A stretch of DNA of 64,000 nt from Limosilactobacillus sp. WILCCON 0051 (GTDB lineage Bacteria > Bacillota > Bacilli > Lactobacillales > Lactobacillaceae). Location of the stretch: assembly GCF_039955095.1 (NCBI RefSeq), contig NZ_CP154878.1:806001-870000 (forward strand), in the 5' to 3' direction. Both the position numbers and the translations under genes were made by a program. The notes beneath the pieces were generated by a model. It ran no database searches, was not told the origin of the DNA, and worked only from the letters and a program-made list of their open reading frames with translations. This document shows, piece after piece, positions 1 through 64,000 of the stretch (its first letter is position 1; each line of letters begins with the position of its first letter).

Positions 1-323
1 TTTTTAATGGTCAGGCCGGCTTCGCTTTGTTCCTTGATGTGGTACTGCTTGGCCTGGATATACTGATCGACCTGAGAACTGACGATAACTTCCGGCAGGC
101 CTTTACGCTGGAGACGATGATTCAGCTTTTTGATCAAGGCAAGCAGGCTGACATAGGTTAAATCAGGTTTAAAGACACGTTTGACAGGATCAGCAAAGTA
201 AGGAGCCAGAACCTGCAGTGCTCGCTTGGCTGGTAGAGTTTCCAAAGTGTGGCTGGGATCATCAATTAATTGAAACTGGCCTTGTTCATTTTTGATGATA
301 ACGGGATTATCTTTCCTCAGCAT
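1..323 (-). CDS. Unknown protein, N-terminal part only
   Basis: The gene runs off the left edge of the window; 107 codons are visible, beginning MLRKDNPVIIKNEQG. The start codon lies 17 bases inside the end of the ParB-like gene upstream, so the two are probably co-transcribed and translationally coupled in the same operon as the Type III restriction-modification genes. The visible part is charged and has no membrane segment, signal peptide or motif I recognise. Position as the fourth gene of a mod-res-ParB operon suggests an accessory function, and a helicase is one possibility because such genes often follow, but nothing in these residues proves it. The reading frame is open to the edge. 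Confidence 0.55.
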   Translation of the reverse strand, partial: MLRKDNPVIIKNEQGQFQLIDDPSHTLETLPAKRALQVLAPYFADPVKRVFKPDLTYVSLLALIKKLNHRLQRKGLPEVIVSSQVDQYIQAKQYHIKEQSEAGLTIK

Positions 324-1596
324 ACTTATTGAAAAGCTCCTTGCTTAAAATATTCAGGTGACGCATGTAATCTTGCAGCTCTTTGATTTGCTCGCTGCTG
401 ATCTCGCCATAGCGCAAGGTGCCGGCCAAACCGCCATTATTGTTCAGATCTTCATAGTATTTAACGGAATCTTTGATGCTCTTGATGAATTTTTCGACCG
501 ATTCGCCGTTTTTGGCATCCCGCATGTAGGTGTCATAGGTATCGCCGAATTGACTGATGTTATCATTGGCTTCAGTCAGCTGAGTCATCAAATCAGTAGT
601 ATTGTTGATGGGCGATTCCTGCAGCGTATCGGCCAGATCTTCGACGGCATCGCTGACTTCATCGTTGAATTCGTCTAGATTAGGCGATTTAACGATATTT
701 TGAGTGAAATCGCGCATGTGAGTCCGGGCTGGCGTACCGCTTACGCCAACATGAAGGTCATGCAGAATCAAGCCAAAGTATGAATGCATGGTTTCATTCT
801 TTTGAACCTGCGAGTCGTCATCATCACCGAAATTATTGGTCAGTGATTTTCCCATTTCATAAAATGGCGACCAGATTTGATTTTCTTTGATGAGGTGATA
901 GTTGTTTTCATCGGCACCGATAAACTTCAGAAATTCCCGCATGTAAACGGCACCTTGATAGTATCGTTCAGCTTCTTTTTTCTTCATATTGGCAACGTTG
1001 ACATAATCAGCCAGTGTCATCATGGCATCATCGCCGGTTGTGGTCTGGTAGATGTCAACGGCGAGGTCAACTGGATCATAGTCTTCGCGCTTTTCGACGC
1101 CCATCTGAATTGCCAGCTCGAGTTTCTTGATCTTGGAGCGGTCGGTTTGGTTGTCATATGAGAAAGGCAAAATTACCGCTTCAAAGTAGTAGGTTTTACC
1201 GGTCGCCTTTTGCAGATTGCGTAAGGCAGTGTAGCGTCGGTTGCCATCAACGATTCGACCATCTTCAAGTACGTAGCCGCAGATGCGCTGCCCAGATTCT
1301 TGGATCGACTTTTGGGTTCGTTTTAAAGCGGCTGGATTGTTTTGTTCAATCAGTTTGGCTACGAAATCGTTATAGTCTGGCTCAACTGTATCGTTGACTG
1401 GATTGAGTTCATCATGGTAGCCAGCAATTGCCGTTGAGATGCGGCCGTTTTTGTCGTTATAGTACAGATACTTAAGCGGAATGCGATAGACATCCATATT
1501 CTCAGTGCCCAGATTGTTAAGCCTGGTTGGCAGTTTGACGGTCGCGCCGGTCTTTTCAATTTTGCCGGCTTTTTCTAGATCAATGAGTGACGTCAT
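307..1596 (-). CDS. ParB/Srx-like N-terminal domain protein of the restriction operon
   Basis: About 429 residues. Residues around 117-126 (DGNRRYTALR, preceded by LEDGRIV) match the Box-II type motif of ParB/sulfiredoxin-fold domains, which bind or hydrolyse nucleotides and are found in partition proteins and in many defence-associated proteins. The C-terminal half is acidic, probably helical, and unassigned. I chose the ATG at 1596 because AAGGAG lies 10 bases upstream; the frame can be extended by eight codons to a TTG. The start lies inside the last codons of res (17-base overlap), and the stop overlaps the next gene, so it belongs to a tight mod-res-ParB operon. Its exact role there (DNA binding, nuclease or regulator) is not visible. 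Confidence 0.6.
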   Translation of the reverse strand: MTSLIDLEKAGKIEKTGATVKLPTRLNNLGTENMDVYRIPLKYLYYNDKNGRISTAIAGYHDELNPVNDTVEPDYNDFVAKLIEQNNPAALKRTQKSIQESGQRICGYVLEDGRIVDGNRRYTALRNLQKATGKTYYFEAVILPFSYDNQTDRSKIKKLELAIQMGVEKREDYDPVDLAVDIYQTTTGDDAMMTLADYVNVANMKKKEAERYYQGAVYMREFLKFIGADENNYHLIKENQIWSPFYEMGKSLTNNFGDDDDSQVQKNETMHSYFGLILHDLHVGVSGTPARTHMRDFTQNIVKSPNLDEFNDEVSDAVEDLADTLQESPINNTTDLMTQLTEANDNISQFGDTYDTYMRDAKNGESVEKFIKSIKDSVKYYEDLNNNGGLAGTLRYGEISSEQIKELQDYMRHLNILSKELFNKYAEER

Positions 1597-4594
1597 CGGT
1601 TGAAATCTCCTTATTTTCAATTTTTCTGATTAGTTCGTGAACCTCGTCTTCGCTGGTGGCCATCCGATAATAAACGCCTGATTCGCGGAGCTGGTCAAAG
1701 TACTTCTGCTGAATGACGCGAATCTCCTCATCGCCCAGCCGCATATTCTCGGCCTTAGTCTCGATCACGGCATAAACGGTTTGGCCGTCTGTTTGATCGA
1801 TCTTGAAAATGAAGTCGGGGGTGGTGGTTCCATTGTCAAAGCGCGGAATCTTGATGGCTTTTTTCGGCAGCTTGCCAAAGACGGTAATCTGATTACTGTA
1901 GGTTCGTCTAAGAATCATCAGTTCGGGATCGGTACTGTCATAGCGCAGCGGCGGCCGGTCATAAAGATATTTGGGATCGGCGACGGCATCGGCTGAATAG
2001 ACGCCCAGCAGATCAGCCGGCAGCTCGTCGACGAATTCCTGTTTTTGAGCATCATAGATTGAAGTTGACGCCGAAAACTTTAGGGGAACGTAGGAATACT
2101 GTGTCCGAATCCGTTCGTTGAAGTTGCGATTGAACGTCTTGATTAGGTTATTGAGCGTCTTTTCATTGATGTAGTTGGGATCGTTGTTCAGCTGGTCGCG
2201 CATGGTGTTGGTCATTAAGCGATGCAGCAGGGGAACCGGCAGATCTGTCTGCAAAGTGAGCTGTTTAAGAAAACTGCCATACTTCATGGTGCGATAGGCA
2301 GCGCGGTAATCCTGCTGTGTTTCTTGCAGCTTGGCGCCTTCTGCATCGGTACTGATGGTTTGATGAATGATCTGCGGCTGATCGAGGACAAAGATCTTTT
2401 TGTCAGGGTCGCTGAACACGTTGCGAGCCACGTCTTCGGCCAGCTGATTGATCGAATCGTCAAATTTGACCATCTGCCGTTTTGAGAGCTGCTGCCAAAG
2501 ATCCTTGAGCTGATTCCAGTTTTCCTTGCGCAGCTTGACCTTGGTGCTGGCATGCCGCTTTTTGAGGTCGCGGACACGATCCTTGGCTACCAGGGTCTGA
2601 TGCTCAACTTCAGGGTAGAGCTGCAGGAAAGCCTCATAGCCCGACATGGTTTTACCATTCAGCGCCACTTTGGCTTTAAAGTTGTGATTAAAATAGATGA
2701 CTTCATGCTGCCCCAAATTATTGTAGATTTCATTAGCGGTTGATTTTGGATCCAGCTTTGGATTGGTCTGCTGCTTGGCCTTGACGATCAGTTCGACCAT
2801 TTCGTCTGTGAGTTCGTCATGATTCAGCTTGATTGGCGTATCCGTGTTGATCTCGCCAACCAGTTTGGCCGCGAAGTCTTTTTCGTCATAGCCAATCAAA
2901 AATGAAAGGCGGCTGGGCCATTCATCCTGCGTTAGGCGATGGCCGGTTTCATCAACTGGCAGCCGCAAGCCCCGCCCAACTTCTTGAATCTTGCTGATGT
3001 CAGATCCCGAGGTGCGCAGCTTGGCAATTACAAAGACGTTGGGATTGTCCCAGCCTTCCCGCAGCGTCCACTTGGAGAATAAGAAGCGGCGGGTCAGCCA
3101 GTTGCCTTGCTCGTCCTTGAAGCTCAGCAGCTTTTCCTTGTTTTTCAAGATATCGTCGACTTCGGCTTGAATGTCATCATCAGAACTGTTGCGATCTTCA
3201 CTGAAGTAGCCGGCGTAAACGTCTTGATGCTCTGACTGCAGGCTGGCCAGGGTTGCCTGCAGAAAGTCATGATACTGGCGCTCGCGATCGTTGAGGGCAA
3301 GATCATATTTGTCAATCAGTTTGACCAGCTTGGCTTTGAGCAGCTTTTCAAAGTGCGCGGCCAGCCAGCCCTTGCTGTTGTTTTCGCCCCGCAGACTGCT
3401 GATACTGTCGATAAAGAATAATGACAGTGTTTTGATGCGGGGGGCGTTGGCTTCAGATTCGGGGCGCAGAAAGTTCTGCTGTTCAGCCGCGAAATGGTAT
3501 TCCAGAGCCTGGTTAAGAATCTGATCTTGATATGATTCTGCAAACGTGCCGGGAATCAGTTCCATGTCCTTAGCCAGTGCCAGCCCATTGGAAAGCTCGC
3601 GGTCAGTGCCGCCTTCATAGGTGATGTTGCCGGCAAAGCCTGGATCAACGTCGGCCAGATTCTCGCCGATGCCAATCCGATGCTCCTTGCCATTGCGCGT
3701 CAGGATCAGTTCCTTAGGTTTAGCAGCCTTGACTTGATAACGGGCGCTGGCCTGCTGCTCAGACATGTCGGGATAGTCAACGTCAATGCCCTTAACCAGT
3801 CCCTGATTGAAACTGTCAATGGCGTTGAGATCATATTGCGGCCGGTCCCGATAATAATCAATTTTGGTAGTCTTGTTTTTGCCGCGTCCTGTTGTAATTT
3901 CAGGAAAAGTGGCCCCAAAACGATAGATCAGCTGCGGTTTTAATTCCTCAATGTCGGCATAAAACTTCTTACCGCGGGGGAAACGATGCGGCTCATCGAT
4001 AATTACGATGGGGCGGGTGGCGGCAATCGCCTTGACGGGGGATGTCTCGCCGCCTAGAAGCGTCTGATCATAGTCGTCGCGGTGCATTGACTTGGAATGC
4101 AGCATGCCGGCGTTGATCAGCAGGACTTGAATCTGGTTGGCGTTTTGCCGCGTGCTTTCGACAAATTCCATCAGCTGGGCCGGAAAGTTGCGCCGCCCCG
4201 ACTTGGCCTTGAAATCACCAGCATTGATGACGTTTAGCTGCACCTGCGTATTTTCAAAGAACTGGCTGAAGTACTGCTTGGCATAGTCGCTGGTGATAAA
4301 GCTTTTGGTTCCTTCTTTGATGCTGGGGCTGGGTACGGCAATCACAAACTTAAAGAGGCCGTATTTTTGGTGCAGCTCGTACATCAAGCGCGTGTAGACA
4401 AAGGTTTTCCCAGTCCCAGTCTCCATTTTGACGTCAATATTGGCTTTTTCCTGATAGCGGTACTTGACCAGCGGATTAGCGTAGATGTAGTTGGCATCTG
4501 GATCGTTTGAATAGGCGTCCATTCCTGGAAAGGCCTGGTCGATGGCTTTTAGTGCCGCGGTTTGGTGAGGTAGGGTTTCAAGTTGAATTTTCAT
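1580..4594 (-). CDS. res: Type III restriction enzyme, Res (helicase-endonuclease) subunit
   Basis: 1004 residues, a normal Res length. It couples ATP-driven movement on DNA to cleavage when two unmethylated sites are met, together with Mod. Walker A is METGTGKT at residues 57-64; the DEAD-type motif II reads DEPH near residue 200, followed by FGATFP (motif III). Motifs V-VI are in the stretch REGWDNP...QEVGRGLRLP. The C-terminal PD-(D/E)XK nuclease is seen as TPDF followed by IETK near residues 925-945. All key residues are present, so the enzyme should be active. It starts one base after the mod stop codon and has an AGAGG site inside the mod end, so its expression follows that of mod. Confidence 0.93.
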   Translation of the reverse strand: MKIQLETLPHQTAALKAIDQAFPGMDAYSNDPDANYIYANPLVKYRYQEKANIDVKMETGTGKTFVYTRLMYELHQKYGLFKFVIAVPSPSIKEGTKSFITSDYAKQYFSQFFENTQVQLNVINAGDFKAKSGRRNFPAQLMEFVESTRQNANQIQVLLINAGMLHSKSMHRDDYDQTLLGGETSPVKAIAATRPIVIIDEPHRFPRGKKFYADIEELKPQLIYRFGATFPEITTGRGKNKTTKIDYYRDRPQYDLNAIDSFNQGLVKGIDVDYPDMSEQQASARYQVKAAKPKELILTRNGKEHRIGIGENLADVDPGFAGNITYEGGTDRELSNGLALAKDMELIPGTFAESYQDQILNQALEYHFAAEQQNFLRPESEANAPRIKTLSLFFIDSISSLRGENNSKGWLAAHFEKLLKAKLVKLIDKYDLALNDRERQYHDFLQATLASLQSEHQDVYAGYFSEDRNSSDDDIQAEVDDILKNKEKLLSFKDEQGNWLTRRFLFSKWTLREGWDNPNVFVIAKLRTSGSDISKIQEVGRGLRLPVDETGHRLTQDEWPSRLSFLIGYDEKDFAAKLVGEINTDTPIKLNHDELTDEMVELIVKAKQQTNPKLDPKSTANEIYNNLGQHEVIYFNHNFKAKVALNGKTMSGYEAFLQLYPEVEHQTLVAKDRVRDLKKRHASTKVKLRKENWNQLKDLWQQLSKRQMVKFDDSINQLAEDVARNVFSDPDKKIFVLDQPQIIHQTISTDAEGAKLQETQQDYRAAYRTMKYGSFLKQLTLQTDLPVPLLHRLMTNTMRDQLNNDPNYINEKTLNNLIKTFNRNFNERIRTQYSYVPLKFSASTSIYDAQKQEFVDELPADLLGVYSADAVADPKYLYDRPPLRYDSTDPELMILRRTYSNQITVFGKLPKKAIKIPRFDNGTTTPDFIFKIDQTDGQTVYAVIETKAENMRLGDEEIRVIQQKYFDQLRESGVYYRMATSEDEVHELIRKIENKEISTDDVTH

Positions 4595-4595
4595 G

Positions 4596-6500
4596 TTAGT
4601 ACCTCTTGATCAAGCTGACGTTGCCATCAAGCTGCTTTAAGCCGTTTTCCAGTTCACGGAGGTCGTTCAGATTAAACGAGTAGCCAAAAATTACGACGGC
4701 CTGCAGGTTTAATGCATGCGTGCCCAGCAGGTTCAACAGCTTTTCGGTACACTTGCTGCTCCAGTTTTCACGAATTAAGTAGAGCCGATTGTTTTCGATC
4801 AGATTGCCTTGATAGCCGGCCAGATCGATTTTTTGGACGTCAACATCAAATGGATAGCCATCTTTAGCCAGCCATGTTGCCAACACTGTCTGTTCGCCGC
4901 TGGCATTGCCGGGAACGCCTAAAGTCTGACTGGAGAACGAGTTGACGGTATCCAGCACCAGTTCATCGGTTTCAGGTTTAAATTCTTCAATCCGATCCAG
5001 CGTCATGCGGCTGGGCTTGACGACGCGATAGTGCTTGAAGCTGCCATCGAAATCAGCTGGCAGAGTCAGTTCGTTGTCGGCTTTGATCTTAGCAGCAGCG
5101 CGCCGGATGCGTTCCCGCGAGATCTCGTCAATGGAGCGGAAGCCTGCTTCATAGGCGGCCTTACCACCTTTAGTCGGCACTTCAGAACCATCGCTGTTGG
5201 TATGATAGGTTTTTTCAGGCAGCTGCACCATGATGAATTTACGATGCCCGCCATCTTCGGCATTAAGCTGCATGACGGCATCGGCAGTCGTGGAAGAACC
5301 AGCAAAGAAATCTAATATAGTAGCTTGAGAGTTAAAATATGTAAACATTTGTAACATTTTAGCTATCAAGCTAACTGGTTTAGGAGTATCAAAGAAATTT
5401 CCGTTCATAAGTTTTGATAGTTGTGCAGTTGCTGAGGAGGTATAAAATTTTTCATCCCACCATGAATCAACAGTTTTTCTTGATTTTTCAGCTTTTGATA
5501 AATAATATTTCTGTTGTAAATTATTTGCTGTTTTAACTATTAATCCTTGTTTATACATTTCTTGCATGCGTTTTTTAGAAAATCTCCAATAACCACTCAC
5601 ACCTAAAAATTCATAAAACGGATTTCCTTTTTTAGCTCCTCCAGGTCCATCTACTGGCACTAATTTATATTTACCTTTTTCATCTTGGCTATTAAACCCA
5701 GTAAGTTTTGGTGTAGTACCAATTTGTTTCCTATTCTCAAAAACTAACCTCTCATTTTTGGCGTAAAGTAGTATTTGATTATGATTATTCGATACAATTT
5801 TATCATTAGAAATGGAAGCTCGTGATTTATGACATATTTGAGAAATTAAATTTGCTTCTCCAAATATCTCATCGCAAATAAGGCGTAAGTCAGCTTGTTC
5901 ATTGTCATCTATAGAAATAAAGATAACACCATCGTTTGCTAACAGTCTTTTTGCCAGTGCCAATCTTGGATACATAAATGTCAGCCAGGCGGAATGACTT
6001 GCCTTACCTTGAATACTCTTTAATCGAGCGACTTGATCATCATTCATGCCAAACATTTCTTTAAGCTTGTCATCAGAATATTCAAAGCTGTCAGGGTAGA
6101 CGAAGCCATCGCTGCCAGTGTTATAAGGCGGATCAATATAAATAACGTCAATCTTGTTTTGATAGTTGTTTTGCAGATGACGCAGCACTTCAAGATTATC
6201 GCCAGTGAAAAAGAGATTTTGACTGTTCTTGCCGGCGCCGTTATTTTGGTCTTCATCAGGAACGATCACCGTAGTTGGCATTTCACCAGCTTGGCGGCGG
6301 GCATAGTCCTTGCCGATAAAGTTCAGCTGGTAGCCTTCGCCCAGTTCTGAAACGTTCTTTTCTTTTAAAGCCGCTTGGAATTTTTCCAGATCAAAAGAAT
6401 TTTCCCGCGTAAAGAATTCGGGCAGCTTTTCTTTGAGTTCAGCCAAAAAGGCAGAATTGGGCTGCACGGTGGCATTGAATCGTTGGTTGTCGGTTTCCAT
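4596..6500 (-). CDS. mod: Type III DNA methyltransferase, Mod subunit
   Basis: 634 residues. It modifies adenine in a short asymmetric site and provides target recognition for Res. Catalytic motif IV DPPY is at residues 123-126 and the SAM-binding FFAGSS motif is near residue 396; this order (DPPY first) is the beta class typical of Type III Mod. The stretch between them, about 5318-5950, is clearly richer in A+T than both flanks and is where the target-recognition domain lies, so the specificity domain has probably been exchanged. The ATG at 6500 has AAAGGAGG seven bases upstream and overlaps the stop codon of a repeat-containing leader ORF (TAATG), which implies translational coupling and phase variation. 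Confidence 0.94.
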   Translation of the reverse strand: METDNQRFNATVQPNSAFLAELKEKLPEFFTRENSFDLEKFQAALKEKNVSELGEGYQLNFIGKDYARRQAGEMPTTVIVPDEDQNNGAGKNSQNLFFTGDNLEVLRHLQNNYQNKIDVIYIDPPYNTGSDGFVYPDSFEYSDDKLKEMFGMNDDQVARLKSIQGKASHSAWLTFMYPRLALAKRLLANDGVIFISIDDNEQADLRLICDEIFGEANLISQICHKSRASISNDKIVSNNHNQILLYAKNERLVFENRKQIGTTPKLTGFNSQDEKGKYKLVPVDGPGGAKKGNPFYEFLGVSGYWRFSKKRMQEMYKQGLIVKTANNLQQKYYLSKAEKSRKTVDSWWDEKFYTSSATAQLSKLMNGNFFDTPKPVSLIAKMLQMFTYFNSQATILDFFAGSSTTADAVMQLNAEDGGHRKFIMVQLPEKTYHTNSDGSEVPTKGGKAAYEAGFRSIDEISRERIRRAAAKIKADNELTLPADFDGSFKHYRVVKPSRMTLDRIEEFKPETDELVLDTVNSFSSQTLGVPGNASGEQTVLATWLAKDGYPFDVDVQKIDLAGYQGNLIENNRLYLIRENWSSKCTEKLLNLLGTHALNLQAVVIFGYSFNLNDLRELENGLKQLDGNVSLIKRY

Positions 6501-6673
6501 TATGCCACCTCCTTTGCTGAGGCGAAGAAAGTGGCATTAAAAAAGAGATTTCCAGCAAAAAAGGCTAGAAATCCCTTATAAAATGGCTTGACAAAAAAAC
6601 GTTGATCTACATAATCAGCGTGAGTTGAGTTGAGTTGAGTTGAGTTGAGTTGAGTTGAGTTGAGTTGAGTCAT
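6500..6673 (-). CDS. Leader peptide ORF containing the ACTCA repeats, upstream of mod
   Basis: 57 codons beginning ATG directly before the pentanucleotide tract, with AAGAGGA as a ribosome binding site about eight bases upstream. The first 17 codons repeat the period TQLNS; the rest is hydrophobic and aromatic. The ORF ends TAATG, its stop sharing a base with the mod start. With 10 repeat units the frame runs to mod; with 9 it stops right after the tract (CGC TGA), and with 11 it stops four codons later (ATG TAG). The peptide itself resembles nothing I know, so I infer a regulatory leader. A possible -10 box (TATGAT) lies at 6729-6734 on this strand, with no convincing -35. Confidence 0.7.
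   Translation of the reverse strand: MTQLNSTQLNSTQLNSTHADYVDQRFFVKPFYKGFLAFFAGNLFFNATFFASAKEVA
6539..6575 (-). terminator. Intrinsic terminator / attenuator inside the mod leader ORF
   Basis: On the minus strand GGGATTTCTAGC pairs with GCTGGAAATCTC (12 pairs, two of them G-U) around a 7-base loop, followed by six Ts. It lies between the repeat tract and the mod ribosome binding site and is entirely within the leader ORF, so a ribosome translating the ORF would cover it while an early stop would leave it free to form. The T-run is only on the mod-sense side. Confidence 0.75.
6621..6670. repeat. Pentanucleotide tandem repeat, 10 units of TGAGT (ACTCA on the mod strand)
   Basis: Fifty bases of perfect 5-bp repeats. 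Tracts of this kind change length by slipped-strand mispairing, and because 5 is not a multiple of 3 each change shifts the reading frame of the leader ORF. Confidence 0.97.
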
Positions 6674-6813
6674 ATCTCTGTCCTCTTTTAATATATTTCC
6701 AGTATGGATGCGTTGTTTGTAAACGCATATCATAACCATTTTAACAGTTCTTGCTGCCTATAAAAGGTCAGAGTCTAAAATTAAGAAGATTTGGAGAATT
6801 ATCCTTTAAATTG

Positions 6814-6858
6814 AACCCCCAGCTGATTTGCAATTGCTTTGCGAAACAGCTGGGGGTT
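6814..6858. repeat. Perfect 12-bp inverted repeat between the mod and cas operons
   Basis: AACCCCCAGCTG at 6814-6825 and CAGCTGGGGGTT at 6847-6858, separated by 21 bases. Neither side is followed by a T-run. It lies in the divergent gap between the leftward mod operon and rightward cas operon, so a protein-binding site, an insulator or a weak bidirectional terminator are all possible. The rest of the gap (6740-6997) holds no gene I can support. Confidence 0.7.
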
Positions 6859-6971
6859 ATATACAGAAAAAAGTAATTATCAGTCACGCTTGAGGATTTT
6901 CAGTATTTTCAAATTAAGTGAATCCGGTTTCAAAAAATGCGCTAAACTTAAAGGTAAGTGGTAGGGGGAGA

Positions 6972-7001
6972 ATGAGAAATAGTCGGGAATGGTTTAATTG
7001 A
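6972..7001 (+). other. Nine-codon minigene overlapping the cas1 start
   Basis: An ATG preceded by AGGGGGAG opens a nine-codon frame that ends in TGA, and that TGA overlaps the TTG start of cas1 (TTGA). The strong ribosome binding site belongs to the minigene, not to cas1, so cas1 may be translated by termination-reinitiation. Confidence 0.45.
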
Positions 7002-7906
7002 AAAACATTGTCTATGTAGAAAATAAATATTTTGTCGCAGTGACACATAATGGATTCAAATTAACCAATCTTGAAACGAAAGAGAAACACTATCTGTCGT
7101 TTGAGGATGTTGAGATATTGATTTTTGATAACTCACAATGCTATTTGTCGGCTAAAGTAATTGAAAAATGTGCAGATAATAAGATTGGGCTGCTTTTTTG
7201 TGATCGTGGTCATTCGCCGTTATCGGTGTTGGAATCTGTATATGGTCAGCAGAATCGCTTTGAACGGTTAAAATGTCAACTTTCGGCATCAAGTAAAGTT
7301 AAAGGAAGACTATGGAGAAAAATCGTTATTTCTAAAATCATCAACCAAGCAGTCTGCCTTGAAAAAATTGGCGCTGAAAAGGAATCGACTGAGGTTCTAA
7401 AATCTATGACTAAGACAGTGACTGATCATGATGTGCATAACAATGAAGCATGTGCAGCTCGATTATATTTTAAAAAATTATTTGGTGATGACTTCAAAAG
7501 AGGACGGACCACTGATTTAGAAAATGCCAGTTTAAACTATGGTTATGCTATCCTGCGGGCTTTAATCAGGCGCAATCTGGTATTAAAAGGATTCGAGCCT
7601 AGTATTGGTATCCATCACGCCTCAACTGAAAACCCATTTAATTTGTCTGATGATATTATTGAACCTTATCGCCCATTTGTTGATTACTATGTCTTTAAAA
7701 ATATTTTGCCTACCAAACATGAAGCCTTGGAATCTGATGATCGAAAAAACATTATCAAGGTTTTATTGAACAAATGCGTTATCGATAATCATGTGATGTA
7801 TCTGCAAGATGCTATTGAGTTGACTATCGATTCATTCGTTTCAAGTATTGAGGCTGGCAGTTCGGGAAGAATCAAGCTGCCAACCTTTATTGAAGGCGGT
7901 GATTAA
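6998..7906 (+). CDS. cas1: CRISPR integrase Cas1 (Type II-like) of the Type III-A locus
   Basis: 302 residues. Cas1 with Cas2 integrates new spacers at the leader end of the array. Likely catalytic residues are E150 (NNEACAARLYF), H206/H207 in GIHH and the acidic residues of SDDIIEP at 217-223. The segment GIHHASTENPFNLSDD and the length of about 300 residues resemble Cas1 of Type II systems, including the Cas1 beside cas9 later in this window, more than the usual Type III Cas1. The start is TTG at 6998; no strong ribosome binding site precedes it except that of a nine-codon minigene, so coupling is likely. It opens an operon followed immediately by cas2. Confidence 0.93.
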   Translation: MKNIVYVENKYFVAVTHNGFKLTNLETKEKHYLSFEDVEILIFDNSQCYLSAKVIEKCADNKIGLLFCDRGHSPLSVLESVYGQQNRFERLKCQLSASSKVKGRLWRKIVISKIINQAVCLEKIGAEKESTEVLKSMTKTVTDHDVHNNEACAARLYFKKLFGDDFKRGRTTDLENASLNYGYAILRALIRRNLVLKGFEPSIGIHHASTENPFNLSDDIIEPYRPFVDYYVFKNILPTKHEALESDDRKNIIKVLLNKCVIDNHVMYLQDAIELTIDSFVSSIEAGSSGRIKLPTFIEGGD

Positions 7907-7907
7907 A

Positions 7908-8213
7908 TTGGTGCTGCTGTTGAGCTTTGATTTGCCACGCAATACCAAGCAGGAACGCAAACAGGCAAATCTGTATCGTAAGCGCTTAGTGGAGCTGGGA
8001 TTTTCCATGAAGCAATTTAGTCTCTATGAGCGAGAAGTTCTGTCAATCAATACTAAAAACAAATTGATTCAAACATTGAATGAAGAAATTCCCGATGCCG
8101 GTTTAATAACGCTTTATTTGCTTCCAGATGAAGTGAACGATAAACAAGTTACGATTCTAGGCAAAAATGCACCCCACTATACGATTGGCCGGCCGCGTTT
8201 GATAGTTTTCTAA
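7908..8213 (+). CDS. cas2: CRISPR-associated Cas2
   Basis: About 101 residues from TTG at 7908 (GTG at 7911 is also possible); the frame continues upstream inside cas1, but the natural N-terminus is VLLLSFDLPRNTKQER. The SFDLPRNTK segment is the conserved first strand with its metal-binding aspartate. Cas2 dimers bridge two Cas1 dimers during spacer integration. It starts two bases after the cas1 stop with a GAAGGCGG site inside the cas1 end. The sequence (YRKRLVELGFSMKQFSLYER) is similar to the Type II-A Cas2 elsewhere in the window, again pointing to a Type II-like adaptation pair. A terminator overlaps its stop codon. Confidence 0.92.
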   Translation: MVLLLSFDLPRNTKQERKQANLYRKRLVELGFSMKQFSLYEREVLSINTKNKLIQTLNEEIPDAGLITLYLLPDEVNDKQVTILGKNAPHYTIGRPRLIVF

Positions 8214-8235
8214 GGTGATTAGAAAACGCTTTTTT
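8205..8235 (+). terminator. Intrinsic terminator between cas2 and cas6
   Basis: GTTTTCTAA pairs perfectly with TTAGAAAAC around loop GGTGA, followed by GC and six Ts. The first arm contains the cas2 stop codon. It would uncouple adaptation genes from the effector genes unless read through. Confidence 0.75.
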
Positions 8236-8321
8236 AGTATTTATTTGCCTAGTCATTTTTATTAAAATAGATGTTAAAGACGTTTTAGAATAAAATGCCT
8301 AATTATTGGGAGGAGAGGTAT

Positions 8322-9086
8322 TTGAAACAATATGTTTTGACCTGTGCAAAGACGATCCAACGCACAGACCGAAAACTGGCAGTCTTTTTAAATGGCTGGC
8401 TAATGGAGCGCTTAGACTCTGATCTGGTCGATAAGTTTCATCAAACTGGTGATAATCCTTTCTCTGTATATATTGATGAGCAGCCAACAACTGTAAAGCT
8501 GGTGTTTAATGCATTAGATGCTGAAATGGAAACTATCTTTGATGAGTTATTGTTAAATTCAGATCTGAAAAAATTTGAATTTGTCAGCGCCAGTCAAAAA
8601 GAATTTGTAATCTTGGATCGCAACGTGCGCGTCTTAACAGAAAAGGATCTGTCCAAGCAGTTTTATCTTGGCAAATCTACTGGATGGTATGACCTAAAAA
8701 TAGTTTCGCCAATGACGTTTAAATCGCAAGGACATTACCAGTTTATTCCTGATGTCCGTTTGTTTTTTCAAAGCTTGATGCGCAAATATAATCAAGCAAT
8801 TGAAAATAACGAGCAGATTGATGTTGAACTGTTGGATGAGATCTGTAAAAGAACCCAGATTACCAATTATCGATTGCGGACTCAGCGTTGTTTTATTCAT
8901 GGCGGTTTTGTAACCGGATTTTTAGGTTATTTAACTTTTAGATGTTATGGAAGCCAGACCCTAAAAGACTATCTCGGTGCATTGCTGAGCTTTGGAGAAT
9001 TTTCTGGGGTCGGTGCCAAGGCAAGTCTGGGACTGGGAGCAATCCAGCTTAAGAATCAAAAAGAGGAGAATAATGGAAAAGCGTAA
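8322..9086 (+). CDS. cas6: CRISPR RNA endoribonuclease Cas6
   Basis: 254 residues from TTG at 8322, which has GGGAGGAGAGG just upstream; the ATG at 8295 would place that ribosome binding site inside the gene, so I prefer the TTG, giving the N-terminus LKQYVLTCAKTIQ. Cas6 cuts the repeat in pre-crRNA and leaves an 8-base 5' handle. The C-terminal glycine-rich loop typical of Cas6 is SFGEFSGVGAKASLGLGAI. Histidines are present but I cannot fix the catalytic one by eye. It follows a terminator, so it probably has its own promoter in 8236-8320, although I see no convincing -35/-10 pair. It overlaps cas10 by 14 bases. Confidence 0.9.
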   Translation: MKQYVLTCAKTIQRTDRKLAVFLNGWLMERLDSDLVDKFHQTGDNPFSVYIDEQPTTVKLVFNALDAEMETIFDELLLNSDLKKFEFVSASQKEFVILDRNVRVLTEKDLSKQFYLGKSTGWYDLKIVSPMTFKSQGHYQFIPDVRLFFQSLMRKYNQAIENNEQIDVELLDEICKRTQITNYRLRTQRCFIHGGFVTGFLGYLTFRCYGSQTLKDYLGALLSFGEFSGVGAKASLGLGAIQLKNQKEENNGKA

Positions 9087-11349
9087 AATTGATTTATATT
9101 ATGGCTCTTTGTTTCATGATATCGGTAAAGCAATACAGCGAACGACCGGTTTAAAAAAGAAACATCAACTGGTTGGTGCTGAATTTCTTAAGCCTTACAT
9201 GAATGAGAAGCCGATTTTAAATTGTCTAAAGTATCACCACGTTAATTTACGCAATGATAGTTTGGCTGATGATGATTTATCCTATATTACCTATATCGCA
9301 GACAATATTGCCAGTGGTACTGATCGGCGGCCGAATGATGAAGACGTTAATTACAAATGGGATGCTAAAACCCCTCTGCAAGATGTTTTTAATCGATTCG
9401 GGAAACATGCAGGAAAACGCTATCTAAAGCCGGGAGAACTGCGGCTTGATGATGTTCATTCAATTATGCCAACTGATGAGCGCCATGATTACACTCATGC
9501 GGATTACAGTCGGGGTGTTGAACGCTTTAGAGAAGGTTTAATGGCAATCAAGCCTACCGAAGATTATATGCAGAGTGCCTTGAATCTGATGGAAGCTACC
9601 ATGTCGTTTATGCCAAGTTCAACTAATATGGAAGAAGTTGCTGATATTTCGCTATATGACCATATGAAGCTGACGGCGGCTTTTGCCATGGCTATTCAGC
9701 AATACTTGGATTTTGTCGATGAGCATAATTATAAGCGGCGCCTATATACTGGTGCGCAAAAGTTCTATCAAGAAACGGCCTTCTTGATGATGGGCTTTAA
9801 ATTCACTGGCTTGGAAAAATTCATCTATACGATCGTTAGTCAAGGGGCACATAAGCAGCTGCGCAGTCGGGCTTTCTATGCCAATATGCTGAGCGAATGG
9901 TTCATTGATACGCTGCTGAGCGATACGGAATTGACTCGTGCCAACGTGCTGTTTGAGTCTGCAGGCCAAGGATACATTCTCTTAGGGAACACACCAAAAA
10001 ATCGTCGGCTGATAGCGAGTCATTGTGAAGAATTTAATGAATTTCTTCAGGAACAATTTGGTGCTGAGATTCATGTTTCGGTAGGAACGTCACAATTTAT
10101 GTCACTCCAGGTTGAAAAGGGCAATACTTTTGATTCTTATAGTAGGATTTTTAAAGATATTGACCGTGAAATCAATCGTTCTGAGTTGCGGCAGTTTGAT
10201 GCTCGTCAAATTATGAAACTAAACCAGCAAGGCAAGCATACAGGACGAGAATGTGTTGTCTGCCATGCTGTCGCCAGTCTGAATCCTGAAACAAATAAAT
10301 GTAAGCTTTGTGAAAAATTGGAAAGCTTTTCTAAAAATATTCAGCAAGATGATTTCTTTGTGGTTAATGCTGATGAAGAAGGCTTGCCAGTCGGACCAGG
10401 AGCATTTCTTAGCGTTACGGATAAAGAGACGATTCAAAAAGGAGCAGTCAGTGGCAGGATCTATTCTAAAAATCAATTGAATACTGGCTTTAAGCAACAA
10501 ACCTATCTTTGGGTAGGCGACTATTCTGACTTAACCAATAATGAATTCAGCAAATATGCCGATCGTGACTGGACCAAAGGAGATAATCAAAGTGCAGTTG
10601 GGATTAAGCGGCTAGCGGCCTTAAGAATTGATGTCGATGATCTGTATGCTGGCTTTTTGGCTGGATTTGCCAATCAAGGAGAGGGAATGTATACAACGAT
10701 CAGTCGCTATGCATCTCTTTCACGGCGCCTTGCCAGTTTCTTTAACGTGCATTTAAATGCTTTTGCTGAGGGATGTCACGCCACAGTGATCTATTCAGGT
10801 GGTGATGATGCATTTATCATTGGTGCCTGGGATGATATCTTGAAGCTGCTGGCACGCTTAAGAGGATATTTTGCTGATTGGACCGATCAAAAGATGACGT
10901 TCTCAGCAGGAATTTATATGTATCAAGCCACAATGCCGATTAATATCGTGGCAAGGCGAACCAATCAACTGCTGCAAGAAGCCAAGTTAGCAGGAAAACA
11001 TCGCGTTGCATTATTTGACTCATCAATGATTTTTGATGTGGATGAATTTATCAATGATGTCTATTACGATAAATTAGTGAAAATTCGCCAGTTCTTTAAT
11101 AAGGAAAGCAATCGTGGCAAGTCTTTTGCCTACAAGCTATTGTCACTGTTGCGGTCGCGTAATGAAGAAGATCGGATTTCTTTTGCCAGACTGGCCTACT
11201 TCCTATCTCGACTTGAAGATGACGCTGAAGATACAGAGGCGTTTCAGCAATTTAAGGAATCCATGCTTGGCTGGTATGACAATGCCCTCGAAATTAAAAA
11301 AGTTGAAACGGCGCTGTCACTATACATTTATGAAATTCGGGAGGACTAG
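9073..11349 (+). CDS. cas10: Cas10/Csm1, large subunit of the Type III-A effector
   Basis: 758 residues; ATG at 9073 with AGAGGAG just upstream, inside the end of cas6. Domains in order: an HD nuclease with H15-D16 in GSLFHDIGK; a zinc site with C394xxC397 and C410xxC413; and a palm polymerase/cyclase domain with GGDD at 576-579. Both active sites look intact, so on target RNA binding it should be able to cut single-stranded DNA and make cyclic oligoadenylates. No csm6 or other obvious cyclic-oligoadenylate receptor is encoded in the locus, so the second messenger, if made, would need an effector elsewhere. It is followed after six bases by csm2. Confidence 0.95.
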   Translation: MEKRKIDLYYGSLFHDIGKAIQRTTGLKKKHQLVGAEFLKPYMNEKPILNCLKYHHVNLRNDSLADDDLSYITYIADNIASGTDRRPNDEDVNYKWDAKTPLQDVFNRFGKHAGKRYLKPGELRLDDVHSIMPTDERHDYTHADYSRGVERFREGLMAIKPTEDYMQSALNLMEATMSFMPSSTNMEEVADISLYDHMKLTAAFAMAIQQYLDFVDEHNYKRRLYTGAQKFYQETAFLMMGFKFTGLEKFIYTIVSQGAHKQLRSRAFYANMLSEWFIDTLLSDTELTRANVLFESAGQGYILLGNTPKNRRLIASHCEEFNEFLQEQFGAEIHVSVGTSQFMSLQVEKGNTFDSYSRIFKDIDREINRSELRQFDARQIMKLNQQGKHTGRECVVCHAVASLNPETNKCKLCEKLESFSKNIQQDDFFVVNADEEGLPVGPGAFLSVTDKETIQKGAVSGRIYSKNQLNTGFKQQTYLWVGDYSDLTNNEFSKYADRDWTKGDNQSAVGIKRLAALRIDVDDLYAGFLAGFANQGEGMYTTISRYASLSRRLASFFNVHLNAFAEGCHATVIYSGGDDAFIIGAWDDILKLLARLRGYFADWTDQKMTFSAGIYMYQATMPINIVARRTNQLLQEAKLAGKHRVALFDSSMIFDVDEFINDVYYDKLVKIRQFFNKESNRGKSFAYKLLSLLRSRNEEDRISFARLAYFLSRLEDDAEDTEAFQQFKESMLGWYDNALEIKKVETALSLYIYEIRED

Positions 11350-11355
11350 TTATAA

Positions 11356-11754
11356 ATGAACATTAAATTTAAGAAAGACACTTATGTTGATGAAGCAGAG
11401 TCAGTGATTTTAAATTTAAAAGACGTTGATTTCAAGGTTGGTCATGATAAGCTGACCTCGACGCAGCTACGCAATTTATTAGCAATGACCAGCACGATCT
11501 ACAACATTGTAATCAATCAAGGCGTTAAAGCAGCAGAGGAACGTTTAGCATACTTGAGAATTCAATTTATCTATCAAAGCGGTCGCAATCAAGCCGTAAA
11601 AAAACTGGTTGATGAAGCGGAGATTTTAGATATTTTGTTTGCAATTCAAAACGAGATTGAAAACAACGATGAAAAAAAAGAGCGAGAGGACATTATCCGC
11701 TTTTGCCACTATATGGAAGCGTTGGTAGCCTACTTGAAGTACTACTATGAATAG
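11356..11754 (+). CDS. csm2: Csm2, small subunit of the Type III-A effector
   Basis: 132 residues, helical. The segment KLTSTQLRNLLAMTSTIYN near residue 32 and the later LRIQFIYQSGR stretch are typical of Csm2, which lines the inner filament of the Csm complex along the crRNA-target duplex. GGAGG lies about ten bases before the ATG. It sits between cas10 and csm3, the canonical Type III-A order. No catalytic function is known for the family. Confidence 0.92.
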   Translation: MNIKFKKDTYVDEAESVILNLKDVDFKVGHDKLTSTQLRNLLAMTSTIYNIVINQGVKAAEERLAYLRIQFIYQSGRNQAVKKLVDEAEILDILFAIQNEIENNDEKKEREDIIRFCHYMEALVAYLKYYYE

Positions 11755-11765
11755 GGAGGACAATC

Positions 11766-12428
11766 ATGTTATCAAAGATTAAGATTTCGGGAACGATTGA
11801 ATTAGAAAGTGGTTTGCATATTGGGGGAAGTGATGCTTTTGCAGCGATTGGCGCAATTGATTCGCCAGTTATCAAAGATCCATTGACTAATCTGCCAATT
11901 ATTCCAGGCTCCAGTCTGAAAGGAAAAATGCGCTCACTTTTAGCTAAAGCTTATAATGAAACGATCGCCCAAACGCCTAATGATGATGATGAGCGAATTA
12001 CTCGTCTTTTTGGTGCAAGCGATGGTGGCGGTGAAAATGGCGATCAACCAGTACCAGCGCGCCTGATTTTTCGTGACTCATTTTTAAATAATGCCCAGGA
12101 ACTTTTAGATAAAGGTGCCGAAGGATATACAGAAGCCAAATTTGAAAATACAATTGATCGAACGACCGCAATTGCAAATCCCCGGCAGATTGAACGTGCA
12201 ATTCGTGGCAGCGAGTTTAATTTTGAATTGATTTATGATTTAACCGATGAACAAGAAATTGATGAAGATATGCAGACGCTGCTAGATGGCTTTAAGCTGT
12301 TGGAATTAGATTATCTTGGGGGTAGCGGCAGTCGTGGGTACGGCAAGATTAAGTTCATTAACCTGCATGCCGAAACCGTTTTTGGTGATTATGATGCTGG
12401 CGGGATCAACGAAGAATTAGGAGCTTAG
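11766..12428 (+). CDS. csm3: Csm3, backbone RNase of the Type III-A effector
   Basis: 220 residues, RAMP fold. Several copies form the crRNA-binding backbone and each cuts the target RNA at 6-base intervals. The catalytic aspartate of the family corresponds to D32 in AIDSPVIKD, which is present, and the glycine-rich loop is GLHIGGSD at 16-23. IPGSSLKGKMR is the conserved Csm3 motif that contacts RNA. A second glycine-rich stretch, YLGGSGSRGYG, lies near the C-terminus. AGGGAGG precedes the ATG. The gene is intact, so RNA cleavage by this complex is expected. Confidence 0.95.
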   Translation: MLSKIKISGTIELESGLHIGGSDAFAAIGAIDSPVIKDPLTNLPIIPGSSLKGKMRSLLAKAYNETIAQTPNDDDERITRLFGASDGGGENGDQPVPARLIFRDSFLNNAQELLDKGAEGYTEAKFENTIDRTTAIANPRQIERAIRGSEFNFELIYDLTDEQEIDEDMQTLLDGFKLLELDYLGGSGSRGYGKIKFINLHAETVFGDYDAGGINEELGA

Positions 12429-12431
12429 TAA

Positions 12432-13334
12432 GTGATGGAAACAAAAATTTATCGTTTGCGTTTCCGTAATGCACATTTTGGCGATGGCTATCTTAACACC
12501 AGCGTACCTACTTTTGCGGTAAGTCGTTTATTCAGCGCGCTATGCCTTGAAGCATTGAAAAATGACTGTTTGAAAGAATGGATGACAGTTGCTGAGAATG
12601 ACGAGTTCAAAATCAGTGATGCTTTTCCTTATCAAGAACAGCCATATCTGCCAGTGCCAGTTGGTGAGGTAGCTCTTAAAATGGATTTACGGACGCTTGT
12701 TGAAGATAATCAAACAAATAAGGCTGTTAGAGCTTTAAAGTTTGTTCCGGTGGATCGACTTTTGGATCTATTAAATGGAAAGGTGTCTGCTGAAGAACTG
12801 CTTAAAGCTGAAATGAATCTTGCGCAGCAGACCGTTTTAATGAAAAAAGGTGCTGATCCCTATGAAGTTGGGGTAACTGAATATCGTTCCTCACTGTATG
12901 TATTGGCAAGCAGTGATCCATTATTTGAACAATTAATGACTAGTTTACAGTTTAGCGGTTTAGGCGGGAAACGAACCAGTGGCTATGGACGCTTTGAAAT
13001 GGAGATTTTGCCGGTTCCATCGTTAATGGAGGAAATGCTGGCTGACGACAAAGCTGATAAGCAGGTATTACTGACAACGAGCTTGCCTAATGACAATGAA
13101 TTAGGGCTAGTAGTTGATGATGCCAATTATCGTTTGGTAAAAAGTAGCGGCTTTACCTACAGTCCAGATGCCAGTGAACAGCTGAGAAAAGAAGATCTTT
13201 ATAAGTTTGCGAGTGGTTCAGTCTTTACCAGACGATATGCCGGAATGATTGCAGATGTACGGCCAAAAGGATTTGCTCATCCAGTATGGAACTATGCCAA
13301 AGGGATGTTTTATGGATTGGAGGCGGCTAAATGA
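12432..13334 (+). CDS. csm4: Csm4, crRNA 5'-handle-binding subunit
   Basis: 300 residues from GTG at 12432, or 299 from ATG at 12435; AGGAG in the csm3 end fits either. Csm4 caps the effector next to Cas10 and binds the 5' handle of the crRNA. The N-terminal YRLRFRNAHFGDG segment and the C-terminal glycine-rich FSGLGGKRTSGYGRFE are standard Csm4 features, and LPVPVGEVALK is the internal conserved loop. It begins three bases after the csm3 stop and ends in an ATGA overlap with csm5, so the effector genes are translated as a unit. Confidence 0.94.
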   Translation: MMETKIYRLRFRNAHFGDGYLNTSVPTFAVSRLFSALCLEALKNDCLKEWMTVAENDEFKISDAFPYQEQPYLPVPVGEVALKMDLRTLVEDNQTNKAVRALKFVPVDRLLDLLNGKVSAEELLKAEMNLAQQTVLMKKGADPYEVGVTEYRSSLYVLASSDPLFEQLMTSLQFSGLGGKRTSGYGRFEMEILPVPSLMEEMLADDKADKQVLLTTSLPNDNELGLVVDDANYRLVKSSGFTYSPDASEQLRKEDLYKFASGSVFTRRYAGMIADVRPKGFAHPVWNYAKGMFYGLEAAK

Positions 13335-14335
13335 CTGCGGGATATCATGAGTATAGGCTACGGCTGATTGCAATGGCGCCAGTTCATATTGGTAGTGGTG
13401 AAACGTATACTGCTAAAAACTATATTTATGAAAATGAAAACTATTATTTTCCTAATATGGGGAAAATGTATTTGAAGCTACGTCAATATCCTGGCGTAGT
13501 CGAGGCATTTGAAAAGTTTTTGGTAAATCCAAGTCGCCGCAGCAATCGTTTGGTTGACTTTCTTCATCAATATAAAATTATGGATCGGGATTTTGGAGGT
13601 TATAAAATTCCCAAGACGGGTCATGAAAGTGCAAGAAGAGGCCATTTAAATGAGATTCATGCTTTTGTTAAAAATGGATACGGCAATGCATATATCCCTG
13701 GCTCCTCGCTTAAAGGCGCCTTGCGGACGATTCTAGTCAATGAACACTTTGGCAACGACAATATTGCTTGGGGTGGTGTTGACGATATCTTTAATGAGAT
13801 TCGAGTTTCTGATAGTGAACCAATCCCAGTTGATAAATTGAGAATTGTTCAAAAATGGGATTTGAACCGAAAAAAGTTTGAGCCTAAGGGGTTGCCGCTT
13901 TTCAGAGAAGCAATTCGGCCACAAACCAGGATTGACTTTACAATCACAACGACGACTGCACGAGCGGAAAAACTGATTGATCAATTGCCACAAATGGCTA
14001 AACGTTTTTATGAACGTTATGAAAGGCAGTTTTTGTGTGACTTTCCCGATAAATATGTACAGCCTAACCATTTTCTGGCTCCTTTATACTTAGGCGCCGG
14101 TAGCGGACTCTGGACTAAGGTAGATTATGGACATGTTGATCTTAGGGGTATTCAGAGACGTTCTTACAAGAAGATGAAGTTGAAAGGCAAGGGGGTTATG
14201 AAACTGACGCGCTATAAACGCCAATCTTTAAAACGGATCGAGAATGGCAAGCAGGTAAAGTACATGTTGATTAATAATGACGATCATTATTATGAAATGG
14301 GTAAGTGTGGTTTTAAACTTCAAAAGAAGAATTAG
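13331..14335 (+). CDS. csm5: Csm5, crRNA 3'-end subunit
   Basis: 334 residues, RAMP fold. Csm5 caps the 3' end of the filament and takes part in crRNA maturation with host nucleases. It has the N-terminal MAPVHIGSGE motif (residues 14-23) and the conserved IPGSSLKGALRT stretch near residue 122. The start codon overlaps the csm4 stop (ATGA). It is the last gene of the operon and a terminator follows within ten bases. In many Type III-A loci csm6 comes next; here there is only a terminator, 28 bases and then an insertion sequence. Confidence 0.94.
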   Translation: MTAGYHEYRLRLIAMAPVHIGSGETYTAKNYIYENENYYFPNMGKMYLKLRQYPGVVEAFEKFLVNPSRRSNRLVDFLHQYKIMDRDFGGYKIPKTGHESARRGHLNEIHAFVKNGYGNAYIPGSSLKGALRTILVNEHFGNDNIAWGGVDDIFNEIRVSDSEPIPVDKLRIVQKWDLNRKKFEPKGLPLFREAIRPQTRIDFTITTTTARAEKLIDQLPQMAKRFYERYERQFLCDFPDKYVQPNHFLAPLYLGAGSGLWTKVDYGHVDLRGIQRRSYKKMKLKGKGVMKLTRYKRQSLKRIENGKQVKYMLINNDDHYYEMGKCGFKLQKKN

Positions 14336-14343
14336 AATTATGT

Positions 14344-14372
14344 CCTCATCGTGTGCAGCGATGGGGATTTTT
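14344..14372 (+). terminator. Terminator of the cas/csm operon
   Basis: CCTCATCG pairs with CGATGGGG (8 pairs, one G-U) around loop TGTGCAG, followed by ATTTTT. Confidence 0.75.
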
Positions 14373-14437
14373 ATATATTCATAATTGATGAGATAGGTAG
14401 TAAGCACACCACAATGGTACGGGTTGAAAAATACACG

Positions 14438-14472
14438 AAAAAATGAGGCATCTCGCTGCTTGGCGAGATGCC
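14438..14472 (-). terminator. Terminator at the 3' end of IS66 tnpC
   Basis: GGCATCTCGC pairs perfectly with GCGAGATGCC around a six-base loop. On the minus strand it is followed by six Ts. Confidence 0.75.
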
Positions 14473-14494
14473 CCATTTCATTATCCTAGTGATT

Positions 14495-16036
14495 TTATTT
14501 GCCGCAAATCTGCTGAACGGTTGGATTCCATGGCAAATAAGCCTTCAGATCCAGGTTCTGAGAGCGCGTGTAGGCTTCAAAGATCAATTTCAGATATTTG
14601 AAGATATCCAGATTATTTAGTTTGGCCGTCTGAACGATCGTATAGAAGATCGCATTGGCTTCCGCACCGGCTGTAGATTTCGCAAACAGGCTGTTTTTGC
14701 GAATGATGGTCGACGGTCGGATGCTCTGCTCAACCGAGTTATTGCTTAACGGCAGCTCGCCAATCTCAAAGATCTGATATACACGATCCTTAAGTTTCAA
14801 GGCGTTTTTGACTGCGTCTTTCAGCTTATGCATCGGATAAGCAATCCCTTCAATAAAGCGATAGAAGGCATCCAACAGTGGCTTGACCAGTTTTCGTCGC
14901 TGCGCTTTTTTCTCAGCCGGCGTTTTATACCTCAAGTTATTTTCCTTATGAAACACTCGGCTAAGCAGCTTTACGGCTTGCGTTGCCTGGGCATTATTCT
15001 TTAACGTGAGGCCTTTGACCAATTCAATAAATGGTCGGCGAATATGTATGAGACAGCTGCCAAACGTTGCTTTGGGCAGCTGCTCTTGGCCGTAGCCACG
15101 ATAGCCGTCACACATAACCGCTCCCGTATAGTCAGGAGTCAGTACGTCACTGATGACTTTTCCTGAACGAGTCGGCGCATAGTGAAAGTAGGCTATCTGA
15201 TGTTTTGCGAACTCCTTCGGTGTTCGCAAAGCCCAGAAAAAGGACTTGCTTTTCCCGCTGTCGAGCACTTGAAAAGGAGTCTCATCCATATGAACAACTT
15301 TCTCTTGTCGCAATTGGCTGACAAGAACGTCGCTCAATGGTTTTAAAAACCGCCTGGCACCTTTAATCACCGCATTTGCCATTTGCTTGGAATCCAATTC
15401 AAGATTAGCTGCTTGCCACATGCGTTCCTGACGATTAAACGGCACAGCCAAATCAAATTTGTTAGCCGCAATCGTTGCCAGGATGCTGCTTGAGATATAG
15501 CTGTGATTAAACAGCGGACTCGGCGTCTTGGCCGTAACCAGCTTATCGCCACCGTTGGGATGACAATGCTGACACTTGTATGTCTTCGCATAAACGTTCC
15601 TACAAACGGTATGTGCTGGAACGTATACCGCTTCGCGACTTGCCAATCGGCGGCCAATCTGCTTCATTTCTTGATGACAGTCAGGACAAGTTTTATCATC
15701 CAGGTCGTATTCACAGTTCTCCTGTGGCAGACTATCCAGATTTTCTTTCCGGCTGTTGCTTTTCTTTGGCTTAGGGTGACGACTGGATTCTCGCTTTTCT
15801 ACCGCCGCATCTGAAGGTTCTTCGCTATCAGTTGCTTCAACCTGCTTCTCTTCAAATAAAGAGAGCTGATCTGGGTTTAAAGACTCATTTTTTTTTGCGA
15901 ATTGGCGATGCTGTTGAAGCTGAAGGGCTACCTTCAACTGATTGATCAGCTCGTTTTGTTGCTGAATCACTTCAGACAATTGCTGAATGACCTGCAAGGC
16001 TTCTTCAAGATTCTTGGGCTGTTGTGCTTGAGCCAT
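14495..16036 (-). CDS. tnpC: IS66 transposase TnpC
   Basis: 513 residues, full IS66 TnpC length. It begins with a coiled-coil (repeated QQLSEVIQQQNELI heptads), then a zinc-binding region (CPDC near residue 116, later CQHC), then the DDE catalytic domain: D in VVHMDETPF, D in AVMCDGYRGYG, and E in NNSVEQSIRP. The three catalytic residues are present. AGGAGGTGACGAACT precedes the ATG, so it can be translated on its own, but its transcription normally starts upstream of tnpA, a region now displaced by the IS110 insertion. Confidence 0.95.
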   Translation of the reverse strand: MAQAQQPKNLEEALQVIQQLSEVIQQQNELINQLKVALQLQQHRQFAKKNESLNPDQLSLFEEKQVEATDSEEPSDAAVEKRESSRHPKPKKSNSRKENLDSLPQENCEYDLDDKTCPDCHQEMKQIGRRLASREAVYVPAHTVCRNVYAKTYKCQHCHPNGGDKLVTAKTPSPLFNHSYISSSILATIAANKFDLAVPFNRQERMWQAANLELDSKQMANAVIKGARRFLKPLSDVLVSQLRQEKVVHMDETPFQVLDSGKSKSFFWALRTPKEFAKHQIAYFHYAPTRSGKVISDVLTPDYTGAVMCDGYRGYGQEQLPKATFGSCLIHIRRPFIELVKGLTLKNNAQATQAVKLLSRVFHKENNLRYKTPAEKKAQRRKLVKPLLDAFYRFIEGIAYPMHKLKDAVKNALKLKDRVYQIFEIGELPLSNNSVEQSIRPSTIIRKNSLFAKSTAGAEANAIFYTIVQTAKLNNLDIFKYLKLIFEAYTRSQNLDLKAYLPWNPTVQQICGK

Positions 16037-16108
16037 AGTTCGTCACCTCCTAACGCTTCTGAATGCTATTAAGCATATCAGAAACGTTAGGAAATTAACA
16101 GACTAAAA

Positions 16109-16471
16109 TCAATATAAATGCCCATTTGGCGCGGGTTTAACTCGCTTAACAGGCAACGGAGAGATGCCTTCCAAAAGCTGCTTGATTTGGCGGCGGCTTA
16201 ACTGGACGGCATCATTGCGATGCCGTGGCCAGCGCAGACCACCATTTTCAAAACGTTTATAAAGCAAGATGAATCCTTCACCGTCCCAATAGAGTCCCTT
16301 AAACCGATCATTCCGCGTACCGCAGAAAAGGAATAGGGAATCATCAAACAGATCCAGATCATAGTTTTCGGCGACCACTGCCGCTAAGCCATCAATACCT
16401 TTGCGCAGATCGGTTTTGCCGCAGACGATAAAAACATGCTTCGGCTGGGTCCAATTAACTAGCATGATCAA
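16109..16471 (-). CDS. tnpB: IS66 accessory protein TnpB (Orf2)
   Basis: 120 residues. KTDLRKGIDGLAA and the later FLFCGTRNDRFKGLYWDGEGF are the conserved IS66 Orf2 core; the family is needed for transposition but its biochemical role is unclear. It overlaps the end of tnpA by 17 bases, as usual for IS66, and is complete. A second in-frame ATG two codons in (MLVNWTQ) is an equally good start. Confidence 0.94.
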   Translation of the reverse strand: MIMLVNWTQPKHVFIVCGKTDLRKGIDGLAAVVAENYDLDLFDDSLFLFCGTRNDRFKGLYWDGEGFILLYKRFENGGLRWPRHRNDAVQLSRRQIKQLLEGISPLPVKRVKPAPNGHLY

Positions 16472-16628
16472 TGAGGAGTTTAATCAGATTTTCGATCATC
16501 GCAGGATCAGCGTCTTGGTAGATGTTAAGCCGCACCTTCTGAATCGAAAGTGAGGCTACCAGCACGCGCCGGTTAGTCTTGCGGTCGTTTGAAGTGGCGC
16601 TGACTTCAACGATTTCATTTTGAGCCAT
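16455..16628 (-). CDS. tnpA: IS66 TnpA, small helix-turn-helix protein
   Basis: 57 codons (MAQNEIVEVSATSNDRKTNR ...), shorter than most ORF cut-offs. It is the first gene of the IS66 operon in this copy and overlaps tnpB by 17 bases. No ribosome binding site precedes the ATG where it now lies; an AGGAGG followed by a T-run, in the right orientation, is found about 1.65 kb away at 18293-18298 on the far side of the IS110 element. I infer that IS110 separated tnpA from its translation signal. It is shorter than some IS66 TnpA proteins. Confidence 0.75.
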   Translation of the reverse strand: MAQNEIVEVSATSNDRKTNRRVLVASLSIQKVRLNIYQDADPAMIENLIKLLIDHAS

Positions 16629-16644
16629 CAAAACATACTAATCT

Positions 16645-16688
16645 AGTGTTGGATGATTACTCGACGGAGTAGTCGTTCAACACTTTTT
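16645..16688 (+). terminator. Strong hairpin with T-run at the left end of IS110
   Basis: AGTGTTGGATGATTACTC and GAGTAGTCGTTCAACACT form an 18-bp stem (three G-U pairs) with loop GACG, followed by TTTTCTTTT. It could block outside transcription from entering the transposase gene or be part of the bridge-RNA region. Confidence 0.6.
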
Positions 16689-16888
16689 CTTTTACTATGT
16701 AAAGTGGAGATGAAGCCAATGCCGTGGAGCTCTTGGACACATGATGTCGTAAACAAAACTGGCAGCTTCACCATTCAATTGAGAATCTCGTCTAAGTATG
16801 TTGGCTGTTAAAGTCCGGTTGAGAAAATTAGATCTGATTGAATTGGGTGAAGGCAGCTCATCTCCAAGTAAAGCGGAGGTTTATTCTT

Positions 16889-18112
16889 ATGGATTTATTG
16901 AAAACTGTTTTCGGTATTGATGTTAGCAGCCGGAAGTCTAACGTATGCATTATGGTCAATGGCCAAAAAGTTAATGACTATGCCATCTCCAACGATATGG
17001 TAGGCTTCAATCAGCTGCTAGATGATCTTAAACAGGTTACCAACCCGCAAATTATTTTTGAAGCAACTGGCGTCTACTCCAGAAGACTTCAGGCGTTTTT
17101 GGACATGCACGAATTACGCTATGTCATGATGAATCCGCTGGAAGCCAAAAGAAAGACAAAGGATGACCTGCACCAGAACAAGACCGATAAGCTTGATGCC
17201 TTGTGCCTTGCCAAGCTGCAGTCTGAGCACCCACAACGGCTGGCCTATGTTCAAAGCGAAGAATATCAAGAATTGATGGCCAACAACCGCATCTACGAGC
17301 AGGCTTCGCACGATCTGATAACCAACAAGAATAGACTGCACAAAGCCATTCAGCTCACTTTCCCAGAGATTGAGCACCTAATGGCTAATCCGAGAGGAAA
17401 AAACTACTGGAGTATTGTTCTCAGATTCCCGCACCCTGATATCGTATTAGAAACAAAAGAAGCCGATATCATCGACTTCTTAAAGAGCTTATCTGGTATT
17501 GGTGAAAAACGTGCCAATGATCTGGCACAGAGGCTTATCCGGCTGGCTAAGCTCGCATGCCCAGCTGTCAAAAAGAGCAGTGCTTATGTTCGTGGCCTTG
17601 AAATGGCCATTAACAACATCCTAAGCGCTGAAGAAGAGTGCCAGACTGCTTTAAAGGAGATGACCAAGCTCGCTCCCAAGCGGGATCTGGAGATCCTTAA
17701 AAGCATTCCTGGCATCGCCGAAAATACTGCCTTGAGAATTATTAGTGAGCTCGGAGATATCAGACGCTTTAAAAACCCTAACCAATTAAATGCCTTCGTT
17801 GGCGTTGACCCTCAGATTTATGAATCTGGCAACCTTGCGGCCCACCTGTCAATTTCAAAGCGCGGGACAGCTATTGGCAGAAAGGTGCTGTACTTGGCCA
17901 TAAACCAAATTCAGTCGGCTAAGAAAGCGGGAAACCCTTGTCATATTGCGGATTATTACGAGAAACGAAAACGGTCTTCTGAGACTGCAAGTCACAAGAA
18001 GGCCGCTATCGCATCGATCCATAAATTATTACGGACGATCTTCGCTTTAATTAAGAATGATCAATTATATAGCTATGACGTAGCCAAACATAACCAAAGA
18101 CTTTTGTCATAA
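16889..18112 (+). CDS. IS110-family transposase (DEDD-type)
   Basis: 407 residues from ATG at 16889, chosen because AAGCGGAGG lies ten bases upstream; the frame stays open for 17 more codons without a better start. The N-terminal RuvC-like DEDD domain is seen in VFGIDVSSRKSN, IIFEATGVYS and NKTDKLDALCLA. The C-terminal domain has the helix-hairpin-helix IPGIAENTALRIISELGD and the segment SISKRGTAIGRKVLY that carries the catalytic serine of the family. All motifs are intact, so the element may still move. It lies antisense to the IS66 genes. Confidence 0.94.
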   Translation: MDLLKTVFGIDVSSRKSNVCIMVNGQKVNDYAISNDMVGFNQLLDDLKQVTNPQIIFEATGVYSRRLQAFLDMHELRYVMMNPLEAKRKTKDDLHQNKTDKLDALCLAKLQSEHPQRLAYVQSEEYQELMANNRIYEQASHDLITNKNRLHKAIQLTFPEIEHLMANPRGKNYWSIVLRFPHPDIVLETKEADIIDFLKSLSGIGEKRANDLAQRLIRLAKLACPAVKKSSAYVRGLEMAINNILSAEEECQTALKEMTKLAPKRDLEILKSIPGIAENTALRIISELGDIRRFKNPNQLNAFVGVDPQIYESGNLAAHLSISKRGTAIGRKVLYLAINQIQSAKKAGNPCHIADYYEKRKRSSETASHKKAAIASIHKLLRTIFALIKNDQLYSYDVAKHNQRLLS

Positions 18113-18196
18113 AAATTGATCCAATAGATATTATAACAGCCTCTTTTTGAAATTACAGAAGGTGGCTGTATTTATCATGCCCTAAATCAGATATTT

Positions 18197-18232
18197 GACT
18201 TGATCCTTCGGGAGTCATTTCCCGATCAAGTC
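18197..18232 (+). other. Two-tier hairpin in the IS110 right end
   Basis: GACTTGAT pairs with ATCAAGTC, and inside it CGGGA pairs with TCCCG with a CCTT bulge on one side. It lies about 85 bases after the transposase stop and is followed by a T-containing stretch; a terminator or part of a structured element RNA are the likely roles. The rest of 18113-18286 shows a weaker ACAGCC/GGCTGT hairpin at the gene end and no coding frame. Confidence 0.5.
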
Positions 18233-18367
18233 CTTATTTTAAAATAAAATTGCCTAAAATCGTTGATAACACTTGACTTAGAGTAGAAAAAGACCTCCTA
18301 TATGAGTTTCCTCAAGTATAGAAGGTCCGCGCGGCGGTTGGAATACGTGTTGTTATGGTGTGCTTAC

Positions 18368-18527
18368 GATAGGTATGGTAGTGGTAATATTTAATATGTA
18401 CCTGTGTTAATATTTGAAATGTCCGTAAGTTGGACAGAATTCACTTGTCTGATGGTTGTCTCGTCCAAATATTGGGCAGGCAAAAGTAAAAGGTATGCTT
18501 GATATATCGGCATTTTGATGTAGCATA
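18368..18527 (+). promoter_or_regulatory. Leader region of the Type III CRISPR array
   Basis: About 160 bp of AT-rich sequence between the IS66 target duplication and the first repeat, in the position expected for the leader; the outer part, about 20 bp, is on the far side of the IS (14373-14399). It includes an inverted repeat TGTCC...GGACA near 18420. A TTGATA...TAGCAT pair at 18500-18526 is too close to the first repeat to be a convincing array promoter. Confidence 0.5.
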
Positions 18528-19659
18528 GATATGAAATGATCCTCGTTAAAAGGGGACGGAAACTTTTGAGCATCAGCCAAAGCTTGTGGTGCATTTTGCA
18601 GGATATGAAATGATCCTCGTTAAAAGGGGACGGAAACTATTAATTTCATATTGCAGTTCTTTCAAATCTTTCACGATATGAAATGATCCTCGTTAAAAGG
18701 GGACGGAAACTGTCAACTGTTTTTTAGAAGATTTTTGAAACATCTTCTGATATGAAATGATCCTCGTTAAAAGGGGACGGAAACCCAAGCACGCCGAATC
18801 GTTCCGGCTTGATTTTGTTGATATGAAATGATCCTCGTTAAAAGGGGACGGAAACTAAACCCTAACCACTCCCTTTCGTTTTATTATGGATATGAAATGA
18901 TCCTCGTTAAAAGGGGACGGAAACTAATTGAACGGGCTAATGTCAGCAGCCCTTTAGAAGATGATATGAAATGATCCTCGTTAAAAGGGGACGGAAACCC
19001 CACTAATAACCAACGGTAACGTTGACGATTATTTGATATGAAATGATCCTCGTTAAAAGGGGACGGAAACTGCGTGGATCGTTACCGTGTGTTCAAATTT
19101 CATCATAATTGATATGAAATGATCCTCGTTAAAAGGGGACGGAAACACCGCCCGTAAGTTTTGCACTATTGTTTCTCAAGCACGATATGAAATGATCCTC
19201 GTTAAAAGGGGACGGAAACTGACGGAAAAATATTCGGTTGTCAAAGTTCGATTGAAGATATGAAATGATCCTCGTTAAAAGGGGACGGAAACCGTACCGT
19301 TAGGGCTTAAACCCCGCAGATGTCACCATGATATGAAATGATCCTCGTTAAAAGGGGACGGAAACTCGTCTTCCGCTTCATCGTTGTAAATGCTAATGAT
19401 AGATATGAAATGATCCTCGTTAAAAGGGGACGGAAACTATTTGCCGTGGATTAATTCTTCCTGTTGGTCAAAGATATGAAATGATCCTCGTTAAAAGGGG
19501 ACGGAAACCATTAACACCACTTTGGCAGGCGTTCACCACCCGACAAGGGGATATGAAATGATCCTCGTTAAAAGGGGACGGAAACTAATTTTTTACGGCT
19601 ACCGAATTGTTCAAAATAACCCAGATATGAAATGATCCTCGTTAAAAGGGGACGGAAAC
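18528..19659 (+). CRISPR. Type III-A CRISPR array, 16 repeats
   Basis: Sixteen identical-looking 36-bp repeats beginning GATATGAAATGATCC and ending GGGGACGGAAAC, with 15 spacers of about 33-41 bp. The 3' end would give the 8-base crRNA handle ACGGAAAC, the same as that of the well-known Streptococcus thermophilus Csm system, so the array belongs to the upstream csm operon and is read left to right. The last repeat ends at 19659 and is not degenerate, which is unusual for a true array end; the array continues after 2.57 kb of inserted DNA. Confidence 0.97.
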
Positions 19660-19729
19660 GATGAAGCACGACAAATTGCCGCATGCCGACGAGTTCCTGT
19701 GCCAAAACTATGAACCCGGCCAAGAGTAA
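19660..19729 (+). pseudogene. Possible 3' fragment of a gene at the cassette's left edge
   Basis: A short open frame (22 codons, ending ...QNYEPGQE then TAA) begins at the repeat boundary and is followed by a terminator. It has no ribosome binding site of its own, and its codons favour G/C in third position. I read it as the tail of a gene cut at the junction, but chance cannot be excluded for so short a stretch. Confidence 0.4.
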
Positions 19730-19740
19730 TTTTTTCAAGC

Positions 19741-19782
19741 AAAAAGAGTCTGACTTCCATTAACGGAAATCAGGCTCTTTTT
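19741..19782. terminator. Bidirectional terminator at the left of the cassette
   Basis: AAAAAGAGTCTGACTTCC pairs with GGAAATCAGGCTCTTTTT with one mismatch and one G-U, loop ATTAAC. T-runs exist on both strands, so it can end both the fragment to its left and the SDR gene coming from its right. Confidence 0.8.
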
Positions 19783-19826
19783 AGTAACTTGTTTAATGTG
19801 CATGTGAGTCTTGCGGCTCAAAAAGG

Positions 19827-20555
19827 CTAGGCCAGCTGCTTGACGGGCCGCACGTGAATCTCGCTTACGGCCAGGTTGTCAGGCGTGTCAATCACCTGCT
19901 TGACCACCTCAGCCACTTCTTCTGCCGTCAGGGAGGCAGACTGCTGCACCCGGCGCTCGTCTTCCCGGTCGGCCTCGCCCGGAATGGTATTGACCAGGTT
20001 GGTCACCGTAGTTCCCGGACTGATCAGAGTGGACTTGATGTTGTGCTCCCGCTCCTCAAAGCGCAGCCCTTCCATCAAGGCCCGGACGGCAAACTTGCTA
20101 GCGCTGTAGACGGCGAACTTTGGGAATACTTTGTAGGCCGCGGTCGAACCGGTCGTGATGATGTGGCCGCTGTTTTGCTCCTCCATGTATGGAAGAACTG
20201 CCGCAATCCCGTTCAACACGCCCATGACATTGGTCTGCATGATCTGCTGCCAGTCGTTGATCCGGCGTTCGCTTAAGTAGCTGACGGGCATGATCCCGGC
20301 ATTGTTGAAGATCACATCCACCCGGCCGAACTTGGCCACGGTCTGGTCAACCAATTCTTGAACCTGGTCAGCCTCTGCAACGTCAGTCTGCTTGACCAGC
20401 ACCTGGTCGCCATACTTTTCAAACTCGGCCAACTTGTCAACGTGCCGAGCAGCCAGGGTCAGCTTGGCACCGTCTTTTGCCAGAAGCTCCGCGGTGGCCA
20501 GGCCAATCCCGCTGGAGGCGCCGGTAATGATGATTACTTTATCTTTAACAGACAT
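19827..20555 (-). CDS. Short-chain dehydrogenase/reductase (classical SDR)
   Basis: 242 residues. NAD(P)-binding TGASSGIG at residues 11-18, NNAG at about 88-91 and the catalytic Tyr-Lys pair in YSASK are all present, with a serine in TTGSTAAY completing the triad. It is an oxidoreductase of unknown substrate. AAGGAGAGACAG precedes the ATG. It is the second gene of a two-gene unit with the hydrolase upstream (41 bases apart), both expressed from a MerR-type promoter, which suggests a detoxification or aldehyde/quinone-responsive pair. High G/C at codon third positions marks it as acquired. Confidence 0.9.
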   Translation of the reverse strand: MSVKDKVIIITGASSGIGLATAELLAKDGAKLTLAARHVDKLAEFEKYGDQVLVKQTDVAEADQVQELVDQTVAKFGRVDVIFNNAGIMPVSYLSERRINDWQQIMQTNVMGVLNGIAAVLPYMEEQNSGHIITTGSTAAYKVFPKFAVYSASKFAVRALMEGLRFEEREHNIKSTLISPGTTVTNLVNTIPGEADREDERRVQQSASLTAEEVAEVVKQVIDTPDNLAVSEIHVRPVKQLA

Positions 20556-20596
20556 TCTGTCTCTCCTTTCCAGCTATTTTTTGCCAAAAATGGTCT

Positions 20597-21604
20597 TTAA
20601 AGGTTTTCCTTGAAAAATTCGTCAAACTTGTCAAACGGAATCTTGTCCATCTGGTCGTAGAGGTCAACGTGGTCAGCGTTTGGCACGATCACGATTTCCT
20701 TAGGATCCTTCAGCTTCTCGTAAGCTTCTTCAGCGAAGTAGCGTGAGTGCGCGTTTTCGCCAGTGACGATCAGGCTCGGGCGCGGGGAAATCTGGTCAAT
20801 GTACTGCTCCAGCTTGAAGTTGAAGTATGACCAAGGAGTCGTTGACGTCCAGGCCCCGGTTGAGTTGATGGACCGCGGGTGGTAAGCCCGGCCGCGGTAG
20901 TAGTCAAAGAAGGCCTTCAGCACCGGGTTCGGGTTTTCCGGCAGCTTGTCCGGGAAGAGGTTGTCCATGTAAATGACTTCCCCGTTCTGGTCAAACATTA
21001 CTTCGTGAGCGCCGGCAGCAAAAGTGCCGTTTTCTGCGTCGATCCAGCGACGGCGGGCCAGGTAGTCCTTCAAGCTTTCCCGGTTCTCATCGGTCATGGT
21101 CTTGCCAACGCCGTCCCAAATTGAGGATGACATGTCATACATTACTGAAGTGGCTACGGCCTTGATCCGCTTGTCGATTGACGCTGCCGTCAGGACATGG
21201 CTGCCCAGGCCGCAGATGCCGATGGCCCCGATGCGTTCCCGGTCAACAAATTTTTGCAGGCCGACAAAGTCGACTGCCGCGCTGAAGTCTTCGGTGAAGA
21301 CGTCTGGAGAAGCAACATTGCGCACCTCGCCGCTACTTTCACCGGTAAATGACTGATCAAAGGCCAGAGTCACGAACCCGCGCTGCGCCAGCGTCTGAGC
21401 GTACAAACCGCTTGACTGTTCCTTGACTGCGCCAAAGGGACCGCTGATCACGATTGCCGGGTAGGCCTGCTTGTCGTCAAAGTCCTTTGGCAGGTACAGG
21501 TGGCCAGCCAGAACGATGCCAAAACGGTTGCGGAAGCGGACGCTTTGCACGCTGATGGACGGGTCGATCTTAAATACTCTGCTGTCGTTTGCTAAAGTGT
21601 TCAT
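20597..21604 (-). CDS. Alpha/beta hydrolase with cysteine nucleophile elbow
   Basis: 335 residues. The nucleophile elbow reads GICGLG where a serine is usual; cysteine at this place is seen in dienelactone-hydrolase-like proteins and in a group of bacterial alpha/beta hydrolases. ISGPFGAVKEQ before it forms the oxyanion region, and a late GENAHSRYF...NADHVDLYD segment supplies the acid and histidine. No signal peptide, so cytoplasmic. AGAAAGGA precedes the ATG. It is first in a unit with the SDR gene and diverges from merR across a MerR-type operator. The substrate is unknown. Confidence 0.85.
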   Translation of the reverse strand: MNTLANDSRVFKIDPSISVQSVRFRNRFGIVLAGHLYLPKDFDDKQAYPAIVISGPFGAVKEQSSGLYAQTLAQRGFVTLAFDQSFTGESSGEVRNVASPDVFTEDFSAAVDFVGLQKFVDRERIGAIGICGLGSHVLTAASIDKRIKAVATSVMYDMSSSIWDGVGKTMTDENRESLKDYLARRRWIDAENGTFAAGAHEVMFDQNGEVIYMDNLFPDKLPENPNPVLKAFFDYYRGRAYHPRSINSTGAWTSTTPWSYFNFKLEQYIDQISPRPSLIVTGENAHSRYFAEEAYEKLKDPKEIVIVPNADHVDLYDQMDKIPFDKFDEFFKENL

Positions 21605-21651
21605 GTTGCAATTTTCCTTTCTGTGTCTGCTTGCTTATTGATGTTATAATG

Positions 21652-21682
21652 ATTGTACAGGCTAAAGTTAACTTTAGCGCAA
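21652..21682 (-). promoter_or_regulatory. MerR-type promoter and operator for the hydrolase-SDR unit
   Basis: On the minus strand TTGCGC (-35) and TACAAT (-10) are separated by 19 bases instead of 17, and the perfect palindrome GCTAAAGTTAACTTTAGC (21661-21678) lies across the spacer. A long spacer centred on a dyad is the hallmark of promoters activated by MerR proteins through DNA untwisting. The adjacent divergent merR gene is the obvious regulator. Confidence 0.85.
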
Positions 21683-21716
21683 GCCTTTTTTCAAAAAAAT
21701 CTGAAAGGAATTTTTT

Positions 21717-22145
21717 ATGCCAACCTTAAAAGAAAAAGCAAACACTTTGTCAATCACTGAAGTTTCAAAATTGTGCCAGCTGCCGGTTTCCACCCTGCGC
21801 TATTATGACAACCAGGGCCTCATTCCGGGCTTGCGGCGGACGGACCAGGGAGTGCGCGAATTTGACCAGCGCAATATCGACGCGGTTAGGATCATCGAAT
21901 GCCTGAAAAATTCCGGCATGTCCATTACCGACATCCGCACCTTCATGACCTGGTGCGTGGAAGGCGACTCCACCCTGCCCCAGCGTTTGGAGATGTTTAA
22001 AAAGCAGCGCGAAGCTGTTTTGCAACAGATCGCGCTGCTTGAGCAGACACTTGAGACTATTGATCAAAAGTGCGAGTATTACACTTTGGCCGTCAAAGAC
22101 GGCACTGAAAAGAAAGTCATGGCCAAATACCATCCGGAATATTAG
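21717..22145 (+). CDS. MerR-family transcriptional regulator
   Basis: 142 residues. The N-terminal winged helix-turn-helix is SITEVSKLCQLPVSTLRYYDNQGL, followed by the second wing and a long dimerisation helix; the C-terminal part is short and has a single cysteine in QKCEYY. This layout fits the small NmlR/AdhR-like branch that senses aldehydes or electrophiles. It starts with AAAGGAA nine bases upstream of the ATG and is transcribed away from the hydrolase-SDR unit, whose promoter carries a matching operator. It probably also regulates itself, since its start is 39 bases from the operator. Confidence 0.9.
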   Translation: MPTLKEKANTLSITEVSKLCQLPVSTLRYYDNQGLIPGLRRTDQGVREFDQRNIDAVRIIECLKNSGMSITDIRTFMTWCVEGDSTLPQRLEMFKKQREAVLQQIALLEQTLETIDQKCEYYTLAVKDGTEKKVMAKYHPEY

Positions 22146-22146
22146 C

Positions 22147-22228
22147 CTAAAAGTCAGTGCTTTCAGCCAATTCCTGCCATTTGGCGATTTCCGCGGACCG
22201 GTCGGCCAGCTTTTTCTGCGCAAGCTCA
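22147..22228 (-). pseudogene. Possible 3' fragment of a gene at the cassette's right edge
   Basis: On the minus strand 26 codons (ELAQKKLADRSAEIAKW...) run from the repeat boundary to a TAG one base beyond the merR stop. The composition (Ala, Lys, Glu, Trp) is like a real helical C-terminus. I interpret it as the end of a gene truncated at the junction; the evidence is only composition and position. Confidence 0.4.
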
Positions 22229-22338
22229 GATATGAAATGATCCTCGTTAAAAGGGGACGGAAACTACCCCCAATGCTGCCTTAACTTCTTTAACAGTCAA
22301 GAGATATGAAATGATCCTCATTAAAAGAGGACGAGCTA
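22229..22338 (+). CRISPR. Distal remnant of the Type III array: two repeats and one spacer
   Basis: A perfect copy of the 36-bp repeat (22229-22264), a 38-bp spacer, and a degenerate repeat (22303-22338) with changes at two internal positions and in the last six bases. A degenerate last repeat marks the trailer end of an array, so this is the true end of the array that starts at 18528. Confidence 0.93.
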
Positions 22339-22378
22339 TTTTATTAATTGGTATGCTCTTCCGTTTTTTATTCATATT

Positions 22379-22422
22379 AAAAAGCCTACTATAGATGAAT
22401 TTCCTCAATACTATCGAAGCCG
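22379..22422 (-). terminator. Degenerate terminator-like hairpin after the CRISPR trailer
   Basis: On the minus strand an imperfect hairpin with the loop TTGAGGAAATTCAT is followed by TTTTT. It resembles in sequence a stronger hairpin at 18287-18327 in the IS66 right end. Between it and 22528 I see no gene. Confidence 0.4.
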
Positions 22423-22528
22423 GAAGTGATATTGCGACTGTCATATTAACAGTTATTGAACTAGGGCAACCATTTGGCGGCTGACTTTGTGACAAAACTC
22501 TGCATTGATCAGCTGTCGGTCTCGAAAA

Positions 22529-22782
22529 TACCTACTATTCGCTGATTTCGGATCAGAAGTAGGTAGTTGTATATTCAAGCGGCTTAACTTTACCTACTCT
22601 TGATCCCTTTTTCGAAATCGTAGGTAAAATTGAATATTTAAGGAGTGATTGGGTTAGACCGACTTTGTGATTTACCTACGATTCAGCGATTTTCTGCTAA
22701 TAGTAGGTAGTGTTAGGATTGCCTAACTTGATATACATTGATTTTTACCTACTATGCAGTCGATTTTTGAAAAAAGTAGGTA
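22529..22782 (-). repeat. Four-hairpin intergenic element, copy A
   Basis: Four hairpins, each bounded by TACCTAC and GTAGGTA, at 22529-22565, 22591-22626, 22673-22709 and 22746-22782. Read on the minus strand, the linkers match copies B and C: a TTAGG...CCTAA palindrome between the first two, and TCACAAAGTCGGTCTAACCC between the second and third in common with C. Total 254 bp, the same as the other copies. It lies between the 3' ends of convergent genes. The following 22783-23029 holds no gene I can support; short frames there lack ribosome binding sites. Confidence 0.85.
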
Positions 22783-23029
22783 ATGATGAATTCTTCATAC
22801 GTTATTATGCAGGATCTCTTGTATAAAGCGTACTAATGGCGTTTGACTGCGGCTTTTGTCCAACCGATCACTAAATTCATTGACCACGACTATGGAGCCG
22901 GCATTCAGCCAGTCTTTTTCTATTAAAGTTTTGGAACGGACTATAGCGATCTTGGCGATGTTGCGTACCTGCAGCGATATTTTCTCAAAAGCAGGGCACG
23001 CAGCCGTTTCTCATATATCAGCAAAACAA

Positions 23030-23070
23030 AATCGCCGGCCTGGATGCTTGTGACATCTGGGTCGGCGATT
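23030..23070 (-). terminator. Terminator of the phosphoribosyltransferase gene
   Basis: On the minus strand AATCGCCG...CGGCGATT forms the outer stem, with GATG/CATC inside, followed by TTGTTTT. Confidence 0.75.
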
Positions 23071-23095
23071 ATTGGTGTCTATCTAAATGAATGAA

Positions 23096-23653
23096 CTATT
23101 TGATCGTGCCATCCAGGTTGAACAATGGCAGTTTGCCTAAGAACGCCACGTCATCCCGATCAGCAGCGGCGCCTTCAGCTAGGATGGCGGCTTTGGCAAC
23201 GATTTGGCAACCAGCCAGATTGAGCAGCTTTTCAGCTGATTTTAAAGAGCCCCCGGTACTGACCACGTCATCGACTAAGACAACTGATTTTCCCTTGAGT
23301 TCGGCTGCATCGGCCCCATCAAGCACGAGCAGCTGCTGTCCCTTGGTCGTAATGGAGTCAACGGCAGTCGTCAATGGATTTTCCATATAGCCCTTGACTG
23401 ACTTGCGGATCACGAATGAGCGGGGATGACCAGACAAAAGACTGATGTCATGTGCCAAGGTGATGCCCTTGCTTTCAACGGTTACGACATAATCAAACTT
23501 TTTAGGCAGCTTGGGTAAAAGCAGTTCAGCCGCTGTTTTGGACATGGCGTCGTCGCCCAGCAGCACGAACGAGGCAATGGCAGTGTCGTCACTGATTGGA
23601 ATCAGTGGCAGGTCACGAGTTTGGTCGCCAACGGTAATACGATATTTTTTCAT
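23096..23653 (-). CDS. Type I phosphoribosyltransferase family protein
   Basis: 185 residues. The PRPP-binding loop is VVLVDDVVSTGGSL (about residues 122-135), preceded by the conserved YVVTVESKGITLAHD strand of adenine-type phosphoribosyltransferases. The fold is that of purine salvage enzymes, but the base specificity is not certain from the sequence. The ATG is preceded by AGGAGGAGTC, directly after the stop codon of a 26-codon hydrophobic ORF, so the two are coupled. A promoter with TTGACA and a 17-base spacer lies at 23812-23840, overlapped by a dyad that may be an operator. No purine riboswitch is obvious in the leader. Confidence 0.85.
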   Translation of the reverse strand: MKKYRITVGDQTRDLPLIPISDDTAIASFVLLGDDAMSKTAAELLLPKLPKKFDYVVTVESKGITLAHDISLLSGHPRSFVIRKSVKGYMENPLTTAVDSITTKGQQLLVLDGADAAELKGKSVVLVDDVVSTGGSLKSAEKLLNLAGCQIVAKAAILAEGAAADRDDVAFLGKLPLFNLDGTIK

Positions 23654-23664
23654 AATGACTCCTC

Positions 23665-23745
23665 CTAAAGCGCGGCTAACAGCGGCAAGACGACTTTCAG
23701 CAATCCACCAGACAACAGGCCTACGAATGGATCCAACCAGTGCAT
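23665..23745 (-). CDS. 26-residue hydrophobic peptide upstream of the phosphoribosyltransferase
   Basis: MHWLDPFVGLLSGGLLKVVL plus six residues, one predicted membrane helix, from ATG at 23745 with GGGTAGG just upstream. Its TAG is followed immediately by the GAGGAG of the next gene. It may be a true small membrane peptide or a leader whose translation couples to the phosphoribosyltransferase; nothing else is known from the sequence. Confidence 0.45.
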   Translation of the reverse strand: MHWLDPFVGLLSGGLLKVVLPLLAAL

Positions 23746-23811
23746 AACCTACCCGTTAAATACGAACATTAACTAACAAAGATAATCAAATTAAGGTAAT
23801 TTACTAGAACA

Positions 23812-23847
23812 TTATTAAACCGATTATCTACAAATGTCAAGATAATC
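23812..23847 (-). promoter_or_regulatory. Promoter and dyad operator for the phosphoribosyltransferase unit
   Basis: On the minus strand TTGACA (23835-23840), a 17-base spacer and TAATAA (23812-23817). The dyad GATTATCT...AGATAATC (23822-23847) spans the -35, and a third copy of AGATAATC is at 23780-23787. Three copies in 70 bp suggest a repressor or activator site. Confidence 0.6.
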
Positions 23848-23984
23848 TTAAAAACCGCCTTTCGTTTCAGCGGAAGACGGTGGCAAAAGATTCAATTTAG
23901 GGCCACAATTGCAAATCAACTATAATATAATTGAGAAAACGGCACGATAAGAGATCAGCCATTCATGATTAAGCGGGGATGATT

Positions 23985-25760
23985 ATGAGCGAACAAGTCA
24001 AGGATCCATTAATATTTGAAACGTCCTATCGTAAAGACACGGCTGCGCATCTGGATGAAGAAATCGAAAAACGCTATCCGGGTAAGTATCATGAGCAGGA
24101 ACTGTTGACGGACTATCCAACGGTCTATATTATCGATAATCAGGGCAAGCAGAGCGACTACAAAGAGGACTATACGGTTTATGTCGGCGAGACCATCGAT
24201 ATTCAGCGCCGGACGCTGGAGCACTTGGATGTCGATCCGGAAACGCGTGAGGACTGGGAGGAGCTGCGCAATGCCAAAAACGCGCATATGTTCGTGATCG
24301 GCCATGAGCATTTTAATAAATCGTTAGCATTAGACATCGAAAACCGCATGATGCAGTACCTGAGCAGCGTAGACGTGATCTCCAAGCTGAACAATCGGCG
24401 TGAGAATGCCCAGCGCAAGTATTACACGAGCGAGGAGTTCATTCCGATCTTTAATCGTATCTGGGACAAGCTGGGTGAAAATAAGAAGTACCGCAACCTG
24501 TTTCCGCCACGTCAGCTGCTGGAAAAGTCCGCTATCTTTAAGGCCTCACCGTTCAATAAGCTGACTGACGAACAGAATCAGGCCAAGAAAAAGATTCTCA
24601 AAACCGTTGAGCAGGCATTGGCTAAAAATCAGACCGGTCAGCTGGTTTTGGTGACTGGCGAGGCAGGGGCCGGCAAGACGGTGCTGATGAGCAACATTTT
24701 TTACGAGCTGGCCAAACAAGATCAGCTTAACGCCATAATGATGGTCAATCATCCCCAGCAGGTCAAGGTCTATCGGCAGATCGTCAAAAAACTGGGCGTG
24801 GGCGATGATGAAACGGTCGTCAAGCCAACTCACTTTATTAACAAATACGATGAAGATCATAAAGTCGACGTGGCCTTCATTGATGAGGCGCATCTTTTAT
24901 GGACAAAGCGGAACCAAGGCTATTATGGGCACGGCGACAATCAGCTGCTTGATATTCTGCAGCGGGCCAAGGTGGTTTTGGCAGTCTATGATCACAAACA
25001 GGTACTGACGGCCGACGAGATCATGGAAAATGAGGACTGGCAGCAGATCAAGCGACTGGCCGGCGATAAGGTGATTCGGCTCAAAAATCAAATGCGGATC
25101 GCGGCGTCTGACGAAACGATTCGCTGGATTCGCGATTTTATCGACCAGCGCCGCATTTTCCCGATCCCGCAAGATGACCAATATGATCTGCAGGTGTTTG
25201 ATGATCCGAAAGCAATGCAGGAAGCCATTGCCCGGTTTAACGCGGAAGATCATGGTCATGGCATCAGCCGCATGGTCGCCACGTTTGACTGGGAATACTC
25301 CAGCAACCGCAAGCCTAAAGATGGCAGCGACTACTGGTGTGTAAGCGAAGGCGCCTGGTCAATGCCATGGAACCTGCAGCTAAAGAGCAAACAAAAGCAG
25401 CGAAACGGCGTCAACTATGATGATCTTTCCTGGGCCGAGCAGCCGCATACGATCAAGGAAATCGGCTCAACCTATACCGTCCAGGGCTTTGACCTCAATC
25501 ATGTCGGCGTGGTTATCGGTCCATCGGTGAAGTATCGCGATGGCAAGGTGGTCTTTGATCCTAGCGCCAGCGCCAATAAAAAAGCCGTGCAGCGCCGGAC
25601 AATGAAAGACAATTCCAAGCAAAGGTTTGGCGAGCAATTGCTGCACAACGAATTGAACGTTTTGCTGACGCGGGGCGTGCACGGCCTGTATCTGCACGCG
25701 GTTGATCCGCAGCTGCAGGCGGCCTTAAAACGGGCAGCCATGGGCCAAAGACATAATTAA
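23985..25760 (+). CDS. GIY-YIG and DUF2075 (P-loop ATPase) fusion protein
   Basis: About 591 residues from ATG at 23985 (ATG at 23979 is nearer to AGCGGGG). The N-terminal domain, roughly residues 40-110, has YTVYVGETIDIQRRTLEH, like a GIY-YIG endonuclease-type fold. The middle has Walker A GEAGAGKT near 225 and Walker B VAFIDEAHLLW near 300, then superfamily-1-like motifs (VIRLKNQMRI, TVQGFDLNHVGVV), as in the DUF2075/schlafen-type ATPases. A nuclease-ATPase fusion is common in defence or repair proteins, but I cannot name the function. It stands alone, between a divergent phosphoribosyltransferase unit and an acetyltransferase. Confidence 0.8.
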   Translation: MSEQVKDPLIFETSYRKDTAAHLDEEIEKRYPGKYHEQELLTDYPTVYIIDNQGKQSDYKEDYTVYVGETIDIQRRTLEHLDVDPETREDWEELRNAKNAHMFVIGHEHFNKSLALDIENRMMQYLSSVDVISKLNNRRENAQRKYYTSEEFIPIFNRIWDKLGENKKYRNLFPPRQLLEKSAIFKASPFNKLTDEQNQAKKKILKTVEQALAKNQTGQLVLVTGEAGAGKTVLMSNIFYELAKQDQLNAIMMVNHPQQVKVYRQIVKKLGVGDDETVVKPTHFINKYDEDHKVDVAFIDEAHLLWTKRNQGYYGHGDNQLLDILQRAKVVLAVYDHKQVLTADEIMENEDWQQIKRLAGDKVIRLKNQMRIAASDETIRWIRDFIDQRRIFPIPQDDQYDLQVFDDPKAMQEAIARFNAEDHGHGISRMVATFDWEYSSNRKPKDGSDYWCVSEGAWSMPWNLQLKSKQKQRNGVNYDDLSWAEQPHTIKEIGSTYTVQGFDLNHVGVVIGPSVKYRDGKVVFDPSASANKKAVQRRTMKDNSKQRFGEQLLHNELNVLLTRGVHGLYLHAVDPQLQAALKRAAMGQRHN

Positions 25761-25841
25761 AGTTGGGATTAATGTAGTCAGCCAATAGCAGTCAGGTTAT
25801 GGGGCAGAACCTAATCAGCAATTAAGAAAGGATCTATTCCA

Positions 25842-26501
25842 ATGGATGAATTTGAAAAAATGATCAGTGGTCGACTGTATAATGCATCAGATTCAAAGCT
25901 TGGCGTTTATCATATGGAACGGATGGCACTGTGTCAGCGTTTAAACCAGACTTTGATAACGGATCAGGCTGCGATTGAGCATCTGAAAGAAGAATTGATT
26001 CCTTCCGCCAAGGGCAATGATTTGGGCATCTTCTTGCCATTTTACTGTGAGTATGGCAGCAATATTCATGTTGGTCGCGAATGCTTTATCAACTATAACT
26101 GCACTTTTTTAGATGACGCACCGATTACTTTAGGCGATGGCGTCATGATTGGCAGTGGGGTCACGATTGCCACGCCATGTCATCCACTGTTGAAAGAAGA
26201 ACGCATGGTGACGGAATATCCAGATGGCCGTCACGACTTAGAGTACGCCAAACCAGTTAAGATTGGCGCTGATTGCTGGATCTGCTCAAGTGCAACGATT
26301 ATTGGCGGAGTCACGATTGGTGCGGGCAGTATCGTGGCGGCTGGTGCCGTGGTAACTAAAGACGTCCCCGCTAATTCTTTGGCAGCCGGCGTGCCCGCGC
26401 GCGTGATTCGGCAGCTGGATGAAAAGGATCGCATCAATGTCTGGCAGACGTATCAGGAAAATAAAATACCGCGTTCGCTACGGGAAAAGGAACGCGGCTG
26501 A
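25842..26501 (+). CDS. Sugar O-acetyltransferase (maltose/galactoside acetyltransferase type)
   Basis: 219 residues with left-handed beta-helix hexapeptide repeats (ITLGDGVMIGSGVTIATPCH, IIGGVTIGAGSIVAAGAVVTKDV). The N-terminal EKMISGRLYNASD is the maltose-acetyltransferase domain, and the histidine in TPCHPL is the catalytic one of the family. It transfers acetyl from acetyl-CoA to a sugar hydroxyl. AAGAAAGGA precedes the ATG. About 30 residues are longer than the usual 185-200. It is a single gene. The 200 bases after it (26502-26705) show nothing I can interpret. Confidence 0.9.
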   Translation: MDEFEKMISGRLYNASDSKLGVYHMERMALCQRLNQTLITDQAAIEHLKEELIPSAKGNDLGIFLPFYCEYGSNIHVGRECFINYNCTFLDDAPITLGDGVMIGSGVTIATPCHPLLKEERMVTEYPDGRHDLEYAKPVKIGADCWICSSATIIGGVTIGAGSIVAAGAVVTKDVPANSLAAGVPARVIRQLDEKDRINVWQTYQENKIPRSLREKERG

Positions 26502-26705
26502 TAAGTTTTTGATTTGCGAGCCTAAGCAGAATGCGGCATCAAACTGGCTGATTTGGGAAGCTGGTCATTGTTCGACTTGCCCGAAGTTATAATCTGGAAA
26601 TTATCTGCCAGAAGTGATTGGAAAGAGCGGTCGTTAGAATCAGGATTACGCTGGTTGGGGTCGATTGCATAAAATTCTGCATAATCTGCCAATCAAAGTT
26701 TTCAT

Positions 26706-26958
26706 TACCTACTATATTAAAAAAAGCGATGCATAGTAGGTAAATTTCGGTGTATATCGAATTAGGAATCCCTAACTTTACCTACTAATCCTTAAAAAAA
26801 TTAAAATAGTAGGTAAAGTCGATGTTGGTCAGGATTGATTAAACGAAAAATATGCAATTTTACCTACTATTTTTTTGAAAATGCCCTAAAGTAGGTAAAA
26901 ATCTCAGAATCTTTTATACATTACCTACGATTGACGAAAAAAACGTGAATCGTAGGTA
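26706..26958 (+). repeat. Four-hairpin intergenic element, copy B
   Basis: Hairpins bounded by TACCTAC and GTAGGTA at 26706-26742, 26779-26815, 26861-26897 and 26922-26958. The first linker carries TGTATATCGAATTAGGAATC, almost the same as in copy C (TGTATATTGAGTTAGGGATC). A TCTGCATAA motif about 30 bases before the first hairpin is also shared. Total 253 bp. It lies between convergent genes, the acetyltransferase and the 122-residue hypothetical protein. Confidence 0.85.
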
Positions 26959-26985
26959 ATTTAGCATCAAAATGGTCGGAAAAGT

Positions 26986-27075
26986 CAGTCGCCCATCAAA
27001 TGAACGGGGCCGGCACACAACCAAAGTCATTGAATATGTCACTTTGCAGTCGCCCATCACGTGAACGGGGCCGGC
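26986..27075. repeat. Pair of 29-bp direct repeats
   Basis: CAGTCGCCCATCA..TGAACGGGGCCGGC occurs at 26986-27014 and 27047-27075 with two differences, 61 bases apart. They lie just after element B. No gene is evident in 26959-27281; the rest of the stretch is GC-rich and without a supported frame. Confidence 0.75.
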
Positions 27076-27281
27076 CGCGAATTTTCCGCTATGAGAACTG
27101 TGAACGCAGCTAAAAATGCCATCGCAGCTCAATAAGCGCAGCCCTTCGCAGTCCCTTAGGCAAGCCGCGCTGTCACGAGTCAAACGCGAGCTGATGGGGA
27201 TGGCATGAAACAGGCAGCGGGTTGGTGTGCCGTGCATCAAGCTTGGCAGCTCGCAACCTGATTTGCCATTGACCGGACAGC

Positions 27282-27650
27282 TTAATGACGACTGGCGCGG
27301 TGAGCACTGCTGCCACCAATTTTGTGCACCTGGCGCTTGAATTTTTGACCGTTGGCTGGTGTAAAGTGGAAATGCCGCATTTTGCCGGCAAATGGACGCC
27401 CGCTGAGCCGGATCGTCGTCCAGCGGCGCATCAGTTCGGTCATTTCGTGCAGGTCCTTTAAAAGTGAGGTCTGACCTTCTGTTTCGGCTGCTTGTTTAAT
27501 GTCGGTCTGCAGCCGCATGATCAGATTATTGTGGTACTGGAGCAGTTCCGCAGTCAGTGGGGCGTTGCGGTACTGGTTGAACAGTTTTTGAATCAGCTCC
27601 ATGGCTTCTTTAGCGTTTTGGGGCTGAACATAGCGGTTTTCTTCGTTCAT
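27282..27650 (-). CDS. Hypothetical protein
   Basis: 122 residues. The first 75 are helical and rich in Gln, Leu and Glu (MELIQKLFNQYRN, MRLQTDIKQAAETEG), suggesting a small coiled-coil or helical bundle; the C-terminal part is basic. No signal peptide or membrane segment. AAAGGAG lies five bases before the ATG, so it is probably expressed. It diverges from hrcA across about 180 bases that hold the heat-shock promoter. I do not recognise the family. Confidence 0.6.
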   Translation of the reverse strand: MNEENRYVQPQNAKEAMELIQKLFNQYRNAPLTAELLQYHNNLIMRLQTDIKQAAETEGQTSLLKDLHEMTELMRRWTTIRLSGRPFAGKMRHFHFTPANGQKFKRQVHKIGGSSAHRASRH

Positions 27651-27747
27651 AGGTAACTCCTTTGCTTGAGGACGCTTTCTTGATAATCAAGAGGCAGCGG
27701 CTTTTGACTAATCTTGACATTTTTATCGAAAAAAAGTTTGACTATTG

Positions 27748-27814
27748 TTGACTTTTATCGGTGGGGTTGGTATATTATAAATTGTGTTTAGCACTTAGGC
27801 AGTTAGAGTGCTAA
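27748..27814 (+). promoter_or_regulatory. hrcA operon promoter and CIRCE operator
   Basis: TTGACT (27748-27753), a 17-base spacer and TATATT (27771-27776). The CIRCE inverted repeat TTAGCACTT-N9-GAGTGCTAA lies at 27788-27814, with one mismatch to the consensus, so HrcA should repress its own operon here. Confidence 0.93.
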
Positions 27815-27829
27815 AAGGAAGTGATGCCA

Positions 27830-28879
27830 ATGCTAACACAGCGTCAAAAGCAAATCCTGCAAGCGATTGTACGTCAATATACGGCGACTGGTCAACCGGT
27901 CGGCAGCAAGGTTTTGGCTGACAAGCTCCCAATTAAGGTCAGTTCAGCCACGATCCGCAACGAAATGGCGGTTCTGGAGCGAGAAGGCTTCGTGAAAAAA
28001 GAGCATTCCAGTTCTGGTCGCGTTCCTTCCAAGCAGGGCTATCGCTATTACGTTGACCATCTGCTTGATCCGGCAGCCGTTACCGACAGTGATCTGATGG
28101 TAATCCAAAATTCATTGGGTGCCGATTTTCACAAGATTGATGAGATCGTTTCGCATTCAGCCGATATTCTTTCAGCGCTGACGTCTTACACGGCGTTTAC
28201 GCTGAAACCAGAACAAAAAGACGTGCACTTGAGCGGTTTTCGCTTGGTGCCGTTGGGGAATCAAAAAGTTATTGCCATTCTGGTTACGGATAGTGGCGAG
28301 GTGGAGAGTCAATCATTCACCTTGCCTAAGAATCTGGATACGCAGGCTTTGGAGGCCGTGGTACGCTTGATCAATGACCAGCTGGTAGGCTTGCCGCTGG
28401 TCACGGTTGTTAAGCATCTGCAGACTGACATTCCATTAAAGGTTAGTCAGTATCTGCATAGTCCCGACGGCTTTCTGCAGATCTTTGACAGCGTATTGGG
28501 GCAGGCTGCTCGCGAAAAATACTTCGTCGGCGGCCGGCTCAACATTCTCGGCTATTCTGATCGGCAGAATCCACAGGCGCTGCGGGCATTGTATGGACTG
28601 CTCGATCAAAGCGATAATCTGTCAAGTATCATTGACGCCGACTCGCCAAATGATGGGGTCAACGTCAAGATTGGCAGTGAGATTGCCGACAACCAGGTGC
28701 TCAACGACTACAGTCTGATCACCGCTACCTACGACGTCAACCAATACGGCAAGGGCATTATCGCCGTGCTGGGGCCAACGCGGATGCCTTATTCGCGGAC
28801 GATTGGTCTGGTTGACGCGTTCAGACGCGAGCTGGCTAAACGACTGCTCGACTACTATCACAATTATTACGATTTATAG
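27830..28879 (+). CDS. hrcA: Heat-inducible transcription repressor HrcA
   Basis: 349 residues. It binds CIRCE and represses the dnaK operon; its folding is helped by GroE. N-terminal winged helix: MLTQRQKQILQAIVRQY and SSATIRNEMAVLEREGFVKK, then the SSSGRVPSKQGYRYYVDH segment. I take ATG at 27830 because AAGGA lies about ten bases upstream and the family starts MLT(E/Q)RQ; two earlier in-frame starts (GTG, ATG) are too close to the ribosome binding site. A CIRCE operator precedes it. First gene of hrcA-grpE-dnaK. Confidence 0.97.
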   Translation: MLTQRQKQILQAIVRQYTATGQPVGSKVLADKLPIKVSSATIRNEMAVLEREGFVKKEHSSSGRVPSKQGYRYYVDHLLDPAAVTDSDLMVIQNSLGADFHKIDEIVSHSADILSALTSYTAFTLKPEQKDVHLSGFRLVPLGNQKVIAILVTDSGEVESQSFTLPKNLDTQALEAVVRLINDQLVGLPLVTVVKHLQTDIPLKVSQYLHSPDGFLQIFDSVLGQAAREKYFVGGRLNILGYSDRQNPQALRALYGLLDQSDNLSSIIDADSPNDGVNVKIGSEIADNQVLNDYSLITATYDVNQYGKGIIAVLGPTRMPYSRTIGLVDAFRRELAKRLLDYYHNYYDL

Positions 28880-28889
28880 GAGGGGTTCG

Positions 28890-29489
28890 ATGGCTGAAAA
28901 GAAATCAGCAGCTGCCAAGGAAGAAAAGGCGGCTCAAGCAGCTGAACAGACTGCGGCTGACCAAACGGCTAAGAATGCCGAAGAAGCCAAGGATGCCAAG
29001 TCAGCTGCCAAGGAAGATCCAACTGCCGCGCTCAAGCAGCAGATTGCCGATCTGAAAAAGCAGCTGGATGAAAAAGACGACCAGTATCTGCGGGCGCAAG
29101 CGGAAATTCAAAATATGAACAACCACTTTAAAAAAGAACGCGCGCAATTGATCAAGTATGATGGTCAAGGACTAGCTAAAGACATCCTGCCTGTTTTGGA
29201 CAACTTGAAACGGGCCTTGGCAACTCAACTGGATGACAAGCAGGCCCAAGAGTTCAAGAAGGGCATTCAAATGGTTCACGACCACTTGGAAAAGGCGCTC
29301 AAGGACCATGGGATTGTTGAGATTCCAGCTGAGCCGGGCACGCCTTTTGATCCGACCAAGCATCAGGCGGTTCAAACCGCGCCAGCTTCGGATGATCAAA
29401 AAGCTGACACCATTGTTCAGGTTCTGCAGGCTGGCTATGAAATGAAGGATCGGGTGCTGCGTCCTTCAATGGTCGTTGTTGCACAATAA
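28890..29489 (+). CDS. grpE: Nucleotide exchange factor GrpE
   Basis: 199 residues; ATG at 28890 with AGGAGGGG nine bases upstream (the frame also runs back into hrcA). It speeds ADP release from DnaK. The N-terminus is an Ala/Lys/Glu-rich disordered tail (residues 1-45), then the long coiled-coil helix (QQIADLKKQLDEKDDQYLRA), and the beta domain with HGIVEIPAEPGTPFDPTKHQ and the family signature ending DRVLRPSMVVVAQ. Ten bases after hrcA, 36 before dnaK. Confidence 0.97.
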   Translation: MAEKKSAAAKEEKAAQAAEQTAADQTAKNAEEAKDAKSAAKEDPTAALKQQIADLKKQLDEKDDQYLRAQAEIQNMNNHFKKERAQLIKYDGQGLAKDILPVLDNLKRALATQLDDKQAQEFKKGIQMVHDHLEKALKDHGIVEIPAEPGTPFDPTKHQAVQTAPASDDQKADTIVQVLQAGYEMKDRVLRPSMVVVAQ

Positions 29490-29525
29490 CTTAGATAAAC
29501 CAATATAAAAAGAGGGAAAACATTT

Positions 29526-31388
29526 ATGGCAAGCAATAAGATTATCGGTATCGACCTTGGTACCACTAATTCCGCCGTTGCCGTTATGGAAGGTAACGAA
29601 CCTAAGATTATTACCAACCCAGAAGGTGGCCGGACGACTCCTTCTGTCGTATCGTTCAAGAATGGCGAGGTTCAAGTCGGTGAAACGGCTAAGCGCCAAG
29701 CAATCACCAACCCAAACACCATTACTTCAATCAAGAGTCACATGGGCGAACCAGGCTACACGGTTGACGTTGATGGCAAGAAGTACACGCCACAAGAAAT
29801 TTCGGCAATGATCCTGCAATACATCAAGAAGTACGCTGAAGACTACATTGGCGATACGGTAACTCAAGCCGTTATCACGGTTCCAGCCTACTTCAACGAT
29901 GCTCAGCGTCAAGCTACCAAGGATGCCGGTAAGATTGCTGGTCTGGAAGTTAAGCGGATCATTAACGAACCAACTGCTTCCTCACTGGCATATGGTCTGG
30001 ACAAGAAAGACAAAGACGAAAAGATCCTGGTTTATGACCTTGGTGGTGGTACGTTCGACGTTTCCATCCTTGAACTGGGCGATGGCGTCTTCCAAGTTCT
30101 CTCTACTTCTGGTGACACTCATCTGGGTGGTGACGACTTTGACCAAAAGATTATGGATTGGCTGATCGATGGCTTCAAGGCTGAACAAGGCATTGACCTG
30201 TCTCAAGACAAGATGGCTCTGCAACGGCTGAAGGATGCTGCTGAAAAGGCTAAGAAGGAACTTTCCAGCTCACAATCCGCTGAAATCAACCTGCCATTTA
30301 TCGCGCAAAAAGACGGTCAGCCGGTACACCTGGACCAAACGCTGACGCGGGCTAAGTTCAACCAACTAACCAACGACCTGGTTGAAAAGACCAAGCAGCC
30401 AGTTATGAACGCTCTGCATGATGCTGGCTTGGACTTCAACGACATTGATGAAGTTATCTTAAACGGTGGCTCAACGCGGATTCCAGCCGTTCAAGAACTG
30501 GTTAAGGACTTGACTGGCAAGGAACCAAACCACTCCATCAACCCTGATGAAGCCGTTGCGCTGGGGGCTGCCATTCAAGGTGGGGTTCTGACTGGTGACG
30601 TTAAGGACGTTGTTTTGCTTGATGTTACGCCGCTTTCCCTTGGTATTGAAACCATGGGTGGGGTAATGACGAAGCTGATCGACCGCAACACGACGATCCC
30701 AACTTCTAAGAGTCAGATTTTCTCCACGGCCGCTGACAACCAACCAGCCGTTGATATCCATGTTCTGCAAGGTGAACGTCCAATGGCAGCCGACAACAAG
30801 ACGCTTGGCAACTTCCAACTGACGGATATTCCACCTGCACCACGTGGCGTTCCTCAAATCAAGGTTACCTTTGACATCGACAAGAACGGGATCGTTAACG
30901 TTTCTGCCGAAGACCAAGGTACGCACAAGAAGCAAAACATTACGATCAAGTCCAACTCTGGTCTGTCTGATGAAGAAATCGAACGGATGCGCAAGGACGC
31001 TGAAGAACACGCTGAAGCCGACAAGAAGAAGAAAGAAGAAGTTGATCTGATGAATGAATCCGACCAGCTGATCTTCCAAACCGACAAGACCATTAAGGAA
31101 CTTGACGGCAAGGTTTCTGAAGATGAGATCAAGAAGGCCAAGGACGCTCGCGATGCTCTGCAAAAGGCTAAGGATGCCAAGGACTTCGATGCGATGAAGA
31201 CCAAGAAGGACGAATTAAACAAGATCGTTCAAGACTTGGCAGTCAAGCTCTACCAACAAGCTCAACAAGAAAACCAACAAAATGGTACTGACGGCAACAA
31301 TGGCGGTGCTGACAACAATAACGGCAAGGGCGACGGCAAGACCGTTGATGGCGACTTTACTGAAGTCAACGATGACGACAACAAGTAG
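29526..31388 (+). CDS. dnaK: Chaperone DnaK (Hsp70)
   Basis: 620 residues, full length. ATPase domain: [18 protein letters not shown] at the N-terminus, [17 protein letters not shown], and [13 protein letters not shown] as the second signature; the third signature is in [13 protein letters not shown]. The substrate-binding domain begins after the [12 protein letters not shown] linker. The C-terminal tail is rich in Asn, Gly and Asp. AAGAGGGAA precedes the ATG. Expressed from the CIRCE-controlled hrcA promoter; a hairpin follows it, so dnaJ may have separate expression. Confidence 0.98.
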
Positions 31389-31414
31389 GCCAGTCAGCCG
31401 AAGCCGATTTAGAT

Positions 31415-31458
31415 AAGCAAAAAGCCAAAGCCCCCCTAACGGACTTTGGCTTTTGCTT
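31415..31458 (+). terminator. Hairpin after dnaK
   Basis: AAGCAAAAAGCCAAAG pairs with CTTTGGCTTTTGCTT (one bulged A), followed by ATTTAT. The T-run is weak, so partial read-through into dnaJ is likely. Confidence 0.65.
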
Positions 31459-31515
31459 ATTTATCGTGACTATGCTATAAAGTAAGAGAGAAAAATTGCG
31501 TTGCGAGGGATTTAA

Positions 31516-32670
31516 ATGGCAGAGAAAAACTATTACGACATTTTAGGCGTCAAAAAGGATGCTTCAGACGCTGAAATCAATCGGGCCTATCGGAAGCTGG
31601 CGGCTAAGTATCATCCAGACGTCAACCATGAGCCGGGAGCCGAAGAAAAATTCAAAAAAATCAATGAAGCCTATGAAGTACTGCATGATCAGCAGAAACG
31701 GGCTCAATATGATCAGTTTGGCTCCGCTGGCCCTCAAGGCGGCTTTGGTGGCGGTCAAGGCTTCGGCGGCTTCGGTCAGGGCGGTTTCAGTCAAGGCGGC
31801 TTTGGCGATTTTGGCGATATCTTCAGCGATCTGTTTGGTGGCGGCCGTGCTCGTCGCGACCCCACGGCACCTCGCCAGGGACGCGATCTGCAGTACAACA
31901 TGACGCTGGACTTTATGGATGCCATCTTTGGCAAGGAAACTACGATTAAGTACGATCGGGAAGCTGAATGCGACGTCTGCCACGGTTCAGGCGCCAAGCC
32001 GGGCAAGTCGCCTTCGACCTGTCATACCTGTGGCGGTTCCGGGGTTGTGATGCAGCGGCGGCAAACGATGATGGGAATGATGCAGTCTCAGACCGTCTGC
32101 CCAACCTGTCATGGTACCGGTAAGGAAATCAAGCCTGAAGATCAATGTGACAAGTGCCATGGCTCAGGTCATATTCAAGAAAAGCACAAGCTCAAGGTCA
32201 AGGTGCCAGCTGGGATTGATGATGGCCAGCAGATGCGTCTGCAGCACCAGGGCGAGGCAGGAACCAATGGCGGCCCATATGGTGATCTGTACATCGTCTT
32301 TACGGTAACGCCAAGCCGCGACTTTAAACGGGATGGCTCCACGATCTACGTTGATCAGGATATCTCGTTTGCACAAGCCGCATTGGGTGATAAGATCAAG
32401 GTCAAGACCGTACATGGCGATGTTGACTTAAAGATCCCGGCTGGTACGGAATCAGAAACCTCATTCCGGCTGCGCGGCAAAGGGGTACCGCACATCAATG
32501 GCAATGGCAACGGCGACGAGCATGTGACGGTTCACGTTAAGACGCCTAAGAATCTTAACAAGCGGCAAAAAGAAGCAATGCTGGCCTTTGCTGAAGCCAG
32601 TGGCGAACATGTTGCCGGCTACAAGGGCGGTTTCTTTGATAAGCTCAAGGATCGCTTTGAAGAAAAATAA
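31516..32670 (+). CDS. dnaJ: Co-chaperone DnaJ (Hsp40)
   Basis: 384 residues. J domain at 1-70 with HPD at 33-35, which stimulates DnaK ATPase; Gly/Phe-rich region about 74-110; then four CxxCxGxG zinc motifs ([32 protein letters not shown]); then the C-terminal peptide-binding domains. All are intact, so this is a Type I DnaJ. GCGAGGG precedes the ATG. It follows dnaK after 127 bases and a hairpin, without a clear CIRCE of its own. Confidence 0.98.
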
Positions 32671-32682
32671 GCCTAAAGATAT

Positions 32683-32724
32683 AAAGAGCAAGACGCTGCG
32701 ACACGCGGCGAATTGCTCTTTTTT
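32683..32724 (+). terminator. Terminator after dnaJ
   Basis: AAAGAGCAA pairs with TTGCTCTTT, enclosing a second stem CGCTGCG/CGCGGCG; six Ts follow the stem. Confidence 0.85.
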
Positions 32725-32815
32725 CGATATTTGCACCGACCCAGTTTGAGTTGCCAACGGGATTTGATATACTGGTAGATAGACATTTAACGCAGAAAGT
32801 GAGCACAAAAAATCA

Positions 32816-34657
32816 ATGAATCTTGAAGAAATGAAAGAACGCCAAAAGCACATTCGGAACTTTTCGATTGTCGCCCATATTGACCATGGGAAATCCACGC
32901 TGGCGGACCGGATCCTGGAAATGACGGATTCGATCTCTAAGCGGGAAATGAAGGCCCAGATCCTTGATGACATGCCATTGGAACGGGAGCGTGGCATTAC
33001 CATCAAATTAAATGCCGTGGCGCTGACCTATCATGCCAAAGACGGTGAAGACTACATTTTCCATTTGATCGATACACCAGGGCACGTCGACTTTTCCTAT
33101 GAGGTTTCACGCTCTTTGGCAGCCTGTGAAGGAGCTATTCTGGTTGTTGACGCGACGCAGGGGGTTGAAGCACAGACGCTGGCCAATGTTTATCTGGCAT
33201 TGGACAACGACTTGGAGATCCTGCCAGTTATCAATAAAATCGATCTGCCTTCCGCTGACGTTGCGGGAACGAAAAAGCAGATCGAAGAAGAAATCGGTCT
33301 GGACTGCAGCGATGCCTGTGACGTCAGTGCTAAAACCGGTCTGGGCGTTGAAAAGGTGCTGGAAAAAATCGTTGCCGAAGTACCAGCGCCAACTGGTGAT
33401 CTGACGGCTCCGCTAAAGGCACTGATTTTTGATTCCAAGTACGATGACTATCGCGGCGTGGTCTTGAGCGTCCGTGTCTTTGAAGGAACCGTCAAGAAGG
33501 GCGACCGCATCAAACTGATGAACTCTGGTACTGAATATGAAGTCGCTGAAGTCGGGATCAACTCGCCTAAGCCACTGGCCCGCGACTTTCTGATGGCTGG
33601 TGACGTTGGCTATATTACCGCGGCCATTAAAGACATTAAGGATACGCGAGTTGGTGATACGGTTACTGATGCCAAGCACCCAACTGACAAGCCATTAGCC
33701 GGCTATCGTCAAATGACGCCAATGGTTTACGCGGGGCTTTATCCAACCGACAACGCCAAGTTCAACGATCTGCGGGATGCCTTGGAAAAACTGCAGCTTA
33801 ATGACGCGGCCTTGACGTTTGAGCCAGAATCCTCACAAGCATTGGGCTTTGGGTTCCGCTGCGGTTTCTTGGGACTTTTGCATATGGATGTCGTTCAAGA
33901 GCGTCTGGAACGAGAATTCAATCTGGACCTGATTACCACGGCGCCTTCCGTAACCTATCATGTCGATCTGCATGACGGCACGATGAAGGAAGTGGAAAAC
34001 CCCGCTGAAATGCCAGATACTTCTTCTATCAAGGATATTAAAGAACCTTACGTTAAAGCGTCAATCATGGTGCCAAATGATTATGTCGGCCCAGTTATGG
34101 AGCTTTGCCAACGCAAGCGGGGCGAGTTTGACACGATGGAATATCTGAGCGAGACGCGGGTCAATGTGATCTATCATATTCCGTTGTCCGAAATCATCTT
34201 TGACTTCTTTGATAAGCTGAAGAGTTCCACGCATGGTTATGCGTCACTGGATTATGAGATTGATGACTATCGCGTCAGTGACCTGGTTAAGATCGACATC
34301 CTGCTTAACGGTGACAAGGTCGATGCCTTAAGCTTCATTGCGCACCGCGACTTTGCCGAAGAACGGGGACGCGAAATCACGACCAAGCTCAAGAAGATTA
34401 TTCCGCGGCAAAACTTTGAAATTCCAATTCAAGCCGCCATTGGTTCCAAGATCATTGCACGGACCAATATCAAGGCTTACCGCAAGGACGTTACGGCACG
34501 GATTCATACTGGGGATCCTGATCGGCGGGCCAAGCTTTTGGACAAGCAGAAGCGCGGTAAGAAGCGGATGAAGGCAGTTGGGCGCGTTGAGGTCCCACAA
34601 GAAGCCTTCATGGCAGTTTTGAAGACCGATGAGGAAATCGACGAAAAGAAGAAGTAG
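32816..34657 (+). CDS. lepA: Elongation factor 4 (LepA)
   Basis: 613 residues. A ribosome-bound GTPase that can back-translocate stalled ribosomes. G1 is [10 protein letters not shown] (20-29), G3 DTPGHVDF, G4 NKIDLP. The C-terminal LepA-specific domain has SYDYRGV-like segments and ends in the family feature [17 protein letters not shown] basic stretch before [13 protein letters not shown]. The start is ATG at 32816 with GAAAGTGAG about ten bases upstream. Single gene followed by a large hairpin terminator. Confidence 0.97.
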
Positions 34658-34730
34658 CTATGACGGCATTTGTGTTTTAGGCGTGGCTAAAGCTAGACCA
34701 ATTTTTGGGGCTTTTGCCAACGATAAAATT

Positions 34731-34809
34731 AAATGGGAAACCTGACTTTGCATGAATTCGATCAGACATGTATTTGATCGACATGGGAGTGATGGGTTTC
34801 CCATTTTTT
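34731..34809 (+). terminator. Large hairpin terminator after lepA
   Basis: AAATGGGAAACC (34731-34742) pairs with GGTTTCCCATTT (34795-34806), with an inner CGATCA/TGATCG hairpin, and TTTTTT follows. No gene in 34810-34913. Confidence 0.75.
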
Positions 34810-34913
34810 CTAATAATTTACGAGCAGATCCATCTCTTCTTAATAAACGTGTGTTCGGTTTACGTGCAGAAATTAATACCAATCTTCTATGTTTATAAAA
34901 GGTTAGGGATTTT

Positions 34914-35684
34914 TTAGTTTTTTAGTTCAGCTAATGCAGCTTTATTTTCCCAGGAGATAACGTCAATGTCATAGGCCTGGGCAATTTTTGCCGCTTTTTC
35001 ACTAATATTTTTTTGCTTTTCATTAAATATAACGACATAACGACTTTGCGCATACATATTAGGTAGATTGGCGGATTTTTTGATGTCGTTGTGTTTAAAT
35101 GCATCAAGCATTATTTCGTTTGCAGAAATATTATTCTGAATATTAAAAAGGATTAGCGGTTTATCTTTACGTTTAGGTAAAGCGTACAAAAATTTATACT
35201 CTACGCCGCTTTGCCCTTTAACTGAGGTTGGCAAACCGCCAAAATTATTAGTATCAAAGTAATTTAAAACGTCCTCGGCAAAAAAGCTTTTAACATTTTC
35301 TTTTTGGGTGAATGAAATATCGTTAATTCGTAAGATGGCAGATGTCAATTGATATTTCATAATTGGAAATTCTTTGGGAGTGCCGACAATTGATAAAGTT
35401 TCATCTTCAATTATTTTGATATGGAATTGTTGGCACACTGAATCTATTAGACGTCTTCTGGTTGGGGTGAGCTTAATACCCATGAATTCCAGATTGGTGA
35501 TAGTATAGCCGTCATCTGTCAGCATTATTTGCTTGTCGGATACTTCCTCGACATAAATAGTGATGTTATCGTTTATATCATCGACAAAAGGGGTAACTAT
35601 TTCATCGCATTTTCCTAAATGATTAATCGTATATCCTTTTTTTAACCATTCAAAATAATTATCTAACAATTTAACGGTATTCAT
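34914..35684 (-). CDS. DUF1828/DUF1829-domain protein
   Basis: 256 residues. The N-terminal half (MLTDDGYTITNLEFMGIKLT at about 54-73) fits DUF1828 and the C-terminal half DUF1829; the biochemical function is not established. It is markedly AT-rich compared with lepA before it. It follows a DUF6978-like gene by 17 bases on the same strand, and this pair lies directly before the Type II-A cas operon, facing away from it. Such pairs are seen near defence and mobile genes, which suggests a defence or toxin-antitoxin type role, but this is only context. AGAAGGTG precedes the ATG. Confidence 0.7.
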   Translation of the reverse strand: MNTVKLLDNYFEWLKKGYTINHLGKCDEIVTPFVDDINDNITIYVEEVSDKQIMLTDDGYTITNLEFMGIKLTPTRRRLIDSVCQQFHIKIIEDETLSIVGTPKEFPIMKYQLTSAILRINDISFTQKENVKSFFAEDVLNYFDTNNFGGLPTSVKGQSGVEYKFLYALPKRKDKPLILFNIQNNISANEIMLDAFKHNDIKKSANLPNMYAQSRYVVIFNEKQKNISEKAAKIAQAYDIDVISWENKAALAELKN

Positions 35685-35701
35685 TTATTTCACCTTCTTT
35701 A

Positions 35702-36130
35702 CTAAATCAATGGTTGTTCAATAGTGATATCACTGATTTCAAAGTTATTGTATTTAAGAAATTCCATAAGCGATGTAACAATCTCATCAGTACAATTATA
35801 ATTCACCAAATTAGTTAGTGGAATTGCATGCTGCCCATTTTGATGCTGGTCATCAAAAATATGTACATGTGGTGTCACAACGCCTTCATGCGGTTTTCCG
35901 TTTAAGTCGATACGGATCATTTTTTCGCTTTTGTGATGAAACAACATGTAGCTAAGGCAATTAGTTCGCCGATGACCCTTTCTATTTTGGATAACTTTAA
36001 AGGTATTCGATGGTTCCAGCAATGCAAAACCATCATAATTAGCCTGTTGACCATTGGCTGCGCAAAGCAGGTGAGTAGATTTGGTCTTTTTGGGTAAATC
36101 ATGTAGGGCTTTATATTCAGAGTTTTTCAT
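35702..36130 (-). CDS. DUF6978-like protein, partner of the DUF1829 gene
   Basis: 142 residues. Sequence features are RIDLNGKPHEGVVTPHVHIF with several histidines (HVHIFDDQHQNGQH), which could be a metal-binding or phosphoryl-transfer site, but I cannot prove it. AT-rich. AGGAAAGAAAA precedes the ATG. It is the first of a two-gene unit with the DUF1829 gene. My family assignment is from memory of gene pairs and is tentative. Confidence 0.55.
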   Translation of the reverse strand: MKNSEYKALHDLPKKTKSTHLLCAANGQQANYDGFALLEPSNTFKVIQNRKGHRRTNCLSYMLFHHKSEKMIRIDLNGKPHEGVVTPHVHIFDDQHQNGQHAIPLTNLVNYNCTDEIVTSLMEFLKYNNFEISDITIEQPLI

Positions 36131-36596
36131 AGTTTTCTTTCCTAATTACATATTTAATTTCTATAGTTAGAAAGGCAATTAAGCAGATTCAGTGGAAATG
36201 TTGAAAAGGTTGGTTAGTGAAGCCAAAGATTAAGTCAACGATTTTTTCTTCTTTGATAAACAGTTTATCACTAAAAAGATTATGGAATAGAAAAAAGCTT
36301 TTAATAGATCCTGGTTGCAATTCCGTGAGATGACATGGTGATAGGTATTAATGTGAATTATCATATTAGGCCCTTGATTAGTGATGTGCTTACTAGGAAA
36401 AAATAATTGTTTCTTAACAATAAATCTTTAGAAACTTAGCGCTGTCATTTGGATGATTTCAAAAAAATCGAAAAAATTTTTGAAAAAAGTGCTTAATAGC
36501 CGGGTAATGGTGGAAAATAGAAGATAGCAGTTAAGCTGCCTTTAATAAAGGGGGCTTATAGCTGATTAAAATGTTGTACAGGAGGAGTTAATTACG
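36131..36596 (+). promoter_or_regulatory. AT-rich intergenic region upstream of cas9
   Basis: 466 bp between the divergent DUF6978 gene and cas9. It holds a small perfect hairpin ATTGTT-TCTT-AACAAT near 36404 and, just before the ribosome binding site, an imperfect stem-loop (AGTTAAGC ... GCTTATAGCT) at about 36530-36566 in the cas9 leader. No gene, no anti-repeat, and no fully convincing promoter pair is visible. The cas9 promoter must lie here. Confidence 0.5.
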
Positions 36597-39500
36597 ATGA
36601 GTAGTTCAAAGCAAGAATTGCGTAGATATCATCTTGGTTTGGATATTGGTACCAATTCAATCGGTTGGACCGCAATTGATGATCATTTTTCATTGCTGCG
36701 CGTTAAAGGTAAAAATGCAATCGGCGTCCGGACTTTTAAAGAGGGGGAAACGGCAGCAGATCGACGCGGTTTTCGAACGGCCCGGCGCCGCTTGAGTCGA
36801 CGTCGCTGGCGCCTTCAGTTTTTGGATGAATTTTTTGCGCCATATTTAGCAGAAGTAGATCCTAATTTTTTGGCAAGACTTAAGCAATCTGATATCTCGG
36901 CAAAAGATCCTGCTAAAAATCAAGAATTTATGGGGAAATTGCTGTTTCCAGATCAAGAAGCCACAGTGAATGGAAATGGATATCCTACGCTGATTCAAAT
37001 GCGCAAAGAAATGCCAGCTGAAAAGGCAGCAGATTTTCCAGTCTTTAACATTTACCAGTTGCGGTATGCACTGATGAATGAAAAGCGTAAGTTTGATCTA
37101 CGTGAAATATATCTGGCTGTTCACCATATCGTTAAGTACCGCGGAAATTTTTTAAATAATACAAGTGTTGACAAGTTTAAAGCCGATCAAATTGATTTCA
37201 ATAAATCGTTTGAGATGCTAAATGACTTATTCCGTCAAGTACAGCCAATCGCCCCATTTCAGATTGACTTGACCAAGGTAGACGAATTGGGAAAGCTTTT
37301 ATTGGATACCAAGCAAAAGAAGCTTGATCGTCAAAAGGCTGCTGCCAAACTATTGCCATTGATTGAAGATGGGACTGATAAGGAGATCGTTAAAGCGCAT
37401 CAGCAAACGGCTCGTGAAATCAGTAAATTAATCTTGGGATATAAGGCAAAGGTCGGCTTGATCCTGCAAAACAATCTTGACCAGACGCTGGATATGAGTA
37501 CGGAAAACAGTGATGATCAGTTGATGCAGATTGCCGAAGAGCTGGATGATTACCAGATGGAGCTGATTAATCAACTGTCATTGTTGTATTCTCAGATCAT
37601 GCTCAATGAAATCGTACCCAATGGCGAAACCGTTTCGGCATCGATGCTGAACCGTTACTACAAGCATCGCCGTCAGTTAAAAGAATTAAAGGCTTATGGT
37701 GCTGCTTGTGATAAAAAAACTCGTGAGCAGCTCGATCATCTTTATGCTGAATACATTGGCCAGATTCCTAAAGACAGCAAATTTGACTTTACCAAAGATT
37801 TGAAAAAGTTGATGGACAAGTCTGACCTGGGACAAAAGATTAAAGGCGAGATCGAGGCTGGCGACTACCTGCCGAAACAACGGACATCTGCAAACGGTGT
37901 AATTCCGCACCAAATGCATCAACAAGAGCTTGATCAAATAATTGAAAATCAAAAAGAATATTATCCTTGGCTGGCAGAACCAAATCCAGTTGAAAAGAAT
38001 ATCAAAAATGCCAAATACAAGCTCGATCAGTTAGTCAGCTTCCGTGTTCCATATTACGTTGGACCAATGATTACTTTGGCTGATCAACAAAAGACGTCCA
38101 AGGCCTCTTTTGCATGGGCAGTCAGAAAAAAAGCTGGCAAGATTACGCCATGGAATTTTGATGAAAAGATTGATCGTGAGAAATCGGCCAATAATTTTAT
38201 CAAACGGATGACGAATAAGGACACTTATTTGTTAAGCGAGGACGTTTTGCCGGCATCAAGCCTGCTGTACCAAAAATTTACGGTCTTAAACGAACTGAAT
38301 AATATTCGTGTGAACGGTCGTAAGCTGCAGCCATCCCTAAAGCAAGCCATCTATACGGATCTGTTTCAGAAACGTAAAACAGTTAATCTTAAGACTTTGA
38401 CAAATTTCTTGACGGTTCACGAACCAACGTTGACTAAGCCGAAAATCGAAGGGCTGTCGAATGGCCGCAGCTTTAATTCAAGTCTTGGTACCTATATTGA
38501 TATGTCTAAGATACTTGGAGACCGCGTTGATGATTTAAACTATCGCGATGATATTGAAAAGATTATTGAATGGTCAACAGTATTTGAGGATAGTGAGATT
38601 TACGGCGTCAAACTGCAAGAAATCCAATGGCTGACCAACGAGCAAAGAGAAAAATTGGTTCGGAAACGTTATCAGGGATGGGGGAGACTCTCCAAGAAAC
38701 TGTTAACGGGTATCACTGATGAAAATGGTCAACGTATTATTGATCTAATGTGGGATACCAACAAAAACTTTATGCAGATTGTGCATCAACCAGTCTTTGA
38801 AGAACAAATTACTGAACTTAATCAGCAGCTGCTGCAAGACGCTGATAAGGCACCATTAGAAGTCGTTGATGATATTTTGGCTGACGCGTATACATCGCCT
38901 CAAAATAAAAAAGCAATTCGCCAGGTTGTCAAAGTCGTTGCTGATGTAGTCAAGGCGGTTGGCAATACCCCAGCATCGATTTCAATTGAGTTTGCTCGTA
39001 ATGAGGATCGCAACAAGGAATTGAAGAACAGTCGGCGGCGCAGCATTGAAAAGCTTTATCATGAAACGGCCGAAAAACTGGTCAAGCAAACCAATCTGCT
39101 TGAAGAATTGGGAAACGTCAAGGATTTGAACGATCGCTATTATCTCTACTTTACCCAGGCTGGTCGTGATATGTATGATGGCACGCCAATCAATATCGAT
39201 GAGATCAGCACGCATTACGAGATTGATCACATTTTGCCACAATCATTCTTGAAGGATAATTCTTTGGATAACCGGGTCTTGGTTAAGAAATCTGAAAACG
39301 CAGCTAAGTCGGATCGAGTACCGGCAAAGCTTTATGGAGCCAAAATGCGGGCCTTTTGGAAGCAGCTTAAAGAAAGCCAGCTGATCAGTAATCGCAAGTA
39401 TCTTAATCTGACGACCGATCCAGAACAGGTTGACAAGTATCAGATGCAGGGATTTGTTCATCGTCAGTTGGTGGAGACGCGCCAAATCATCAAGTTGGCA

Positions 39501-40787
39501 GCCAATATTTTTGGTTCGCTTTACCCAGACAGTGCCGTGATCGAAACGCGGGCCGAGCTTACCAAGCAATTGCGTGAAAAGTTCAACCTTTATAAAGTAC
39601 GTGACGTAAATGACTATCACCACGCTGTTGATGCTTATTTGACGGCGTTTGCTGGCCATTATCTGTATCAGCGCTATCCAAAACTGCGGCCGATGTTTGT
39701 CTATGGTGACTATGCCAAAATCTATGCCGATGATTTGAAACGGTTGCGCTCAGTCAATCTTTTTCATGACTTGGAAAAAGATCAATACAATAGTGGAACC
39801 GCGGTAAATCCGGAAACCAAGGAAAAAATCGTGGATGTCGACTGGCTGAGCGATTATGTATCCAAGATTCAGCATTTCAAATATATGCTGATTTCTAAAG
39901 CCGTCTATACTCAGCACGGACAACTCTATGGAGCAACGATTCTTCCAGCTGCGCAGATTGATAAGATCTCAGCACCAATTGGCATTAAGGACGATAAACC
40001 GGTCGATATCTATGGTGCTTATACCAATGAGGTTGCTGCTTATATGGCAATCGTTCGCGTTAACGGTAAAAAGCCTAAGTATAAGGTTGTCAGCGTACCG
40101 GTCAGAATGCTGCAGCGACTGAAGATGGCTGAACAAGAAGGTCATGAGCAGTATATGCAGACCTTGCACGATGTTTTATCGCGGAACTTCACTTCGTTTA
40201 AAAAGAACCGTAAAACCGGATTAAAGGAAGCTGTGGTAAAAGACTTTGACGTGCTGGTTCCTTGTGTTCGCTATAATCAGTTAGTCATTGACGGGGATAC
40301 CAAATTTACGCTGGGGAGTGCTGCATATCAGCATAATGCCAAGCAGCTGGTCTTAAGCGATCATTCATTAGAAACGTTAGCTAATAATTTTGAATACGTC
40401 AGAAAACATCCTGATGAAGCTGATGAACGGATGACGATGCTTTATGATGATATTCTTGGCCAGGTCAACCAATACTTTACGCTGTATGATAAAAATAAAT
40501 TCCGTGAAAAACTAAATGCTGGTCGAGATAAATATCTGAAGCTGCCAACCTTTTCACAGTTTGAAAACAACAAGAAGACGGCAATTGGCAAATCCGAGGC
40601 TATAATCAACATATTGAGCGGTTTGCATGCCAATGCGGCTAAAACAGATTTGAAGTGTCTGGGAATGTCGACTCCATTTGGGCAATTACAGTCACAATCT
40701 GGTATTGAATTATCAGAAAATGCAAAATTAGTATATCAATCACCAACGGGCTTGTTTAGCAGAGAAGTTTTGTTGAAAGATCTGTAG
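36597..40787 (+). CDS. cas9: CRISPR effector nuclease Cas9 (Type II-A)
   Basis: 1396 residues. Cleaves double-stranded DNA under crRNA-tracrRNA guidance. RuvC-I LGLDIGTNSIGW with catalytic D16; arginine-rich bridge helix RRRLSRRRWRLQFL near 63-76; RuvC-II IEFARNE with E798; HNH YEIDHILPQSF with D877-H878 and downstream N of LDNRVLVKK; RuvC-III HHAVDAY with H1009 and D1012. All catalytic residues are intact, so the enzyme should be active. AGGAGGAG precedes the ATG. csn2 downstream makes it Type II-A. Its PAM cannot be read from the window because no protospacer is present. Confidence 0.98.
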   Translation: MSSSKQELRRYHLGLDIGTNSIGWTAIDDHFSLLRVKGKNAIGVRTFKEGETAADRRGFRTARRRLSRRRWRLQFLDEFFAPYLAEVDPNFLARLKQSDISAKDPAKNQEFMGKLLFPDQEATVNGNGYPTLIQMRKEMPAEKAADFPVFNIYQLRYALMNEKRKFDLREIYLAVHHIVKYRGNFLNNTSVDKFKADQIDFNKSFEMLNDLFRQVQPIAPFQIDLTKVDELGKLLLDTKQKKLDRQKAAAKLLPLIEDGTDKEIVKAHQQTAREISKLILGYKAKVGLILQNNLDQTLDMSTENSDDQLMQIAEELDDYQMELINQLSLLYSQIMLNEIVPNGETVSASMLNRYYKHRRQLKELKAYGAACDKKTREQLDHLYAEYIGQIPKDSKFDFTKDLKKLMDKSDLGQKIKGEIEAGDYLPKQRTSANGVIPHQMHQQELDQIIENQKEYYPWLAEPNPVEKNIKNAKYKLDQLVSFRVPYYVGPMITLADQQKTSKASFAWAVRKKAGKITPWNFDEKIDREKSANNFIKRMTNKDTYLLSEDVLPASSLLYQKFTVLNELNNIRVNGRKLQPSLKQAIYTDLFQKRKTVNLKTLTNFLTVHEPTLTKPKIEGLSNGRSFNSSLGTYIDMSKILGDRVDDLNYRDDIEKIIEWSTVFEDSEIYGVKLQEIQWLTNEQREKLVRKRYQGWGRLSKKLLTGITDENGQRIIDLMWDTNKNFMQIVHQPVFEEQITELNQQLLQDADKAPLEVVDDILADAYTSPQNKKAIRQVVKVVADVVKAVGNTPASISIEFARNEDRNKELKNSRRRSIEKLYHETAEKLVKQTNLLEELGNVKDLNDRYYLYFTQAGRDMYDGTPINIDEISTHYEIDHILPQSFLKDNSLDNRVLVKKSENAAKSDRVPAKLYGAKMRAFWKQLKESQLISNRKYLNLTTDPEQVDKYQMQGFVHRQLVETRQIIKLAANIFGSLYPDSAVIETRAELTKQLREKFNLYKVRDVNDYHHAVDAYLTAFAGHYLYQRYPKLRPMFVYGDYAKIYADDLKRLRSVNLFHDLEKDQYNSGTAVNPETKEKIVDVDWLSDYVSKIQHFKYMLISKAVYTQHGQLYGATILPAAQIDKISAPIGIKDDKPVDIYGAYTNEVAAYMAIVRVNGKKPKYKVVSVPVRMLQRLKMAEQEGHEQYMQTLHDVLSRNFTSFKKNRKTGLKEAVVKDFDVLVPCVRYNQLVIDGDTKFTLGSAAYQHNAKQLVLSDHSLETLANNFEYVRKHPDEADERMTMLYDDILGQVNQYFTLYDKNKFREKLNAGRDKYLKLPTFSQFENNKKTAIGKSEAIINILSGLHANAAKTDLKCLGMSTPFGQLQSQSGIELSENAKLVYQSPTGLFSREVLLKDL

Positions 40788-40792
40788 CAAAA

Positions 40793-40948
40793 AGAAAAGG
40801 AATGGCTCATCGATGGTGAACCATTCCTTTTTAATATGTATCGCCCATTAATAAATGGGTCAGAAGAAATAACTTTGCAAAATGCATTGTTTGACTTTAA
40901 CTCTGGATGTTAAATCAATGATGTTATTCCTGTTGGGAGCTACCCAAC
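40793..40948 (-). ncRNA. tracrRNA, encoded antisense between cas9 and cas1
   Basis: At 40905-40932 the plus strand reads CTGGATGTTAAATCAATGAT, close to the array repeat (TGGATGTTAGATCAATGAT), so the minus-strand transcript carries an anti-repeat that pairs with crRNA. Its predicted RNA begins with a short stem TGTTGGG/CCCAACA, then the anti-repeat, a small TGC/GCA nexus-like hairpin, a CCCATT/AATGGG hairpin and the shared terminator. The 5' end is inferred from the promoter and is approximate. Confidence 0.8.
40795..40832. terminator. Bidirectional terminator shared by cas9 and tracrRNA
   Basis: AAAAGGAATGG pairs with CCATTCCTTTT (with one internal mismatch further in), T-runs on both strands. 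It would end both cas9 mRNA and the antisense tracrRNA. Confidence 0.85.
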
Positions 40949-40954
40949 AAATAT

Positions 40955-40983
40955 AGTATAACCTTAAATTTTTAAATTAGCAA
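40955..40983 (-). promoter_or_regulatory. tracrRNA promoter overlapping the cas1 ribosome binding site
   Basis: On the minus strand TTGCTA (40978-40983), 17 bases, TATACT (40955-40960). The -35 box shares bases with the region just before cas1 AAGGAGGAG. The plus strand has TATAGT across the same site, so a divergent promoter for cas1 is possible but lacks a -35. Confidence 0.65.
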
Positions 40984-40995
40984 GGAGGAGTATTT

Positions 40996-41901
40996 ATGGG
41001 ATGGCGGTCGGTCATTGTAACTCAGCATGCAAAAATGTCCTATTCAGCTGGCCTAATGGTGGTGCAAACGATGGATGGCACCAGTGAAATACCACTTGAT
41101 GATATGGTGCTGCTGATGGTAAGTACGACACAGGCAGTGATTACTTCGGCTTTAATCAGTGCCTTGGTAAAGAACAATGTTAAGGTGATATTTGTTGATC
41201 ATGCTCATCAGCCAATTGGCGAGGTGAATGGTTATCAATCCGCGAATCGTGACTGCAAGGTGTTGGAAAATCAGTTTAATTGGCAGCAGCAGCGCAAGGA
41301 TGTCTTATGGACGAAGATTGTGGCTGCCAAGATCAACAATCAGATTTCGGTTTTAAAATGTTTTCATAAGAATGTTGAGTGCCTGCAAAATGAACTGGAT
41401 CAACTAGAGGTTGGTGATGAGACCAATCGCGAGGCCGTCGTTGCCAGAAAGTATTTTCCGTTACTTTATGATGATGACTTTTCAAGGCACAATGGCAGTG
41501 CGATCAATGCCGCGTTAGATTATGGCTATTCGATTTTATTGTCTGAAACCAATCGCATAATTGCTGGCAATGGTTATTTGACGGAACTGGGGATCCATCA
41601 TCGTAATCAAGCCAATCATTTTAATTTAGGCTCTGACCTGATGGAACCCTTTCGACCAATCATTGATTACTGGGTTGCTGGGCAAAAGTTTCGTGAGCTG
41701 ACGCCAGAAGTAAAAATCGGTTTGATTGATTGCATGAATATCGAGATTCTTTTTAACGGTAAAAAAGAAATTTTACGCAATGCGATTTCTCGGTATGTAA
41801 CTGACTGTCTAAATTACTTAAGTGGTGACAAAGATGAAACGAGAATCGAGGTGGAATTTACAAGTGAGGTACCGAATGATGCGCTTAATGGTAATGTTTG
41901 A
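40996..41901 (+). CDS. cas1: CRISPR integrase Cas1 (Type II-A)
   Basis: 301 residues; AAGGAGGAG lies six bases before the ATG. Catalytic candidates are E146 (NREAVVARKYF), H201/H202 in GIHH and the acidic residues of SDLMEPFRP. It inserts new spacers together with Cas2, Csn2 and Cas9. It is clearly related to the Cas1 in the Type III-A locus: both share GIHH, FNL and EP.RP motifs. The gene starts 208 bases after cas9, with the tracrRNA in between, and overlaps cas2. Confidence 0.97.
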   Translation: MGWRSVIVTQHAKMSYSAGLMVVQTMDGTSEIPLDDMVLLMVSTTQAVITSALISALVKNNVKVIFVDHAHQPIGEVNGYQSANRDCKVLENQFNWQQQRKDVLWTKIVAAKINNQISVLKCFHKNVECLQNELDQLEVGDETNREAVVARKYFPLLYDDDFSRHNGSAINAALDYGYSILLSETNRIIAGNGYLTELGIHHRNQANHFNLGSDLMEPFRPIIDYWVAGQKFRELTPEVKIGLIDCMNIEILFNGKKEILRNAISRYVTDCLNYLSGDKDETRIEVEFTSEVPNDALNGNV

Positions 41902-42184
41902 CCTGCCAGTAGAAACCAGTAAACAGCGGCGGGAATACCGAAAATTCCATAAGAGGCTGATTCAAGAAGGCTTTTTAATGATTCAATATTCGGTTTATGC
42001 GCGAGTATGCGTTAGTCGGCAGTCAGCTAATTTCATGGAGCAGCGAATCAAAGCCTTTCTGCCTGACGAGGGATTAGTTCAGACATTTATGATGACGGAA
42101 AAGCAGTATAATGACATGCATTTTTTGCGGGGCAAGAAAGTACAGGATGTTAGAAATACCTCGAAAAGGACGATTGTATTATGA
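41876..42184 (+). CDS. cas2: CRISPR-associated Cas2 (Type II-A)
   Basis: 102 residues from ATG at 41876; GTGAGG is six bases upstream and the frame continues into cas1 without a better start. MMRLMVMFDLPVETSKQRRE contains the metal-binding aspartate of the first beta strand, and MIQYSVYARV is the next strand. It forms the Cas1-Cas2 integration complex. It overlaps cas1 by 26 bases and csn2 by four (ATGA). Confidence 0.96.
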   Translation: MMRLMVMFDLPVETSKQRREYRKFHKRLIQEGFLMIQYSVYARVCVSRQSANFMEQRIKAFLPDEGLVQTFMMTEKQYNDMHFLRGKKVQDVRNTSKRTIVL

Positions 42185-42852
42185 ACTTGATATATGCAGC
42201 TCATCAGCCAATGGAACTTGAAAATGGTCGTGTAACCGTATTGATGACCAATAACCAGAACGTTTATTTTGAAATGGCACAAGCACTGGCAGGAAAGAAT
42301 GATTTGCTTCGTTTAATTGCTGATGATTTTTCGGAGCTGAATCTGTCGACAGCTTTATGTTGGGATGCAGATCTGTCTTCAGCGCCTGATTTAATGGATA
42401 AGTATGGCTCAGCTTTGATTAAAAAAATCAGCAATGAATTGACGGTTGATCAAAGACAGCAATTGCTTACTAAGCAGCAAGAATTGTTGACAGCCATTCA
42501 AGATACGCTGTTTTCAGTTGATTTACCCTTGGAAGTCAGCCTTGATGACGGCTTTCAAAGATTATACAAATATGCCCGCCCACATTTGATCAGCGGTGCA
42601 AATGCGACACCATATGATATAATAAAAAATGATTTAAATATTCATTTAGAGTTGAATGACTGTTGCGTTCTGGCAATGAAGAACATCGCTAATTTTTTGT
42701 TGCCAGAACAATTTAAGGCTTTTCTTCAGTTGGTTGAAGAAAGTGGTCTCGCAGTCTTTCTATTGGAATTCTCAGAAAAGCAACAGCGTGCGTATTATCA
42801 AAACGCCTATGTTTATTGGATTGATGAAGATTTCGTTGATTGGCATCTCTAA
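42181..42852 (+). CDS. csn2: Csn2, Type II-A adaptation protein
   Basis: 223 residues, the usual short Csn2 length. Csn2 forms a tetrameric ring that slides on DNA ends and helps spacer uptake. The N-terminal YAAHQPMELENGRVTVLMTNN and central YLYKYARPHLISGAN-type segment (here QRLYKYARPHLISG) with a C-terminal LLEFSE strand fit the family. ATGA overlap with cas2; 28 bases after its stop the first repeat begins, so the array leader is very short or lies within the gene end. Confidence 0.93.
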   Translation: MNLIYAAHQPMELENGRVTVLMTNNQNVYFEMAQALAGKNDLLRLIADDFSELNLSTALCWDADLSSAPDLMDKYGSALIKKISNELTVDQRQQLLTKQQELLTAIQDTLFSVDLPLEVSLDDGFQRLYKYARPHLISGANATPYDIIKNDLNIHLELNDCCVLAMKNIANFLLPEQFKAFLQLVEESGLAVFLLEFSEKQQRAYYQNAYVYWIDEDFVDWHL

Positions 42853-42880
42853 ATCGTTAGTTTTTGATTAGAAAACAACG

Positions 42881-45800
42881 GCTTTAGATGGATGTTAGAT
42901 CAATGATGTAATTCGCACACTGCCGAAGTGTGGATGACCAATGGCGGCTTTAGATGGATGTTAGATCAATGATGTAATTCGCAATCCGGGGTTTGTTACA
43001 GCACTTCGCTTTGCTTTAGATGGATGTTAGATCAATGATGTAATTCGCTGTAGCTCGGTGGTGCTATGATCAAATCCGGCTTTAGATGGATGTTAGATCA
43101 ATGATGTAATTCGCCACTCGCCAGGATTCTGGAAAGTCTGCGCCGCTTTAGATGGATGTTAGATCAATGATGTAATTCGCTCAGTTTGTCGCACAGCTGA
43201 TACGCGCGGTGCTTTAGATGGATGTTAGATCAATGATGTAATTCGCAACCTTTTGACTGAACCAGACTGCATGACAGGCTTTAGATGGATGTTAGATCAA
43301 TGATGTAATTCGCACTGTGAGTAGAGAATCGCTCGTAGTGAATGCTTTAGATGGATGTTAGATCAATGATGTAATTCGCTAAGCGCTCACGATAACTCGC
43401 CACCCGATAGCTTTAGATGGATGTTAGATCAATGATGTAATTCGCTATGGTGCGGGCCTTTCTTCATCAGCTTCCGCTTTAGATGGATGTTAGATCAATG
43501 ATGTAATTCGCTTACTGTCCAGGAAGTGTCCCACACTGTCCGCTTTAGATGGATGTTAGATCAATGATGTAATTCGCAACGGATCCTTCCATAAAAATCT
43601 CCTCCTAGCTTTAGATGGATGTTAGATCAATGATGTAATTCGCGCGAAATTAAGGCTGAAATCGAATCTAAGTGCTTTAGATGGATGTTAGATCAATGAT
43701 GTAATTCGCTGTAAACTTCTATATTATCATCACGCCATAGCTTTAGATGGATGTTAGATCAATGATGTAATTCGCATGGGGATGTGCACTACACTGTTAT
43801 GACCCGCTTTAGATGGATGTTAGATCAATGATGTAATTCGCGCATGTGGTGCGATTACCCAACCGCCGTTTGCTTTAGATGGATGTTAGATCAATGATGT
43901 AATTCGCGCAAAAGCTTTGGTTTGTTGATCAGGCTAAGCTTTAGATGGATGTTAGATCAATGATGTAATTCGCTGCGTACTGGCTTGCCGGTCATGATGT
44001 TGTGCTTTAGATGGATGTTAGATCAATGATGTAATTCGCCTTAATGCACGATATGGGGGCATAAGAAGTGCTTTAGATGGATGTTAGATCAATGATGTAA
44101 TTCGCCGACTGACTCTGCCGAGGGCATTCCTTTTTGCTTTAGATGGATGTTAGATCAATGATGTAATTCGCTGGCAGTGTACACCCGTGTACGTATCTCG
44201 TGCTTTAGATGGATGTTAGATCAATGATGTAATTCGCTACAACGTGCGTGTTACTAGCGCAGTGGCCGCTTTAGATGGATGTTAGATCAATGATGTAATT
44301 CGCCAGTATCATCTGGTAGTTGATGATCGGTGCGCTTTAGATGGATGTTAGATCAATGATGTAATTCGCCGATGCGTATCTGCGTGATAGATGTAGTCGG
44401 CTTTAGATGGATGTTAGATCAATGATGTAATTCGCTCAAGATCCTGGTAAACGTCAACCTATTTAGCTTTAGATGGATGTTAGATCAATGATGTAATTCG
44501 CTCCGCAATGCCAAGACTGGCGAAGCTTACGGCTTTAGATGGATGTTAGATCAATGATGTAATTCGCAAAAATTAATGAAAGACGCAACGCCGCAAGGCT
44601 TTAGATGGATGTTAGATCAATGATGTAATTCGCCATCGCGACCGGTCATGACAAATGCATCTAGCTTTAGATGGATGTTAGATCAATGATGTAATTCGCC
44701 TACAACCGCGTCGGCAAGCTGTATCAGCTGCTTTAGATGGATGTTAGATCAATGATGTAATTCGCTTAACCCCATCAGCCCAGAGATCATACTCGGCTTT
44801 AGATGGATGTTAGATCAATGATGTAATTCGCATCAAGCTGCAGTCATAGCCGGTGGGACAGGCTTTAGATGGATGTTAGATCAATGATGTAATTCGCCCA
44901 GAATTATTTCTATTTTTTGTCTTGTATTGCTTTAGATGGATGTTAGATCAATGATGTAATTCGCTCGGTTGGTGCTCAACGGCACACCGATCTCGCTTTA
45001 GATGGATGTTAGATCAATGATGTAATTCGCCACGATTAAGGGCAAGCTTGATCAGGCCGGGCTTTAGATGGATGTTAGATCAATGATGTAATTCGCCATT
45101 GACCCACAACGAGATTCTGACACCAAGCTTTAGATGGATGTTAGATCAATGATGTAATTCGCTGGCCAGGTCGCGCGAGTTCCACCGGCTTAGCTTTAGA
45201 TGGATGTTAGATCAATGATGTAATTCGCACTGGTGTGGCCAAGGCGTTTACTGATTGCGCTTTAGATGGATGTTAGATCAATGATGTAATTCGCCTAACG
45301 CCAACTCAGCCAGTCCTTTTGCCCGCTTTAGATGGATGTTAGATCAATGATGTAATTCGCAATCATCAAACCTTGATTTTAAGGCATTTAGCTTTAGATG
45401 GATGTTAGATCAATGATGTAATTCGCAACCTAAAACTAAATCAATTAGCGAATGGCGCTTTAGATGGATGTTAGATCAATGATGTAATTCGCCAGACAAT
45501 ACCTAATTGATTGAGATAATCTGCTTTAGATGGATGTTAGATCAATGATGTAATTCGCACTAACAGAAAGGAGGTAAACTATGGCGGAGCTTTAGATGGA
45601 TGTTAGATCAATGATGTAATTCGCTACCAAGCCAAGAATCGCGGTTGGGCCTAAGCTTTAGATGGATGTTAGATCAATGATGTAATTCGCAGCACAAAAT
45701 GCGATAAATGCAGTTACGAGGCTTTAGATGGATGTTAGATCAATGATGTAATTCGCAATGACATTTAAGCTGCGGCCGTATCAGTCGCTTTAGATGGATG

Positions 45801-45888
45801 TTAGATCAATGATGTAATTCGCATGATCTAAAAGAGTTGCAGGCGATGATACGCTTTAGATGGATATTGAATCAATGATGTAACAAGT
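42881..45888 (+). CRISPR. Type II-A CRISPR array, 46 repeats
   Basis: Forty-six 36-bp repeats beginning GCTTTAGATGG and ending GATGTAATTCGC with 45 spacers; all spacers are 30 bp except two of 31 bp (before repeats 7 and 32). The last repeat at 45853 has several changes (ATATTGAATC, AACAAGT), marking the trailer end, so the leader is on the csn2 side. Repeat period is 66 bp. All internal repeats look identical, consistent with an active array. No spacer appears to match another part of this window. Confidence 0.98.
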
Positions 45889-46359
45889 CGGTTGCGATTG
45901 GCAGCCGGCTTTTCCTTTGCTAGTGTTTGCGTCAAAATTATGCAGAGAAGTATGCATAAAACGTTTATAAAATAGTGAGCAAGCATTGCAATGTTTGTGA
46001 TAAATAGTCGATTAAGTTTAAAATGTATTTTTAATTTAAAATAAAATACGATAACTATTATTGAATCGTGACATCATCTTATTATTTGATAATAACTGTT
46101 TTAAAAATGTTAAAAACCAACATTAAATTTAACTTTTATCAAAGAAAAAATAAAAATATTGATTGATATAAACGCTGATATCAAGGGACTTGTTATTCAT
46201 TGTGAAAAACGTTCATTAAAATCTACTTGTAATTATGCATAAAAGCGCTATCATAACCTATGAGGGCTGAAGTAGAGAGTGGCCTGAGATAAAACGTCAA
46301 TTGAGACCGGCTGTTAAGTACAGGCGGGATGATTTTTAAAGGATGGAAGGAAGATTAAG
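45889..46359 (+). promoter_or_regulatory. Upstream region of pox with catabolite-control candidates and structured leader
   Basis: AT-rich. Two sites resemble the CcpA cre consensus: TAAAAGCGCTATCA (46240-46253, one mismatch) and TATAAACGCTGATA (46167-46180, weaker), the latter inside the dyad TTGATAT...ATATCAA. The leader at 46260-46345 can fold, with CCGGCTGT pairing with ACAGGCGG (one mismatch), and contains CTGAGAT (46284-46290), a motif seen in TPP riboswitches. No gene is visible. Confidence 0.45.
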
Positions 46360-48255
46360 ATGGCAAAAATGATCAGTGGCTCCGATGCAGTTTTAAAAGT
46401 AATTCGGCAATGGGGCGTTAAGCACATCTACGGTTATCCTGGTGGTTCTTTTGACTCCACGATGAACGCAATCTACAACCAACGTAAAGAATTGGAATTC
46501 ATCCAGGTGCGGCATGAAGAGGCGGGGGCTTTGGCAGCAACCGCTGATGCCAAATTAACGGGTAAGATCGGGGTCTGCTTTGGTTCTGCCGGCCCGGGTG
46601 CCATTCACCTGCTCAATGGGCTGTACGATGCCAAGCATGACCATGTTCCGGTTTTGGCAATCATTGCTCAGGTTCCTTCAACGCGTATGAATCTGGACTT
46701 TTTCCAAGCAATGGATGAGGAACCGGCATTTGAAGACGTTTCGGTTTGGAACAAGACGGCCATGACGGCGGAAAGTCTGCCCCGCATGATTGATGAAGCG
46801 ATTCGGCAGGCCTACAAGCATCATGGTCCAGCTACGGTTACGATTCCAAAAGACTTTGGCTGGGCCAAGATTCCTGACACCTTTGTTCCTAACGTTGCCA
46901 ACCACGTTAAAGCACACTATGTCGTTGACCAGGATCTGTTGGCTAAGGCCGGCAAGCTGATCAAGGATGCCAAGGCGCCAATGATCTACTTTGGGATTGG
47001 GGCTAAGGATGCCGCTGCGGAATTAAAGCGCGTATCTGAAAAGTACAAGATGCCGCTGGTTTCCTCAGTTTTGGCCAAGGGAATTTTGGATGAAAAGTAT
47101 CCCGCCTATTTGGGCTCAGCTGGTCGGGTTGCGCCTAAACCTGGTGCCGAGATTGGTTTTAGTACTGATTTGATCGTTTGGGTTGGTACCGACGTTCCGT
47201 TCAGTATCTTTCTGTTTAATCCGGATGCCAAGGTTATTCAAATTGATACTGATCCAGAAAAGATGGGCAAGCGTCATCACATCGACGTGCCGCTGCTGTG
47301 TGATGCTAAAACGGCTTTGGCAGCGCTGGCCGACGTTGCAGATGAAAAAGCACCATCTGCCTTTTATGATGCGGCACTGGCCGACAAGCAGAACTGGCTG
47401 GACTGGCAAAACAGCTTTAATGACAGCGAAGAGATGCCAGTTCGTCCAGAGCCAATCTTTGACGTGATCAATCAAATGGCTTCCAGCAAGGCCGTCTTTG
47501 GAGTTGATGTCGGCAACGTCAACATCAACTTTGAGCGGCTGCTGATGATTCACGACGATCAAAAGTGGTGTACTTCCGGTCAGTACGCAACGATGGGCTA
47601 TGGTCTGCCGGCTGCGATCTCAGCTAAGGTCAACTATCCTGATCGTGATGTCTACAGTCTTTCTGGTGATGGCGGCTTTGCGATGCTGATGGAAGAAATC
47701 CTGACCCAAGTTAAGTACCACATGCACATCATCAACGTGGTCTTCAGCAATGAATGCCTGGGCTACATTGTGGCAGAACAGCTTGATGACTCGCACCAGC
47801 CACTGTCAGGCGTTGATCTGCCAGAAACCGACTGGGCAACCGTTGCCAAAGGGATGGGGGCTATGGCCTTTACGGTTCGCACCAAGGCTGAATTCAAAGC
47901 GGCCATGGTTGAGGCTCAGCAGACGGATCTGCCTGTAGTAATTGACGTTAAGCTCACTCATGAGATGCCGCTTTCGACCAACCACATGTTCTTAGACAAG
48001 GAGACCCAGGATCCAAAACTGGTTGACGAATACGTTGAAAAGTACCAGGCCCAAGCCTTGAAGCCATTCAGCTACTTCTTAAAGGCCGCTAAGGAAGCAC
48101 ATGGCGAAGAAATTGACGCCTTCTCAGGAGCTTCAGCGGCCAGCGTGGAAGATGAAGCCGACAATCAGCCGCTTGCCGACACCACGACCGGCGCATCAGA
48201 GGACGCTCCCGAACCAGCCGACACTGATGCTACCAGCGGGGCTTCTCAGCACTAA
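46360..48255 (+). CDS. pox: Pyruvate oxidase
   Basis: 631 residues. Thiamine-diphosphate- and FAD-dependent, it turns pyruvate, phosphate and O2 into acetyl phosphate, CO2 and H2O2. The N-terminal TPP Pyr domain has the glutamate of VRHEEAGA; the TPP-binding motif is GDGGFAMLMEEIL...VVFSNECLGYI in the C-terminal domain; the middle domain (FAD) has GSAGRVAPKPGAE. The last 45 residues are an acidic, Ala/Ser/Thr-rich tail not needed for the fold and not usual in well-studied enzymes. GGAAGGAAG precedes the ATG. cre-like sites and a structured leader suggest control by carbon catabolite repression. Confidence 0.95.
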   Translation: MAKMISGSDAVLKVIRQWGVKHIYGYPGGSFDSTMNAIYNQRKELEFIQVRHEEAGALAATADAKLTGKIGVCFGSAGPGAIHLLNGLYDAKHDHVPVLAIIAQVPSTRMNLDFFQAMDEEPAFEDVSVWNKTAMTAESLPRMIDEAIRQAYKHHGPATVTIPKDFGWAKIPDTFVPNVANHVKAHYVVDQDLLAKAGKLIKDAKAPMIYFGIGAKDAAAELKRVSEKYKMPLVSSVLAKGILDEKYPAYLGSAGRVAPKPGAEIGFSTDLIVWVGTDVPFSIFLFNPDAKVIQIDTDPEKMGKRHHIDVPLLCDAKTALAALADVADEKAPSAFYDAALADKQNWLDWQNSFNDSEEMPVRPEPIFDVINQMASSKAVFGVDVGNVNINFERLLMIHDDQKWCTSGQYATMGYGLPAAISAKVNYPDRDVYSLSGDGGFAMLMEEILTQVKYHMHIINVVFSNECLGYIVAEQLDDSHQPLSGVDLPETDWATVAKGMGAMAFTVRTKAEFKAAMVEAQQTDLPVVIDVKLTHEMPLSTNHMFLDKETQDPKLVDEYVEKYQAQALKPFSYFLKAAKEAHGEEIDAFSGASAASVEDEADNQPLADTTTGASEDAPEPADTDATSGASQH

Positions 48256-48281
48256 GGCATTAAGCCAAGATACCAATTTTT

Positions 48282-48307
48282 AAGCTCGCCACTGTGCGGG
48301 CTTTTTT
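48282..48307 (+). terminator. Terminator of pox
   Basis: AAGCTCGC pairs with GCGGGCTT (one G-U), loop CACTGT, followed by TTTT. Confidence 0.75.
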
Positions 48308-48320
48308 ATGTTTTGCGCAC

Positions 48321-48352
48321 AAAAAAAGCCGCTGGATAACCAGCAGCTTTTC
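48321..48352 (-). terminator. Terminator of ldh
   Basis: On the minus strand AAAGCTGCTGG and CCAGCGGCTTT form a stem with loop TTAT and a run of seven Ts. Confidence 0.85.
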
Positions 48353-48373
48353 TTGGATTAATACCAGAACGGA

Positions 48374-49406
<1,033 letters not shown>

Positions 49407-49486
49407 TAATGCGTAAATAAAGCCAGGCAAATGATAAAAAAGTTGTGTTTTTGATCATTTTATGACTGATTTCAGCTAAAATTGCG

Positions 49487-49666
49487 TTAGCCGCGTAAAA
49501 CGCCCCAGCCGATAATGCCGCCGATCAGCAAAATAGCTGGCAGAATCAGCGTTTTGACAAAGAAAGCGGCGACGGCAATGATGGCGATCCAAAACAGCAG
49601 ATGCAATGAAAGCTTGAACAGTTTCCAAAGCAGCCACAGACCGACCAGCGTTAACAGCAGTTCCAT
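49487..49666 (-). CDS. Small membrane protein
   Basis: 59 residues from ATG at 49666, chosen for GGAGG nine bases upstream; the upstream ATG would overlap that site. Two hydrophobic segments (LLLTLVGLWLLWKLF and LLFWIAIIAVAAFFV) and a further Ile/Leu-rich end make a two- or three-helix membrane protein. Function unknown. It lies between ldh and a hypothetical gene on the other strand. Confidence 0.65.
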   Translation of the reverse strand: MELLLTLVGLWLLWKLFKLSLHLLFWIAIIAVAAFFVKTLILPAILLIGGIIGWGVLRG

Positions 49667-49681
49667 CGTGTTTTCCTCCAT

Positions 49682-50055
49682 TAATAATTGATGATGACTG
49701 ATTTTACCATCTCAGCGGCGGCAAAAGCACCAAAAAGGCTTGGTATTTATGCTTTCTTAATCTAATCTGATGAATAAGATAGGGTGATAGCAGTTGACAA
49801 GCAGCGGCTGCTGGAAACGCAGATTTGATGATCCACCCCGTGCAAACCAGATCAACAAAGGAATTTCGAAACGAAAACTATTCATGACGCTGCTTGAGAA
49901 TTTCCGAGATTTCGATCATTTAAAAATCTAAAAAATGTTCTGTCATTATTTTCAAACTTGTGATAAACTTTTACTTTAATTGTTTGAATTTGTCAGGCTT
50001 GAAGCGTTCAATTTTAAGTCAGATATGCTAAAATGGTTAGTACTAACTAAGGAAA
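49682..50055 (+). promoter_or_regulatory. Intergenic region with promoter-like site
   Basis: 374 bp without a supported gene. Close to its end, TTCAAT, 16 bases, and TGCTAAAAT (an extended -10) at about 50011-50035, followed by the palindrome TTAGTACTAA (50037-50046) near the expected start of transcription, look like the promoter/operator of the next gene. The rest shows no clear structure. Confidence 0.4.
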
Positions 50056-50418
50056 ATGTTTCCAATCTATTGTAGGGGAGGGATTGCCATCTTAAATCGA
50101 ACTAAAAAATTCATGCGCGACAATGATCTGGATTACAAACGTGAATATATTCGACCGATGATGACACCGGAACACGTTTATATTTTCCGTTTTGGGCGGC
50201 ACAAGCTCAATAACCGAGTGATCGTTCGCTACTCCCATACATGGACGGGGCGCTTAAAGATCAATGAGATTGATGTTCGGCTGCATCATCAGCATCATCC
50301 GCGAATCTTTAAGACGGAAACGGATCTGATCTTGTATCTGCAGCAGCACATGGAAAAAGAAGAGCAGAAAAAGATTGCCAAGCAGGCAGTCAAGCATGAC
50401 GATCCGCAAAATCAATAA
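50056..50418 (+). CDS. Hypothetical cytoplasmic protein (start uncertain)
   Basis: Up to 120 residues. A core KREYIRPMMTPEHVYIFRFG and a basic, His-rich C-terminal half are seen; no membrane segment. The ATG at 50056 has AAGGA too close upstream; AGGGGAGGG lies inside the frame just before ATTGCCATC, so translation may start at a rare codon there or at ATG 50113. I do not recognise the family. It precedes prmA by 62 bases with a short run of Ts between, so it may be separately transcribed. Confidence 0.5.
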   Translation: MFPIYCRGGIAILNRTKKFMRDNDLDYKREYIRPMMTPEHVYIFRFGRHKLNNRVIVRYSHTWTGRLKINEIDVRLHHQHHPRIFKTETDLILYLQQHMEKEEQKKIAKQAVKHDDPQNQ

Positions 50419-50480
50419 GCACAACTGAAGCGTCCTTGCCTTTTAGGGGCGCTTTTTTGCCATAAAAAGGAGGAAAAAAG

Positions 50481-51440
50481 ATGAATGATTGGACGGCAGT
50501 AACCGTCGAAACCAGTACGGAGGCAGTTGACGCGGTCAGCTATATTTTGACTGATACCGGCGCGGCGGGAATTCAGATTGAGGATGCCGCGGATTTTGCT
50601 AACCTGAAGCCGGGCCGCTATGGAGATGAGATTATTGATCCCAGCTCGATTCCCCATCGCCAAACGGGAGCCGCGGTTACGGGATACTATCCCAGCAGTG
50701 TCTTTGTTCCAGAGCTTTTGCCCGGCATTAAGCAGCGGGTTTTAAAACTGCAGGAATTTGGTTTGAATCCAATGCCTGCCACGGTTAAAAGCGAAGCAAT
50801 CGAAAACCAGGACTGGAAAACTGCTTGGGAAAAATACTATCACCCAGTAAGAGTCACGCGGACTTTGACGGTTGTGCCAGAATGGGAGGACTATCAGCCA
50901 AGCCCGGATGAAAAACTTTTGATTTTAGATCCCGGCATGGCATTTGGCACGGGAACGCATCCAACTACGCAATTGATGATGCAGGCCCTGGAGCTTACGG
51001 TGCGCGGTGGTGAAAGCATGCTGGACGTTGGTACCGGATCAGGCGTGCTCAGTATCGCTGCTAAACTACTGGGCGTTGGTAAGATTAAAGCCTATGACAT
51101 TGATGAGGTGGCTGTCCGCTCTGCTAAAAAGAATCTGGCGCTCAATCCGGCTGCTAAAGACGTTGAGATTGGCGTAAACAGTCTTTTGGATGGCATTCAT
51201 GATCAAGATGCTGACCTGATCGTTGCCAATATTCTGGCTGAGATTATTTTGCCGCTGATCCCACAGGCTTACGAAAATCTCAAGCCAGGCGGTCATTTCC
51301 TGACTTCTGGGATCATCAATGACAAATTTGATGAAGTGGCTCAAGGCTTGCGTGATGGCGGCTTTAAGATCGATGAGACGATGCGCATTAAGGACTGGTA
51401 TGGCATTATCGCCCATAAGCCAACGCCGGCAGAGCAATAG
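50481..51440 (+). CDS. prmA: Ribosomal protein L11 methyltransferase PrmA
   Basis: 319 residues. SAM-dependent enzyme that trimethylates ribosomal protein L11. The N-terminal L11-binding domain is followed by the methyltransferase with [14 protein letters not shown] (motif I) and the adjacent [17 protein letters not shown], a PrmA signature; [12 protein letters not shown] is motif IV. AAAGGAGGAAAA precedes the ATG. Nine bases separate it from rsmE, so the two are co-transcribed. Confidence 0.96.
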
Positions 51441-51449
51441 GAGGCCCAT

Positions 51450-52196
51450 ATGCAACGCTATTTTATAAATGAACCGGTGCCTGATGATCAAAGGCTTGTC
51501 TTACCAAAAGACATTGCCCATCATTTGATTGACGTTTTGCGCGCGGAGCTGAATGATGAGCTGGAAGTTGCGCTTAATGATCAAAAAGTCTACCTGGCCC
51601 GGCTGATCAGTCTGAATCCAGTCACCATTGAGCTGCAAAGCGAGCTGGGTACTGATGCCGAATTGCCGGTGGAAGTAATTTTGGCTTGCGGGCTGCCCAA
51701 GACCAAGGAAAAGCCGGAACTGATCGTGCAAAAGGCTACTGAAATGGGAGCCAGCCGCATTGTCTTTTTTGCGGCGCAGCGTTCTATCAGCCGATGGAAT
51801 CCGCAAAAACAGGCCAAAAAAATCGAGCGGCTGCAAAAAATCGCTAATGCCGCGGCCGAGCAGTCGCATCGCAATCGTCAGCCGGAAGTCGTTTATGGCG
51901 GCAAGCTCAGTGACGTCTTAAAAAACGAAGCGGCCGACTTTAAGATCGTGGCTTGGGAAGAATCAGCCAAGCAGGGTGAAGAGGCTAATCTGGCCAAAAC
52001 GCTCAAGCAGCTGCAGCCAGGCCAAAAGCTGTTAGCAGTCTTTGGTCCAGAAGGCGGACTCAGCGCGGCCGAAGTTGACCAGATGAAGGAGCAGGGCGTC
52101 GTGCCGGCTGGCTTGGGGCCACGGATTCTGCGCACGGAAACGGCCCCGCTGTATCTGCTGGCTGCGGTTTCCTATCAGTTGGAACTGGCTCGTTAA
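51450..52196 (+). CDS. rsmE: 16S rRNA m3U1498 methyltransferase RsmE
   Basis: 248 residues. SPOUT-class methyltransferase with N-terminal PUA-like domain (MQRYFINEPV...). The knot region has KATEMGASRIVFFAAQRSI and the SAM site VFGPEGGLSAAEVDQM followed by LGPRILRTETAPLYLLAAVSYQ. AGGAGG precedes the ATG by five bases. Forms an operon with prmA, a common arrangement in Firmicutes. Confidence 0.96.
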   Translation: MQRYFINEPVPDDQRLVLPKDIAHHLIDVLRAELNDELEVALNDQKVYLARLISLNPVTIELQSELGTDAELPVEVILACGLPKTKEKPELIVQKATEMGASRIVFFAAQRSISRWNPQKQAKKIERLQKIANAAAEQSHRNRQPEVVYGGKLSDVLKNEAADFKIVAWEESAKQGEEANLAKTLKQLQPGQKLLAVFGPEGGLSAAEVDQMKEQGVVPAGLGPRILRTETAPLYLLAAVSYQLELAR

Positions 52197-52260
52197 GCGC
52201 GTTGCCAAGCATTGTGTTACAATAAATGTCAATCAATTTGGCATGAGTGAGGAGATTTTA

Positions 52261-52650
52261 ATGGAGAAGTTGCAGCAATTTTGGCGGACGACCGATCGCC
52301 GGCTTTTAATCAGCGATCTGGTGCTGTCATTGGTGATCAACCCGCTGTTTTTAAAGCAGCACGTGGTATCGCGCGTTCAGATCATTATTTGGCTTTTGCT
52401 GTTGGTTAATTTCTGCTACGTTATCTGGGCTGGTAGAAGAGTTGCCAAGCAGCAGGACCGCTCCTGGCAGCTGCTGGTCTTTCCAATCAGTTATCTGATC
52501 GGTGTCCGGCTTTTTCAAGTATCACGCTACACTTACTATTTCGCACTGGTCTATTTAGGCATCGAATACCTGGCTAAGGCCATGACTCAAGATGCCGTCA
52601 AAAATCAATCTAAAGAAAGCAAGTTGATGCAGGATGTCAAAAAACAATGA
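52261..52650 (+). CDS. Small membrane protein between rsmE and relA
   Basis: 129 residues from ATG at 52261 (GAGGAGA nine bases upstream; the in-frame ATG at 52243 is poorer). Three or four hydrophobic segments (VIIWLLLLVNFCYVIW, LLVFPISYLIGVRLF, YYFALVYLGIEYLA). No known motif. It overlaps the start of relA by 17 bases, so the two are coupled; its role is unknown. Confidence 0.7.
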   Translation: MEKLQQFWRTTDRRLLISDLVLSLVINPLFLKQHVVSRVQIIIWLLLLVNFCYVIWAGRRVAKQQDRSWQLLVFPISYLIGVRLFQVSRYTYYFALVYLGIEYLAKAMTQDAVKNQSKESKLMQDVKKQ

Positions 52651-54868
52651 ACTAACGCATGAAGACGTTAAAAAGATCGTTTCTTCATACATGAATGAAG
52701 AACATGTTGAAATGGTTGAGCGCGCCTACCATTTTGCTGCGGTTGCGCACGCTGACCAGCATCGCAAGTCGGGCGAGGCCTATATCATCCATCCGATTCA
52801 AGTTGCCGGCATCCTGGCCAATCTGCATATGGATCCAGAAACGGTCTGCGCGGGCTATATGCATGATATCGTTGAAGATACCGGGGCCACTTTGGATGAT
52901 ATTCGGGAGCTTTTCGGACCGACGATTGCCATGATCGTGGATGGCGACACCAAGATCTCTAAGATTCATTACAAATCCAACAAAGAACAGATGGCCGAAA
53001 CGCACCGGAAGCTTTTGCTGGCAATGAGCAAGGATATCCGCGTGATGATCGTTAAACTGGCTGACCGCCTGCACAATATGCGCACGCTGCAGCATCTGCG
53101 TCCCGACAAGCAGCGGCGGATTGCCAATGAGACTCTGGAAATCTACGCGCCGATTGCCGACCGACTGGGGATCAGCACTATCAAATGGGAGCTTGAGGAT
53201 CTGTCGCTGCGCTATCTCAATCCGCAGCAGTACTACCGCATCGTGCATCTGATGAATTCGCGGCGGGATCAGCGGGTTGAATACATCAACCGGGCGATTG
53301 TCGACGTTAAAAAAGCCATCAGTGATCTGGAATTAGGCCCTAACGTCGAGATCTATGGCCGCCCGAAGCACATCTACTCGGTCTACCGCAAGATGGTCAC
53401 GCAGCATAAGCAGTTCGAGCAGATTTATGACCTGCTGGCGATTCGGGTCGTGGTTGACTCAATCAAGGACTGCTATGCTGTTTTGGGCGCGGTTCATACC
53501 AACTGGAAGCCAATGCCGGGTCGTTTTAAGGACTATATTGCCATGCCGAAAGCAAACGGCTATCAGTCGCTGCACACCACGGTAATTGGTCCAGAAGGCC
53601 GGCTGCTGGAGATTCAGATTCGAACTCACGATATGCATGAGGTTGCCGAATACGGGGTTGCCGCACACTGGGCCTATAAAGAAGGCAAGACCAATGGCAT
53701 CAAGCAGACGCAGGACTCTAAAAAACTCAACGTGGTCAAGGAAATTCTCGAGCTGCAGAGCGAATCGCAGGGAACCGATGAGTTTTTACAGGGTATTCAA
53801 AGCGACGTTTTTGCCGACAAGGTCTACGCGTTTACTCCCAAAGGCGATGTTATTGAAATGCCAAAGGGCGCGGGGCCGCTGGATATGGCCTATCAGATTC
53901 ATACGGAAGTCGGCAATCATACGACTGGCGCCAAGGTCAATGGCCGCATTGTACCATTGAATTATGAAATCAAAAACGGCGATATCGTCGACATTTTAAC
54001 CTCATCCAGTTCGGCAGGGCCAAGTCGCGACTGGCTGGATCTGGTGTTTACGCGGCGAGCCCGCAATAAGATTCGTCAGTTCTTCAGAGCCCATGATCAC
54101 GACAAGAACGTGGAAAGCGGCCGTCAGATTATTGCCAGTCAGTTGCGTGAGGCTGGCTATGATCCTAATGAGCTGATGACTACGGAAAAGAATAATCAGA
54201 TTGCCGATCAGATGCACTACAAGACGGCTGATGACATGTTTGCCGCGGTTGGGTTTGGCGACGTGCCGCCAATTGGGGTGCGCAATCGCTTTACGGCCGA
54301 TATTCGTAAAAAAGAGGCTGATGACAAGCAGCGGGCCGCGCAAAAAGCCGTTTTGGAAGACCACCAGACTTTTGAAAACAAGAATGCCAACAATCCGCGC
54401 AAGTTTGCCAAAAGCTCAGAAGGCGTGGTCGTTGAAGGCGTTGACAATCTCTTGACGCGGCTCAGTCATTGCTGCAGTCCCGTGCCCGGCGATGAGATCG
54501 TTGGCTACATTACCAAGGGCCGCGGGGTTTCCGTTCACCGTGCCGACTGTCCCAACGTCAAGGCTGCCGAAAAGAATGGCGAGCGGCTGGTCTCGGTCTT
54601 TTGGGCCAATCCAGCCGGCGATAAGACCAACTACAATGCCGACATTGAAGTTGAGGGCTACAATCGCAATGGCCTGTTGAATGACGTGCTGCGCTCAATC
54701 AACAACAACACGCGCTTTTTAACGTCGGTCAATGGCAAGGTCGACCACAACAAGATGGCCACGATCTCTGCTACGATTGGCGTGCGCAACAGTCAGCATC
54801 TGCAGCTGATCTTGGACAGCCTGAAAAACATTCCGGATGTCTATGTCGTCAAACGCGTAATTCGGTAA
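52634..54868 (+). CDS. relA: Bifunctional (p)ppGpp synthetase/hydrolase (Rel/RSH)
   Basis: 744 residues. Controls the stringent response. Hydrolase HD domain with H77-D78 in GYMHDIVEDTG; synthetase domain with GYQSLHTTVIGPEGRLLEIQIRT; then TGS (VYAFTPKGDVIEMPKGAGPLD), a zinc-finger CCSPVPGDEIVGY with HCC, and a C-terminal ACT domain (SVNGKVDHNKMATISATIGV). Both catalytic domains look intact, as in the single Rel enzyme of Firmicutes. The start codon lies within the preceding gene, and no strong ribosome binding site is seen, so coupled translation is likely. Confidence 0.97.
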   Translation: MSKNNELTHEDVKKIVSSYMNEEHVEMVERAYHFAAVAHADQHRKSGEAYIIHPIQVAGILANLHMDPETVCAGYMHDIVEDTGATLDDIRELFGPTIAMIVDGDTKISKIHYKSNKEQMAETHRKLLLAMSKDIRVMIVKLADRLHNMRTLQHLRPDKQRRIANETLEIYAPIADRLGISTIKWELEDLSLRYLNPQQYYRIVHLMNSRRDQRVEYINRAIVDVKKAISDLELGPNVEIYGRPKHIYSVYRKMVTQHKQFEQIYDLLAIRVVVDSIKDCYAVLGAVHTNWKPMPGRFKDYIAMPKANGYQSLHTTVIGPEGRLLEIQIRTHDMHEVAEYGVAAHWAYKEGKTNGIKQTQDSKKLNVVKEILELQSESQGTDEFLQGIQSDVFADKVYAFTPKGDVIEMPKGAGPLDMAYQIHTEVGNHTTGAKVNGRIVPLNYEIKNGDIVDILTSSSSAGPSRDWLDLVFTRRARNKIRQFFRAHDHDKNVESGRQIIASQLREAGYDPNELMTTEKNNQIADQMHYKTADDMFAAVGFGDVPPIGVRNRFTADIRKKEADDKQRAAQKAVLEDHQTFENKNANNPRKFAKSSEGVVVEGVDNLLTRLSHCCSPVPGDEIVGYITKGRGVSVHRADCPNVKAAEKNGERLVSVFWANPAGDKTNYNADIEVEGYNRNGLLNDVLRSINNNTRFLTSVNGKVDHNKMATISATIGVRNSQHLQLILDSLKNIPDVYVVKRVIR

Positions 54869-54879
54869 GAGGTGATCAA

Positions 54880-55317
54880 ATGCGTGTCGTATTGCAACGA
54901 GTCAATCATGCTGCCGTCAGAATCGATGGCGAAACGGTCGGCAAGATTCAAAAAGGCTATCTGCTGCTGGTGGGAATGGCACCAGAAGATACTGATGAGC
55001 AGCTGGACTGGATGGTGCACAAGATCGTCAACCTGCGCGTTTTTGAAGATGAGAACGGCAAGATGAATCAGGCGCTGGGAGATGTCGATGGCGCGATTTT
55101 GTCGATATCACAGTTTACTCTGTATGCTGACGTCAAACATGGCAATCGGCCTGGCTTCTCAAAAGCTACCAAGCCGGAAGTTGCCGCGCCGTTGTACGAT
55201 CGTTTCAACGAAAAGCTGCGGCAGGCCGGCGTGCACGTTGAAACCGGTCGTTTTGGCGCCGATATGAAAGTTGAGCTGGAAAACGACGGTCCGGTTACGA
55301 TTCTTTATGAAAAATAG
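54880..55317 (+). CDS. dtd: D-aminoacyl-tRNA deacylase
   Basis: 145 residues. Removes D-amino acids (and glycine wrongly put on tRNA-Ala) from tRNA. The MRVVLQRV N-terminus, the SQFTLYADVKHGNRPGFSKA motif with the SQ(FW)TL core and the C-terminal TGRFGADMKVELENDGPVT segment with the GP motif identify it. GAGGTGATCAA precedes the ATG. It follows relA by eleven bases and closes that operon; a terminator follows at once. Confidence 0.97.
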   Translation: MRVVLQRVNHAAVRIDGETVGKIQKGYLLLVGMAPEDTDEQLDWMVHKIVNLRVFEDENGKMNQALGDVDGAILSISQFTLYADVKHGNRPGFSKATKPEVAAPLYDRFNEKLRQAGVHVETGRFGADMKVELENDGPVTILYEK

Positions 55318-55322
55318 TTTTT

Positions 55323-55362
55323 AAAAAGCGAGCAGCGGTCAGACCCGTTACCCGCTTTTTTT
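55323..55362 (+). terminator. Terminator after dtd
   Basis: AAAAAGCG pairs with CGCTTTTT, with an inner CGG/CCG stem, followed by Ts. 55363-55530 shows no gene. Confidence 0.75.
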
Positions 55363-55530
55363 AACAGCTGGTCGGCAATCGGCAAGGTACTGGCGCCGAT
55401 ATCCTGGCAATCAGCAGTTACCGTCAGCTTAACGTTAAAAACAATCAAAGCGGCCAGTTAAAAACAGCATCGCTTTGCAAATCATACTTGAATCGATTGG
55501 GACTAGAAGATCTACGCATTGATCAATTTA

Positions 55531-56382
55531 TCAGTAGCGTTCCAAAATGCCATCAACTGCTGGGCCGTACGTTTCGCCAAACAAGATCAGATGCATGCAC
55601 AGATAGTAGAACTGATACCATGGCAGCCGCTCATTGACGCCTTTTGCCAATGGATATTCCTGCTGGTAGGCTTGGTAGAACGCAGGCTCAAAGCCGCCAA
55701 AAATCGTGGTCATAGCCAGATCAAACTCACGATCACCATAGACGGCATCCGGATCGATCAAGACTGGCTGACCAGTATCATCAAACATATAGTTGCCTGC
55801 CCAGAGATCACCATGCAAAAGACTGGGGATGACCTGGTGCTGATCATAATAGTCACTGAAGGCTTGGCGCATCTTTTGATAGTGAGTCTCGCGCCAGTCA
55901 TTCCAGCGCCCGTTTTCTTTGGCGACGGCAATTTCTGGATCCAGCCGCTGTTTGAGATAAAAGTCGCGCCAGCTGTCATTCCACGCGTTGTTTTTGACCA
56001 GTGCTCTGGTAGTATGATTTTCATAAAAGCCGAACTGCTTGGCATGCTGGGCGTGCATTCTGGCAACTGCCCGCCCTAGATCAGCCTGCGAGCCGCTGCC
56101 GCTTTCCAGCCATTCAAGCACCAGGTAGGCATCGCCTTGAATCTGTCCTTGAGCAAGCGGCGCCGGGGTTTTAACGAGTGCGCCGATTTCTTCCAGACCG
56201 CGTTTTTCATGATCAAAATAGCTGGCCGATTGATGCGGCTGGACCTTTAAAAAATAGGTTCTTTGATCGGCCTTGATCTGGTAGGCGGCATTGATGTCAC
56301 CACCGGCAACTGGCCGCCAATCCTCAATCTGGCGAAACGGCAATTGGCTGAGCCATTTTTGATTAAGCTGATATGCAGACAT
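55531..56382 (-). CDS. Fructosamine-kinase-like (aminoglycoside phosphotransferase fold) protein
   Basis: 283 residues. The catalytic motif LLHGDLWAGN and the metal-binding DPDAVYGDREFDLAM place it in the fructosamine-3-kinase/APH superfamily; the N-terminal QLPFRQIEDWRPVAGGDINAAY is the nucleotide-binding loop of the family. It probably phosphorylates ketoamine-modified proteins or small glycated amines; resistance activity is not implied. AGAAAGGATG precedes the ATG. It lies downstream of the amidase gene with 20 bases between, and may be co-transcribed with it. Confidence 0.9.
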   Translation of the reverse strand: MSAYQLNQKWLSQLPFRQIEDWRPVAGGDINAAYQIKADQRTYFLKVQPHQSASYFDHEKRGLEEIGALVKTPAPLAQGQIQGDAYLVLEWLESGSGSQADLGRAVARMHAQHAKQFGFYENHTTRALVKNNAWNDSWRDFYLKQRLDPEIAVAKENGRWNDWRETHYQKMRQAFSDYYDQHQVIPSLLHGDLWAGNYMFDDTGQPVLIDPDAVYGDREFDLAMTTIFGGFEPAFYQAYQQEYPLAKGVNERLPWYQFYYLCMHLILFGETYGPAVDGILERY

Positions 56383-56402
56383 AAAACCAACATCCTTTCT
56401 GT

Positions 56403-57254
56403 TTAATTTTTAAAGTAGTTATTTAATCCCTTGGCAATATCGCGGGCGATCTTTTGCTGATAGCTGGCATTTTTGATCTGATTAAAGTCTTTGGTTGAAT
56501 TGATGTAGCCCATTTCGCAAAGCACGGCTGGACGGGTATTATCGCGAATGACCAGAAAGTCGCCAAACTCAATGCCGCGATTGGTCAATGGCAGGTTGTT
56601 CATCTGCTTGTTCAGTGCCTTGGCCAGCTTTTTGGATGCACCCTTATGGTAATAATAGGTCGTAAATCCCGAGGCTTCGTTGCGGGCCGGCGAAGAATCG
56701 AAATGGAAACTGATAAAGGCATCGGCATGCATGCTTTCGGCAAGTGCTGGTCGCGGTTTGAGTCCAACGTAACGGTCTGAGTCACGCGTCATAATGACGT
56801 GCGCACCCCGCAGCCGCAGTTCCTGAGCGACACGATTAGCCAGCTGCAGCGTATAGGTCTTTTCCATGTAGCGCTTGCTGGTACTGTCTTTGTATTCAGC
56901 ACCAGAGTCAGAACCACCATGGCCAGGGTCAATTACGATCGTAGCTTCGGAAAGGTTTGACACGTGCTTGAGATTGTTTTTGGGATGAACCAGCCAGCTG
57001 GCGACCCAGCCAAAACGCTGATCGCTTAGCCGAATCTTGTACCATGAGTTGCGCGTTTTGAGAATCGTCACGCGCTGGCCTTTCTTAACGGTACCGATCG
57101 TGGCATAGTCCAGTCCGGGACCGGTACGGACGTTGAGCCCACTGGTTTCAATGGTGGTCGTCCGCGAAAACGTCAGCGCGACCACCATGACAATTGCAAT
57201 TAATGCCATGCTGATCGCAACCAGGACAGCTTTGGCAGGACGATGAAACTTCAA
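56403..57254 (-). CDS. N-acetylmuramoyl-L-alanine amidase with SH3b domain
   Basis: 283 residues from TTG at 57254, because AAAGGAG lies eight bases upstream; the upstream ATG would put this site inside the gene. An N-terminal membrane anchor (VLVAISMALIAIVMVVAL) is followed by an SH3b domain (SGLNVRTGPGLDYATIG) and the zinc Amidase_3 domain: VIDPGHGGSDSG, the glutamate in EKTYTLQLA, FISFHFDSS and LCEMGYI. It cleaves peptidoglycan stem peptides at the cell surface. All zinc ligands are present. Confidence 0.92.
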   Translation of the reverse strand: MKFHRPAKAVLVAISMALIAIVMVVALTFSRTTTIETSGLNVRTGPGLDYATIGTVKKGQRVTILKTRNSWYKIRLSDQRFGWVASWLVHPKNNLKHVSNLSEATIVIDPGHGGSDSGAEYKDSTSKRYMEKTYTLQLANRVAQELRLRGAHVIMTRDSDRYVGLKPRPALAESMHADAFISFHFDSSPARNEASGFTTYYYHKGASKKLAKALNKQMNNLPLTNRGIEFGDFLVIRDNTRPAVLCEMGYINSTKDFNQIKNASYQQKIARDIAKGLNNYFKN

Positions 57255-57394
57255 GATTTTTACTCCTTTATCATGAATCATATAAGATAAGTTTAGAAAG
57301 CATCAATTGGAAAATCAAGACTAATTCATGGCTGGCCTATTGACTAAACAGCTCAAGCCTAGTAGGCTAAGTAAGTAATTAAATTTAGAGATGC

Positions 57395-57590
57395 CGATGA
57401 AAAAGAATGTTCGGTCTGCCATAGCTTTCAGCGAGCGGGGAATTGGTGCAAGCCCTGTCGATTGGCTACCGAGTGACGCTTTGGAGGCAGGGTCATGACC
57501 CCGTCGAAGCTACGTTACCCAAGAGTAAACCCAAGGTGGTACCGTGCATTCAAGCACCCTTGCAGCAGCAGGGGTGCTTTTTTAAATCGA
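57395..57590 (+). promoter_or_regulatory. T-box riboswitch upstream of hisS-aspS
   Basis: The T-box core AAGGTGGTACCGTG (57533-57546) is present, preceded by Stem I features (CAGCGAGCGGGG, GGTGCAAGCCC). The terminator AGCACCCTTGC/GCAGGGGTGCT (57553-57578) is followed by TTTTTT. The sequence GAGTGACGCTTTGGAG on the 3' side of Stem I puts GAC in the specifier position, which reads aspartate; no histidine codon is found there. Uncharged tRNA would favour the antiterminator and turn the operon on. Confidence 0.88.
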
Positions 57591-57617
57591 CTGATTGATC
57601 AATGGAGGAGAGATACA

Positions 57618-58910
57618 ATGCGCTATCAACGCCCAAAAGGCACGGCTGATATCTTGCCGGGCGAATCCGCTCAGTGGGAAGCCGTTGAGAAGCTGGCTCG
57701 TGAAATCTTTGCGCGCTATGGCTACCGCGGAATTCGCACGCCAATTTTTGAAAACTACAATATTTTTGCCCGCTCGGCTGGTGAGACTTCTGATGTCGTT
57801 ACCAAAGAAATGTATGACTTTAAAGACAAGGGCGATCGTCACGTGGCGCTGCGCCCAGAAGGTACGGCCGGCGTGGTCCGGGCCTATGTTGAAAACAAGC
57901 TGTATGGTCCTGAATACAACAAGCCTTACAAGGTCTACTACATGGGACCGATGTTTCGCTACGAGCGGCCGCAGTCTGGTCGGCAGCGTGAGTTCCATCA
58001 GATCGGGGTTGAAGCATTCGGCAGCGACAATCCAGCCGTTGACGTTGAAGTTATGACCATGGCGCTGCGCCTGTTCAAGCAGCTGGGGTTAACGGGTCTG
58101 CGCGTAGCCATCAACACGCTTGGCGATCAAGAAACGCGCGATACCTACCGTCAAGCACTGATCGACTACTTAAAGCCGCACTATGATGAACTGAGCGAGG
58201 ACTCGCAAGAACGTCTGGAAAAGAATCCATTGCGGGTCTTAGACAGCAAGGATCCGCGCGACAAGCAGTTTGTTGACGATGCGCCATCGATTCTGGACTA
58301 TTTGACTGATGATGCCCAAAAGCACTTTGATCTGGTTAAGGAAATGCTGGATGAGCTGGACATTGACTACACGGTTGACCCAACCATGGTGCGGGGACTG
58401 GATTACTACAACCACACGATCTTTGAGGTCATGGTTCAGGCAAAGTCGCTTGGTCAAGGCTACACAACGATCTGTGGCGGGGGCCGCTACAGTGGACTGG
58501 TTGAAGAGCTTGGCGGTCCGGATACGCCAGGGGTTGGCTTTGGGATTGGCTTAGAACGGCTGATGCTTTTGCTTAACGAAGAAGGACTGCTTAAAAAAGC
58601 GGATCCTGACTTAGACGTTTATGTCGTGGGCATTGGCGAGGCAACCAATACTGCCAGCTTTAAACTGGTTGAAGCAGCGCGGGATGCCGGCTTTGTTGCC
58701 GAACGTGACTACTTGAACCGTAAGCCGAAAGTGCAGTTTAAGACGGCTGCCAAGGAAAATGCCAAAGTCGTTTTGACGATTGGCCAAAAAGAACTGGAAA
58801 GCGGCACGGTTCACTTTAAGGTAATGGCCACCGGTGAAGAGACTACTTTGCCGCTGGACCGCGTTTTTGCCGATTTTAAAGCCGTTTATCAAGAACAGAC
58901 AAAGGGGTAA
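57618..58910 (+). CDS. hisS: Histidyl-tRNA synthetase
   Basis: 430 residues from ATG at 57618 with GGAGGAGAG upstream; the frame continues into the T-box but this start gives the canonical [16 protein letters not shown]. Class II synthetase: motif 2 [16 protein letters not shown], the HisA-type [12 protein letters not shown], motif 3 [11 protein letters not shown]; a C-terminal anticodon-binding domain follows. It is the first gene after the T-box and is followed by aspS after six bases. Confidence 0.98.
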
Positions 58911-58916
58911 TAAAAA

Positions 58917-60695
58917 ATGAAGCGTACCAATTATGCTGGTGAGACCAGCGAACAGCAGATTGGCCAAGAAGTAGTCGTTAAAGGCTGGGTTGCCAAACGA
59001 CGCAATCTGGGTGGCCTGATCTTTATCGACTTGTGGGATCGCTCTGGCATCGTGCAGCTGGTTTTTGATGAAAAAATTGATCCGGCGGCATTTGAAATCG
59101 CCAACCAGGTGCGGAACCAATACGTCATTGAAGCGCATGGTCTGGTGCGGGCTCGTAAGGAAGTCAACCCTGACATGAAGACGGGCAAGATCGAGATTGA
59201 AGTTAAAGAAGCCAGCATTTTGGCCAAGTCCAAGCCAATGCCGTTTGAAATCGTGGATGACGTTGATGCTTCTGAAGAACTGCGCTTGAAATATCGCTAC
59301 CTTGATCTGCGCCGTCCTGAGATGATGAAGCGCTTGATGCTGCGGAGCAAGGTTACTCATGTCGTTCACCGCTACTTTGAAAAGAACGGCTTCTTAGACG
59401 TTGAGACGCCAGAACTGACGCGCTCTACTCCAGAAGGGGCGCGTGACTACATCGTGCCTTCACGGGTCTACCCAGGCAGCTTCTATGCTTTGCCGCAATC
59501 GCCACAGTTGTTTAAGCAGCTGTTGATGGCAGCCGGGGTCGACAAGTACTACCAGATTGCCAAATGCTTCCGTGATGAGGATTTGCGGGGCGATCGGCAG
59601 CCAGAATTTACGCAGATCGATACTGAAATGAGCTTTGCTACGCCAGAAGACATTCAAGCGATGACAGAAGGCCTGATCAAAGACGTCATGAAAGAAGTCT
59701 TGGACATTGACGTTAAGACGCCTTTCCCACGCATGGAATGGCAAGAGGCAATGGACAAGTATGGTACCGACAAGCCGGATACGCGTTTTGAAATGCTGAT
59801 TCATGATATCAGTGATCTGGTAAAGGACAGCTCGTTTAAGGTATTCAGCAGTACGGTGGCGGCTGGCAACTATGTCCGGGCCATTGTCGTACCTGGTGGA
59901 GCCGACAAATACTCCCGTAAAGACATCAGCAAGCAGGAAGACTACATCAAGCGCTACAATGCCAAGGGGCTGGCCTGGGTCAAGGTAGGCGCGGATGGCT
60001 ACAACGGTCCGGTTGCCAAGTTCTTAAACGATCAGGCTGCTGAATTGAATGCTGAACTTGGGGCCAAGGAAGGCGACTTGATCTTAATCGTTGCCGGTTC
60101 GTTCCACGTTGTCTGCGACTCATTGGGATACCTGCGCAACCACTTTGCTCAAGAGCTCGGCTTAACTGATCCCAACCAATGGAACTATGTCTGGATCGTT
60201 AACTGGCCAATGTTTGAATATGATGAAGGCTTTGGCAAGTGGATTGCTGCTCACCACCCATTCACGATGCTTAACCCTGAGGACCTGCACTATCTGGAAG
60301 ATGGCGAAGACCCACATCAGGCGCACGCGCAAAGCTATGACATCGTTTTGAACGGTCAGGAAATCGGTGGGGGTTCTATCCGTATTCATGACCCTGAAAT
60401 TCAAGAAAAGGTCTTTAAGGCACTGGGCTACAGCAAGGAAAAGGCTCAAGCACGCTTCGGCTTTTTGATCAAGGCTTTGGAACTGGGAATGCCTCCAGAG
60501 GGTGGTCTGGCAATTGGGCTGGATCGCTGGGTAATGTTCCTGTCGCAGGCTGACAGCATTCGCGATGTGATTGCCTTCCCTAAGAACTCAAAGGCCGTTG
60601 AACCATTGACGGCGGCACCGGCTCGCGTCAGTGAACAACAGTTGGAAGAGCTGCGTTTGGAAGTTCCTGCTGAAGACGAAGACAAAGAAGACTAA
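58917..60695 (+). CDS. aspS: Aspartyl-tRNA synthetase
   Basis: 592 residues, bacterial length with an inserted GAD domain. The N-terminal OB-fold anticodon domain has [20 protein letters not shown]; motif 2 is [18 protein letters not shown] and motif 3 [14 protein letters not shown]. It charges tRNA-Asp. AAAGGGG precedes the ATG. Together with hisS it is under the T-box, whose specifier appears to read aspartate. It ends with a perfect terminator. Confidence 0.98.
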
Positions 60696-60709
60696 CTGAA
60701 TAGGCTGTA

Positions 60710-60742
60710 AAAAAGGATCCGCTGGCTTAGCGGATCCTTTTT
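60710..60742 (+). terminator. Terminator of hisS-aspS
   Basis: AAAAAGGATCCGCT and AGCGGATCCTTTTT form a perfect 14-bp stem with loop GGCTT. 60743-61030 has no gene that I can support. Confidence 0.9.
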
Positions 60743-61030
60743 GATTAAGGTAGGTCTTGATGATTTGACAATGATCAAAAGGCTTGTTGCATTACGGCCC
60801 ATGAAAACATTATTAAAATGCTTGTTATCAACGATTGCAGCTGATATCAACGGTCATATTTAACGCCCAAGAAATGCTTTTGACTTGGCAGCGTTATCGA
60901 CTCTTCTTGCAGCAATTATATTGATCGGCCAGACTGGCAGCCATTGATGCGATCCTGGCTGGTAATCACAAGATCTGAATGATGCCATTATGCAAAAATA
61001 TCTGCATAAAACATATGACGAAAAGCTCAT

Positions 61031-61223
61031 TACCTACTTTTCGCCAAAATCGATGTATAAGTAGGTAAAAATTAATGTATATTGAGTTAGGGATCCCTAA
61101 CATTACCTACGATTGATCAAAAATTCCTTAATAGTAGGTAGTTCACAAAGTTGGTTTAGCCCAATCAGCCATAAAATATACATCTTTACCTACTATTTAG
61201 AGAAAAGCCATCAAAAGTAGGTA
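61031..61223 (+). repeat. Four-hairpin intergenic element, copy C (first three hairpins)
   Basis: Hairpins at 61031-61067, 61104-61140 and 61187-61223, bounded by TACCTAC and GTAGGTA. Linkers include TTAGGGATCCCTAA and TCACAAAGTTGGTTTAGCCC, as in copies A and B. The fourth hairpin is at 62795-62831 on the far side of the IS3 insertion; joined without the IS, the element is 254 bp. TCTGCATAA precedes the first hairpin, as in B. Confidence 0.85.
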
Positions 61224-61289
61224 AAGTTATGCTGATGAAGTGGACTACAATTACCGGACAAAGAGTTTAGTAATTGCAGGTGATATTTT

Positions 61290-61847
61290 ATGAATATATA
61301 CAGTCCAGAGTTAAAAAGCAAAATCGTTCATGAATACCTTGAACGCAAAAATGATATCAGTATTAGCGAATTAAGCAGGCAATATGACATTGATCCTCGT
61401 CGGGTTGGCGAGTGGATCCGCAACTATCGGCTTCGAGGAAAGATCATTACCCAACCCAACAAACGAAAATTCAGTCAGAAGTTCAAAGAAGATGTGGTAG
61501 ACTACTATCAAACTCATGAGGAAACCTTGGAACAAGTTGCCGCAAGATTTGATGTACGTCCTACTCAGGTCAGCTCCTGGAAAAACACGGCTCAAAGATA
61601 CGGCAACGAAGCCTTGGCATCTCAGAAAGAGAAGGCAGCGAAAACCATGGAGCATAAGCAAAAAGAAACACAACAACTGACGAAGGAAGATCGTAATAAG
61701 CATGAAATGGCGGCTGAAATCGCCCGCTTAAGAGCCGAACTTGATAAAACCAAGAAGGAGCTCTACTACGCCAGAATGGATCGTGACATCGCAAAAAAAG
61801 TCCAAGCTCTGGTCAAGGCCTCAGCGTCAAAGCCAAAACGAAAATAG
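61290..61847 (+). CDS. IS3-family transposase OrfA
   Basis: 185 residues, with two helix-turn-helix segments (SISELSRQYDIDPRRVGEWIRNY; TLEQVAARFDVRPTQVSSWK) and a C-terminal leucine-zipper-like coiled coil, the IS150-type OrfA layout. It binds the IS ends. The stop TAG shares its last base with the GTG start of orfB (TAGTG), so the second protein can be made by reinitiation; a classical -1 slippery heptamer is not visible, although AAAA precedes the stop. Confidence 0.93.
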   Translation: MNIYSPELKSKIVHEYLERKNDISISELSRQYDIDPRRVGEWIRNYRLRGKIITQPNKRKFSQKFKEDVVDYYQTHEETLEQVAARFDVRPTQVSSWKNTAQRYGNEALASQKEKAAKTMEHKQKETQQLTKEDRNKHEMAAEIARLRAELDKTKKELYYARMDRDIAKKVQALVKASASKPKRK

Positions 61848-62743
61848 TGACCGAGATCAGAGCATATCAAAAAACACTTCCCAAAGAGCGGCGTTATAAG
61901 ATTGGCGATCTGTTAGCACGAATCGATCTGAAGCGCTCATCTTATTACGATGAATGCGAACGTATGAAAAATCCATATGATAAATACGTCAACGTCAAAA
62001 AACTAATAATGGAAATCGCCCAAAGCTACGTTGTCCGCGATCGCTATACCGCTGGCTATCGGCGCATTCAGAAGAAACTGGATCAGCGTAACGCTCATTT
62101 AGCTGGCGAAACCATCCGTAAACTAATGGCTCAGTTGAAGGTTCAAGTCGCAATCTATAATCAGAATCGCAACGGCAAGTATTCCTCATATCGCGGAACC
62201 GTTGGAAAAACCGCCAAGAACCTGCTTAAGCAAAAGTTTGATGAAACCCAGCCTTATAAAGTCATTCACACCGATATCACGCAGACCCAACTGGCTAATC
62301 AACAAAAAGTTTATATTTCAGTAATGGTTGATGAGGGCACCAAAGAAGTACTGGCCTGTCAGATCAGCGACCATCCAAATCGTAAACTAATCACTGATAC
62401 GCTTGATGAATTATTGCAAAACCTGCCTGATAATGCCCGGCCGATCATTCATTCTGACCAAGGGTGGCATTACCAGCTGCCTTACTATACCCAAAAACTA
62501 GCCGATCATCACTTTACCCAAAGCATGTCGCGGAAGGCTAACTGCCTCGATAACGCGCCAGTAGAAAGCTTCTTCCATCTTCTAAAGACTGAACTGCTCA
62601 ATGGCCGTCCCCTTGTTCGTGACATCGAGGAATTCAAGCGCCTGGTAAACGGCTATATTATGTTCTTCAACAATATTCGTATCTCTTTAAAAACAGACGG
62701 TCTGAGTCCAGTTGAATATCGCAATCAACAGTTGGCCGCTTAA
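61847..62743 (+). CDS. IS3-family transposase OrfB (rve integrase core)
   Basis: 298 residues from GTG at 61847. The N-terminal region has the HTH_21 segment (YTAGYRRIQKKLDQR); the DDE catalytic core has D in HTDITQTQ, D in IHSDQGWHY and E in CLDNAPVESFFHLLKTE. All three are present, so the element may be active. The C-terminus ends NQQLAA. Confidence 0.95.
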   Translation: MTEIRAYQKTLPKERRYKIGDLLARIDLKRSSYYDECERMKNPYDKYVNVKKLIMEIAQSYVVRDRYTAGYRRIQKKLDQRNAHLAGETIRKLMAQLKVQVAIYNQNRNGKYSSYRGTVGKTAKNLLKQKFDETQPYKVIHTDITQTQLANQQKVYISVMVDEGTKEVLACQISDHPNRKLITDTLDELLQNLPDNARPIIHSDQGWHYQLPYYTQKLADHHFTQSMSRKANCLDNAPVESFFHLLKTELLNGRPLVRDIEEFKRLVNGYIMFFNNIRISLKTDGLSPVEYRNQQLAA

Positions 62744-62794
62744 TTTTAAAAGTTTGTCCGGATTTTCTCTTGCACTTCATGATTCAATATGCAA

Positions 62795-62831
62795 TACCTA
62801 CTTTTGACTAAAAACCGGCGCAAAGTAGGTA
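62795..62831 (+). repeat. Fourth hairpin of element C
   Basis: TACCTAC...AGTAGGTA, the fourth unit of copy C separated from the others by the IS3 insertion. Removing IS and one TGA gives a linker AAGTTATGCTGATTC, like the linker in copy A. 62832-63095 shows no further gene. Confidence 0.8.
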
Positions 62832-63095
62832 AATTCAGAGCCGTCAATCGTTCAAAACTGGATTTTCTTCACTAAGTCAGGAATCTTCAGCCAGCAAAGT
62901 ACAGCCAAAAGCGCTTTGACAGAACCGCGCCAAGAATCTGAAATCATGATGAGCTGGCCTTAAAACGATCAGCGTTAATCAGACCCGCCTAAAGTTGGCT
63001 GCGATGCAATAATCGACAAGATCCAGTCAGCAGCAGATATAAAATCATGAAGCCTGTGCGCGCCCTGCAATGGCAGATCTTGGCTCCGGCTGTGG

Positions 63096-63740
63096 CTATT
63101 CAAGCTTGAAGTTGCGGACGACCTTGTCCAGATCCTCTTGCTCGATTCCAAGATAATGGCGGGTATTGCGTTCAGAAGAGTGGTTGAACAGCTGCGAGAT
63201 GATTTCGATATTGACGCCATCTTTATACAGTTGACGGCCAAACGTCTTACGAAACGAGTGCGTCCCCAGTTTGGCCACCAGTTTTTCGTTACCGGTTTTA
63301 CGCGCGATTCGCTGCAGCATTTGATAAAAGCCATGCACGGAGAAGTGACCGTCTTGGCGGCCGGGAAACAGCCAATCATTATCGTCTTTGAAGTCCAGCT
63401 CGTTTAAGTAGTTGATGATCTCAGCCAGACAGTTGTTCCAGTAAAGCGTCTTGGCCTTACCGGTTTTTTGCTCGATGATCCGCGTTTGGGTCTTGTTTTT
63501 AACGTGGCCAACCCGCAGCGTCACGACATCAGAGGCGCGCAGTCCGTTGTTTAACGCAATCGAGATCAAAAGCAGATTGCGGTTGACCAATTCGGGACGT
63601 GAATATTGGCGAATGGCTTCTTGCAGTTCATGATACTCGGCGGTCGTTAAAAATTTGACGTTTTCCACCCAGATCTTACGGTCGCCTTTTTTTTCGCCAT
63701 TGGTCTTGTTTTTGGGAACGTAGATGCGTTTTTTCGCCAT
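63096..63740 (-). CDS. Compact tyrosine recombinase/integrase
   Basis: 214 residues, about two thirds of a usual phage integrase; there is a short SAM-like N-terminal segment and then the catalytic domain. Catalytic residues: R in GLRASD, HSFR (H..R box), the second H in FNHSS and the nucleophilic Y in RHYLG. All are intact. AAGGAGGAA precedes the ATG. No prophage, att site or partner gene is visible; element C is its nearest neighbour. The protein may be a core chromosomal recombinase-like protein or remnant of an integrative element. Confidence 0.85.
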   Translation of the reverse strand: MAKKRIYVPKNKTNGEKKGDRKIWVENVKFLTTAEYHELQEAIRQYSRPELVNRNLLLISIALNNGLRASDVVTLRVGHVKNKTQTRIIEQKTGKAKTLYWNNCLAEIINYLNELDFKDDNDWLFPGRQDGHFSVHGFYQMLQRIARKTGNEKLVAKLGTHSFRKTFGRQLYKDGVNIEIISQLFNHSSERNTRHYLGIEQEDLDKVVRNFKLE

Positions 63741-63840
63741 AGAAATTCCTCCTTAACAGCGAACGAGTCAATAATTTTATTGTAGCGATAAAATACGCTA
63801 AAATAAAGAGACTCGCTTATTAAAGAAAGGATGCGATCAA

Positions 63841-64000
63841 ATGCTGATTGGCTCACACGTCAGTCTTAAAGCGCCCAAAATGCTGCTTGGTTCTGCTCAA
63901 GAAGCAGCCAGCTATGGGGCCAATACGTTTATGGTTTACACCGGCGCGCCGCAGAATACCAAACGCAAGCCGCTTGATGAAATGAAGATTCCAGAAGGTC
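63841..64000 (+). CDS. nfo: Endonuclease IV (5' part)
   Basis: The first 53 codons ([19 protein letters not shown] ... [15 protein letters not shown]) match the N-terminus of endonuclease IV, an AP endonuclease of base excision repair that uses a trinuclear zinc site; the first histidine of that site is probably in GSHVS. AAAGAAAGGATG precedes the ATG. The gene continues past the right edge. It diverges from the recombinase gene. Confidence 0.9.

Follow-up and report, generated by a model that had tools for sequence, protein, structure and literature searches.

A predicted phase-variable, leader-peptide-controlled attenuator upstream of a type III restriction-modification operon in Limosilactobacillus

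Attenuators of the trp type have a pause hairpin, and modA is reportedly a phase-variable type III mod gene. The closest described system is the pil1 locus of Streptococcus gallolyticus, where GCAGA repeats are situated in a leader ORF together with a premature terminator, and the reading frame decides whether ribosomes disrupt the hairpin (PMC3894217). According to the accessible part of that paper, the switching was proven with variants, chloramphenicol, and terminator, start-codon and stop mutants; isolates with a leader stop at least 28 nt before the terminator had mainly a low-expression profile, and heterogeneous expression was also seen in Lactococcus lactis (PMC3894217). The repeats of Streptococcus suis ModS belong to the methyltransferase ORF in the presence of a 119-bp linker (PMC6265453), and in the tlrB leader of Bacillus subtilis a NusG-dependent pause gives time for translation of the leader peptide (PMC12288461). 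A primer from 2024 places phase-varying repeats in ORFs or promoters, and the words "leader" and "attenuat-" are absent from the available portion of its text (PMC11475388).

We analysed a stretch of 64,000 nt from Limosilactobacillus sp. WILCCON 0051, called the window below. A type III mod gene in the window is preceded by a repeat-containing leader, and we consider it very probable that the leader acts as a phase-variable, leader-peptide-controlled attenuator of the restriction-modification operon, with repeat number as input. The leader comprises the following parts.

6500..6673, minus strand: leader ORF, 57 codons at 10 units; its TAA (6502-6500) overlaps the mod ATG at 6500 as TAATG
6621..6670, minus strand: (ACTCA)x10 phase tract, ten perfect units
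6681..6686, minus strand: leader Shine-Dalgarno AGAGGA, read from the sequence
6615..6617, minus strand: TGA reached at 9 units (one short), by frame computation
6607..6609, minus strand: TAG reached at 11 units (one extra), by frame computation
6738..6746, minus strand: probable sense promoter with an extended -10 (TGTTAAAAT), placed by eye and not flagged by the promoter scan

The tract begins one codon after ATG 6673, which is likely the leader start, with AGAGGA before it; ATG 6739 of the longest ORF is probably at or before the transcript start. When unit numbers from 1 to 24 were translated, the leader frame was open only at n = 1 mod 3 (10 modulo 3). Nine units led to TGA 6 nt past the tract and eleven to TAG 14 nt past it, which is 37 and 29 nt, respectively, from the terminator hairpin described below. 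These results agree with the initial annotation, which had placed a leader ORF start just before ten ACTCA units and its end as TAATG on the mod start, and had stated that only the 10-modulo-3 frame reaches mod while 9 and 11 units give stops after the tract. As in systems of the pil1 kind, the leader ORF has a start codon and a Shine-Dalgarno of its own and encloses a tandem repeat whose unit is not a triplet; the number of units sets whether the leader frame ends far ahead of the hairpin or continues through it. The repeat is outside the methyltransferase reading frame, and the overlapping leader stop and mod start belong to different frames, so this is not a classical phase-variable mod gene with in-ORF repeats. 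Fusion of the leader to mod was ruled out, as no n from 1 to 24 gave an open fusion in the window.

Common to this leader and to pil1/pil3 are the pentanucleotide repeat in a leader-peptide ORF, the premature intrinsic terminator and the frame logic (PMC3894217). The pil1 and pil3 loci concern pili, have GCAGA as unit and are ON in two of three frames, whereas the window concerns restriction-modification, has ACTCA and is predicted ON in one of three. The pil1 stem-loop is located approximately 130 bp before pilA and an overlap of leader and gene is not described in the accessible part of the paper, while here the leader stop overlaps the first gene (PMC3894217). The suggestion in the initial annotation that a separate leader with an attenuator would be a different mechanism from known phase-variable mod genes was right as to the repeat being outside the mod ORF, but a precedent exists in S. 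gallolyticus pil1/pil3 (PMC3894217). In ModS, as here, a slipping repeat sets the ON or OFF state of a type III methyltransferase, but the ModS repeat is in the methyltransferase ORF and the present one in a separate leader (PMC6265453); transcription of the whole operon is therefore predicted to switch. The leader also resembles tlrB, which has a leader peptide, a NusG-dependent pause and both transcription and translation attenuation (PMC12288461); in the window the pause is a candidate and the attenuation predicted. The input is tylosin in tlrB and would be repeat number in the window. Likewise, the position of the ribosome on the leader peptide decides terminator folding in trp-type attenuators (PMC3894217) and is predicted to do so here. 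Trp-type attenuators sense amino acids, whereas the present leader would be a heritable frame switch.

Folding and pattern searches gave five further features, three of which were absent from the initial annotation (the Shine-Dalgarno hairpin, the small hairpin after the tract and the antisense promoter-like site).

6543..6577, minus strand: putative intrinsic terminator hairpin, 14 bp with T tail, the T run ending at 6539
6599..6621, minus strand: P1, a 23-nt hairpin directly after the tract, proposed as pause hairpin; weak alone, with covariation across 13 leaders
6588..6598, minus strand: conserved core TTTTTTGTCAA, a T-rich motif resembling a NusG pause and the next bases, from core comparison, with pause geometry as given in the accessible part of PMC12288461
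6588..6615, plus strand: antisense sigma-A-like promoter TTGACA-16-CATAAT directed into the tract, from promoter scan and pattern count
6502..6537, minus strand: 13-bp hairpin pairing the mod Shine-Dalgarno (AAAGGAGG, 6515-6508), from folding

The terminator hairpin had a folding energy of -17.7 kcal/mol (z -5.2), and none of 200 shuffles was as stable, in line with the earlier claim of an intrinsic terminator inside the leader after the repeats. Terminator-like sites in 1400-7300 numbered 5 against 7.3 expected, and the one at 6577-6543 had by far the longest stem. Sequence and folding thus place an intrinsic terminator between the leader start and the first gene, as in pil1. The entire stretch 6498-6740 folded with z = -5.85. 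The hairpin that fully pairs the mod Shine-Dalgarno had z -5.9 and was likewise unmatched in 200 shuffles, while P1 in the window alone was weak (28 of 200 shuffles as stable). The pattern TTGACAN{16,17}NATAAT matched once in the window, where 0.13 matches were expected and 13 of 100 shuffles had at least one. A strong inverted repeat, CCCCCAGCTG ... CAGCTGGGGG, at 6814-6858 between the leader and cas1, is possibly a bidirectional terminator.

The genes behind the leader are arranged as follows.

4596..6500, minus strand: mod, type III methyltransferase, from family matches
1580..4594, minus strand: res, type III restriction subunit, from family matches
307..1620, minus strand: 437-aa ORF overlapping the end of res, without a confident family
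3..323, minus strand: next codirectional ORF, running off the window, from the ORF list

With mod and res in tandem the locus is a type III restriction-modification system. On the minus strand mod, res and two more ORFs follow one another with abutting or overlapping ends, so that a single switch would govern all four; the operon layout given in the initial annotation was thereby confirmed. A type III CRISPR locus (6998-14335, with Cas1 and Cas10/Csm1-type matches) is divergent from the mod operon, and the antisense promoter-like site therefore points toward it. Two sets of spaced repeats of about 66-74 bp, at 18602-19512 and 42879-45883, look like CRISPR arrays; their repeats differ.

The initial annotation needs a second correction besides the pil1/pil3 precedent, as the leader is a family member with two more copies in its own genome. 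A search of this genome for four ACTCA units gave exactly two further tracts, each in a homologous leader. The gene behind one sister leader encodes a 1244-aa methyltransferase-specificity fusion; behind the other there is a methyltransferase gene (645 or 662 aa depending on the start) and then a specificity gene. All three downstream genes match methyltransferase families, and the best PADLOC names for the methyltransferases at the sister loci are type IIG. The sister tracts have 11 and 12 units and are predicted OFF, while the mod locus is predicted ON by its frame in the sequenced genome.

Among 396 Lactobacillaceae genomes, a search by repeat only returned six leaders in 4 genomes, all six with the core, and a search by core only returned 8 genomes and revealed the further units CACAA and CAGAA. 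A scan of a collection of named species for ACTCA tracts with a partial core gave 7 stretches, of which 6 were real: L. fastidiosus, L. equigenerosi, L. mucosae, L. ruminis and two in a record named 'Faecalicatena absiana' (L034, L035). This Lachnospiraceae name was not taken as a sign of spread beyond Lactobacillales, because the genome groups with Lactobacillaceae: the family around it includes a locus that also occurs in the Lactobacillaceae set (G845 = G076). L037 and L040, with only two units, were chance matches. Tract length, which the initial annotation had proposed to count in relatives, was 10 in the window (ON) and 11 in L. mucosae (OFF); the variation was seen between species-level genomes only, and none was seen within one strain. 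By mod homology an ortholog was found in 4 of 47 genomes of the genus, three of them with the leader. Genome G003 (L164), found in this way, has an ACACA x17 leader with the core, and G012 has the mod ortholog without a leader and, by eye, an HTH-like gene upstream.

A covariance model led to leaders in another genus of the order, g43, which is probably Streptococcus. Searches of named phage and plasmid records for g43 returned distant methyltransferases in one case and no match in three. A pattern search there matched 102 of 177 genomes, mostly uninspected, and leaders were confirmed in at least 17 of the 177. The units in g43 were of 7 nt (AGCTCAC), 8 nt and 5 nt (ATCAA). Out of 25 g43 loci inspected, which were picked by resemblance, 19 had at least four units and six did not (L085, L086, L113, L115, L127, L128). 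L086 and L115 retain the core with only one or two 7-nt units and are perhaps contracted and no longer switching. Inspection of 28 loci from the R1 model (L053-L080; rough E-values) gave tracts in 4 and none in 24, and several of the latter read as opposite-strand promoters or plain terminators. Genome G876 has two leaders with 4-nt units, one tract containing a run of N; in its leader L153, with 24 CACT units, the frame leads into mod-like sequence that soon meets a stop, and this mod-like gene looks broken. GCAGA tracts occurred in 4 of 177 genomes, none recognised as a pil1 carrier. Two g43 leaders with GCAGA units and, by eye, terminator-like inverted repeats (L133, L134) lacked TTTGTCAA within 300 nt and are probably further pil1-type leaders, pil1 itself being compared by description only. 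When one sister leader was compared by blastn with plasmid and phage sequences (E <= 0.01), nothing matched, and Rfam gave three matches, all to eukaryotic families and below the gathering score.

The searches yielded a catalogue of 38 leaders, each having four or more units; Lactobacillaceae contributed 15 and g43 contributed 23, and G003 was kept outside the counts. Most of them were found with core-containing patterns, which makes the invariance of the core partly a matter of construction; the six repeat-only leaders and G003 are free of this bias. The leader start was taken heuristically as the nearest ATG. Exactly one frame passed the core in all 38 leaders, and the two OFF stops were 8 nt apart at the identical place in each; the search pattern imposed the first of these stops (TRA) but not the second (TAR). 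Unit lengths were 4, 5, 7 or 8 nt, none a multiple of three (lengths searched: 4, 5, 7, 8 or 3 to 9). For the 27 leaders with a known start, 10 were predicted ON and 17 OFF, which is near the one in three of random phase. A hairpin with a T-rich tail followed in 34 of 35 distinct downstream stretches, and for none of the 34 did more than 2 of 60 dinucleotide shuffles perform equally well; the threshold was at least four T in the first six tail bases, and several tails outside Lactobacillaceae were weak (L053, L120, L122). The hairpin sequences differ among leaders. In 33 leaders the distances from the ends of the two OFF stops to the hairpin downstream are 26-34 and 34-42 nt; in L154 they are 48 and 56 nt. 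The sole exception of the 35 was L033 of L. fastidiosus, with a leader present and no terminator hairpin. This leader (L033:2335-2430) has 24 units and is predicted ON, a possible escape from the switch.

A downstream gene was counted if an ORF of 120 aa or more began no further than 60 nt from the leader stop. Such genes were found for 34 of the 38 leaders; relative to the leader stop they start at -12 to +6 nt in 33 cases and at +8 in one. No ORF of 120 aa was found near the leader stop in the other four (L036 and L042, where the sequence ends too soon, and L117 and L035, where it continues). From the 31 downstream proteins outside the own genome, 20 were scanned, near-duplicates being omitted, and 14 matched methyltransferase families. 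The protein following L034 is an SNF2-type helicase, and inspection by eye showed ORFs resembling type III mod and res beyond it. Five of the 20 had no Pfam match, among them those of L065 and L074, where an NPPY-type motif was recognised by eye.

The core following the tract was compared among the leaders. Across 13 leaders the pairing of P1 is kept, with 88.5% of cells paired and a covariation value of 0.241 against 0.053 in shuffles; none of 500 shuffles reached it, slid controls stayed at or below 0.085, and three of six pairs were changed on both sides. In 23 of 28 distinct cores a gap of 0-2 nt separates P1 from the T-rich motif behind it, and in 21 of the 28 P1 exceeded mononucleotide shuffles in stability (p <= 0.05), with 0.053 in the window; the T-rich motif was one base off TTNTTT in four of these cores. 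According to a review, NusG pauses combine TTNTTT at -11 to -6 with a hairpin lying 11-12 nt ahead of the RNA 3' end (PMC12288461); judged by sequence the geometry of the core is close to this, making it a candidate pause site. Read backwards, the core is TTGACA-N16/17-NATAAT in 27 of 30 distinct cores, with a 19-nt spacer in three. The core thus fits a NusG-type pause, an antisense promoter, or both. The reading phase of TTTGTCAA was 0 in the 15 Lactobacillaceae leaders and 1 in the 23 g43 leaders; because of this difference the core is conserved as nucleic acid and not as peptide, and a conserved leader peptide acting in trans was ruled out.

The overlap or abutment of leader stop and gene start in 33 of 34 leaders, and the complete pairing of the mod Shine-Dalgarno in its 13-bp hairpin, could also mean that the switch is one of translation only, the leader opening the Shine-Dalgarno hairpin and handing ribosomes to mod with the terminator-like hairpin in a minor role. 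Burial of the Shine-Dalgarno is indeed strong in the window and several relatives, but it is not family-wide, as among 29 leaders it was below the shuffled mean in 17 (Wilcoxon p = 0.18) and no better than in shuffled flanks, while the terminator-like hairpin is retained in 34 of 35 stretches and in L035 even without a stop-start overlap. We regard this explanation as unlikely.

The core could instead be an antisense promoter firing into the repeat, with antisense transcription, not termination, setting expression or the mutability of the tract, and the attenuator being secondary. The hexamers in 27 of 30 cores speak for this, although they were partly imposed by the search patterns, as do the single such site in the window and the presence of the core in all six repeat-only leaders and in G003, which was found by mod homology. 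We know of no antisense transcript from the core. The 19-nt spacer in three of 30 cores fits poorly, and an antisense promoter leaves the covarying P1 pairs, both OFF stops and the terminator unexplained, which makes it a very improbable account. That there is no switch, and the repeat is by chance in the untranslated leader of a constitutive mod gene, agrees with the leaderless mod ortholog of G012, but is hardly credible given that 38 leaders share one layout although their units, unit lengths and hairpin sequences differ. The recurrence of this layout in homologous leaders with different hairpins and repeat units favours the attenuator interpretation of the initial annotation as a proposed mechanism.

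The anatomy of the leader, its frame arithmetic and its recurrence in relatives with retained pairing are shown by the sequences; from these we infer switching, termination, coupling and pausing as follows. Slippage would add or remove ACTCA units and so set the frame of ribosomes leaving the tract. With 7, 10, 13 ... units the frame is kept, and the ribosome would be over the terminator arms as RNA polymerase passes, so that transcription would continue; the same ribosome would then open the mod Shine-Dalgarno hairpin and terminate at the mod start codon. Either of the two remaining frames would make the ribosome stop 29 or 37 nt before the terminator hairpin, allowing the terminator to fold and leaving mod, res and the genes behind them largely off. 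P1 and the T-rich motif probably pause the polymerase so that the ribosome catches up.

The switching logic is already proven for S. gallolyticus pil1, as described in the accessible part of PMC3894217. The novel elements are the conserved occurrence before restriction-modification genes, the single ON frame out of three, and the nucleic-acid core after the tract. Among the open-access full-text matches listed, no description of leaders of this type before restriction-modification genes was found, subscription papers and preprints being outside the scope. Searches for phase-variable methyltransferases restricted to in-gene repeats would presumably miss separate-leader switches. Should the predictions hold, restriction-modification operons that are independently ON or OFF would be present in many lactobacilli, and probably in streptococci, with consequences for phage defence, transformation barriers, methylome heterogeneity and strain engineering. 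The leaders are also a natural test bed for translation-transcription coupling in Gram-positives, because loci that differ in sequence and repeat unit share the stop position, the pause candidate and the terminator. More tentatively, and with considerable doubt, the tract, both OFF stops, the pause hairpin with T-rich motif and the terminator might form a portable contingency cassette that spread before unrelated restriction-modification systems of Lactobacillales; several loci per cell would switch independently, giving up to 2^n defence or methylome states, and an antisense promoter in the core, aimed into the repeat, might tune leakiness or slippage rate.

Some observations were made on the surroundings of other leaders. 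A ParM-like ORF fragment and small related-looking ORFs, seen by eye at L009:36-548 and 560-931, L009:11760-12005 and L035:3163-3396, suggest a plasmid-derived or mobile setting of these loci. L009 also encodes a 1370-aa Cas9 homologue (L009:987-5099; G000:C1:1045986-1050098; best PDB match E 6.8e-118), which ends about 1.4 kb before the second phase-variable leader. In the alignment its RuvC-I motif reads LSIASD in place of LDIGTN, EMAREN is replaced by NFVRQQ, and the HNH motif DHIIPQS by SPILPMN. Judged by these substitutions, in motifs which we take to have their usual roles, the homologue is apparently nuclease-dead.
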